Shown here one piece after another: positions 1 through 38,951 of a DNA stretch of 38,951 bases. Each line of letters starts with the position of its first letter. Within the stretch, counting starts at the first letter, position 1. The DNA lies in assembly GCA_027047855.1 (NCBI GenBank), contig JALTTZ010000005.1, positions 1 to 38,951 on the forward strand, given 5' to 3'. The translations under genes were made by a program, and so were the position numbers. This stretch comes from Nitrososphaeria archaeon (GTDB lineage Archaea > Thermoproteota > Nitrososphaeria > Geothermarchaeales > JDFR-13). The notes under the pieces are model-generated. The model saw only the letters and a list, made by a program, of their open reading frames with translations. It had not been told where the DNA came from and did not search any database.

Positions 1-91
1 ACTATGTATAAAGTAAGGTATCAATCTATATAAATAATTCTTTAAATAAATATATATAGTCTAAATACTATATTTTATATTGTGATTATAT

Positions 92-1420
92 ATGTCTGAG
101 GAGGCAGGGCAAGTTAGTAGGAGGGAATTCCTGAAACTAGCAGCAACAGCAGGTGTATCATTCGTAGTCGGTGCAGGAGTGGGATACTACGCAGGAATGA
201 TGGGTAGGGCACCAGCCCCAACCAAACCATCAAAGACAGAAGTAGTAATAGGTGTAATTGCCCCAATGGCGACTAAACAAGGAATGGTACAGAGAAATGC
301 AGCTGAACTGGCCGTAAGAGAGATCAATCAAGCTGGCGGAATACTCGATATGACGGTCAGGTTGGTAGTGGGCGACACCAAACTTAATCCAGATGTGGCC
401 GTATCAGAATTTAGGAGGCTAGTCACGGTAGAAAAAGCAGACTTTATGACAGGAGGTTTCTCCAGCGGAATAATGAACGCTATGATGGAGCCTATGGCAG
501 AGCTTAAAGTACCTTTCCTAGCGGATGCATCCTCACCTGGACACCCAGCCAAGGTACACGAGGAATATGACAAGTATAAATACTGGTTTAGGATAACACA
601 GAACAATGGTGCAACCTTCGCATGGGACTTGGCAGACATGTTTGACATGCTGGAAGAAAAGGGATATGATGTTAGCAAGATATATATAATAAGGGATGAG
701 CACATCTGGACCGATGCTGTCATGAGTTACCTACAGCCAGAACTGGATAAGAGAGGTATAACAATTGCTAAGGATGCAAAGGTGGGTAGGGGATACTCTG
801 AATACGAGCCTCTTTTGGTAGAGGCTCATGACATGGGTGTACAGGTGGTAGTGCCCATCCTAGCTATCGCCGGCACTGGAGACGTATTAGTCAAGCAGTG
901 GGCGAACCTTAAGCTCCCTATCCTACTCGCAGGACATGACTTAGCTGCACTAGACCTTGGATTCTACGAAGCAACAGGAGGAGCAGCTGAGGGATACATA
1001 TTCCTAGCAGATGGTGGAGTCGTTAATACAGCCCCACCCACGACGATGTGTGAGAAATTCATAAAGAACTATGAAGAGGCATACGGGCATCCACCAGAAG
1101 CCCATCAAGGATTTGGAGCATACGACGCGGTATATCTATTTAAGAAGGTTGTTGAGATGGCTCATGATGATGGGGTCGAGAACCCATTCGACCCCGATGT
1201 TGTAGTACAATACCTTGAGAAATTCAACCCTGATAATCCGATTGATCTAACCCGAACTATAGCATTCTACCCACCAGGCGATGAGAACAAGTTTGATCAT
1301 GACCTAGTATGGGGAGACAACTACGTTAGGAACTGGATATCACAGTGGCAAGGAGGAAAACAATATGTAATTAGAGGTAAGATAAAGAACGCAGAAATGA
1401 TTGAACCTCCATGGTTCTAA
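92..1420 (+). CDS. Branched-chain amino acid/aromatic acid-type ABC transporter substrate-binding protein (LivJ family) with Tat-type signal
   Basis: N-terminal SRREFLKLAATAG twin-Arg signal plus TM; periplasmic-binding fold type I text (VVIGVIAPMATKQGMVQRNAAELAVREINQAGGI); next to LivH/LivM. Confidence 0.9.
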   Translation: MSEEAGQVSRREFLKLAATAGVSFVVGAGVGYYAGMMGRAPAPTKPSKTEVVIGVIAPMATKQGMVQRNAAELAVREINQAGGILDMTVRLVVGDTKLNPDVAVSEFRRLVTVEKADFMTGGFSSGIMNAMMEPMAELKVPFLADASSPGHPAKVHEEYDKYKYWFRITQNNGATFAWDLADMFDMLEEKGYDVSKIYIIRDEHIWTDAVMSYLQPELDKRGITIAKDAKVGRGYSEYEPLLVEAHDMGVQVVVPILAIAGTGDVLVKQWANLKLPILLAGHDLAALDLGFYEATGGAAEGYIFLADGGVVNTAPPTTMCEKFIKNYEEAYGHPPEAHQGFGAYDAVYLFKKVVEMAHDDGVENPFDPDVVVQYLEKFNPDNPIDLTRTIAFYPPGDENKFDHDLVWGDNYVRNWISQWQGGKQYVIRGKIKNAEMIEPPWF

Positions 1421-1507
1421 ACATCCACCATAATTTTTTATTTATACACACTCTTTATAAAGCGAATTCACTTAATCGATTTTAATGTATGGTGTTGGGG
1501 ATATTAA

Positions 1508-2374
1508 ATGGGTGACATAAACACTCTAATGACCATATTCTTGTATGGAGCGACGTTTGGCGGGATCCTCGCACTCATATCCTCTGGGTTCACACTCATC
1601 TTCGGGGTATCAAGAATACTGAACTTTTCCCATGGAGCGTTCTTCATGATGGGGGCATATATAGGAATATATCTAATCCAACAGCTAAATCTAGACCCAC
1701 TTATAGCCTCTCTTATTAGCATCCTATTAGTCGGAATATTTGCTGTCGCAACATACATAACCATAATACATCCAGTCATAAAAAATGAAGTTATGACCAT
1801 TATAGTCACTCTAGCCCTAGCCCTACTAGTCGAACAAGTAATCCTATTAACATTTGGAGAATTTGGGTTCTCATACCCAGAACTGATCACAGGCACAATA
1901 AGTGTAGGAGGAGTGGCAATATCACTACTTAGAATATTAATACTCGCAATATCACTAGCCACGATATTAGCGCTCTGGCTATTCATTGATAAAACAAGAA
2001 TGGGTAAGGAGATCAATGCAGCATCCCAGGACCCAGAAGGAGCAATATTAATAGGTCTAGACGTCAATAAGATATTCGCCGTCACCATATTTATATCGGC
2101 GATACTCGCCGCATTAAGCGGAATCCTATATTCCCAAATGTATACCGCTAATCCATTTCAAATACTCAACTCACTCATACTCGCCTTCTCAATAGTAATA
2201 CTTGGTGGGCTTGGAAGCGTTAAAGGAAGCATAATATCATCATTCATAATAGGCTTCATTTACATAGCAACCACAACTCTCCTCGGGGCCAGATGGTCCG
2301 AATTCATAGCTCTAGCAATTATCATCGTAATCCTAATTATAAGGCCAACTGGTCTATTCGGGGTGGAAGAGTGA
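1508..2374 (+). CDS. livH: Branched-chain amino acid ABC transporter permease (LivH family)
   Basis: LivH-like text: SGFTLIFGVSRILNFSHGAFFMMGAY, GGLGSVKGSIISSFIIGF, RPTGLFG C-terminus. Confidence 0.92.
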   Translation: MGDINTLMTIFLYGATFGGILALISSGFTLIFGVSRILNFSHGAFFMMGAYIGIYLIQQLNLDPLIASLISILLVGIFAVATYITIIHPVIKNEVMTIIVTLALALLVEQVILLTFGEFGFSYPELITGTISVGGVAISLLRILILAISLATILALWLFIDKTRMGKEINAASQDPEGAILIGLDVNKIFAVTIFISAILAALSGILYSQMYTANPFQILNSLILAFSIVILGGLGSVKGSIISSFIIGFIYIATTTLLGARWSEFIALAIIIVILIIRPTGLFGVEE

Positions 2375-3387
2375 AAAAGATAACGAGATATTGGAGAATC
2401 AAGACCAATGAATTATCGTATCTTATCGGATTCATGATGGTCATGGCGGTAATACCTATATTCCTTCCCGAGACCCTACTATACATACTAGGATTAACCT
2501 TCATATTCATAGTATTCTCAGTAAGTTGGGACTTTATGACAGGCTTAGTAGGCGAGGTAAACCTCGGCCACACAATATTTATAGGTGTAGGTGGATACGT
2601 TACAGCATTGCTAAATGTCCCTCAGCGCTTCGAAAAAACATTCCTAAGCCCCTTGGCTACACTACCCCAGCTACCCATCCCACTAACTATACTCGTTGGA
2701 GGCATTATTGCAGCCATAGTAGGAATCCTTATAGGCCTAATTACTCTAAGGCTAAAGGGATGGTACTTCGCATTAGTTACAGCGATACTCCCACTATTAT
2801 TCATCAAGGCAACCTACGTCTTCAAAGAACTGTTTGGAGGTGAAGAAGGATTCTCAGTCGGCTTGGGCAGAGCTGTTGCCCAAGACACGCTAGGAAAATA
2901 CATAGTGACTTTGGTCTTCATGGCTATATGTATCTTAGTGATGTACGGAATAAAGAATAGCAAGTTAGGCCTAACCCTAATAGCAATAAGGGAAGACAAT
3001 ACACTAGCTGAATCACTTGGAATAAACATATATCTATACAAAGTGTTCGCAATGGCTGTCAGCTCATTCTTCGCGGGACTATCAGGTGCATTACTCGTCC
3101 ACTACAGAGTCACAGTATCACCAGACTTATTTGACGTCCCTCTCATGCTCCTTATAATCTTAGCCGTAGTCATAGGCGGATTAGGCAGCATAATTGGACC
3201 GATAATCGGAGGATTCCTAATATACCTTTTGAAATACTGGGTTCTCAAGGTATACCTAGTACCATTTATTCCACCGACCATACCAATTAACGACGATATA
3301 GTGCTATATCTCTTGCTAATAGTAATAGCTATAACAATGCCACACGGCATTTATGAGAGGTTAAGGAAACTATACCTAACTATCTAG
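2371..3387 (+). CDS. livM: Branched-chain amino acid ABC transporter permease (LivM family)
   Basis: LivM-like text (SVSWDFMTGLVGEVNLGHTIFIGVGGY, GGLGSIIGPIIGG). The ORF track begins at 2293, but GTG at 2371 overlaps the livH stop (GTGA) and gives a better start. Confidence 0.9.
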   Translation: MKKITRYWRIKTNELSYLIGFMMVMAVIPIFLPETLLYILGLTFIFIVFSVSWDFMTGLVGEVNLGHTIFIGVGGYVTALLNVPQRFEKTFLSPLATLPQLPIPLTILVGGIIAAIVGILIGLITLRLKGWYFALVTAILPLLFIKATYVFKELFGGEEGFSVGLGRAVAQDTLGKYIVTLVFMAICILVMYGIKNSKLGLTLIAIREDNTLAESLGINIYLYKVFAMAVSSFFAGLSGALLVHYRVTVSPDLFDVPLMLLIILAVVIGGLGSIIGPIIGGFLIYLLKYWVLKVYLVPFIPPTIPINDDIVLYLLLIVIAITMPHGIYERLRKLYLTI

Positions 3388-3414
3388 CAATAATTTCTTT
3401 TTAATTATCCATTC

Positions 3415-4107
3415 CTAAATCTGTTCAAAATACTGTTTCTCAAGCCCCCTAAGCGAATCGGTAGTACCCTCACCAACGATGTCGCCCTTAACCAATACAT
3501 AAATCCTATCAGAGACCTCAAACGCTAACTTAATGTTCTGCTCCACCATTAGAATATTAAGCTTAGTCTCCTCCCTAATCCTCAATAATGCATCCCTAAT
3601 CCTATTAATAACAATAGGTGCTAAACCCATTGAAGGCTCATCCATCAAGAGTAGTTTAGGCTCCGCCATTAAAGCTCTACCAATAGCCACCATCTGCTGC
3701 TCCCCACCACTCAAATTCTTACACATATTACGCCTTCGTCTCTTAATCTCAGGAAACAAACTATAGACAAACTCAAGACGATCCTTATACTCATTACCCC
3801 TAGATCCTAGAATCAAGTTATCCTCGACACTCATATTAGGGAATAAATGCCTCCCCTCAGGGCAAATGGCGATACCTAGTTTAATACGTTCATTAGTCTT
3901 CAATCGTGTTATATCCCTACCCATAAAAGTGATACTACCCTCGGTATGAACAAGCCCCAATATACTCTTTAACAAGGTCGTCTTACCAGCACCATTTGGC
4001 CCAAGAATGGCTACAGTCTCACCTTCATCAATAAAAATATCTATCCCCCGAAGGACAATCGCCTTACCATAATAGGCCTTAAGATCATCTATATCCAATA
4101 CTCTCAT
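3415..4107 (-). CDS. livF: ABC transporter ATPase (LivF family)
   Basis: Walker A GPNGAGKTTLLKS, LSGGEQQMVAIGRALM, LLLMDEPSMGLAP. Likely start MRVLDIDDLKAYYG at 4107 (ORF extends to 4155). Confidence 0.9.
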   Translation of the reverse strand: MRVLDIDDLKAYYGKAIVLRGIDIFIDEGETVAILGPNGAGKTTLLKSILGLVHTEGSITFMGRDITRLKTNERIKLGIAICPEGRHLFPNMSVEDNLILGSRGNEYKDRLEFVYSLFPEIKRRRRNMCKNLSGGEQQMVAIGRALMAEPKLLLMDEPSMGLAPIVINRIRDALLRIREETKLNILMVEQNIKLAFEVSDRIYVLVKGDIVGEGTTDSLRGLEKQYFEQI

Positions 4108-4161
4108 ACCCATACCCACACTCCGAAACGAATAATCATGAATACCTAAATACATTTACAC

Positions 4162-4845
4162 TCAACCAGTACCTAAATAAGCCTCGATAACCCTAGAATC
4201 ATTAACCACCTCATCAGGGGAACCTTCGAAAATAACTCGCCCACTACTAAGAACAGTTACCTTATCAGCCAATGTAAATAACTCCTTGAGCTTGTGCTCA
4301 ATAACCACCAGAGTCACACCACGCTCATGGAGACCCTTAATAACTTCAACGAGATCCATGGACTCCTTAGGACTTAATCCCGAAAAAGGCTCATCCAACA
4401 ATAGGAGCCTCGGATTCATAGCCAACGCCAAACCAATACTCAACCTCCTCAACTCCCCAAAAGGAAGATCCACCGCCTTGTAATTACGCTTATCCCATAA
4501 ACCCATTTCCTTAATTAACTCATCGGGATCATCCAACACAACTTGGAAATTCTGATAGACAGTTAAGTTCTTAAACACCCTTACTATCTGAAATGTCCTT
4601 ACCATACCCATACTAACAAGTTTATATGGCCTCAATCCAGTAACATCCATACCATTAAAATAGACTCTACCAGAAGTAGGCTTCAAAAAACCCGATATAA
4701 CATTGAAGAGTGTCGTCTTACCAGCTCCGTTAGGCCCAATTATCCCTCTACACTCTCCTTCCCCAACCTCAAGATTCACGTTGTTAAGAGCAACCAATTC
4801 CCCAAACTTCTTTGTTAAATTCTCAACCTTAAGCATCAAAAACAC
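4162..4845 (-). CDS. livG: ABC transporter ATPase (LivG family)
   Basis: GPNGAGKTTLFNVISGFLKPTSG, VRTFQIVRVFKNLTVYQN, LLLLDEPFSGLSP; pairs with livF. Confidence 0.9.
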   Translation of the reverse strand: MFLMLKVENLTKKFGELVALNNVNLEVGEGECRGIIGPNGAGKTTLFNVISGFLKPTSGRVYFNGMDVTGLRPYKLVSMGMVRTFQIVRVFKNLTVYQNFQVVLDDPDELIKEMGLWDKRNYKAVDLPFGELRRLSIGLALAMNPRLLLLDEPFSGLSPKESMDLVEVIKGLHERGVTLVVIEHKLKELFTLADKVTVLSSGRVIFEGSPDEVVNDSRVIEAYLGTG

Positions 4846-4868
4846 CTAAATAAAAAAGGGAGATAAGA

Positions 4869-6203
4869 TTACTCATTCAACTTTCTTAAGTCTATTACTC
4901 TCTTGGCCTTCCCAGTGAACCTCTGTACACTGCCCACAGGTTTGAGTACTACATTGGGTGTAACACCAATAGCATTCCTAACCCTATCTATAATCTTCTT
5001 ACGTAGAGGTTCAAGCTTGCTCAGGTCACCTTTAACCATCTCGTATACCTCGGGATCGGGCTCCACCTCAATCGTCAATATATCCATGATCTTAGGTCGC
5101 TCAATCTTTGCGATAAAGTGTCCAGAGGCACCCTCAACACTAAGTATAGCCTCTTCCAACGCTTTAGGCCAGAACTTTACACCCCTTACTTTCACCATAT
5201 CATCAGCCCTACCCAGTATTCTACCCATACGCCCAATGCGCCTGCCACAGCTACATTCCTCAGTGGTCCAAGTAGTTAAGTCCCCAGTCCTATACCTAAG
5301 AAGCGGCATAGCCTCTTTAGTCAATGTCGTGATAACCAATTCACCGACCTCACCCTCCTCGACAGGTTCACCAGTAGCAGGGTCTATAATCTCCACCAAG
5401 AAATGGTCCTCATATATATGTAGCCCATCATGTTCACTACACTCAACCGAGACGCCAGGACCGATGATCTCAGATAAGCCATATATGTCAAAAGCCTCCA
5501 GACCAAGCTCCTCCTGAATCCGCTCCCTCAACTTCTCACTCCATGGTTCAGCACCAAATATCCCACTCTTCCACTTAAGCTCCTTAACGGGATCCCAACC
5601 GAGCTTTGTCCTAGCGTACTCAGCTAGATACATTGCATAAGTAGGAGTACAGCAAAGTATAGTAGTACCAAGCTCCTTGGCTAAGAAAAGCTGCCTCTCT
5701 GTACCCCCCGATGAAACAGGTACAACAGCCGCCCCTAACTTCAACGCACCATAATGGAAACCCAGTCCACCAGTAAACAGTCCATAACCATATGCATTAT
5801 GTATAATGTCACCCTTCTTGGCTCCAGCAGAAGCATAGATTCTAGCCATAACCTCGCTCCATATATCAATATCATGTTGTGAGTAGAACGTCGTGGTGGG
5901 CTTACCTGTAGTACCTGAGCTGGCATGAATCTCCAGAACGTTATCGATACTCGTAGCAAGCATTCCATATGGATATGCTTCCCTCATATCATCCTTAGTA
6001 GTAAATGGAATCTTGTGTAGATCATCGAGGGTCTTGATGTCATCGGGGTCCAACCCAGCCTCTTTAAATCTCTTACGATAAAACGGAGAATTCTCATAAC
6101 AATACCTAACCAGCTTCCTCAGACGCTCCTCCTGCAGCTTAGTGAGTTCATCCCTCCTCATACACTCGTACTCTGGTTGAAAAATCCAGCTCTCGACCTT
6201 CAT
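4869..6203 (-). CDS. Phenylacetate/aryl-CoA ligase (PaaK family AMP-forming)
   Basis: HASSGTTGKPTTTFYS, YGLSEIIGPGVSVEC, YRTGDLT, RADDMVKVRGVKFWP. ATG at 6203; the track start at 6206 is TTG. Confidence 0.9.
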   Translation of the reverse strand: MKVESWIFQPEYECMRRDELTKLQEERLRKLVRYCYENSPFYRKRFKEAGLDPDDIKTLDDLHKIPFTTKDDMREAYPYGMLATSIDNVLEIHASSGTTGKPTTTFYSQHDIDIWSEVMARIYASAGAKKGDIIHNAYGYGLFTGGLGFHYGALKLGAAVVPVSSGGTERQLFLAKELGTTILCCTPTYAMYLAEYARTKLGWDPVKELKWKSGIFGAEPWSEKLRERIQEELGLEAFDIYGLSEIIGPGVSVECSEHDGLHIYEDHFLVEIIDPATGEPVEEGEVGELVITTLTKEAMPLLRYRTGDLTTWTTEECSCGRRIGRMGRILGRADDMVKVRGVKFWPKALEEAILSVEGASGHFIAKIERPKIMDILTIEVEPDPEVYEMVKGDLSKLEPLRKKIIDRVRNAIGVTPNVVLKPVGSVQRFTGKAKRVIDLRKLNE

Positions 6204-6231
6204 CAAATCACCGTAGAACTTTGATACTAAT

Positions 6232-6254
6232 AATTAATATATTTAGGGTCTAAA
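6232..6254 (-). promoter_or_regulatory. PaaK promoter region with imperfect operator TTTAG-ACC-CTAAA overlapping a TATA box
   Basis: Plus-strand TTTAGGGTCTAAA at 6242-6254; TATA-like AAATATATTAATT adjacent on the minus strand. Confidence 0.45.
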
Positions 6255-6349
6255 TTATATATTTAATTTGCTTATTATAGATTTAACATAGTTAAAAATA
6301 TAGACTTTACACGATGATAAAGTACTTTTACATATGTCACAGCAAGTCT

Positions 6350-7516
6350 TCAATCGAACATGATCGATTCAACGAATGTCTCTACCATAGTCCTTAAATG
6401 CTCATAACTTGAGGTCGTCTCCTCATACTCTAGATGGAGGTATGGGAAGTGGAGTTCATCCAGTGCCTTCTTATAGATAACATAATCATACAAGCTTGGC
6501 TCACAGAACTTAGGAGACAAAAAGAGAACTCCCTCAGCCTTCTTCTCCTTGATCTCCCGCTTAATATACTCCTGCTTATCAATTGAGGGGTGAAACCTCA
6601 CTGTAAGAGGCGTTTGATTAGTAACATATGCACGAGCCAATTCAAGCACAGGGTCCCCGTCAAGATTTATCTGCCCTATCCAGTATTGACCTACTAGAGA
6701 CTCATCTTCTATAATATATGATCCAGCATCCTCAATAGTCTTCATATACATTAATGGAGGCTGTTCACAGAAGTTACCCTTTACAAGAATCCTAAGCCTA
6801 TCCGCCGGCCTCACCTTCCTCTTCTTAACCTCATCAATATATTTTTTAATAAGTCGATTGAACATATTAACAGGCATTATCGAACTGGCTTTAGTGACCA
6901 CATAGAACTCAGTGAAGGGGACCAACCAAGGCTTATCTCTCCTCAAACTCATCAACTTACCAATTAACGCTCGTTTTTCATTATGTAGTTTAATGCTCCT
7001 TCTTAACTTCTCCTCATCGAATTTCTCTCCAGTTCGTTCCTCAATTACCCTTATCAGTCTCTTATATTCATCTACCAGATACTTGATGGCCAATTCAGTA
7101 TCATTATGTATAGGGAAGTGCAGGTATATTATCTCTTGATCCTTCAAATTCCGCTTCATTATACCCGAGAGGTTACGGGCCACATCACATATATTGGAAA
7201 AAGCAAGAATATCAAAAGCCTTCAATCTATTCTCAGCACCCAATTGAAATACACTCTTACATATTGTACAAACGAATGACTGAGTATGCGCAATTGCTAT
7301 GTCCAAATTAATACGGCCCTCTGCTCCGTACAAGGCGACTGGCAACATATTAAATGCATCCGCTATCTCAACAGGGAAGTATACCGGGAAGTATCCCAAG
7401 GCGAATCCTGCGTTGATATCTTTCCATTCGCTAACTAGCCTAAAGTCGGTAAAGGAATCCTCATACCACTGCTTAAAAATCTCAAAAGTAGATGTGGGAG
7501 AAGTAACCCTACTCAT
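6350..7516 (-). CDS. Benzoyl-CoA reductase/2-hydroxyacyl-CoA dehydratase-family subunit (smaller, BcrC/BzdN-like)
   Basis: HgdB-family text: ICKSVFQLGAENRLKAFD, KFCEPSLYDYVIYKKALDELHFPYLHLEYE. ATGA overlap with the upstream ATPase gene. Confidence 0.8.
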   Translation of the reverse strand: MSRVTSPTSTFEIFKQWYEDSFTDFRLVSEWKDINAGFALGYFPVYFPVEIADAFNMLPVALYGAEGRINLDIAIAHTQSFVCTICKSVFQLGAENRLKAFDILAFSNICDVARNLSGIMKRNLKDQEIIYLHFPIHNDTELAIKYLVDEYKRLIRVIEERTGEKFDEEKLRRSIKLHNEKRALIGKLMSLRRDKPWLVPFTEFYVVTKASSIMPVNMFNRLIKKYIDEVKKRKVRPADRLRILVKGNFCEQPPLMYMKTIEDAGSYIIEDESLVGQYWIGQINLDGDPVLELARAYVTNQTPLTVRFHPSIDKQEYIKREIKEKKAEGVLFLSPKFCEPSLYDYVIYKKALDELHFPYLHLEYEETTSSYEHLRTMVETFVESIMFD

Positions 7517-8328
7517 CAGCTCCTCACCAGCCCCTTCTTCAACATCCTAATATAACCGAGGCGAGCTGCACCAATTGCACTCGCATAATAAAGATCCTTA
7601 GAGGCATTAACCTTCATACTTAACTTACTCTCTAATGCTTTAACTATAGCGGGGTTTAAAACTAGCCCACCAGTTAAAGTCAATTCGGGCTCTAGACCAA
7701 CTCGCTTAAGCGTTGTTATTACCCTACCCACTATGCTCAAGTGAGCCCCCATTAAGATATCCTCCATCGGAACATCCTGTGTAATCAAATTAATAACCTC
7801 CGACTCAGCCAAGACACTACACACAGTAGATATCTCAACGGGATTGGCAGACTTAACAGCCACTTTACCGATCTCTTCAATCTTAAACCCAGTATAGTAA
7901 GCGATTTTCTCCAGAAAGCCGCCACCGCCAGCCGCACACTTCTCGGTAGAAGCAAACTTAATTACCCTACCTCTCTCATCAATCTTACTGACCCTAGTGT
8001 TTCCTGCACCGATATCCAAAACACACCTTGTTTTTGGGAAGAGTAGGTGTGCACCCCTAGCTGAGGAAGTAATGTCAGTAACATTTATATCCCTAAAGTC
8101 GACCCTATATCTTCCGAAACCCGTGGCAACTATATAATCTACATCATTTTCATTTAGACCCGTAGCAACAAGAGCCTCTTTAAAAATCTCGTGGGCCGCC
8201 TTGTTGAAGTCATAACCAGTCTTCCTAAAACCAGTATAAATGAGCTTATTCCCATCCTCCATAACGGCAATCTTGGTATTTCTAGTCCCCACATCTATAC
8301 CAACCGTATAAACCACTCCGATCACCAT
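7516..8328 (-). CDS. BadF/BadG/BcrA/BcrD-family ATPase subunit (BcrD-like)
   Basis: Actin-like/ASKHA fold TVGIDVGTRNTKIAVME; Fe-S Cys contexts KCAAGGGGFLE and CSVLAESEVINL; BcrD-like DIGAGNTRVSKI replaces GGQD. Confidence 0.85.
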   Translation of the reverse strand: MVIGVVYTVGIDVGTRNTKIAVMEDGNKLIYTGFRKTGYDFNKAAHEIFKEALVATGLNENDVDYIVATGFGRYRVDFRDINVTDITSSARGAHLLFPKTRCVLDIGAGNTRVSKIDERGRVIKFASTEKCAAGGGGFLEKIAYYTGFKIEEIGKVAVKSANPVEISTVCSVLAESEVINLITQDVPMEDILMGAHLSIVGRVITTLKRVGLEPELTLTGGLVLNPAIVKALESKLSMKVNASKDLYYASAIGAARLGYIRMLKKGLVRS

Positions 8329-8331
8329 CCC

Positions 8332-9135
8332 CTAGACCACCTTCTGCCTAATCATAACCTTCTCATTAGCAAAGAGAGCTGCCCCAATGGCACCACAATA
8401 CATTGTTAGAGGACTCCGGTTAATCTTCATCTTAAGTAGCTCCTCCAATGCTTTCGCCATACCATCATTTAGGGAAACCCCACCAGTAAAAGTAATTTCA
8501 GGGACTATGCCCACTCGCCTCAACAATCCAATAGATCTGTTCGCTATCGAGAGATGGACACCATATAATATATCCTCTATACTATGACCCCATGCAAGTT
8601 GCTCGAGCACCTCACTCTCAGCAAAGACAGCACAAGTACTACTAATCTTAGTTGGATTCTTCGATGTTAATGAGATTGGCCCAACTTGGCTCAACTCGAG
8701 ACCTAATGCCTTTGCAGCACCCTCAATGAACCTACCCGTACCAGCAGCACACTTATCATTCATAACGAAGTCAATAACTTCCCCTTTCTCATTTATCCTT
8801 ATTGCCTTGGTATCCTGACCGCCCATATCCAAGACTGTACGGGTATTTGGAAAGAGGAAATGAGCTCCCTTAGCATGACAGCTAATCTCAGTCACTTGAG
8901 TGTCACCAAAAGTGATTTTGAACCGGCCATAACCAGTACCTACGACAAATACAACATCCTTCTTAGATACACCAGTCTTACTTAAAACCATCTCGAAGAC
9001 CTTATCGGCAGCCTCATTAATCCTAACACCAGTCATGGTTATGGCAGTCCCAATCAGATTATTCTCATTATCCATCAAAGCCGCCTTCGTATAAGTTGAC
9101 CCAGCATCAATCCCAGCTACATAATATTTGGCCAT
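8332..9135 (-). CDS. BadF/BadG/BcrA/BcrD-family ATPase subunit (BcrA-like)
   Basis: VAGIDAGSTYTKAALMD, LDMGGQDTKAI, KCAAGTGRFIE, CAVFAESEVLEQLAWG. Start trimmed from 9213 to MAKYYVAG at 9135. Confidence 0.87.
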   Translation of the reverse strand: MAKYYVAGIDAGSTYTKAALMDNENNLIGTAITMTGVRINEAADKVFEMVLSKTGVSKKDVVFVVGTGYGRFKITFGDTQVTEISCHAKGAHFLFPNTRTVLDMGGQDTKAIRINEKGEVIDFVMNDKCAAGTGRFIEGAAKALGLELSQVGPISLTSKNPTKISSTCAVFAESEVLEQLAWGHSIEDILYGVHLSIANRSIGLLRRVGIVPEITFTGGVSLNDGMAKALEELLKMKINRSPLTMYCGAIGAALFANEKVMIRQKVV

Positions 9136-9136
9136 A

Positions 9137-10426
9137 TCAAACCTCCACCCCCTTCCTAATAGACAACTCCTCAAAAAATGCATCAATCCGATTTCGTAGT
9201 TGTGCCTCGGCATAGTATCTCGGATCTACATGATCCGAGTCGATCAGTAGGGCAGGAATATCCTTCTCCTTAACGAAATATTCCCTTAAGTCACCATGCC
9301 CCATCGAGAAGCTCCTGCAACTCTTAATAGAATGAATAACAACACCATCCGCCTTATATTCCCTAACATACTGCTCCAATAACTTTAACCTATAAATCAT
9401 ATTCCAGTTACAATATGCATGAATCATATACTCTGCTAGAGACTCGATAGGTTTCTCAGGATTTAGTTTAAAAGCCCCCACATCCACCAAGCCAGCGACT
9501 TTAGGATAAGTAGAAGCTACCGCCCTCGCATTCCACCTCTTGAACAATCCCCAGAACCTCCTAAAGAAAGGATAATTAGGTACACCTTCAAACACGATCC
9601 TGAAATCTTCACGTTCAGTGGGCCCTACACCCGCCTCATACCTCCTTCGTAGCTCATCAACAAGGAACTTATAGAACTCCACAGCTTCAGGAGTCCCTCT
9701 AAGTAAAGTAATTACGGACATGTAGTAAATGGCCTCGAAATATGCATCTATAGGTGATGGAACCAACTTACCCATATGGAGAGCCTCTCTCCAATACCTC
9801 CAAGCCTCTCTAGAATAGTATACAATCTCCTTTAGACGCTCCTCATCAAACCTTTTGCCGCTAATCTCCTCCAACTTTGGAATAACAACATCCTCCAACT
9901 GACGCGTTACATAGATGATGTCATGATTATATACATGTCCATTGAAGTCTCTATAATACGGTACATCCACAGTAATAACGGGTGTTTTAAAGATGTATTT
10001 GAGTTGTTCCCACCAATGAATATATACTTGGCACCCCGAGTAGCCTAAGAACAATATATCAGGTTTAGGAATCTTGCCAATTACGGTATCACCACCCTTA
10101 AGTAATGCTCCAATACCCATCTTAACATACCCACAGCAATCTGTTGAATATCCAAACTCCTCCGCGGCCCCGATCAACTCCGGAGCCCCACCCTTATATG
10201 AAATTTGGAGACTAGTAACTTCAGGATAAACCGGTACTATATCAAAAACCATTAACAACTCGATTGGATTAGCCATAACATAGGCATAAGCAACCTTAGC
10301 CCCATTCTTAATGGCCTCATACATATTGGCATAATATTCCTTGACAAGCCTAGCCTGGTACCTTCTAGCTTGATCAAACTCCTTGAAATCCAATTTTCCA
10401 CCAGCCGCTTGCGTGGAGGCTGTCAT
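9137..10426 (-). CDS. Benzoyl-CoA reductase/2-hydroxyacyl-CoA dehydratase-family subunit (larger, BcrB/BzdO-like)
   Basis: STDCCGYVKMGIGALLKGG, FLGYSGCQVYIHWWEQLK, SIKSCRSFSMGHGDLREYF, DSDHVDPRYYAEAQLRNRIDAFFEEL; first gene of a tight 4-gene operon. Confidence 0.85.
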   Translation of the reverse strand: MTASTQAAGGKLDFKEFDQARRYQARLVKEYYANMYEAIKNGAKVAYAYVMANPIELLMVFDIVPVYPEVTSLQISYKGGAPELIGAAEEFGYSTDCCGYVKMGIGALLKGGDTVIGKIPKPDILFLGYSGCQVYIHWWEQLKYIFKTPVITVDVPYYRDFNGHVYNHDIIYVTRQLEDVVIPKLEEISGKRFDEERLKEIVYYSREAWRYWREALHMGKLVPSPIDAYFEAIYYMSVITLLRGTPEAVEFYKFLVDELRRRYEAGVGPTEREDFRIVFEGVPNYPFFRRFWGLFKRWNARAVASTYPKVAGLVDVGAFKLNPEKPIESLAEYMIHAYCNWNMIYRLKLLEQYVREYKADGVVIHSIKSCRSFSMGHGDLREYFVKEKDIPALLIDSDHVDPRYYAEAQLRNRIDAFFEELSIRKGVEV

Positions 10427-10454
10427 TAGACCACCAATTAATATAATTTTTTGG

Positions 10455-10479
10455 CTATCTATATAAATTTTTGACTAAA
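10455..10479 (-). promoter_or_regulatory. Promoter of the BCR-like operon (TTTAGTCAAAAATTTATATAGATAG)
   Basis: TATA box TTTATATAGA about 30-40 bp upstream of the 10426 start; near-identical element at 12099-12122. Confidence 0.55.
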
Positions 10480-10539
10480 TATATAATTAGAGACAATCCC
10501 ATAAAATCGTAGATAATAATTATTCTTTTATATATATTA

Positions 10540-11598
10540 ATGATGATTGGGAATAATTTATATGGCATGGGTCGTATAATTCCCGAGAAACCAGGTATAA
10601 GAAATTTGCAATCAATAAAGAAAGGAAGCTATATATTGACTGTCCCCAAGTGGTGGGTCGAGAAACACGGTTTGGAAAAAGGCTCCAAATTACTCCTAAA
10701 TGAAGATGGGTACTCCCTCCGGATATACCCTCTAGAGAACATCAAGAAAGAAAGGAGTGTCGAGCTCGATTTCGATAAAATTGGTGACATGAAGATTTTA
10801 AGATACATGATTTTGACATATTATATGCAGGGAGTTAACAGAGTATCTATTAAGCTGGGAAAGAATGTCGATTATAAGGCAAAGCAACTAATGAGGGATA
10901 TGCGCCTAGATATGCCTGGCAGTGAAATAGTAAGGGACGACTCAGAGTATCTGATCTACCAGATACCAAGCAACGTATACCCCGAATCCCTCGATGAGAT
11001 GATGATACAACTTCATGATCTGGCTGTTACGGCTCATAAAGAATCAATAGAATCAATACTAAATGGCGACTTGAGCTTAGCCATGGATGTAGTCAATAGG
11101 GAAAGTGAAATGCTAAGAATATATCGTAAGCTAATAAGAAACATTACCCTATGCAGCATAAACCCGGCCATAGCGGAAGAAAAGGGAATAAAGAGCACAA
11201 GGGAATTATTATCATATGTATTGGCTTCAAGAGATCTAAATAGGATAGTCTATCACAGCATATACATATCACGCCATTATCTAAGTCTCGGAGACAACCA
11301 CATAGATGTTAAACTAAAGAAAATGATCAAGAACGCCTCCGACAAATCTATAGAGATGCAGAAATTAGCGGTAGAGTCGTTTATAAATAAGGATCTTGAG
11401 AGAGTATTCAAGGTAACAACTATAATGCCTAAAATCAGGGAGATAGAGGACGAATTAGATAGATTGGTAATAAAGACTGTAAGTGATGTAGATAAGGCAT
11501 ATAAACTTATGATGATAGGCCGAGAAATAAGAAGAATAGCTGGATTCAGCGTGGCAATAGCAGATGCAGCTGCCAACAGAATTCTATATATAGAGTAA
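10540..11598 (+). CDS. AbrB-like DNA-binding domain plus PhoU domain protein (archaeal PhoU-type regulator)
   Basis: N-terminal SYILTVPKWWVEKHGLEKGSKLLL (SpoVT/AbrB swapped-hairpin text) followed by PhoU-like helical repeats (HDLAVTAHKESIESILNGDLSLAMDVVNRESEMLRIYRKL). Confidence 0.75.
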   Translation: MMIGNNLYGMGRIIPEKPGIRNLQSIKKGSYILTVPKWWVEKHGLEKGSKLLLNEDGYSLRIYPLENIKKERSVELDFDKIGDMKILRYMILTYYMQGVNRVSIKLGKNVDYKAKQLMRDMRLDMPGSEIVRDDSEYLIYQIPSNVYPESLDEMMIQLHDLAVTAHKESIESILNGDLSLAMDVVNRESEMLRIYRKLIRNITLCSINPAIAEEKGIKSTRELLSYVLASRDLNRIVYHSIYISRHYLSLGDNHIDVKLKKMIKNASDKSIEMQKLAVESFINKDLERVFKVTTIMPKIREIEDELDRLVIKTVSDVDKAYKLMMIGREIRRIAGFSVAIADAAANRILYIE

Positions 11599-11608
11599 GA
11601 ATATGCTA

Positions 11609-11896
11609 TCAACCCCCAGCAACGGGAGGAATAAAATATATCCTGTCGCCCTCTCTCAATGTATAGTCGAGATCTCTAACCTGTTTATTATTCACCATAA
11701 TAACCACATCTAGATCAAGATTTCCACCCGCATCGGCATAATTCTCTCTGAACTCCGGATACTTACTAATCATCAGATCCACAAGATCCATAAGTTTACT
11801 ACCCTCAGCCAAATCAATCTCCATATAGTCTTTAAAGATAGGGAAAGCTTTTACGAATATCTTTATACCTCGTCCACCTCCACTACTTCTTAACAT
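11609..11896 (-). CDS. MoaD/ThiS-family ubiquitin-like sulfur carrier protein
   Basis: IKIFVKAFPIFKDYMEIDLAEGSKLMDLVDLMISKYPEF...VMVNNKQVRDLDYTLREGDRIYFIPPVAGG, with C-terminal di-glycine. Likely start MLRSSGGGRGIKIF at 11896. Confidence 0.8.
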   Translation of the reverse strand: MLRSSGGGRGIKIFVKAFPIFKDYMEIDLAEGSKLMDLVDLMISKYPEFRENYADAGGNLDLDVVIMVNNKQVRDLDYTLREGDRIYFIPPVAGG

Positions 11897-12089
11897 AGAC
11901 GACGAAACATTCATTACATATCTTAACTGCACATGATGCACATTCTTCTTTAAACTCGCTAGGGTCAGGTCTCTCAAACTTAACTTGATAACCTAACGAC
12001 TCGTATAGTTCTCTAATTTCCTCCATACGCTCGGGGGAGACCGTAAACATACGTTTCCAGTCAGTTTTTTCACCGACCCTAGTCTCCAT
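11883..12089 (-). CDS. Small (68 aa) Cys-rich protein, function unknown, translationally overlapped with the MoaD-like gene
   Basis: Ends EECASCAVKICNECFVVYVKK (CxxC...CxxC); 14-bp overlap with the downstream ORF; has its own TATA box at about 12103-12113. Confidence 0.7.
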   Translation of the reverse strand: METRVGEKTDWKRMFTVSPERMEEIRELYESLGYQVKFERPDPSEFKEECASCAVKICNECFVVYVKK

Positions 12090-12098
12090 ATCTATCCA

Positions 12099-12122
12099 CT
12101 ATCTATATAAATTGAGTCTAAG
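12099..12122 (-). promoter_or_regulatory. Promoter of the Cys-rich/MoaD-like pair (CTTAGACTCAATTTATATAGATAG)
   Basis: Shares TTTATATAGATAG and the upstream TTAG-C element with the BCR-like operon promoter. Confidence 0.5.
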
Positions 12123-12210
12123 ATATATAAATTCTTTCCAAATATTATAACTTATAAAGACCCAAAATTTGTATATTTAGGCACTTAATCCATATATTTA
12201 AGGTGATTAG

Positions 12211-13080
12211 ATGAGATCAAAGCTTCTCTCACTAGATGAAGTCTTCGAAGAATTCCTAACGGATGGAATGGATGTAGCCTTAGGCGGGGCATTAACATAT
12301 AATACACCTTCGGTGATAGCCAGGGAAATTATAAATAGAGACATAGGCGGACTAACTCTATATTCATTCATGGGCACATACCCAGTAGATTTATTAGCAG
12401 GCGCAGGTAAGTTAAGCAAAGTAATGGCTCCATTCATTACATTCGCTGAGATGGGGTTAGCCCCTTCATTTCGAAGGAAAGTAGAAGAGGGCTCATTAGA
12501 AGTGGTTGAAATAGATGAAGTCTTCTGGGGCTTCGGATTGAAAGCGGGTGCAGCATCATTACCATTCATCCCGCTAGCACATGGCTATGATAATGATCTA
12601 CCGAGGGTAAATCCACTATACAAAAAGGTTACCAGTCCATACGATGGAAAAACATATATCACAATCCCACCCATAAAGCCGAGCCTGTCAATAATTCATG
12701 TTCAGTATGCAGATGAATATGGAAATGGGATACATTTAGGGAATGTCGCTACCGATATGATGCTTGCAAAGGCATCCCATAAAGTCATCTTGACATGTGA
12801 CAAACTCATAAGTCATGAGGAAATCCGGAAGAGGAATAAAGAAGTTAGCATACCAGGTTTTCTTGTAGAGGGAGTTATAGAAATAGATTTTGCATGCCAC
12901 CCTCTAGGAAGTGATGGACTATACGTGAGAGATGAAGAACACTTAAGAATGTATGCGAAGATGGCCAGGAGTGAAGATGGATTTAACGAATACTTAAAGA
13001 ACTATGTCCTCGGAAAGACGCATCGAGAGTATCTTGATAAAATTGGTCGAGAGAAGTTAGATAACCTCAGAATCGGGTGA
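12211..13080 (+). CDS. CoA-transferase/hydrolase family I alpha subunit (GctA/IpdA-like)
   Basis: DGMDVALGGALTYNTPSVIAREII, FAEMGLAPSFRR, HVQYADEYGNGIHLGNVATDMMLAKASHKVILTCDKLI, HPLGSDGLYVRDEEHLRMYA. Confidence 0.85.
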   Translation: MRSKLLSLDEVFEEFLTDGMDVALGGALTYNTPSVIAREIINRDIGGLTLYSFMGTYPVDLLAGAGKLSKVMAPFITFAEMGLAPSFRRKVEEGSLEVVEIDEVFWGFGLKAGAASLPFIPLAHGYDNDLPRVNPLYKKVTSPYDGKTYITIPPIKPSLSIIHVQYADEYGNGIHLGNVATDMMLAKASHKVILTCDKLISHEEIRKRNKEVSIPGFLVEGVIEIDFACHPLGSDGLYVRDEEHLRMYAKMARSEDGFNEYLKNYVLGKTHREYLDKIGREKLDNLRIG

Positions 13081-13085
13081 TTAGT

Positions 13086-13832
13086 ATGGAAAGAGAGTAT
13101 TCAACATCGGAATTAATGGCATGTGTATTTAGTAGGGAGATAAAGGATGGTTGGCTTACAATAGTTGGAAATGCTTCATGGGTGCCTTTAGCGTCCCTTA
13201 TGTTGGCTAAAGAACTATATGCACCTAACATAACTATACTGAGCCTAGGTTATGCAGTCAATCCAGTAGGAAAAATACCATGGGACATGGGCGACTATAT
13301 GATTTATAAAGATATATGCGATGCCTTCATAACATTTGAAGACGTATTCGACTTGGAGGAGAGTGGGAAGATTGACCTCTTCTTCGCCGGGGGCATGCAG
13401 ATAGACCCTTATGGAGGGCTCAATCTTGTCTGTATAGGGGACTGGAAAAAACCAAAGGTTAGGGGCCCAGGAACCATTGGATTGGGATATCTACCTAGGG
13501 CGAAAAACGTATATTTGTGGACCCACTCACACAACAGACGTGTATTCGTTGAGAAACTCGATTTCTACTCATACAGAGGCCATAAAGGACTAAAGCCTTT
13601 CAACGGCCCTCAACTCGTAGTGACCAATCTATGCGTTATGGATTTCAATGAAGAGGGGCGTATGAGACTAAAGAGTGTACATCCAGGAGTCACTGTAGAA
13701 CAAATAATCGAGAATACGGGCTTTGAAATAGATATACCCCCTGACGTTCCAGAGACCCAGCCACCAACTCCTGGAGAGTTAAGGATACTGAGAGCCAACG
13801 ATAAATTAGGGATACTCAGGAAACTAGGGTGA
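13086..13832 (+). CDS. CoA-transferase/hydrolase family I beta subunit (GctB/IpdB-like), apparently lacking the CoA-transferase Glu
   Basis: FAGGMQIDPYGGLNLVCIGDW, RGPGTIGLGYLPRAKNVYLW, GPQLVVTNLCVMDF, HPGVTVEQIIENTGFEIDIP. GTG at 13077 or ATG at 13086. Confidence 0.85.
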   Translation: MEREYSTSELMACVFSREIKDGWLTIVGNASWVPLASLMLAKELYAPNITILSLGYAVNPVGKIPWDMGDYMIYKDICDAFITFEDVFDLEESGKIDLFFAGGMQIDPYGGLNLVCIGDWKKPKVRGPGTIGLGYLPRAKNVYLWTHSHNRRVFVEKLDFYSYRGHKGLKPFNGPQLVVTNLCVMDFNEEGRMRLKSVHPGVTVEQIIENTGFEIDIPPDVPETQPPTPGELRILRANDKLGILRKLG

Positions 13833-13841
13833 GTACAGGGG

Positions 13842-14624
13842 ATGCCGGGCAAAGTATTGTATGAAGTCAAAGATCAAGTTGCGTATATTACGTTAAGTAA
13901 TCCGGGTAAATATAATGCATTGGACATAGAGATGAGGAGACAATTAATCGAGATGCTTGATAAAGCCGAGAAAGATAACGATGTGAGAGTCATAGTTATC
14001 AGAGGAGAAGGGGAAAACTTCTCTGCGGGCGCCGACCTTAACTACTTCCTCAACATATCGATTGAGGAACTCGACCAATTCATCAAACAATATGGAACAA
14101 CAACCATAGGCCTCAAAATCAGAGATATTCCAAAACCAGTAATAGCACTAGTTAAAGGATATTGTATAGGGGGAGGCTTCGAATTAGTACAATACTGCGA
14201 TATAGTAATAGCCTCAGAAAAAGCCGTATTTGGTCAGCCCGAACTAAAAGTAGGGCTCATACCGGGGGGCGGCGGCACACAAAACCTACCCAGATTAATC
14301 GGTGACAAGAAAGCTAGGGAGATGATATATACTGGAAGCTTCGTCTCCGCCGAGGAAATGGCGAGAGCCGGGTTGGTCAACCACGTCGTCAAGGAAGAGG
14401 AACTATATGAAAAGTTGAATCAGATAGTGAAAAAGATTCTTTCTAAAAGCCCCATACACATCGCAATTGCGAAACAAGCAATAAACTATACCCTTGAGGC
14501 ACCCATCTCAACAGGACTTAGGGTGGAGACCGAACTTTTCAAACAAATTTTCGAGACAGAGGACACCCGAGAAGGCATAAAGGCGTTCCTTGAAAAAAGA
14601 AAACCTAAATGGAAAGGTAAATAG
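13842..14624 (+). CDS. Enoyl-CoA hydratase/isomerase (crotonase) family protein
   Basis: NPGKYNALDIEMRRQL, GEGENFSAGADLNYF, VKGYCIGGGFELVQYCDIVIASEKAVFGQPELKVGLIPGGGGTQNLPRLIG. Confidence 0.93.
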   Translation: MPGKVLYEVKDQVAYITLSNPGKYNALDIEMRRQLIEMLDKAEKDNDVRVIVIRGEGENFSAGADLNYFLNISIEELDQFIKQYGTTTIGLKIRDIPKPVIALVKGYCIGGGFELVQYCDIVIASEKAVFGQPELKVGLIPGGGGTQNLPRLIGDKKAREMIYTGSFVSAEEMARAGLVNHVVKEEELYEKLNQIVKKILSKSPIHIAIAKQAINYTLEAPISTGLRVETELFKQIFETEDTREGIKAFLEKRKPKWKGK

Positions 14625-14626
14625 TA

Positions 14627-15547
14627 ATGAACTATGAAAAACTAAAAAGCCGTATCCAAAATCAAGTATTAATCTATATTTTTCTCGCATATAGTTTAGG
14701 ATTTTTAGTAGACCTGATTTTTTACATATCAGGGCTCAGTTTTAAGGGTACTACCCCCCAAGAATACGTAACCATTACTTTGGCATGGGGATTCCTCCGA
14801 ATGTATACACCATTAACAGCCACATATCTGTCGCTGAGAAAAGAAGAAATAAAGTTTATAGGGTGGTTGAAATCTAGGACGCAAATAAACCTAAGGAACA
14901 TAACGGCATTCATTCTAAGTCCGTCTCTAGTACTATTATCTCTAGGGATCTACCTAATTATATACAGCTTCTTCGGAGTTATTCCATCAGAACTACCACT
15001 CCCAATAACCAGTGAACTCAAAGATCTTCCTCAGAGTGTTATTATTATGATTATTCTTGTAAATGGTTATATAGCGAGCATTACGATAAACGCATTTTAC
15101 GCCTTTGGAGAGGAGGTGGGCTGGAGAGGATTCCTCCAAGAAAAATTGGCAGAGAGATTCGACAACTTAGTGGCTCTGATACTAACGGGAATCATATGGG
15201 GTGGATGGCATTTTCCAGCCATGTTTATTTTGAGATATAATAATTTTGATATAAGTAGAATGGGGACCGTACAAATGGTATACAGCTTATTAGTGTATAC
15301 ACTATTTACAACAGTCGTTAGTATATTGATAGGATATATTTACTGGACCAATAGAAACATATTAATTGCATCGGGAATACATGGAGCGTTAAATGCATAC
15401 TGGGGGCTAACTAAAATCATCGCCCTAGAAGACCAAGTAGTATATACCGATACATCATCATTAATTGCATTACTAATAGTAGCTTGCATTACATATATCA
15501 TATACAAATGGGGAATAAAAAGAGATAGGGAGGGATCATTTATTTAA
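14627..15547 (+). CDS. CPBP-family intramembrane glutamic endopeptidase-like membrane protein
   Basis: GEEVGWRGFLQEKLAERF, GGWHFPAMF, ASGIHGALNAYWG motifs; multi-TM. Confidence 0.85.
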   Translation: MNYEKLKSRIQNQVLIYIFLAYSLGFLVDLIFYISGLSFKGTTPQEYVTITLAWGFLRMYTPLTATYLSLRKEEIKFIGWLKSRTQINLRNITAFILSPSLVLLSLGIYLIIYSFFGVIPSELPLPITSELKDLPQSVIIMIILVNGYIASITINAFYAFGEEVGWRGFLQEKLAERFDNLVALILTGIIWGGWHFPAMFILRYNNFDISRMGTVQMVYSLLVYTLFTTVVSILIGYIYWTNRNILIASGIHGALNAYWGLTKIIALEDQVVYTDTSSLIALLIVACITYIIYKWGIKRDREGSFI

Positions 15548-17314
15548 AGCGCCTCTAGCGAGCTTTACAGCTATAATGACAGCACAAATACCCATACCTA
15601 CATACCCCAATGTAGATAATGTATAGGGCAGCAAGGGATTATGTAATACAATTACCGAATAACTACTGAAGCTCCACAAGCCGGCTGACGCGATTAAGGA
15701 GAAGACCACAGCGATGACGATAACGATGGGCATACCATCTAAAGTATTGAAGAATCCTTTTTCAACACCACCGTCTTTATACATCATCGGTGCGCTCAAC
15801 TTGATAAATGCTTTATCAATCCATCTAACCAAGAAAGCTAGACGTGTATATATAGGGGCAACTATCCTATCAACATTTACTGATATATAATAGAAAAATT
15901 TAGCAAATCCGAAGAACGCTCTCGCAACATACATCATAACTCCGCCATCGGCAACCTCAACGGGGGGTATATATAACTGTCTAAGTATAATACCTGCGGT
16001 AAAAATAGCGCCCACAAATATAAGCCCTCCACTAAAGAGAAGGAAGGGTGCAAGGGCCGACTTGGCGGCGAAAACACTCTGCCAAGGCTCACGGAGTATC
16101 CATCGATGGAAGATCTCAACATTACCCATTAAGGCGAATAACACGGAGTGGAATACCGTCCCTACTAACAGGAACCAGAAACCAAGGCGCCCGTATGTAT
16201 CGAAAATATCGTCAACAGGCCTAACCGAAAGTCCTGGGGTAATAAGATACATAAGGCCTAAAGCCCCCATACCAAACGCCATCGCGCATATATGGCCGTG
16301 GGAGGGGGTAACCCAGGTACCATGCTCGAACCAGTTTGTCCATGGCCAAGTTTGACTAAGGCCAAATAGCGCTACACCCACAAAACCGAATGACATTATT
16401 CCAGTTATGTGGTAGTATGCTGGCCTATTCTCGACTTCAAGTTCTCTAGCTATTCTATATGACTCTACTATCATTAGGGTAAGTGGGATAACCTCCATAA
16501 CGCTGATTAACCCACCTAGGATTATCCAGAAGGTCGGCGTACCTATCCAAAAATAGTGATGCCCTTGGCCGATTATGCCAGAAGTAGCTGCCAAGATAAC
16601 GTCGTAAAAGACATACTTCTCAACTATAGGTCGAATTCTTTCATCTGGAATCATTAGCATGAGAGCAATACCCACGGCACCAACATAGGCAACCTCCAAT
16701 GCACCTTCGACCCAATAATGAACCGTCCACCATCTGAAGTATTCGCTGAGTGGCACATCAGCAATAAATATGTTCCCGGGGATATATAGGAAGAAGACCA
16801 CGGCTGCACCCATAACCAAAGCCCATATAGGTATGTTCCACTTACTAGGAGGTGGTAGCGTCTTAAGTATTGCAACCGCAAAGATGATGAAACCTAGGAA
16901 GAGAAGTATATCTAGTAACCGCCCCATCTCAACAAACTCTCTTCCTTCAACCAAGAGGGGCTGATCAAAAATCCATATGTTTGTCCCATATTGGAATAAC
17001 GGGAATGTTAGATAAGCCCCAATAACTACTACAAGTAGGAGATATGGCACTAATTTTATCCAGCTTGGGAAGTCCCTCCCACTCAATATAGGAACAAGGT
17101 AGATGACTACTGCAAAAGTAGCTGCGAATAGCCAGAATAAATAGGTATCGAGGTGATAGGCACGGATAACTTGGAAGTTAATTATCCCCGATAACATGTA
17201 TGGATTCAGTATGTAGAATGCCATTAATGCCCCAGCGATCAACTGTACAATAAACAGAATCACGGCTACAGCGACCAATGGTTTAGCCGCCTTTTGACCT
17301 TCATAATCCACCAT
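15536..17314 (-). CDS. norB: Nitric oxide reductase catalytic subunit (NorB-like heme-copper oxidoreductase) with about 140-aa C-terminal extension
   Basis: VHYWVEGALEVAYVGA, SGIIGQGHHYFWIGTPTFWIILGG, WFEHGTWVTPSHGHICAMAFGMGALGL. ATG at 17314 (track start 17323 is GTG). Confidence 0.88.
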   Translation of the reverse strand: MVDYEGQKAAKPLVAVAVILFIVQLIAGALMAFYILNPYMLSGIINFQVIRAYHLDTYLFWLFAATFAVVIYLVPILSGRDFPSWIKLVPYLLLVVVIGAYLTFPLFQYGTNIWIFDQPLLVEGREFVEMGRLLDILLFLGFIIFAVAILKTLPPPSKWNIPIWALVMGAAVVFFLYIPGNIFIADVPLSEYFRWWTVHYWVEGALEVAYVGAVGIALMLMIPDERIRPIVEKYVFYDVILAATSGIIGQGHHYFWIGTPTFWIILGGLISVMEVIPLTLMIVESYRIARELEVENRPAYYHITGIMSFGFVGVALFGLSQTWPWTNWFEHGTWVTPSHGHICAMAFGMGALGLMYLITPGLSVRPVDDIFDTYGRLGFWFLLVGTVFHSVLFALMGNVEIFHRWILREPWQSVFAAKSALAPFLLFSGGLIFVGAIFTAGIILRQLYIPPVEVADGGVMMYVARAFFGFAKFFYYISVNVDRIVAPIYTRLAFLVRWIDKAFIKLSAPMMYKDGGVEKGFFNTLDGMPIVIVIAVVFSLIASAGLWSFSSYSVIVLHNPLLPYTLSTLGYVGMGICAVIIAVKLARGALNK

Positions 17315-17315
17315 G

Positions 17316-17978
17316 CTACTCACCTCTAGATAACCAATAGAAGAAGCTATAAAGTATCAAGGCTGTAAATGCTACAGCTATAAACCAATATACAACCCAT
17401 GCGTCAAAACTTTCAGGCCATCTATCAATATTTGCCTCGAAGGACTGAGAAAATGAGTAGCTATTCTCGGGGCTGGGTGGCCACCCATTTGTATTAATCT
17501 CACTTAAGTACATCAACCAAGCAGTCAAAGCATCCTTCTCGTCATTAGAGAACTGCATAAAAGGCATATAGGTAGGCTTTCCTCCGAACTCTAAAACTTT
17601 TTCCCTAGTCTCAGGATACTTGTTATAATATTCCTCTAGGGACATTCCACTAGGCAAATATCTTCTAACAGCCCCCTCGGTAGGGAAATTAGCTGGATTA
17701 TCTAGGAAAGCCCTAACCCACGCTGGACCATGCTCCTCAAATACTTTAGTGAGATCCGGTGCAAAATATGCTCCATTTCCCACTATAGTATGACAACCCA
17801 TACAGTCATAATCCTGGGCTACCTTCCAACCATCGACAGCAGTTTTTCCTGCATAAACTATGGTAAGGGGATCGGGATTCCTAGGGGGAACGAAGGAAAT
17901 AACCGTCAAAATGATAATAAGGATAATCGAAGCTATAACCATATATTTCCCAATCTTCATCAACGGAATATCAGTCAT
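17316..17978 (-). CDS. norC: NorC-like membrane cytochrome c subunit
   Basis: N-terminal TM; DYDCMGCHTIVGNGAYFAPDLTKVFEEHG, YMPFMQFSNDEKDALTAWLMYLSEINTNGWPP; additional C-terminal TM WVVYWFIAVAFTALILYSFFYWL. Confidence 0.87.
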   Translation of the reverse strand: MTDIPLMKIGKYMVIASIILIIILTVISFVPPRNPDPLTIVYAGKTAVDGWKVAQDYDCMGCHTIVGNGAYFAPDLTKVFEEHGPAWVRAFLDNPANFPTEGAVRRYLPSGMSLEEYYNKYPETREKVLEFGGKPTYMPFMQFSNDEKDALTAWLMYLSEINTNGWPPSPENSYSFSQSFEANIDRWPESFDAWVVYWFIAVAFTALILYSFFYWLSRGE

Positions 17979-17979
17979 A

Positions 17980-18495
17980 TCACTTCCCCCTCCTAAGAAC
18001 AAAAACGTAAGCTAGCAAAGCTATAACTAAACCAGCGAGAGCCGCGGACGCAAACAGCAACTCATAAATAGGGGATGCTGGAGCCCCAACCTCCTCCCCC
18101 ACACCAACTTGCTCCGAAGCATATTGCAAAAGTGAAGCCAATGCAGAAGCCTCAGTATTAGTCAATGGAGAGGAAGCCCAAATCCCCTTCATCGTCGGCG
18201 TATCAGGATTCAATAAGTAACTCTCGAGCTTTACCTTGTCACTACCAAACGCAGTATACTCCCCTTTAACAAACACATTACTTAAATCGGGCCCTACACT
18301 TCCCCCCGAAACTTGAAGAGACCTTATAGAGTGGCAGGAGATGCAGGGTGGACCCCCATTCTCAAAGGATTGATCGCCCACGAAGTACGCTAAACCTGTC
18401 TCTACATCCTGGGGATACTGTGAGTAAACGGCTACAGCAGACACACTTAAAGCTAAACATATGAGCATAAACACAAAGAACATGTTCCTAGTCAT
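17980..18495 (-). CDS. Monoheme c-type cytochrome with signal peptide and C-terminal TM anchor
   Basis: Signal MTRNMFFVFMLICLALSVSAVAVYSQ, heme motif CISCH, C-terminal ELLFASAALAGLVIALLAYVFVLRRGK. Confidence 0.85.
   Translation of the reverse strand: MTRNMFFVFMLICLALSVSAVAVYSQYPQDVETGLAYFVGDQSFENGGPPCISCHSIRSLQVSGGSVGPDLSNVFVKGEYTAFGSDKVKLESYLLNPDTPTMKGIWASSPLTNTEASALASLLQYASEQVGVGEEVGAPASPIYELLFASAALAGLVIALLAYVFVLRRGK
18478..18487. promoter_or_regulatory. Perfect palindrome GAACATGTTC (copy 1, inside 5' end of cytochrome CDS)
   Basis: Exact 10-bp palindrome; identical to 18537-18546. Confidence 0.4.
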
Positions 18496-18536
18496 ACAAT
18501 CAATAAAACATCACGGTGAATACATATCGTTAATAC

Positions 18537-18546
18537 GAACATGTTC
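18537..18546. promoter_or_regulatory. Perfect palindrome GAACATGTTC (copy 2, between nor TATA and start)
   Basis: Lies just downstream of the minus-strand TATA-like GTTTATATC in the nor/regulator divergent region. Confidence 0.55.
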
Positions 18547-18599
18547 AGTAATGATATAAACTTCTATATATTTTTAACGCATAAAGAATAATATTTTGG

Positions 18600-19196
18600 A
18601 TGTACCGTATAATTCACCAACTCCCAAAAGGCTGTTGGGTAGGAGATTTGTCCCGAAAACATCCAAACCTAGAGATCAAAATAATGTCACTAATCAATTT
18701 CGACGGATTCTGCACCGCCCGAGCAGACATAAAAGAGTTAAATAGTGAACACATGAACTACATCAAGAACCACCCAAATGTATATAATGTAAAGACATAC
18801 TCTGAACAAGTATTTAGAAATACCGTTAAAGTCTTATGTAGCTGCCCCTTAACTAGAATATTCGTCAAAACTGGTGCGATACCAACAACACCCGTTGACA
18901 TCTCCTGCGGATACGCAGAATGGGAAGCTCCTCTAGAGGATGACCTCGAAATTATTGAACTAATGAAACAATTAAGAAAGGAAGGGCTAACAGCTATGAT
19001 AAGGAAGATGAAAAGAATGGATTTAACCAAGAGACAAAGGGAAATCTTAATCAAAGCGATCGAAGAAGGATATTATGAATATCCAAGAAAGATAACTTTA
19101 AGCGAGCTGGCTAAAAAACTAAATATGTCCAAGGGAGCATTATCAGATATACTCAAAAGAATAGAGAGTAAGCTAATCAAAGCATACTTCCCATAA
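18600..19196 (+). CDS. Archaeal HTH-10 (bacterioopsin activator-like) transcriptional regulator
   Basis: C-terminal LTKRQREILIKAIEEGYYEYPRKITLSELAKKLNMSKGALSDILKRIESKLI; divergent from the nor cluster. Confidence 0.85.
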   Translation: MYRIIHQLPKGCWVGDLSRKHPNLEIKIMSLINFDGFCTARADIKELNSEHMNYIKNHPNVYNVKTYSEQVFRNTVKVLCSCPLTRIFVKTGAIPTTPVDISCGYAEWEAPLEDDLEIIELMKQLRKEGLTAMIRKMKRMDLTKRQREILIKAIEEGYYEYPRKITLSELAKKLNMSKGALSDILKRIESKLIKAYFP

Positions 19197-19216
19197 ATAA
19201 AAAAGAAAGAAAGAGA

Positions 19217-19396
19217 TTAAGCAGGAGTATAGTAACATCTTTTAGGAGAAATCAGTTTCCCTTCCTTCTTCAACTTACTGATAGCTTTCTGAACCTCCTT
19301 CTTGTCAAGCCCTGTCATCTTGGCAACATCGCCGGGTCGCAGAGGTTTCCCTGCTGACTTAAAGGCCTCAAGAACTTTATCCTCGATAGAACTCAT
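19217..19396 (-). CDS. 59-aa winged-HTH-like protein (not in the supplied ORF track)
   Basis: Hand translation: MSSIEDKVLEAFKSAGKPLRPGDVAKMTGLDKKEVQKAISKLKKEGKLISPKRCYYTPA*; preceded by GAGGTG-like SD. Confidence 0.8.
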   Translation of the reverse strand: MSSIEDKVLEAFKSAGKPLRPGDVAKMTGLDKKEVQKAISKLKKEGKLISPKRCYYTPA

Positions 19397-19459
19397 AAAG
19401 ACACCTCTCTTAAAATTATTGCTATATCCTCCCCCTCCTTATAATCCTTTCTATCGAGC

Positions 19460-19978
19460 CTATTTGAGAGGTCCCAGCCAAGGAACCAATTTCTTATAAT
19501 TCAATTCACGATTCTTACGATTCCAGTGCTCCAAGAACCAGCTCGGGACCCGCATATCATTGACATGGTCGTAGTAGTCATATGGCTTTATGTCAAGAAC
19601 AGGCGAATCGGTCCATGCATCAAGACCCCTGACACGAACAATATTATTTTCCACATCAATCAACTCAACAACGGTCAAGCCTATAGCATTGGGTCTATTA
19701 GGTGATCTTGTCGCAAATATCCCTACTAGGGGGGCAGAGGGATCCCCATGGGGATGGCCCACTAACTTAACTTCCCTTTGTCTATCTATAACCCATATGA
19801 TATAAATATGAGAGAAATTCTCTAATCCCTTCAGGCCAACCTTGAACTTATCATACACAAATATCTCAGATACAAATTGAAAACGGCTCACTATGCCACT
19901 AGACTTGTCTTTAGGCAATCCCTTCATTACATAGCCTATGGGTTCAAAACAAAAGCTTTTCTTCAAACTACTCACCAC
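19460..19978 (-). CDS. trmO: tRNA (N6-threonylcarbamoyladenosine37-N6)-methyltransferase TrmO/TsaA-like
   Basis: FEPIGYVMKGLPKDKSSG, LKGLENFSHIYIIWVID, GIFATRSPNRPNAIGLTVVELIDVENNIVRVRGLDAWTDSPVLDIKPY. Confidence 0.92.
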   Translation of the reverse strand: MVSSLKKSFCFEPIGYVMKGLPKDKSSGIVSRFQFVSEIFVYDKFKVGLKGLENFSHIYIIWVIDRQREVKLVGHPHGDPSAPLVGIFATRSPNRPNAIGLTVVELIDVENNIVRVRGLDAWTDSPVLDIKPYDYYDHVNDMRVPSWFLEHWNRKNRELNYKKLVPWLGPLK

Positions 19979-20001
19979 AAGAATGGTATAGAGACGAAAA
20001 C

Positions 20002-20103
20002 ATACTTAATTAGAATTACTTCGATAACTAAATATTTGTTGATACATAATGGAAGCCAGATACTTAATTATACTTTCAAATAATAGATACTTGCCGATAC
20101 ATA
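20002..20103. repeat. Imperfect tandem duplication (about 45 bp copies, period about 55-58 bp) upstream of the DUF309-like gene
   Basis: ATACTTAATTA...TTGTTGATACATA (20002-20048) and ATACTTAATTA...TTGCCGATACATA (20060-20103). Confidence 0.6.
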
Positions 20104-20114
20104 GAAGAAAAATA

Positions 20115-20597
20115 ATGGAACTAATCAGAGTGATAACGGGAGTTAGGGGACGATTAAACATAAGGATAAGCAGAAGGCACATAGAGATAGATATAGAGAC
20201 AAGGGATATAGAAAAAACTATCGAGGAATTAATGAAAGCAGGTTACCACGTGTTGGAATATTCTCCCATTCCCCTACCCCAGCCGAGGCGGGACCCTAGC
20301 TACTTATGTAAATTATTGGAGGAGGAAAGATATTGGGAAGCACATGAAATACTATAGGGCGTTTGGAGAGAAAAGAGGGAGGAGGACCTCAGATGGCTCA
20401 TAATGCTCCTAGTATCCCAAATAAAAATACAAATGGCACAGAATGACGTAGCAATTAACATATTAAGAAGATTACTCTCAAACCCCCCGAATAAGAAAAG
20501 AATATACTATGGAACAATAAGCACAGAATGCTTGATAAATAGAATGGAAAAAAGCATTTACCCACGAGATCTAGATATGTGCTGTATCAAGACATAG
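20115..20597 (+). pseudogene. DUF309-like protein interrupted by in-frame TAG at 20355-20357
   Basis: Same frame reads ...LLEEERYWEAHEIL*GVWREKREEDLRWLIMLLVSQIKIQMAQNDVAINILRRLL..., which is the DUF309 'WEAHEhLEthW' signature with a stop at the Glu position. Confidence 0.7.
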
Positions 20598-21044
20598 CTA
20601 TGGAGGAACGTACATAACGATATAATATTTGCCCGACTCGTCCCGCTCCAAACCCAGCAAATAAGAGTATCTGAATTTAACAACCTCGGTATCCACTCTA
20701 AGCAGCATGGTTAATAACCTACTAAGAAAAGGTAAGTGTCCCACTATCATAACCTCATATTCCAGCTCAATCAATTCATTATATGTAGGCATTGGGTCAT
20801 CAAGTGGATTAAGACCAGGCCGCTCAACAAGTTTATTGCAACCGATATGTCTCGCTAAAATTTCTGCAGTCATCTTGGCCCTGGCCTTCCCACTATGCCA
20901 AATCTCCCTAACCTTAACCCCTAGCTCCACCGCCTTCCTAGCCACCGCTTCCGTCTCCTTTATACCCTCCCCAGTGAGTCTACGCTCAGGGTCAACCTCC
21001 TTTGGATAAGCCTTACCATGCTGAACCAAGTAAAGCATCGGCAT
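20598..21044 (-). CDS. SixA-like phosphohistidine phosphatase (histidine phosphatase superfamily)
   Basis: MPMLYLVQHGKAYPKEVDPERRLTGEGIKETEAVA, IWHSGKARAKMTAEIL, MIVGHLPFLSRL. Start trimmed to 21044 (or 21038). Confidence 0.85.
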   Translation of the reverse strand: MPMLYLVQHGKAYPKEVDPERRLTGEGIKETEAVARKAVELGVKVREIWHSGKARAKMTAEILARHIGCNKLVERPGLNPLDDPMPTYNELIELEYEVMIVGHLPFLSRLLTMLLRVDTEVVKFRYSYLLGLERDESGKYYIVMYVPP

Positions 21045-21135
21045 AATGATAATAATAAATATCATCAAACAAAAAAATTTTATAAAGTGGGACGATAGCT
21101 ACGTGAACTAGCCAAAACTAGGTAGTGATCAAAAT

Positions 21136-21972
21136 ATGCACATAAGAAATGTTAGAGAAGAGGACAAGGAATACATTTTCAGTTGGCTCAAAAACATATG
21201 GAGCGGCAGAGACTATATTCCCCATATATGGGAGAGATGGATTCGAGAGGGGGAGTTTCTAGCAATATGCAACAACAGAGATAAACCCATAGCTATATGG
21301 CATATAAGATGGTTACCCAATGGAATTGCATGGTTTGAGGGCATGAGGGTAAAACCAGAATACCAAGGAAAGGGTCTGGCGAAAATTGCTAACAAGCACT
21401 CAATAGAATTAGCAAAAAAGAAAGGATACAAACTTGCCATGCTAATTACAATGATAGATAACATACCAGCACAAAAAAGCTTGGAAAAATTTGGTTTCAA
21501 AAGAGTAGCCGCATACACTATGACTAAAATTAAAAACGAAGTTACTGAACATGATGATTATTCCGTAGAAACACTTACATGGCAGAAATTTAAGGAAATA
21601 GCAGTGGGCATTGAAATTAATAACTACATAATGGCATCCAAAGACAGCCCTTGGATATTTTTGCCAATAGATGAAAGTCGATTCAATGAAATACCACCCA
21701 AAAAGAGAATATCAGTAAATAATAATGCAGTTGCGATAATCGGGAATACAATAAAAATAGGTAAAGAGAAATATACCTACGTAAGGTATTTAGACGCAAG
21801 AAACGACTCCAGTTTACACAATATTATTACTATTATATCTAAAAACAAAACAGAACATACTGATGGTATCTTCATATATTTGCCCAATTATGACCAATTA
21901 ATTAGAATAGCCTCAGGAATTTTGAAGATAGATATTAAAGAAACATTCCTCGTATACTCAATCATAATATAA
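21136..21972 (+). CDS. GNAT-family N-acetyltransferase with C-terminal extension
   Basis: MRVKPEYQGKGLAKIANKHSIELAKKKGYK, IPAQKSLEKFGFKRV (acetyl-CoA binding motif). Confidence 0.85.
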   Translation: MHIRNVREEDKEYIFSWLKNIWSGRDYIPHIWERWIREGEFLAICNNRDKPIAIWHIRWLPNGIAWFEGMRVKPEYQGKGLAKIANKHSIELAKKKGYKLAMLITMIDNIPAQKSLEKFGFKRVAAYTMTKIKNEVTEHDDYSVETLTWQKFKEIAVGIEINNYIMASKDSPWIFLPIDESRFNEIPPKKRISVNNNAVAIIGNTIKIGKEKYTYVRYLDARNDSSLHNIITIISKNKTEHTDGIFIYLPNYDQLIRIASGILKIDIKETFLVYSIII

Positions 21973-22084
21973 AACGTAAGTATTATACCTCTCTATCGAC
22001 ACAAGCCATTATAGAAAATATCTAAATATATATCTTTATAGTAAACCTTCAATTAATTTATTGTATCGCAGTGGTGACCTACCT

Positions 22085-24859
22085 ATGCAGACTAATGAGA
22101 AAATAGTAGAATATATCGAGACCCACCATGGGAAATATAAGATATATAGTTTACCGAAACTCGAGGAACTCGGATACACAAAACTCGATAGACTGCCCTA
22201 TACCATAAGAATATTCCTCGAGAACATAGCGAGAAATATCGATGGATATAGTATAAAAGAAGAGGATTTAAAAAACGTTGGTGACTGGATAAATAAGCGA
22301 GGGAAAGTCACGATTCCCTACAAACCATACCGAGTAGTTATGCAAGACTACACCGGCGTACCGCTGGTTGTTGACCTAGCGGCAATGAGAGATCTAGCCA
22401 ATAAATTTGGGGTAGACCCAAAGATCGTCGATGCGAAGATACGTGGAGATTTAATCATAGACCATAGCATACGGGTCGATTACTATGGAGTATCTTACGC
22501 AGTGTATAGAAACATGGATTTAGAGTTCAAGAGATTCAGGGAGAGATATAGACTGCTGAAGTGGGCTCAAAATGCGTTTAAGAACCTCAGGATAATACCA
22601 CCAGGTAAGGGTATTATACATCAGGTGAATATCGAGTATCTAGCAAAGGTAGTGGTAGATAAGAAGATTGATGGAGAGTACGTCGCTTTCCCTGATACCC
22701 TGATAGGAACAGACAGCCACACAACCATGGTTAATGGTATTGGTGTATTAGGTTGGGGAGTTGGGGGTATTGAGGCTGAGGCTGTATTACTCGGCGAACC
22801 ATACTATATAACATTGCCAGATGTGATAGGTGTAAAGTTAATTGGAGAACCCAAGGAAGGAGTAACATCTACAGACATCGTTTTAGCTCTCACCGAGTTC
22901 TTGAGGAAGAAGGCAGGTATAGACACAGTTGGTAAACTAGTGGAGTATTATGGACCAGGCCTCAAATATCTAAGCGGATTCGACAGGGTAACTATTGCGA
23001 ATATGGCCCCTGAATATGGCGCAACTACAGGTTTCTTCCCCGTAGACCAAATAACCCTAGACTACCTTAGAATAACCGGAAGAGACGAAGCAACAATCGA
23101 ACTAGTAGAGAAATATTGCAAAACACAACACCTATTTTATGATGAGGATAATGAACCGGAATACACATACAAACTTACATTCGACCTAAGTACAGTCGAA
23201 CCCGGTATAGCTGGACCTTCCAATCCGGAGGATAGAATTCCTCTTAGTAACATAAAGAAAAGGGCTACACAACTGATACATGAATTTATGGGCCTACCAA
23301 CGCATACTGCTGTTGAAGGCAGAGACAGAGCAGAAGAAGAATTTGTTCATGGACACGAAGTTAGTGGGCACCACGAATACCCAAAAATTGAGATAGACTT
23401 AGATGGAGTAAAAGGAGTATTGACACATGGCTCAGTCATAATAGCAGCAATCACAAGCTGCACAAATACATCAAATCCATATTTATTGATTGGTGCAGGA
23501 TTATTAGCCAAGAGAGCAGTCGAATATGGTTTAAGGGTGAAGCCTTTGGTTAAAACCAGCCTAGCTCCAGGTAGCCGTGCTGTAACCGAATACCTAAAAC
23601 GATCGGGTCTCACGCCATATTTAGAAGCACTGGGCTTCCATATCGTCGGATATGGATGTACTACTTGCATAGGAAATAGCGGTCCACTCCACCCTAAGGT
23701 CGAGAAAGCCATAAGAAGTTATAACCTATACGCTGTTAGCGTATTAAGTGGTAATAGAAACTTCTCAGGCAGGATACATCCATTATCCAGGGGTAACTTC
23801 CTAGCATCCCCCTTAATGGTTGTTGCATATGCAATCAAAGGAACAATAGATTGGGATCCATATAACGAACCTATAGGATACACCCCAACAGGAGAACCAG
23901 TATTCCTAAAAGATATATGGCCTTCAATAGAGGAAATAAATGAGTACGTAAGCAAGTTTGTTAGTTCGGATACATACAGAAAAATATACAGCAACATATT
24001 TGAGGGGACCGAAGAGTGGAAGAAACTTGAGGCGCCCACCGGCTTATTATACAAATGGGACGAGAGATCCACATTCATAAGAAGTCCACCATTCTTCGAG
24101 GGATTTGATCTAGATATACCAAAACCAAAGGACATTAAGGGAGCGAGGGTCCTGCTACTTTTAGGAGACAGAGTAACCACTGACCACATAAGCCCGGCAG
24201 GAGTCATCCAAGAGAATACACCCGCAGCAAAATACCTATCGAAGCTGGGAGTAAAACCCCAGGAATATCTAACATACGGAAGTAGGAGAGGAAACCACGA
24301 AGTTATGATGCGTGGAACCTTCGCCAATCCTAGAATAAAGAACCTCCTAGTCGATAGAGAAGGTGGATACACAATATACTGGCCAGAGAATAAGGTAACC
24401 ACCGTCTTCGACGCAGCTATGAAATATATGGAAGAAAATATAGACACAATAGTAATTGCGGGCAGAGCATATGGAACAGGAAGTAGCAGAGACTGGGCGG
24501 CTAAAGGACCGTACCTATTAGGGGTAAAGGCAGTGATAGCCAAGAGTTTCGAAAGAATACACCGAAGCAACCTAATAGGCATGGGTATATTACCTCTACA
24601 ATTCAAAGAGGGTGAAGACGCCCAGACACTAGGTCTCAAAGGCGACGAAATATATGACATAATCGGAATAGAGGAAGGTCTATATCCAGGAAAGACACTA
24701 AAGGTAATAGCACACAGACCAGATGGAACAACAATAAAATTCGAAGTGATAGCTAGACTGGACAATGAAGTAGAGGTAGACTATTATCTTAACGGCGGAA
24801 TCCTACGATACGTAATGAGAAAATTAATAAAACAAGCTAAGACAAACCCTAACAATTAA
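22085..24859 (+). CDS. acnA: Aconitate hydratase (AcnA type)
   Basis: VIAAITSCTNTSNPYLLIGAGLLAKRAVEYGL, GYGCTTCIGNSGPL, LLGDRVTTDHISPAG, AGRAYGTGSSRDWAAKGP. ATG at 22085. Confidence 0.95.
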   Translation: MQTNEKIVEYIETHHGKYKIYSLPKLEELGYTKLDRLPYTIRIFLENIARNIDGYSIKEEDLKNVGDWINKRGKVTIPYKPYRVVMQDYTGVPLVVDLAAMRDLANKFGVDPKIVDAKIRGDLIIDHSIRVDYYGVSYAVYRNMDLEFKRFRERYRLLKWAQNAFKNLRIIPPGKGIIHQVNIEYLAKVVVDKKIDGEYVAFPDTLIGTDSHTTMVNGIGVLGWGVGGIEAEAVLLGEPYYITLPDVIGVKLIGEPKEGVTSTDIVLALTEFLRKKAGIDTVGKLVEYYGPGLKYLSGFDRVTIANMAPEYGATTGFFPVDQITLDYLRITGRDEATIELVEKYCKTQHLFYDEDNEPEYTYKLTFDLSTVEPGIAGPSNPEDRIPLSNIKKRATQLIHEFMGLPTHTAVEGRDRAEEEFVHGHEVSGHHEYPKIEIDLDGVKGVLTHGSVIIAAITSCTNTSNPYLLIGAGLLAKRAVEYGLRVKPLVKTSLAPGSRAVTEYLKRSGLTPYLEALGFHIVGYGCTTCIGNSGPLHPKVEKAIRSYNLYAVSVLSGNRNFSGRIHPLSRGNFLASPLMVVAYAIKGTIDWDPYNEPIGYTPTGEPVFLKDIWPSIEEINEYVSKFVSSDTYRKIYSNIFEGTEEWKKLEAPTGLLYKWDERSTFIRSPPFFEGFDLDIPKPKDIKGARVLLLLGDRVTTDHISPAGVIQENTPAAKYLSKLGVKPQEYLTYGSRRGNHEVMMRGTFANPRIKNLLVDREGGYTIYWPENKVTTVFDAAMKYMEENIDTIVIAGRAYGTGSSRDWAAKGPYLLGVKAVIAKSFERIHRSNLIGMGILPLQFKEGEDAQTLGLKGDEIYDIIGIEEGLYPGKTLKVIAHRPDGTTIKFEVIARLDNEVEVDYYLNGGILRYVMRKLIKQAKTNPNN

Positions 24860-24887
24860 AAACACTTTATATTATTCAAACATATTA

Positions 24888-24948
24888 TAGGGGATGATTA
24901 TTCCTTTAAGTGCTGAAGCATGATGAATGACACCAAAGATGACCCTAA
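24888..24948 (+). ncRNA. C/D-box sRNA (2'-O-methylation guide)
   Basis: C ATGATTA (24894-24900), 12 nt, D' CTGA (24913-24916), AGC, C' ATGATGA (24920-24926), 12 nt, D ATGA (24939-24942); flanking GGG/CCC terminal stem. D' guide is complementary to the conserved 16S segment ACUUAAAGGAAU. Confidence 0.75.
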
Positions 24949-25004
24949 CATAAACAAAGAAGAATACAATACTCAAGAAAAAGAAGGGGAGATTAGAATC
25001 TAAT

Positions 25005-25418
25005 TTACTCAGAAAAAGACGCCTCAACAGCCTCGTAGAAAACTCTCGATATGTCTCTAGAGGAGACTATGCCAACCAACTTACCTTCATCATCCACGAT
25101 AGGTATATGCCTGAAACCCCTCTCACTCATAATCAAAGCGGCCTTACTCAAAGGATCATCCGGTTTCAAGGAAACTGGATCCCTCGTCATCACATCTCCA
25201 ATGGCAGTATATACTGGTTTATCCTCAGCCACCATTTTCATAAGATCACGCTCAGTAAAAATGCCCACTAATTTGTCATTCTCGACGATAAGTATACTAC
25301 CCACGTTCTTCTTAACCATCTGCTTAACTGCTTCCTTAACCGTGGTATCAGGCGTTGTATAAACTAACCTTCCCTTAGGTACCATAACTTCCTTTATCTT
25401 CTTCCCTATATAGCTCAT
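25005..25418 (-). CDS. CBS-domain pair protein
   Basis: TTPDTTVKEAVKQMVKKNVGSILIVENDKLVGIFTERDLMK and DPLSKAALIMSERGFRHIPIVDDEGKLVGIVSSRDI. Confidence 0.93.
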   Translation of the reverse strand: MSYIGKKIKEVMVPKGRLVYTTPDTTVKEAVKQMVKKNVGSILIVENDKLVGIFTERDLMKMVAEDKPVYTAIGDVMTRDPVSLKPDDPLSKAALIMSERGFRHIPIVDDEGKLVGIVSSRDISRVFYEAVEASFSE

Positions 25419-25526
25419 ACTAAAATTATTATAAATGCAAAGCAGTATATATAACGTGCTATATTTAGAACTATAAGTAAGTATAATTTAGTATTTACAT
25501 AAATAAAAATTGGAGAGCTTATGAAC

Positions 25527-26660
25527 TCATGACAAGAAAAGTTTCTTTATATATTCATCAGCAATCTCCTTAAGCCCTTCACTAAGATGCGATATTTTAC
25601 TAGACAATAAACCATATGTTAGTAGATATTTAGCTTCCTCGAGATTTAGACCCCTACTCATCAAATAAAACAATTGATCCTGACCGAAACTTGCTTCCTT
25701 AGCCTCGTGCCTAGCCTCTAGAACATTACCTGTATCTATCTCCAGCATGGGTGAGACATAACCTTTTCCTCCCTCACCCAGCAAGACCACTCCAGCTTCA
25801 TAAACTGTCTTGCTCCACTCTCCTGTTCGAGTTATCTTAGCCATTCCCCTAGCAACCCCGTAACCGTCCTCAAATATGACCCCCTGAGAAGAAAGGTGAC
25901 TCTCCCCACCTGGACCTTCATGAATAACACTGCTTACATAGTCTATCTTCCTGCCCCTATGAGAAACGAAAGCAGCTCCCGCCATAATCTTTGCCTTCTC
26001 ACCCAATATAAACAGATCATCTTGATGATGCATTAATCCACCCGACCCAATATAGCCGTAATTCAAGCTAGCATGGCTGTCCAATGCAAACCTGAATATA
26101 TTTATACTAGGTGTACCACTAGGGGGACTATTCAAAACGAGTAGATTAACCTTAGATCTTTTCCCTAAATATCCCTCAATAAACAATGTCTCTAATGCAT
26201 CATTCTCGTAATTAGTGGCATCAATTATGATATTCGCATTTATACGTTTCTCAACAATTAGGATAATATGTCTAGCATGAATAGATGAGGATCCTAGGCC
26301 ATCACCAATCTTAATTTCAGTATCACCAGCGTCCCTAATCTCAACAACCAAAGAATCCCTTAAACTAGCAAAATGACTGGCAATTACCTTAGACTCGTCT
26401 GGCCTAATTAACTTGCCAATAGGATAAATATCCTCATGAGCCGAATACTTCCATATACCAACCTTCTCAAAGTCAGACTTTACCATCAACCCAATACTCG
26501 TACATATCCCCGGGTTAACCAGATACTTATCAAACAATTTCCACTTAGTATAATACTTCACAGTCGGGGAATCCCCATACTTCTGATAATCAATTCTATT
26601 TAACGCATCCCTACCCTTGAACCGCAAAAGATCCAAAGCCTCACTAGCCAATTCCACCAA
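25527..26660 (-). CDS. sufD: Fe-S assembly protein SufD-like
   Basis: Beta-helix Suf text; VLEARHEAKEASFGQDQLFYLMSRGLNLEEAKYLL; downstream of sufB. Confidence 0.85.
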   Translation of the reverse strand: MVELASEALDLLRFKGRDALNRIDYQKYGDSPTVKYYTKWKLFDKYLVNPGICTSIGLMVKSDFEKVGIWKYSAHEDIYPIGKLIRPDESKVIASHFASLRDSLVVEIRDAGDTEIKIGDGLGSSSIHARHIILIVEKRINANIIIDATNYENDALETLFIEGYLGKRSKVNLLVLNSPPSGTPSINIFRFALDSHASLNYGYIGSGGLMHHQDDLFILGEKAKIMAGAAFVSHRGRKIDYVSSVIHEGPGGESHLSSQGVIFEDGYGVARGMAKITRTGEWSKTVYEAGVVLLGEGGKGYVSPMLEIDTGNVLEARHEAKEASFGQDQLFYLMSRGLNLEEAKYLLTYGLLSSKISHLSEGLKEIADEYIKKLFLS

Positions 26661-28092
26661 CCTCGCTAAACTCCAATTGAATAACCCTATTCAAAATGCT
26701 CACAAACTCAAGAGGAAGATCACTCAAAATCTCCTTTAACATACCGATAACGATCAAGCTCTTAGCCTCCCCCTCACTCAAACCTCTAGAAGATAGATAA
26801 AACAATTGATCCTCACTCAAACGCCCTGTCTTAGCCTCATGAGACACAGTCGCGGTGGGTTCCTCAATCTGATTATGTGGATATGTATACGCCATACTAG
26901 ATTCATCAAGAATGAGAGAATCACATTCAACGTTAGCAATACTATTATATGCACCCTTGTTAATCCTTACCAATCCTCTATAAATATTTATTCCACCATT
27001 ATTACTGATACTCTTAGATATAATTCTACTCGCTGTATTTGGAGCTGCATGGATAACCTTGGAACCGGTGTCCTTCAAATATGGGCCATTGGCAATGCCA
27101 ATAACAATATTGCTGGTCTTAGCACCCTCACCAGCTAAGATAGTACTGGGATAGGTATAAGTGATCTTGCTCCCTATACTCCCCTCTGTCCATTCAATAA
27201 TAGCGTTCTCCTTAGCTATTCCCCTCTTATTATTGAAATTGATTATATCCCTACTCCAATTCTGGAGAGTAGTAAACTTTATATGAGCATTTCTAGCCGC
27301 ATACAACTCGACCATACCATCATGAAAACTATATTTTTTCAACAGAGGAGCCGAACAGCCCTCAATAAAATGAACATAACTATCTTCATCAGCAACGACC
27401 AATGTATGCTCAAACTGACCCTCCAAGCTACCTCCTATAAAGAAAAACGCCTCTATAGGCTGCTCAATCTTAACCCCCTTAGGAACATATACAAACGCCC
27501 CACCACTCCAAAGAGCCACATGTAAAGCAGCAAATTTATGGTCAGATGGGGGGAAAATCCTCGCAAAATATCTCTTTAATAGGTCCGGATATTTCTGAAC
27601 CGCCTCCTCCATCGGAAGAATAATAACTCCCTTCTCCTCCAACTTCTCCTTCATCTTAGAATAAACAGTCTCACTTCCATAGACAGCCGTCAAACCAGAT
27701 AGAAACCTAGCCTCTATCTCGGGTATACCCAACTTCTCATAAGCCTTCCTAATCTCATCCGGAAGATCTGTCCACTCCTTAGTTAACTCAGCCCTAGGCT
27801 TTACATAAGCAGCTATCTCCTCCAGATCAATTTCTTCAATACCAGTCAACCACTTTGGAACAGGAAGCTTATTAAACAACTCTAGAGCTTTAAGTCTGAG
27901 CCTAAGCATCCACTCAGGCTCCTTCTTAACTTTAGATATCTCTTCTATAATGTCCCTACCAATTTTACCCCTAATCTCTATCTCCTTAGCATACTCCCAC
28001 TCCCAGCCATATAATTCATCGATAGAGGTATATCGCAGAAGCTCCTCAACATCCGCAGTCTTAACCGCTTCCGTCAACCTCGACCACCCCAT
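26644..28092 (-). CDS. sufB: Fe-S assembly scaffold SufB
   Basis: GGAFVYVPKGVKIEQPIEAFFFI, ECDSLILDESSMAYTYPHNQIEEPTATVSHEAKTGRLSEDQLFYLSSRGLSEGEAKSLIV. Likely start MGWSRLTEAV at 28092. Confidence 0.93.
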   Translation of the reverse strand: MGWSRLTEAVKTADVEELLRYTSIDELYGWEWEYAKEIEIRGKIGRDIIEEISKVKKEPEWMLRLRLKALELFNKLPVPKWLTGIEEIDLEEIAAYVKPRAELTKEWTDLPDEIRKAYEKLGIPEIEARFLSGLTAVYGSETVYSKMKEKLEEKGVIILPMEEAVQKYPDLLKRYFARIFPPSDHKFAALHVALWSGGAFVYVPKGVKIEQPIEAFFFIGGSLEGQFEHTLVVADEDSYVHFIEGCSAPLLKKYSFHDGMVELYAARNAHIKFTTLQNWSRDIINFNNKRGIAKENAIIEWTEGSIGSKITYTYPSTILAGEGAKTSNIVIGIANGPYLKDTGSKVIHAAPNTASRIISKSISNNGGINIYRGLVRINKGAYNSIANVECDSLILDESSMAYTYPHNQIEEPTATVSHEAKTGRLSEDQLFYLSSRGLSEGEAKSLIVIGMLKEILSDLPLEFVSILNRVIQLEFSEVGGIG

Positions 28093-28831
28093 ACTTACTA
28101 TAGCCCTCCCTGTCAATCAATTGGGCGAGCTCTGGTCCACCAGTCTCAACTATACGCCCATTAACTATCACACTTACTCTATCTGGCCTAACATAATTTA
28201 AGATCCTCGCATAATGAGTAACAAGCAAAACTCCCACACCTTCAGAAACCGCACTAGATATACTCTCAGCTATGACCTTAACACCATCTACATCCAAACC
28301 TGTATCAGGCTCATCCAGTAACATATACTTAGGCTTTAAATATAGGGCTTGGAATAACTCACTCCTTTTACGCTCACCACCACTAAAACCGACATTAACA
28401 TCTCTTCTAAGAAACTCGGCCTTCAAACCAATCCTCGCTGCCAACTGACGCATATCTCTAATCATTCTTACATCACTAATCTTAAGTAAGTCGGATTCTC
28501 CAGCCCTTTTATTCTTTGCAGCAATAAGAAGTGTAGATAACCTAACCCCCTCAACCTCAACAGGATGCTGGAAGGATATGAACAACCCCCTCAAACTCTT
28601 TTCTTCTGGCGGCAAAAAAGTAATATCTTCACCATCCAAGAAAATTTTTCCATTAAGAATTACATATCTAGGATGCCCCATTATACTATATAGCAAACTA
28701 GTTTTACCACTACCATTAGGTCCCATTATAGCATGAACTTCACCAGGAGCTACAGACAACGAAACATTATAAAGGACATTTTTTATCTTATCAGCCTTTA
28801 TCCCTACAGTCAAGTTCTTTACTTCCAACAT
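28061..28831 (-). CDS. sufC: Fe-S assembly ATPase SufC
   Basis: MLEVKNLTVGI, GPNGSGKTSLLYSIMGHP, FSGGERKRSELFQALYLKPKYMLLDEPDTGLDVDGVKVIAE. Start trimmed to 28831. Confidence 0.93.
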   Translation of the reverse strand: MLEVKNLTVGIKADKIKNVLYNVSLSVAPGEVHAIMGPNGSGKTSLLYSIMGHPRYVILNGKIFLDGEDITFLPPEEKSLRGLFISFQHPVEVEGVRLSTLLIAAKNKRAGESDLLKISDVRMIRDMRQLAARIGLKAEFLRRDVNVGFSGGERKRSELFQALYLKPKYMLLDEPDTGLDVDGVKVIAESISSAVSEGVGVLLVTHYARILNYVRPDRVSVIVNGRIVETGGPELAQLIDREGYSKYGVVEVDGSG

Positions 28832-28845
28832 GTTTTCGCCCCTTA

Positions 28846-28858
28846 ATAACACTGTTAT
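28846..28858. promoter_or_regulatory. Palindrome ATAACACTGTTAT upstream of sufC
   Basis: Perfect 5+3+5 palindrome 15 bp upstream of the sufC ATG; its reverse complement is identical to 38233-38245. Confidence 0.55.
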
Positions 28859-28925
28859 ATAATCTAATAACCCTTGGCATATATAAATATAATTAAGGGA
28901 TTGACCCCCCATATGTATATATAGC

Positions 28926-29168
28926 CTATATTATCCTGATCCTAACTATATACTCGTCATCACTCACTTTCTTACTCTCTATTACCTCGTAACCGTAGTC
29001 CTCCCCCATCTCTTTAAGGGCCTCCCAAACATCCTCCTTACCCACAACAACCTCCAACTCCTCACCTATATCCGCATTAGCAATAATATGGATCTGGAAT
29101 GTCTCCAGCTTCGTTTTGCTACACTCCATATCCTTAATGTTCCTAAGATCAATCCTCCTCATACTCAT
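28926..29168 (-). CDS. TusA/SirA-like small protein (80 aa) adjacent to sufCBD
   Basis: RRIDLRNIKDMECSKTKLETFQIHIIANADIGEELEVVVGKEDVWEALKEMGEDYGYEVIESKKVSDDEYIVRIRI has TusA-like layout with a single Cys but no CPxP. Confidence 0.55.
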   Translation of the reverse strand: MSMRRIDLRNIKDMECSKTKLETFQIHIIANADIGEELEVVVGKEDVWEALKEMGEDYGYEVIESKKVSDDEYIVRIRII

Positions 29169-29203
29169 ATCACTATATAGTTAGTACTAATTAATATAAT
29201 TTT

Positions 29204-29216
29204 ATAACTGTGTTAT
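29204..29216. promoter_or_regulatory. Palindrome ATAACTGTGTTAT in the TusA-like/nucleoside phosphorylase divergent region
   Basis: 5+3+5 palindrome, one spacer mismatch to the copy at 38233-38245. Confidence 0.5.
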
Positions 29217-29262
29217 ATCTTAAAACCACATATACAGAGGACAAGTAATTATAATATTTACC

Positions 29263-30135
29263 ATGAAGAAGTTTTATGAAGGCTTAATATTTAGATGGCA
29301 AGATGGAGAGGCATATCACTTAGAAATAGATGAGGAGGATATTACAACCTATGTCATAAACGCAGGTTCCCCAAAAAGAATAGAGATACTATCCACATTA
29401 TTGAAAGACCCACGTATACATATTCCAAGAAGAGGGTTGAAATGGGTCCGCGGATACTACAATGACATTGAGATCCTGGGCTTCACAAGCGGAATGGGTG
29501 TTGGAAGCATGGGAATAACCCTAATGGAAATTATGACTCTCGGGCTTAATAAAAACGAAAAAGTCCACATAATAAGAGTCGGTACATCCGGTGCCTTCCA
29601 ACCTTATATACCACCCTTTTCACTGATAATCCCTACTGCAGTGGTGAGAGACGAGTCCGTCTCAGACAAAGTAATTTACAAAGAATACCCCGCCGACATG
29701 GATCCCCTAGTATATTTATCACTTTTTAAGACAGCAGTTACCTGGGGGTACAAACCGGGAGAAAACCTCTTCATAGGAAAGACACACTCAAAAGATGACC
29801 TTTACTTTTATGAAGGTTTCCATAATAGCCCGATTGGGGATGAACATAGAGTTAGATTCCAAGCATTTAAAGAGATGGGCGTACTAGCCACCGAGATGGA
29901 AGCAAGTTTGTTGCCCATCTATAGAGATTATTTTAATTTACTAGCGAAAAAGAAAGGATTCAAAACGAAATTCTATGTAGGTGGTCTCTTTACAACATTA
30001 AAGTCGCCCATGAATAAAAAGCAATTAACCCAGATTGAAAAGAAAATACTAAAGTTGACATTAGAATCTATGGTGATAATCGACAAGTTCTGGAAAGGCC
30101 AAGAATCCTTAGACGAGGCACTAAGGAGCATATAA
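29263..30135 (+). CDS. Nucleoside phosphorylase (uridine phosphorylase-like)
   Basis: INAGSPKRIEILSTLL, GFTSGMGVGSMGITLMEIM, IIRVGTSGAFQ, ATEMEASLL. Confidence 0.87.
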   Translation: MKKFYEGLIFRWQDGEAYHLEIDEEDITTYVINAGSPKRIEILSTLLKDPRIHIPRRGLKWVRGYYNDIEILGFTSGMGVGSMGITLMEIMTLGLNKNEKVHIIRVGTSGAFQPYIPPFSLIIPTAVVRDESVSDKVIYKEYPADMDPLVYLSLFKTAVTWGYKPGENLFIGKTHSKDDLYFYEGFHNSPIGDEHRVRFQAFKEMGVLATEMEASLLPIYRDYFNLLAKKKGFKTKFYVGGLFTTLKSPMNKKQLTQIEKKILKLTLESMVIIDKFWKGQESLDEALRSI

Positions 30136-30140
30136 TAAAA

Positions 30141-31397
30141 TCATTTTTTAATTATCTCAAACTCATCAAATACCTCCCCTGTCACTGTATCCACAGCTTT
30201 GAAAACAACGCGATCCCCCGAAACTTCAACTACTCCTATGCAATATCTTGCCTCTCTATACACCGACCATTCTGGCGCTGGCTCTACAAAATTCTTGTAG
30301 AGTCCCCCACCGGCCCCACCTACCACTATATATATTGTCCCGCTAGGTGAGACATACGTCGACACATTTCTAGATACTACAACCCCATTCTTAAGCGGAT
30401 AAGTTCGCTCATAGTTATGTTCATGCCCCGCGAAAACTAAGTCAACCCCATATTTATCAAACAATTCTAATAGAGGTTTTGCAGCCGGACTAGAACCATG
30501 AGAAATTCCGGAGCTATAAGGAGGATAATGAAGGAATACAAACACCCACTTAAGTTTCAGAACTTCCTTCGCATAATACAGAGATTCGTTTATCCACCCG
30601 TAAAAATTATTATCGAGTTTAGCATCATCATGAGGCCCGAGATTGATAAACAAGAAAAACGAGTTGGACCATACAAACCAATAGTTATAACTTGGCTCAG
30701 CTGATGGGAAATAGATATTCATATCACTTAAATCTCCTGCACCATCATATTCATGATTACCTACTGTAACCAAATACGGCCTAGTAGCCGCCAAAGGCTC
30801 AATTATCCTCAACCATCTCACCCAAATATCAACCTTACTACCTCCATAAGACAAGTCTCCAACATGAATATTGAACATCGGGTCAAAGTTTAGTGCGCTA
30901 TCCACAGCCATCCTTGAATATTTATTTATACCTTGATCTCCATATACCGTAAATACTAAAGTATCATTCTCTACAAGAGATTTGAAGAAATAGTAATTAC
31001 TCATCGCTAGCTCGGGATCGCCGACTCGATACTTGTATATTAATCCCGGAGTAAGATTTGACACAGTCACCATATGCCAATATAGGTTTTTATACTCTAT
31101 CTGCACTCCACTTATCATCGTCTCAGAACCATTGGGGTATCTAAACTGAACCACGCTCAAATTAGTGGGCGATTGCGTGATCCACATAAAAGCATATGTT
31201 AAAGGAGAGAACTTGACCAGAGTGATGTGTATGCCAACTGGTGTATAGTTATAATCTAATACATTAGATCCTCCCCCCACATGATTATCTCCTGGTTCAG
31301 TTATAGTCCCCTGACTAGAGTAAAAATTTTGATATAACAAAATGCCGGCAAAACCGACTATGACCACCAGCAGGACGACTACAATATATTTTTTCAT
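30141..31397 (-). CDS. Secreted/membrane-anchored purple acid phosphatase-like metallophosphoesterase
   Basis: N-terminal TM anchor; YGDQGINKYS, HVGDLSYGG, VGNHEYDGAGD, VFLHYPPYSSG, AGHEHNYERTYPL. Confidence 0.9.
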   Translation of the reverse strand: MKKYIVVVLLVVIVGFAGILLYQNFYSSQGTITEPGDNHVGGGSNVLDYNYTPVGIHITLVKFSPLTYAFMWITQSPTNLSVVQFRYPNGSETMISGVQIEYKNLYWHMVTVSNLTPGLIYKYRVGDPELAMSNYYFFKSLVENDTLVFTVYGDQGINKYSRMAVDSALNFDPMFNIHVGDLSYGGSKVDIWVRWLRIIEPLAATRPYLVTVGNHEYDGAGDLSDMNIYFPSAEPSYNYWFVWSNSFFLFINLGPHDDAKLDNNFYGWINESLYYAKEVLKLKWVFVFLHYPPYSSGISHGSSPAAKPLLELFDKYGVDLVFAGHEHNYERTYPLKNGVVVSRNVSTYVSPSGTIYIVVGGAGGGLYKNFVEPAPEWSVYREARYCIGVVEVSGDRVVFKAVDTVTGEVFDEFEIIKK

Positions 31398-31601
31398 AAA
31401 ATCATCAAAAAGGGAGAGCTAATATAAATATTTGCTAAAAACATGGTTCAAAAATTCTATTGATAATTATTAGGATTTATATTTTGGACAAACAATCTGT
31501 TTAATAGACAAAATTAATCCGAAGATACTTTTATTAAAATATCAATCTCGATCCTTAACCACTCAATTATATTGATTCACAAAACCTAGAGGTGTTGAAG
31601 A

Positions 31602-32681
31602 ATGGTAAGGGTAAAATTGGAAAACCTAAGTAAATATTTTGGAGAAGTAAAAGCAGTAGATAATTTAAACCTAGAGATAAAAGATGGAGAATTTATCTCC
31701 CTACTGGGCCCTAGTGGTTGTGGAAAGACTACAACACTACTGATGGTAGCTGGTATATACAAACCCACGAAGGGATATATTTACTTCGATGACAAAATAA
31801 TGAATGATATAGAGCCGAAGGATAGAAATGTAGGCATGGTCTTCCAGAGCTATGCCCTCTACCCCCACATGAGCGTATTCGACAATATAGCCTTCCCCCT
31901 CAAATTAAAAAAAGTTCCCAAAAATGAAATCAGAAACAGAGTAGTAAGAGTGGCACGAATGTTGGGTATTTACGAGCTATTAGATAGGAAACCTGCGCAA
32001 CTAAGCGGCGGCCAGCAACAAAGGGTCGCACTAGCCAGAGCACTAGTTAAAGAACCAGATATATTCTTAATGGACGAGCCCTTATCAAACTTGGATGCAA
32101 AGTTGAGAATACAAATGAGAGCAGAACTCAAACATCTACAAAAAGAACTAGGAGTAACAACTATATATGTAACTCACGATCAAGTCGAGGCAATGACGAT
32201 GTCAGACAGAATAGCTGTCCTCAATAAAGGCAAACTCCAACAATACGGAACCCCCGACGAACTATATACAAAACCCGCCAACACATTCGTAGCTGGATTC
32301 ATTGGAAGCATACCAATCAATTTTATCGAAGGAACAATCAGAAGACAAAATGGTGACCTAATACTGGATGGAATAGACTATGTATTCAAGATACCAAAAG
32401 AGTACATGGGGATTCTAGACTATGTCGAAGAGGGTGAAGACATAATTCTAGGAGTAAGACCAGAGCACATCCACATCAAGAAAGGGGCATATAAAGGTAA
32501 GGTATATGTAGTAGAGCCTCTGGGCAGAGACAAGATAGTGCATATCGATATAGGTGCAGGCATAATAAGGGCCTTGGTATCGGGAGAAGAAGAGGTAAAC
32601 GAAGGCCAAATAATAAAATTCGACTTCGACAAAACACGTTTACATTTCTTCGATAAAAAGAGTGGAAAGGCTATACTGTAA
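31602..32681 (+). CDS. Sugar-type ABC transporter ATPase (MalK/UgpC family)
   Basis: GPSGCGKTTTLLMVAGIYKPTKG, LSGGQQQRVALARALVKEPDIFLMDEPLSNLDAKLR, ILGVRPEHI. Confidence 0.93.
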   Translation: MVRVKLENLSKYFGEVKAVDNLNLEIKDGEFISLLGPSGCGKTTTLLMVAGIYKPTKGYIYFDDKIMNDIEPKDRNVGMVFQSYALYPHMSVFDNIAFPLKLKKVPKNEIRNRVVRVARMLGIYELLDRKPAQLSGGQQQRVALARALVKEPDIFLMDEPLSNLDAKLRIQMRAELKHLQKELGVTTIYVTHDQVEAMTMSDRIAVLNKGKLQQYGTPDELYTKPANTFVAGFIGSIPINFIEGTIRRQNGDLILDGIDYVFKIPKEYMGILDYVEEGEDIILGVRPEHIHIKKGAYKGKVYVVEPLGRDKIVHIDIGAGIIRALVSGEEEVNEGQIIKFDFDKTRLHFFDKKSGKAIL

Positions 32682-32685
32682 AGGT

Positions 32686-33531
32686 TTACATACCACCTTT
32701 CGCCGCTATCTGAATCCTCAATAAGTACTTCTGAGCAAATAGGAAGAACAGAATCACTGGAATCATATATATTATAGCCACTGTAGCTGTTACACCAGGA
32801 TTAATATAGGAATACTCACCCGATGTCAAGGCATAAACCAACATACTTAGAGTCCAGTAATCCTGCGAAGCAATGAAAGTCAAAACATAAATAAACTCAC
32901 TCCACCCTGACAGGAAACCAAATATAAGAACAGCCATCAAACCATTACGTACGTTTGGCAGAATAATTCTCCACCAAGCACCTAATCTAGTTGTTCCATC
33001 GACAAGAGCACTCATTTCTATATCCCATGGAACTGAATCGAAGAACCCTTTCATAATCCATATACCCAAAGGTAGATCCAAAGCAACCTTAACTATTATA
33101 ACACCGATGAGAGTATTGTATAACTTTAAGGTATTAAGAACATAAAAGAGAGCAATAAGTAAGGTTATGCCAGGGAAAGCATGTAGAATGATGGTAAGCG
33201 TAAGTAGTTTTGACCTCCCCCAAAACTTGTATCTAGATAGTGCATACCCAGCCAGTGAAGACAGAACAACCTCAAGGGCGGCTATTAATACAGCTAACAA
33301 AAATGTGTTAGATAAAACTAGATATAGATTCGGATAAAAACTGGAGGTAGTTCCCGGTATAATTATATCACCAGTCTTTAGAAACTCCCAATTAACAAGA
33401 GTAATATCAACTGGTATTAATCCTATCAATTTAGTAGAAATACTCTGTAAAAACAGCAGTGCATATAGCAAGATTACCGGCATAGTTATTATTACCAAAA
33501 ATATATAAGTAAGCACTCTACCTATCTTCAC
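32686..33531 (-). CDS. Sugar ABC transporter permease (MalG family)
   Basis: SSLAGYALSRYKFWGRSKLL, SALVDGTTRLGAWWRIILPNVRNGLMAVLIFGFLSGWSEFIY. Confidence 0.9.
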   Translation of the reverse strand: MKIGRVLTYIFLVIITMPVILLYALLFLQSISTKLIGLIPVDITLVNWEFLKTGDIIIPGTTSSFYPNLYLVLSNTFLLAVLIAALEVVLSSLAGYALSRYKFWGRSKLLTLTIILHAFPGITLLIALFYVLNTLKLYNTLIGVIIVKVALDLPLGIWIMKGFFDSVPWDIEMSALVDGTTRLGAWWRIILPNVRNGLMAVLIFGFLSGWSEFIYVLTFIASQDYWTLSMLVYALTSGEYSYINPGVTATVAIIYMIPVILFFLFAQKYLLRIQIAAKGGM

Positions 33532-33532
33532 A

Positions 33533-34468
33533 TCAACCCACCTCTATCTTGGGTTCAGTCATAAGCTCACCGAATCTAAACATCTTGAGGTAAATAATGC
33601 TCATAATAATCCCTATAATTACAAGAACCGTCGCCAAAGCAGCCCCATAGCCAAATTTAACAATACCACCATATTGAGCAAAAGCTAGATGATAAGAATA
33701 CAATGCCCATACCTCAGTTGTATACAAACCAGGTCCGCCATTAGTCACTAGCAAGATATACTCATAGCTAGTAAATAGAGAGAGAGTTTGATAAGCAGTG
33801 ACAAATAAAAGAGGCCATTTAATCAATGGTAATTCAACATGCCTAATTATCTGTAATGTTGAGGCTCCATCGACCTTAGCTGCCCTTATGTAATCTTCCG
33901 GGATACTCTTAAGAGCCGCAGTAAAGATTATCATACCAAAACTAGTTCCGACAAATCCATTAACTAGAATGACTAGCAACCAGGGATAGTTTAGTCTCCA
34001 ATCAACCGGATTTAGACCGAATAAACTACAAATCCAATTAAACAGACTCGATTCTTCTCCCCTACTAGCCCATAACCAAAGTAAAGCGTAGACTGTCGAT
34101 GGAGTTATACGTGGAAGCAGCCAAATAGCTCTAAATATGGAGCCAACAGACTCACTAATATGAGTAGTGGCAATAGATATAACCAAAGCCAAACCTACAT
34201 TAAATAACGTGAGAGTCGAAAATACATAGAAAAATGTATTTGTCAATATTTTATATGCCCACCTATCGCTAAATATCTTAAAGTAGTTTTCAAGCCCAAC
34301 CCAATCCCATTTAAATGAGTAATCCATGCTAGTCAAACCAATCAAGAATGTCAATACAACTGGTAAAAGAAAGAACACAGCAATAAACACTATACTAGGT
34401 ACTAGAAAAACCAGTAAATACCCTTTAGTAATTTTATTAAATATCCCTGATCTAGATTTGATATCCAT
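33533..34468 (-). CDS. Sugar ABC transporter permease (MalF family)
   Basis: RAAKVDGASTLQIIRHVELPLIKWPLLFVTAYQTL; six-TM-like; precedes the MalG-like gene. Confidence 0.9.
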   Translation of the reverse strand: MDIKSRSGIFNKITKGYLLVFLVPSIVFIAVFFLLPVVLTFLIGLTSMDYSFKWDWVGLENYFKIFSDRWAYKILTNTFFYVFSTLTLFNVGLALVISIATTHISESVGSIFRAIWLLPRITPSTVYALLWLWASRGEESSLFNWICSLFGLNPVDWRLNYPWLLVILVNGFVGTSFGMIIFTAALKSIPEDYIRAAKVDGASTLQIIRHVELPLIKWPLLFVTAYQTLSLFTSYEYILLVTNGGPGLYTTEVWALYSYHLAFAQYGGIVKFGYGAALATVLVIIGIIMSIIYLKMFRFGELMTEPKIEVG

Positions 34469-34505
34469 ATAATGTCACCCTAATAAAAAGTAGAAGAGGG
34501 AAAAA

Positions 34506-35987
34506 TTACTCGAAAATAACTGCCTCACCAAGTTCACTCTGTATCTGGCTCTTCAGCTCATTGAAAGCATCGTCCGGAGTCAAGTCCCCAGTCTCAACAG
34601 CTCTGAGAATATTGAATACTATTCTGCTATAATCACCCCACTTCGGATGATTAGGTATAAATGTCGTATAGTCCAACATGTATGCAACATCATGTAGGAA
34701 TGGATCCTGTGTATAGCGTGAATCACTTATCTGACTGTATAGTATTGCCAAGTGTGAGCTCTGAACCGAGTGATAGCTATTCAAGTGGGGATCTGTAGCT
34801 AGGGTTATGAGCAGGAAAGCCACATCGGCGACACCCCGGTCCTTAGCCAGCTTTGTTATAGTATAAACCAACGGGTGACTTAGGGTTACTGGCTTCTTAC
34901 CTGGCTCACCAGCCGGATGCAAAGCATAACCAATATTACTATTAAATTCTTCCTCGGTTAGTAATCCTTTCTGAATCCACTCACCCTTATGCCAAGTACC
35001 TCCACTTAGGAATAGCGCTCTACCTTCAGTAAACGGTAGGTGGAAATCGTTGTCCCAGTCACCACTAAACTGATTAGGACTAATCACACCGTACTGATAC
35101 ACAGCATCGTAGAACCACTGAAGAGTCTTTCTCCATGCATCCTCAGTGAATACCATCTTGGCTGCATTGGGGTCCCACAATCTACCTCCGAAGGCCAGGT
35201 AAAACTGGAAATAGTCGTATCCCTCTTTCACCCTGTGCAATATACCTCTCTCGACAAGACCTTGGTCCTTGGCCTGCTTAGCCAACTCTAACAGGTCATA
35301 AAGTGTGAACTCTCCCCGCATAATCTTCTTTGGCAACTCTTCTATCTCTGCCTCGGACCACCCAAGGGCCCTAAGAACATCCTTCCTAAAGTACAAAGGC
35401 CTCGCCTCAGTATCCTGCGGTATACCCCAAATCTTGCCTTTATATCTTACCGCATCCCATAGTGTGCTGATTACGTCATAGTACACCACATCCCAGTATT
35501 GGTTAATGTAATCATCTAATGAAATTATGTAATTGTTCTCAGCCAGAAAACCAATATCCTCATGCCCTGTTAGGTATATGTCAGGCGCCTCCCCCGCCTG
35601 GTAAGCCAAGTAGAAATTGTTTTTGTATTCACCCCACTCCACAGGCCTTACGAAGAACTCACCCTCAACCTTCACTGTCACATTAGCTCCGAGGGTCTTT
35701 AGCATTGAATTAAGTATATCGGCGGCTATTTGGATGTTCTTGAGCCGGTACTCGGATGGTGGGTCTGGGCCTATAGTCCAGACTTTAACAGTTATCTCAC
35801 CCGGCTTCAAAGCCTCCAACAATTCCTGAACCTTTGCCTTCAATTGATCTCTCTCTTGAATAATTGCTTGCACATCCTCCGTAGTCCCCGGCCCTCTAGG
35901 TATCGCAAAGTACCCTATTAGGGCACCGATAATCAGCCCTATAACTAAGAAGACTATGGTTGTTAGCGATACCTGACCTCCCCTCAT
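34506..35987 (-). CDS. Extracellular solute (sugar)-binding protein
   Basis: N-terminal TM/signal followed by coiled linker; VWTIGPDPP..., YQAGEAPDIYLTGHEDIGFL, GKIWGIPQDTEARPLYFRKDVL, FTEGRALFLSGGTWHKGEW. Confidence 0.9.
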   Translation of the reverse strand: MRGGQVSLTTIVFLVIGLIIGALIGYFAIPRGPGTTEDVQAIIQERDQLKAKVQELLEALKPGEITVKVWTIGPDPPSEYRLKNIQIAADILNSMLKTLGANVTVKVEGEFFVRPVEWGEYKNNFYLAYQAGEAPDIYLTGHEDIGFLAENNYIISLDDYINQYWDVVYYDVISTLWDAVRYKGKIWGIPQDTEARPLYFRKDVLRALGWSEAEIEELPKKIMRGEFTLYDLLELAKQAKDQGLVERGILHRVKEGYDYFQFYLAFGGRLWDPNAAKMVFTEDAWRKTLQWFYDAVYQYGVISPNQFSGDWDNDFHLPFTEGRALFLSGGTWHKGEWIQKGLLTEEEFNSNIGYALHPAGEPGKKPVTLSHPLVYTITKLAKDRGVADVAFLLITLATDPHLNSYHSVQSSHLAILYSQISDSRYTQDPFLHDVAYMLDYTTFIPNHPKWGDYSRIVFNILRAVETGDLTPDDAFNELKSQIQSELGEAVIFE

Positions 35988-36194
35988 AATCCCACCCTAC
36001 ACTACATAGATTTAAATTATTGGATACAAGGGATTTAGGAAAAACCAGAGAAAAATTCAGAACGTGGACAATTTATTTTTATACATATAAATCATATTTA
36101 AATTAATAATTATATGTAAATACAAAATTTATAACAAAAATATATTTTTCACATAATGAATATAGAAAAGAAACATATGAGTTCACAGAGCTGC

Positions 36195-38072
36195 TCACAT
36201 TAGATGCTTATATATAAATGAGAGTATGTCTAGATATTCGTCTCGCCTTCTATCTGGAGATGCGCCCATATGGCCAGATTGGGTGTCTGTACGGAGGTAT
36301 ATCTCGCCCCCCAATTTACTCATTTTCAAAACGTATCTAAAGGCATGTGATGGATGAACTCTATCATCATACAGCCCAGTATAGACCAAGATGGGGGGAT
36401 ATTCTTTCACGTTACTAATATTATGTATGGGTGAGTACTTTCTTAAGAATTCTCGATCTCTTGGATCATCTGGATCACCATACTCAGTGACCCAAAGCTT
36501 ACCGATATAAAGTTTATGAAACCGTAACATATCCAGTAGGGGATAACCGATTATAGCAAGATCCATTGATGAAGGGTCTAAATTAAGTGTTGCTGCAACC
36601 AATAAACCTCCATTACTTCTACCTAGTCCCACCACTTTATAGCCTTTACTTTTCATCCACCGTAGAACCGAAAGATAGTCCTTAAACACATTAAACTTTT
36701 TTTCTCGCATGCCATCTTCATGCCATTTTTCTCCGTACTCCTTCCCCCCTCTAATGTTAGCCAATACATATACACCACCATCCTCTAAAAACTTAAGCAG
36801 GTAACTTAAGTACATAGGGGTCATAATTATACCAAATCCACCATACCCATGTACAACAGCAATCTTCCTATTAACCTTTGGATTCCTTACTACAAATATG
36901 TGAACCTTCTTTCCATCAAATGATTCTATAAATTCCTCCTCCACAATAACATCAGTCGATACATCATATCTATACAGTGGTGTAGAACTATCTTTTTCGA
37001 TATCATATAAATATAGTGAAGATGGGAGAGAGAAACTAACAACTACAAAATATAATTTAGTTGAACTCCAACTAACACCCCCGATAGATATAGGGACGTT
37101 CAAACCTAATTTAATCTCCCTTAAAGATCCACCCTCATACAAGTATACCTTGTCTGAAGCATGTATAGACCTGATGATAAACAATTTCTCTTTGAAAACG
37201 AACGAATTACAAATGGGATGGCTGGTTTCAACATATATCGAAGAAGAATCTCCTACTGAAACGATTCGGCCAAGCTTCTCACCATCATATACAGTAATTA
37301 AATGGGATTTATCAAGATAACCAGTAACAAACGCATAATTATTGCCAGCATCATACAATAATTCCCAGTCTCGTGATATGTCAGATTTATTAACATATAT
37401 TTTAGTAGAGGTCCATCCCCTTCTAACAGTAAGATAAATCCAGCGCCTACGATAATCCGACGTCACCATAATATGATAATTAGTGGGTACTGATTCACCA
37501 AAGACCATATCTGATTTATCAGAGGCTACTTCGCGCAAAAACACTCTAGATGTGGGGGGTTTAACACCATCGGGCGTATCAATATCCCTATAGAACTTAG
37601 CATACAAATATCTAGTATCGTCTATCCAAAAAATTTGGTTTGCATAATCTGAAAACTCATCTATAACTTCTCCTGATTCGACATCGATGAACTTAAAGAC
37701 ACCTTTATCACTACCCTTTGTTAGAAATATACTTAATATATCCCCCCTCCAATTTGGATAAATGTTTGCTATCATTATATCTTTACCCATATCACTACTG
37801 GAAATAATTTCGGTGAGCAAGCCCTCATCATCATATCTTAAAACCTTATACTGCTTCCCTGTATTAACTACAAAGTATACCCCATTAGCATAGCCATCTA
37901 TAACTGAAACTTGGTCTACGAAAAAATACTTATTTACATCATTGACCAACTTCTCCCTAACATCAGAAATCAATTCTGAAAATTTTAATTTATATTCATT
38001 AATAAATGCTAGTACTTTCTTAGAATTTATGTTTTCCATCCACAAATACTCGTTATTATCCATGTATGGCAC
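36195..38072 (-). CDS. Prolyl oligopeptidase-family serine peptidase (S9)
   Basis: NEYLWMENINSKKVLAFI N-terminus; HGYGGFGI, LANIRGGKEYGEKWHEDG, GRSNGGLLVAATLN, DDRVHPSHA, SGHMG. Confidence 0.92.
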   Translation of the reverse strand: MPYMDNNEYLWMENINSKKVLAFINEYKLKFSELISDVREKLVNDVNKYFFVDQVSVIDGYANGVYFVVNTGKQYKVLRYDDEGLLTEIISSSDMGKDIMIANIYPNWRGDILSIFLTKGSDKGVFKFIDVESGEVIDEFSDYANQIFWIDDTRYLYAKFYRDIDTPDGVKPPTSRVFLREVASDKSDMVFGESVPTNYHIMVTSDYRRRWIYLTVRRGWTSTKIYVNKSDISRDWELLYDAGNNYAFVTGYLDKSHLITVYDGEKLGRIVSVGDSSSIYVETSHPICNSFVFKEKLFIIRSIHASDKVYLYEGGSLREIKLGLNVPISIGGVSWSSTKLYFVVVSFSLPSSLYLYDIEKDSSTPLYRYDVSTDVIVEEEFIESFDGKKVHIFVVRNPKVNRKIAVVHGYGGFGIIMTPMYLSYLLKFLEDGGVYVLANIRGGKEYGEKWHEDGMREKKFNVFKDYLSVLRWMKSKGYKVVGLGRSNGGLLVAATLNLDPSSMDLAIIGYPLLDMLRFHKLYIGKLWVTEYGDPDDPRDREFLRKYSPIHNISNVKEYPPILVYTGLYDDRVHPSHAFRYVLKMSKLGGEIYLRTDTQSGHMGASPDRRRDEYLDILSFIYKHLM

Positions 38073-38174
38073 CGCAATAAGAAACTAAATTTTTTATAAT
38101 TTTAAAACACCATATTTATTTAAAAATTTTTATATCCATTTTTAATAAAATCATTCCAGTCTGAGGATTTCTAG

Positions 38175-38207
38175 CGTAGGAACAAACGGGCCCCCTACGG
38201 AGGTAGG
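38175..38207. other. GC-rich structured element with mutually exclusive hairpins (GTAGG ... CCTAC ... GTAGG)
   Basis: CGTAGG(38175-38180)/CCTACG(38194-38199) and CCTAC(38194-38198)/GTAGG(38203-38207), in an otherwise very AT-rich intergenic region. Confidence 0.4.
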
Positions 38208-38232
38208 TGATATATAAATATTTTTATTAAGT

Positions 38233-38245
38233 ATAACAGTGTTAT
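38233..38245. promoter_or_regulatory. Palindrome ATAACAGTGTTAT upstream of membrane-protein remnant
   Basis: Perfect 5+3+5 palindrome; TATA-like GATATATAAATA at about 38208-38219 upstream. Confidence 0.5.
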
Positions 38246-38254
38246 ATTAATCAC

Positions 38255-38804
38255 ATGAACGGTTTTATCGAGGTTAATACAATATTCAAAGCAAATATTT
38301 TTAGTGTAGTCGCAGCCATAATCATAGAAGTCTTACTCCTACTAATTACTAATATATGTATCTAATTCAATAGGCATAATATTTGAGTTTCCATTCAATT
38401 TAATGACGGTACTATTAATTGTCATAGGAATTGGAGCATAGTATTACTATGTTAAAGGATTGAAATCGTCAAGAAACGTGATGAAATACGTGTCACCAAT
38501 ATCTCTAGCATTAGCTACAGCATCAATAATTAATTATTCACTCACCTTAAATTCACATGTATCCGCATTATTTATCGTTCTTGCATATCTAGTTGAGGTA
38601 GTTGTGGGTATTTACTTACAGAAGGACTTATCTACAATCGATACGACATCCGCTAGACTGTTTATAATCGGAATGTCACTTTTCATCTTCACTCTGCCAT
38701 TTACGATTTTATCTGTAAACTATGTGTTAATACCCATTTTTGGCAATGTGATGAAAGCTGGTGGACTTATGAATATAGCTATGCACATACACAATAATAA
38801 CTAA
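38255..38804 (+). pseudogene. Multi-TM membrane protein remnant (DUF973-like appearance) with a frameshift and an in-frame TAG
   Basis: MNGFIEVNTIFKANIFSVVAAIIIEVLLLLITNICI* (frame 1, stop 38363-38365); then another frame IGIIFEFPFNLMTVLLIVIGIGA*YYYVKGLKSSRNVMKYVSPIS... with TAG at 38439-38441. Confidence 0.55.
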
Positions 38805-38951
38805 AATAAGTGGCCATATAAGTTGATCTTGGAGAATGAAACTTGAAAGAATATTTTAGTGAAGTTATATATGAAGGCTCATAGAAATATAATTATATGG
38901 ATGGTCATTACTTAAATTATCTTTTTGGAAAAATTTCGAATAATATTTGGA

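What the first reader, a model, noticed from the sequence alone, without database searches (positions are those of the whole stretch)
6350..10426. Complete four-gene class I (ATP-dependent) aryl-CoA reductase-like operon in a thermophilic archaeal background
Seen: four tightly packed minus-strand genes, two HgdB-family subunits (429 and 388 aa) flanking two BadF-family ATPases (about 267 and 270 aa). The ATPases are asymmetric: one has canonical GGQDTK/KCAAGTGRF, the other GAGNTR/KCAAGGGGF, like BcrA versus BcrD. Established: 2-hydroxyacyl-CoA dehydratases normally use one activator ATPase, while benzoyl-CoA reductases use two non-identical ones (BcrABCD, BzdNOPQ). Inference: this is an ATP-driven dearomatising reductase, more Bzd-like given two short ATPases. 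Among archaea, class I BCR is best known from Ferroglobus-type Archaeoglobales; a crenarchaeal version would extend its range. No ferredoxin or 2-oxoacid:ferredoxin oxidoreductase is in the window.
Basis: partly seen in the sequence, partly recalled or inferred. Interest (0 to 1): 0.78.

Follow-up and report, generated by a model that had tools for sequence, protein, structure and literature searches.

The report
Archaeal ATP-driven aromatic-ring reductase operon
An uncultured geothermal archaeon (Geothermarchaeota) carries a complete set of genes for the ATP-powered enzyme that breaks the aromaticity of benzoyl-CoA without oxygen, embedded in what looks like a phenylacetate/phenylalanine degradation cluster; the kind of enzyme is known, the host lineage and parts of the pathway around it are new.

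Summary
Four packed minus-strand genes, ordered B-A-D-C (10426 down to 6350), encode two HgdB-family subunits and two unlike BadF-family ATPases. Among solved structures all four are nearest to 3-methylbenzoyl-CoA reductase (MBR). In trees the ATPases fall into separate A and D clades, each with its MBR counterpart and away from dehydratase activators; recent paralogy is rejected (p 3e-7). The host is a Geothermarchaeota relative, not a crenarchaeon in the strict sense. The operon sits in a cluster conserved in three congeneric MAGs. Together with contig C36, which by synteny adjoins the window, the cluster holds a tungsten aldehyde oxidoreductase, PaaK ligase, PadBCD-like enzyme, 2-oxoacid:ferredoxin oxidoreductase and Oah-like hydrolase: most likely phenylalanine/phenylacetate degradation via benzoyl-CoA. 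Close Had and Dch were not found in the three incomplete MAGs. A neighbouring CoA-transferase-fold pair carries the IpdAB hydrolase glutamate instead of the transferase one, a possible extra ring-opening enzyme. Class I BCRs are already reported from other archaea, so this is a new member of a known kind. No activity was tested.

The parts
9137..10426 (-). bcrB-like catalytic subunit (429 aa): active-site [4Fe-4S] ligands C98, C132, C370; acid E69; Y100 and Y307
   Evidence: TIGR02260 326 bits; MbdO E 1e-72; residues; model pLDDT 87.7; best fold match 9g87
8332..9135 (-). bcrA-like canonical ATPase/electron activator (267 aa), GGQDTK, bridging-cluster cysteines in KCAAGTGRF and STCAVFAESE
   Evidence: (MbdQ E 3.5e-93)
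7516..8328 (-). bcrD-like second ATPase (270 aa) with altered motifs GAGNTR and KCAAGGGGF; bridging cysteines kept
   Evidence: TIGR02261 171 bits; D clade with MbdP
6350..7516 (-). bcrC-like electron-transfer subunit (388 aa) with three cluster cysteines C83, C110, C338, not the six of BzdN
   Evidence: TIGR02263 251 bits; MbdN E 6.5e-63
4869..6206 (-). PaaK-type (phenylacetate) CoA ligase, 445 aa
   Evidence: PaaK models 512-517 bits, benzoate-CoA ligase model 35 bits; next to bcrC in three congeners
3415..4845 (-). LivF/LivG-type ABC ATPases of an importer
   Evidence: LivG; synteny
92..3387 (+). Substrate-binding protein and LivH/LivM-type permeases; left of it the contig ends, and in congener G002 a PadB-like gene follows
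   Evidence: (Peripla_BP_6)
10540..11598 (+). AbrB/PhoU-domain protein, divergent from bcrB; homologues lie near aromatic clusters of other families; candidate regulator
11609..11977 (-). ThiS/MoaD-like sulfur carrier (possible W/Mo-pterin supply)
   Evidence: a similar gene lies beside the aldehyde oxidoreductase in Caldarchaeales (L149, L165)
12211..13080 (+). IpdA/GctA-like subunit; carries the glutamate of IpdA (EIDEVF) that is Ala in PDB 6coj
13077..13832 (+). IpdB/GctB-like subunit; lacks the glutaconate CoA-transferase glutamate
13842..14624 (+). Enoyl-CoA hydratase (crotonase family); best match in this genome to the dienoyl-CoA hydratase of relatives, but only 36%
15536..18002 (-). 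cNOR-like NO reductase: NorB-like (HYWVEG, GHHYFWIG) and NorC-like cytochrome c (CMGCH); possible respiratory partner
   Evidence: NorB-like gene also in G002

Best explanation
The four genes encode an ATP-dependent class I benzoyl-CoA-type reductase of the BCR/MBR kind. By analogy with solved relatives, reduced ferredoxin gives electrons to a [4Fe-4S] cluster bridging the A and D ATPases; ATP hydrolysis (about one per electron) lowers their potential and passes them via the cluster of subunit C to the three-cysteine [4Fe-4S]-water cluster of subunit B, which dearomatises an aryl-CoA to a cyclohexadienoyl-CoA. In this archaeon the substrate most likely comes from phenylacetate or phenylalanine: a tungsten aldehyde oxidoreductase makes phenylacetate, PaaK makes phenylacetyl-CoA, a PadBCD-like Mo enzyme oxidises it, a metallo-beta-lactamase-fold hydrolase may release phenylglyoxylate, and a 2-oxoacid:ferredoxin oxidoreductase decarboxylates it to benzoyl-CoA while reducing the ferredoxin that the reductase needs. 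Ring opening follows by an Oah-like crotonase and/or the IpdAB-like pair. Shown: gene content, kinship, residues, synteny. Inferred: all activities, the substrate and the electron flow.
For: All four subunits match MBR best among solved structures. BCR-type HMM scores of the large subunits exceed those of the structurally characterised MBR and of dehydratase controls (B 326, MbdO 221, HadB 131; C 251, MbdN 229, HadC 178). Two ATPase clades with MbdQ and MbdP (99/94), apart from activators (99/97). Residues retained. Fold match. Relatives with roughly 50-75% identical subunits have the operon beside a 2-oxoacid:ferredoxin oxidoreductase and Had-, Dch- and Oah-like genes, some also beside a 4-hydroxybenzoyl-CoA reductase alpha subunit (TIGR03194, 860 bits); 29 of 73 more distant loci have at least two of Had/Oah/Dch near by. 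In the window's genome contig C36 holds Oah-like, AOR, KOR and PadBCD-like genes and adjoins the window by synteny. The bacterial phenylalanine route has the same steps (PMC9765128).
Against: No expression or activity data; the MAG is 75% complete. None of the four passes its curated NCBIfam BCR cut-off. Canonical Thauera/Rhodopseudomonas BcrCBAD and Ferroglobus sequences could not be fetched, only BCR HMMs. AU tests on subunit B alone do not exclude grouping with HadB or BzdO (p 0.10, 0.14). Had and a close Dch were not found in the three congeners. PadB has no specific HMM; its naming rests on subunit architecture and neighbours. The catalytic residues kept in B are also kept in the dehydratase HadB, so they do not discriminate.
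Confidence: 0.82

Rival explanations
1. It is a 2-hydroxyacyl-CoA dehydratase (for example phenyllactyl-CoA dehydratase of reductive phenylalanine fermentation) with a duplicated activator.
For: Same fold and the same three cysteines and glutamate in the catalytic subunit; AU tests on B and C alone do not exclude a HadB/HadC grouping (p 0.10 and 0.085).
Against: The two ATPases belong to old, separate A and D lineages shared with MBR; recent duplication rejected, p 2.6e-07. BCR HMM scores are well above those of HadB/HadC. Neighbouring genes in relatives are those of the benzoyl-CoA pathway.
Confidence: 0.07
2. It is a class I reductase whose physiological substrate is not benzoyl-CoA but a substituted aryl-CoA (methyl-, hydroxybenzoyl-CoA or similar).
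For: The closest solved relative is 3-methylbenzoyl-CoA reductase; relatives carry 4-hydroxybenzoyl-CoA reductase-like genes; pocket residues differ from BzdO (W46, H131 and Q274 replaced).
Against: The PaaK, PadBCD-like and 2-oxoacid oxidoreductase genes of the same cluster lead to plain benzoyl-CoA; pocket residues also differ between characterised types, so they do not fix the substrate.
Confidence: 0.2
3. The operon serves redox balancing, biosynthesis or detoxification rather than catabolism.
For: Activity and direction are untested; close Had and Dch are absent from three congeneric MAGs.
Against: A ligase, an importer, an Oah-like hydrolase and an oxidative PadBCD-like enzyme are clustered with it; characterised class I reductases are catabolic (PMC11971306).
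Confidence: 0.05

Closest known systems
3-methylbenzoyl-CoA reductase MbdONPQ of Thauera chlorobenzoica (PDB 9g87, 9gai)
   Same: Four subunits; two short, unlike ATPases in the same A and D clades; three-Cys pattern in both large subunits; best structural match
   Different: About 33% identity in the catalytic subunit; archaeal operon order B-A-D-C; D-subunit motif GAGNTR instead of GGQTMK
BCR-type class I benzoyl-CoA reductase, BcrCBAD / BadDEFG (NCBIfam TIGR02259-TIGR02263)
   Same: Best-scoring curated equivalog models for B and C, and the models that tell A from D
   Different: All below the curated cut-offs; the A subunit lacks roughly 165 N-terminal residues of the TIGR02259 model; gene order differs from the bacterial relatives seen here
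BzdNOPQ (BZD-type)
   Same: Same family; two short ATPases
   Different: Double-cubane ligands C36, C263 and C293 of BzdN are P, L and L here; low HMM and structure scores
HadBC-HadI / HgdABC (2-hydroxyacyl-CoA dehydratases)
   Same: Fold, cluster ligands, activator-type ATPase
   Different: One activator only, outside the two-ATPase clade (99/97)
Class I BCR gene clusters of Hermodarchaeota and other archaea (PMC8163825)
   Same: Archaeal class I BCR with Dch/Had/Oah genes already reported
   Different: Reported as nearest to Chloroflexi; the present proteins form a separate, well-supported archaeal clade (Geothermarchaeota, Caldarchaeales, Nitrososphaerales, some Thermoplasmata) with B-A-D-C order
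IpdAB, COCHEA-CoA ring-opening hydrolase of steroid degraders (PMC5380842)
   Same: The window pair 12211-13832 carries the IpdA glutamate and lacks the transferase glutamate
   Different: Distant (E about 1e-27 for the A subunit); no steroid context seen; activity untested

Membership tests
[quoted passage not shown]
[quoted passage not shown]
   A with MbdQ and D with MbdP 99/94; separation from activators 99/97; recent paralogy rejected, p 2.6e-07
[quoted passage not shown]
   C 94/97 and B 98/99 with MBR; alternatives not all excluded by AU test (p 0.045-0.14)
[quoted passage not shown]
   C98, C132, C370, E69 (shared with HadB, so not discriminating)
BCR-type equivalogs as defined by NCBIfam | Curated NCBIfam cut-offs for BcrA-D | tested here: not met
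   B 326 of 487, C 251 of 421, A 207 of 578, D 171 of 313 bits. The structurally characterised MBR subunits fail them too, so the cut-offs define a narrower clade than the enzyme class
[quoted passage not shown]
   Needs biochemistry
BZD-type subgroup | Six Cys for the [8Fe-9S] double cubane in the N subunit | tested here: not met
   only three of the six are present
2-hydroxyacyl-CoA dehydratase | Single activator ATPase; HadBC/HgdAB kinship | tested here: not met
Anaerobic benzoyl-CoA pathway (Thauera type) | Dch, Had and Oah present | tested here: inconclusive
   Oah-like present on C36 (131 bits, cut-off 464); no close Had or Dch in three MAGs of 72-75% completeness
IpdAB-type ring hydrolase (neighbouring pair) | Catalytic Glu in the A subunit, no transferase Glu in the B subunit | tested here: met
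   the Glu is also in the GctA-like protein beside the bcr genes of a Heimdallarchaeota contig (L047). Hydrolase activity not testable

The most novel reading that the evidence does not exclude
In this archaeal genus the benzoyl-CoA pathway runs without the usual Had and Dch and uses an IpdAB-type (CoA-transferase-fold) hydrolase, otherwise known from steroid ring cleavage, to open the oxocyclohexene-carboxyl-CoA ring or to act beside the crotonase-type Oah-like enzyme, coupled to an ATP-dependent reductase in a geothermal, NO-reducing archaeon.
Probability: 0.22. Interest if true: 0.65.

Novelty: new member of a known kind. Interest (0 to 1): 0.5.

Why it matters
If the enzyme works, ATP-driven Birch-type ring reduction extends to Geothermarchaeota and Caldarchaeales, offers a possibly thermostable enzyme for a reaction that is hard to study, and links aromatic amino-acid degradation to presumed NO reduction in uncultured geothermal archaea. 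The conserved cluster also supplies a direct test case for an IpdAB-type hydrolase in anaerobic aromatic degradation.

Tried and rejected
BZD-type assignment: rejected by HMM scores, cysteines and structures. Dehydratase with duplicated activator: rejected by the ATPase tree. Class II BCR: the tungsten enzyme on C36 was checked for BamB kinship and is much nearer to aldehyde oxidoreductase (1aor 305 bits, BamB 188 bits). CoA-transferase reading of the 12211-13832 pair: homologues elsewhere keep the transferase Glu, this pair does not. Caldarchaeales also have a GctAB pair beside bcr, but it keeps the transferase Glu, so it is not the same enzyme. Plasmid searches for named BCR or PadB references gave only dehydratase-like loci and one Sporomusa Mo enzyme. 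NCBIfam gave no name for the NorB/NorC-like genes; they are named from motifs. Paper searches joining benzoyl-CoA reductase with Thermoproteota, Crenarchaeota, Geothermarchaeota or Aigarchaeota turned up no report of this operon among titles and abstracts seen, but only open-licence papers were searched.
Full report
Observation. The four genes exist as described. On the minus strand they run B (9137-10426), A (8332-9135), D (7516-8328), C (6350-7516), with gaps of -1 to +3 bases. NCBIfam gives BCR-type models as best equivalog matches for the large subunits (B 326 bits, C 251 bits) and tells an A-like from a D-like ATPase; BZD-type models score 93-101 bits on the large subunits.

What the proteins are. 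Against all PDB chains the four subunits match 3-methylbenzoyl-CoA reductase best: B to MbdO 1e-72, C to MbdN 6.5e-63, A to MbdQ 3.5e-93, D to MbdQ 7e-61 and MbdP 1e-55. Controls calibrate the HMM scores: TIGR02260 gives 326 (window), 221 (MbdO) and 131 (HadB); TIGR02263 gives 251 (window), 229 (MbdN) and 178 (HadC). So the window's large subunits look at least as BCR-like as the structurally characterised MBR. An AlphaFold model of B (pLDDT 87.7, 27 sequences) matches 9g87/9gai first, then HadB, then BzdO.

Trees. Reference sequences were taken from the printed PDB alignments, relatives from genome scans. Quick trees and careful trees agree. The A subunits with MbdQ, and the D subunits with MbdP, form the two sides of a branch (99/94), and together are separated from dehydratase and DCCP activators (99/97). 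Forcing archaeal A and D together costs 60 log units (p-AU 2.6e-07). The large subunits group with MBR (B 98/99, C 94/97), but the AU tests for HadB, BzdO, HadC and BzdN groupings give p 0.10, 0.14, 0.085 and 0.045, so the ATPases carry the decisive signal.

Mechanism residues. PMC11971306 gives the BzdNO ligands. Subunit B of the window keeps the three Cys (C98, C132, C370), the acid Glu (E69) and both Tyr; H131 and W46 of BzdO are replaced, as in MBR. Subunit C keeps C83, C110 and C338 but not the other three double-cubane ligands (P44, L274, L304), the same three-Cys pattern as MbdN. The [8Fe-9S] cluster of BzdN is therefore not expected here. Both ATPases keep the two Cys of the bridging cluster.

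Organism and distribution. The window is contig C5 of a 1.37-Mb, 146-contig, 75% complete MAG. Its nearest named record is Candidatus Geothermarchaeota S009_6_esom (WAJV01000015, 95% in B), then Ca. Caldarchaeum subterraneum SZUA-1515 (68%), Thermoplasmata and Nitrososphaerales MAGs (62-65%), then bacteria of many phyla at 42-48%. In the class 7 of 400 sampled genomes, the window's included, have a close C subunit; in a phylum-wide sample 3 of 398 have a close B, two of them at 69-70%, one of which is the Caldarchaeum SZUA-1515 contig itself. Other genera of its own family lack it, so the operon is patchily distributed.

Neighbourhood. In three congeneric MAGs the order crotonase - GctB/GctA - MoaD - PhoU - bcrBADC - PaaK - Liv transporter is conserved, with the NorB-like gene seen beyond it in the window and in G002. 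In other archaeal families the operon lies beside a 2-oxoacid:ferredoxin oxidoreductase, PadBC-like genes, a metallo-beta-lactamase-fold protein, Had-, Dch- and Oah-like genes, and in some a 4-hydroxybenzoyl-CoA reductase. In the window's genome the corresponding genes are on contig C36: Oah-like crotonase, W-aldehyde oxidoreductase (AOR, not BamB), KOR beta/alpha/gamma, metallo-beta-lactamase fold, and PadC-, PadD- and PadB-like. C36 ends some 30 bases beyond the PadB start; in G002 PadB (90% identical) lies directly beside the substrate-binding protein whose homologue starts at window position 92. Hence C36 most likely adjoins the window on the left. There is no sequence overlap between the two contigs, so the join is inferred from synteny.

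Pathway reading. PMC9765128 describes the bacterial route: phenylalanine, phenylpyruvate, phenylacetaldehyde, phenylacetate (AOR), phenylacetyl-CoA (ligase), phenylglyoxylyl-CoA, phenylglyoxylate, benzoyl-CoA. The steps from phenylacetaldehyde on have a candidate in the cluster. The attraction is that the last step would reduce the ferredoxin that the reductase consumes. These assignments are inference: PadB has no specific model, and the oxidoreductase subunits match several 2-oxoacid families.

Gaps and oddities. Close Had and Dch homologues were found in seven related genomes each but not in the three congeners, whose best hits are 32-36%. Incompleteness is a possible cause. G002 has a BadH-like SDR beside the Oah-like gene (226 bits, cut-off 431). 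The GctAB-like pair lacks the CoA-transferase Glu and has the IpdA Glu. That this Glu matters in IpdA is inferred from its Glu-to-Ala change in PDB 6coj. IpdAB acts on a 6-oxocyclohexene-carboxyl-CoA ring in steroid degradation (PMC5380842). A GctA-like protein with the same Glu follows an Oah-like gene beside the bcr genes of a Heimdallarchaeota contig (L047). Homologues in four sampled genomes outside the genus keep the transferase Glu. A ring-hydrolase role is therefore worth a test, no more.

Novelty. Class I BCRs in archaea are already in the literature (Hermodarchaeota and others, PMC8163825). I found no open-licence paper describing one in Geothermarchaeota. The enzyme is a new member of a known kind; the lineage, the separate archaeal clade and the cluster are the new parts.

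Noticed in passing
window 15536-18495: cNOR-like NorB (HYWVEG, GHHYFWIG) with a NorC-like cytochrome c and a further CISCH cytochrome, suggesting NO reduction in this archaeon.
   Followed up: partly
window 12211-13832; L047 5202-6111: CoA-transferase-fold proteins with the IpdA-type Glu (and, in the window, no transferase Glu) next to bcr genes in two distant archaeal groups.
   Followed up: partly
window 10540-11598; L025 2354-3529; L036 127-1164: AbrB/PhoU-domain protein repeatedly near the aromatic cluster, candidate regulator.
   Followed up: partly
L147 (G000:C36) 1120-3030; L149 3327-5222; L165 4396-6294: W-aldehyde:ferredoxin oxidoreductase next to the Oah-like gene in Geothermarchaeota and Caldarchaeales, with a ThiS/MoaD-like gene beside it in Caldarchaeales.
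   Followed up: partly
L147 87-1025; L047 4217-5200: Oah-like crotonase with a C-terminal zinc-ribbon-like tail.
   Followed up: no
L147 7278-8219 and homologues: Metallo-beta-lactamase-fold protein conserved beside the oxidoreductase genes; a candidate phenylglyoxylyl-CoA hydrolase (guess).
   Followed up: no
window 25005-28912: CBS-domain protein and SufB/SufD/SufC-like Fe-S assembly genes on the same contig (read from the translations only).
   Followed up: no

Follow-up and report, generated by a model that had tools for sequence, protein, structure and literature searches.

A predicted double-guide C/D-box sRNA gene of a Nitrososphaeria archaeon, with evidence for a compensated change in its kink-turn

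The window, that is, the whole stretch of DNA that was analysed (38,951 nt), can be read at positions 24888-24947 as an archaeal double-guide C/D-box sRNA gene encoding an RNA of about 56-60 nt. Judged from its sequence and those of its relatives, this is a genuine C/D-box sRNA gene, of a well-known kind, of an uncultured archaeon, and the RNA very probably directs methylation at two sites in the core of the host's own 16S rRNA. The two odd letters in boxes C and D appear to represent a swapped base pair that was swapped again in matching ways in related RNAs, a view that is supported by the comparisons described below. Three points are moderately interesting: this covarying kink-turn pair, two paralogs that have one target in common and differ in the other, and an empty site in congeneric genomes.

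Architecture of the sRNA and its locus

From 5' to 3', the RNA consists of a stem arm, box C (AUGAUUA), a 12-nt guide, box D' (CUGA), 3 nt, box C' (AUGAUGA), a second 12-nt guide, box D (AUGA) and the other stem arm (Table 1). The segment 24886-24950 (UAUAGGGGAUGAUUAUUCCUUUAAGUGCUGAAGCAUGAUGAAUGACACCAAAGAUGACCCUAACA) is parsed into UAGGG, the bulge GAU, the G.A, A.G, U.U and U6-A1 positions of the kink-turn, a 12-nt guide, CUGA, AGC, AUGAUGA, another 12-nt guide, AUGA and CCCUA; the positions of the bulge, the sheared pairs and the stem match the register of a kink-turn exactly. The kink-turn elements that are present include G-A/A-G, U.U, a Watson-Crick 6-1 pair and stem I; box C has one mismatch to RUGAUGA and box D one to CUGA. 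The internal C'/D' motif (CUGA-AGC-AUGAUGA) is flanked by spacers that are both 12 nt long, complementarity to the 16S rRNA of relatives lies directly 5' of D' and D (11 bp for U912 and 10 bp for G514), and the genes for L7Ae and fibrillarin are found in the source genome. In its size, four boxes, 12-nt spacers and kink-turn geometry, as well as in its double rRNA guides and 16S-core targets, the RNA resembles the archaeal C/D-box guide sRNAs (sR families; L7Ae-Nop5-fibrillarin). All motifs quoted in the earlier note, which was made from the letters of the window, are present, and its identification of a C/D-box sRNA agrees with the architecture, the limits of conservation and the two rRNA guides. 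The flanking GGG and CCC of that note do form a pairing stem, but one of 5 bp rather than 3.

Table 1. Features of the sRNA gene and its surroundings (window coordinates)
Feature	Positions	Strand	Remarks
Aconitase gene acn, upstream	22061..24859	+	Neighbours kept in G001 and G002
TATA-box-like TTTATATT, possible promoter (weak)	24866..24873	+	About 24 nt 5' of the RNA; putative
Terminal stem (stem I), 5' arm UAGGG	24888..24892	+	Pairs with 24943-24947; in 21 relatives GG-CC invariant, third pair covaries CG/GC/UA/AU
Box C AUGAUUA, position 6 = U	24894..24900	+	Read from sequence; covaries with box D position 1
D' guide UUCCUUUAAGUG	24901..24912	+	11 Watson-Crick pairs to 16S 909-919 of G003, G005, G007; predicted target U912
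Box D' CUGA	24913..24916	+	Read from sequence
Box C' AUGAUGA	24920..24926	+	Read from sequence; C'6-D'1 pair covaries
D guide AUGACACCAAAG	24927..24938	+	10 Watson-Crick pairs to 16S 511-520 of G003, G005; predicted target G514
Box D AUGA, position 1 = A	24939..24942	+	Read from sequence; partner is box C position 6
Terminal stem, 3' arm CCCUA	24943..24947	+	Pairs with 24888-24892
CBS-domain protein gene, downstream, convergent	25005..25418	-	83-90% identical in G001, G002

On the strand of acn and some 30 nt beyond its stop codon, the sRNA occupies part of a 145-nt gap between the convergent acn and CBS genes, which confirms the location given originally. An element resembling the TATA-like sequence of Table 1 occurs at about the same distance in one relative only (L002).

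A scan for C/D architecture covered 0.985 Mb of the source genome; strict criteria gave 6 hits only and were then relaxed, with four shuffled genomes as controls. The window sRNA obtained the top score (21.9), and nothing in the four shuffled genomes scored 18 or higher. Rfam yielded 0 matches at the gathering score in the window. The fold energy of the sRNA is unremarkable (z -0.95), as is to be expected for a C/D sRNA.

Predicted targets in 16S rRNA

Because the source MAG contains no 16S or 23S rRNA genes (nor do the genomes G001, G002 and G006), the guides were tested against rRNAs of relatives (the 16S and 23S of G003, G005 and G007, all from the same family). The D' guide forms 11 bp with AACUUAAAGGAA in the 16S of all three, and the N+5 rule points to U912, the very target that had been proposed from the window alone. 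The D guide, for which the earlier note could offer no placement, forms 10 bp with GUUUGGUGUCAG in G003 and G005, and its predicted target is G514. E. coli numbers are assigned from the sites of the standard primers 515F, 907 and 958. For a random genomic 12-mer, the probability of an 11-nt rRNA match is 0.0017 and that of a 10-nt match 0.0086, and the two window guides reach these lengths. U912 lies in helix 27 and G514 in helix 18, both parts of the 16S core.

The distribution of the guides was assessed by searching 400 genomes for the guide combined with the C and D box patterns. The U912 guide was recovered in nine of the 11 genomes of the family, f1 (two copies in the source genome; none in G003 and G006), and in two genomes of another family, f6 (G017 and G040), with the reversed control pattern matching once in the 400 genomes. 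The 912 target is present in the own 16S of G005, G007, G017 and G040. In genus g3, the U912 guide occupies the D position of another sRNA, with canonical AUGAUGA/CUGA boxes. G006 and seven f7 genomes retain the G514 guide, which in the latter pairs across 8-9 bp only. Judged on the 16S of G003, G005 and G007, the G006 guide (CUGACACCAAUA) fits the form present in G007 (GAUUGGUGUCAG) and the window guide that of G003 and G005 (GUUUGG), which suggests a possible guide-target co-variation between the window and G006 RNAs. For L004, L025 and L033/L034, no convincing target of the D' guide was detected. Matches to the G514 pattern in families f4, f10 and f11 were dropped, being devoid of C/D architecture on inspection, as were matches to the U912 pattern in G259 and G106. 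The assemblies of two relatives start or stop within the 16S gene, near position 920 (L016-L021; G003:C6 and G005:C1).

With high confidence, we regard the window RNA as a putative functional C/D-box sRNA of about 56-60 nt that would guide 2'-O-methylation of 16S U912 and G514. L7Ae would bind two sites, the kink-turn of the terminal C/D motif and the k-loop of the internal C'/D' motif, Nop5 and fibrillarin would assemble on these, and the D' and D guides would position U912 and G514, respectively, so that the N+5 rule makes them the sites of 2'-O-methylation. U6-A1 takes the place of the usual G6-C1 (4b-4n) pair in the terminal kink-turn and preserves the stem. The sequences show the architecture, the conservation, the pairing with its covariation, the guide complementarity and the L7Ae and fibrillarin genes; we infer that the window sRNA is transcribed, assembles into an RNP and directs methylation.

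Could the RNA act mainly as a chaperone of rRNA folding, with the guides holding 16S 909-919 and 511-520 together during assembly and methylation being secondary? The segment 909-919 includes a central pseudoknot strand and 511-520 is the base of helix 18. Both targets are in the central core, which has the densest predicted archaeal guide sites (PMC4644070), and a role of this type has been proposed for double guides (PMC7994747). Nevertheless, the boxes have exactly the geometry and spacing that methylation calls for, and the partner guides vary by lineage (514, 962 and others) while U912 is constant. We consider such a main role rather unlikely; chaperone action does not exclude methylation and is compatible with it as a second role of the RNA. 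Dennis et al. 2015 (PMC4644070) predicted C/D sRNAs for helices 18 and 27 of 16S in seven archaea, the same rRNA regions as here.

Covariation of the box C6-box D1 pair

The earlier note held that the change of G to U at position 6 of box C and of C to A at position 1 of box D is compensatory. Covariation of these positions in 21 related RNAs, aligned on the basis of a guide shared with the family of the window RNA, supports this claim: all 21 have a Watson-Crick pair, of three types (UA in 12, CG in 5 and GC in 4). Shuffling gave on average 56% paired and reached the observed value in 0 of 500 trials, and slid partners gave at most 81%, shuffle statistics that are inflated by the relatedness of the sequences; the three pair types in recognisable relatives are evidence independent of them. 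Furthermore, the covariance model R1 contained the 6-1 pair and its matches lean to pairing, so the statistic was repeated with RNAs whose detection did not rely on this pair, with Watson-Crick pairs in 20 of 20.

The C'6-D'1 pair covaries likewise. In families f5 and f7, the RNAs L028-L031 and L035-L037 carry two guides, one to 16S G514 and one to A535, both sites being inside helix 18. These orthologs share both guides, yet the pair is G-C in f5 and U-A in f7, in C/D and in C'/D' alike. A535 corresponds to the hot-spot site A512 of Dennis et al. 2015 (PMC4644070). The next pair (5.2) is U.U, A-U, U-A, C-G, G-C or G.U across relatives. An exception to the rule is L131 (G000:C35), with a U6.C1 mismatch, which was left out of the 21-row set; its related partner L042 (G001:C68) has a paired A6-U1.

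In archaeal C/D kink-turns, 4b:4n is strongly conserved as G:C and 3b:3n as U:U (PMC5689011). The terminal kink-turn of the window RNA differs from this norm in having U-A at 4b:4n, as do those of sister genera in having C-G. The genus g3 relatives, with C-G at 3b:3n, resemble the kink-turns of U4 snRNA, Kt-15 type, which have a Watson-Crick pair at 3b:3n and for the folding of which metal ions alone are not sufficient (McPhee 2014, PMC4382518); unlike these, the window RNA retains U.U at this position, and only 4b:4n departs from the C/D norm. The g3 RNAs in question (L025, L033 and L034), sRNAs with a G962 guide, have the box C AUGACCG and the box D GGGA, with C-G at both 3b:3n and 4b:4n.

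These swaps provide a natural test that selection on the contact between box C6 and box D1 acts on the pairing and not on the letters themselves, and they favour pairing rules over consensus words in searches for C/D sRNAs. At 6-1, SnoReport 2.0 requires no more than Watson-Crick pairing (PMC7994747), so that the pairing rule itself is already known; the new part is the series of natural 6-1 swaps.

Paralogs and the empty site

When a 101-nt query was compared with 61 genomes by BLASTN, matches were confined to 24890-24945 and came from G001, G002, G006 and a second site in the source genome (contig C36). In these four further copies, the matches stop at the limits of the RNA, which is conserved whereas its flanks are not. 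The C36 paralog (L005, G000:C36:3091-3151) has the same box variants and U912 guide as the window copy, and the D guide of the paralogs (UGACUCCAAU) forms 10-11 bp with 16S AAUUGGAGUCAA, which would target G962. This paralog is located between AOR and htrA, as is the G002 copy; the G001 copy adjoins htrA, with the contig starting 163 nt upstream.

In G001 and G002, two genomes of the same genus (the MAGs are about 75% complete), the acn/CBS gene order is kept, with 83-90% protein identity, and the sRNA is missing from the site: the gaps are about 54 and 26 nt long, compared to 145 nt in the window. We infer that the window copy was inserted in the source lineage or else was lost from both G001 and G002. 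According to a 2021 review (PMC7994747), mobile features in the C/D genes of archaea await discovery, and the window sRNA is a case of guide reshuffling combined with an occupied versus empty genomic site. A more general scenario, possible but less likely than not, is that in this archaeal class sRNA genes duplicate, relocate and exchange guide halves, and C/D kink-turns have drifted from the conserved G:C closing pair via repeated compensatory swaps. On this view, the window copy would have been relocated, or assembled as a chimera, in recent times, its U912 half coming from the paralog and its G514 half resembling that of genus g5.

Alternatively, the window copy might be a redundant, recently inserted duplicate of little function, considering that the C36 paralog, which shares its box variants and U912 guide, would already guide U912 and that no sRNA occupies the acn/CBS gap of G001 and G002. 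We deem this improbable: every box and both guides are intact in the window copy, its C'/D' boxes are nearer to the consensus than those of the paralog, and its D guide is directed at another site, G514, shared with L004, an RNA of another genus. The proximity to acn (same strand, some 30 nt past the stop codon) and the ability of L7Ae to regulate mRNAs via kink-turns (PMC5539422) could suggest instead an L7Ae-bound regulatory element at the 3' end of the aconitase mRNA, with no guide RNA involved; this is very improbable, since the homologs adjoin unrelated genes (AOR/htrA and others), two acn orthologs have no sRNA, and the two rRNA guides would be left unexplained. Finally, short and degenerate as C/D boxes are, chance resemblance within AT-rich intergenic DNA has a negligible probability and is refuted by the conservation, covariation, guide matches, scan score and random 12-mer P values.

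The source genome contains a third sRNA with AUGAUUA/AUGA boxes (U6-A1), L164 (G000:C68, about 12564-12620), which has an ortholog, L041, in G006, and the D' guide of which forms 10 bp with 16S GGCAGGUCAGUA.
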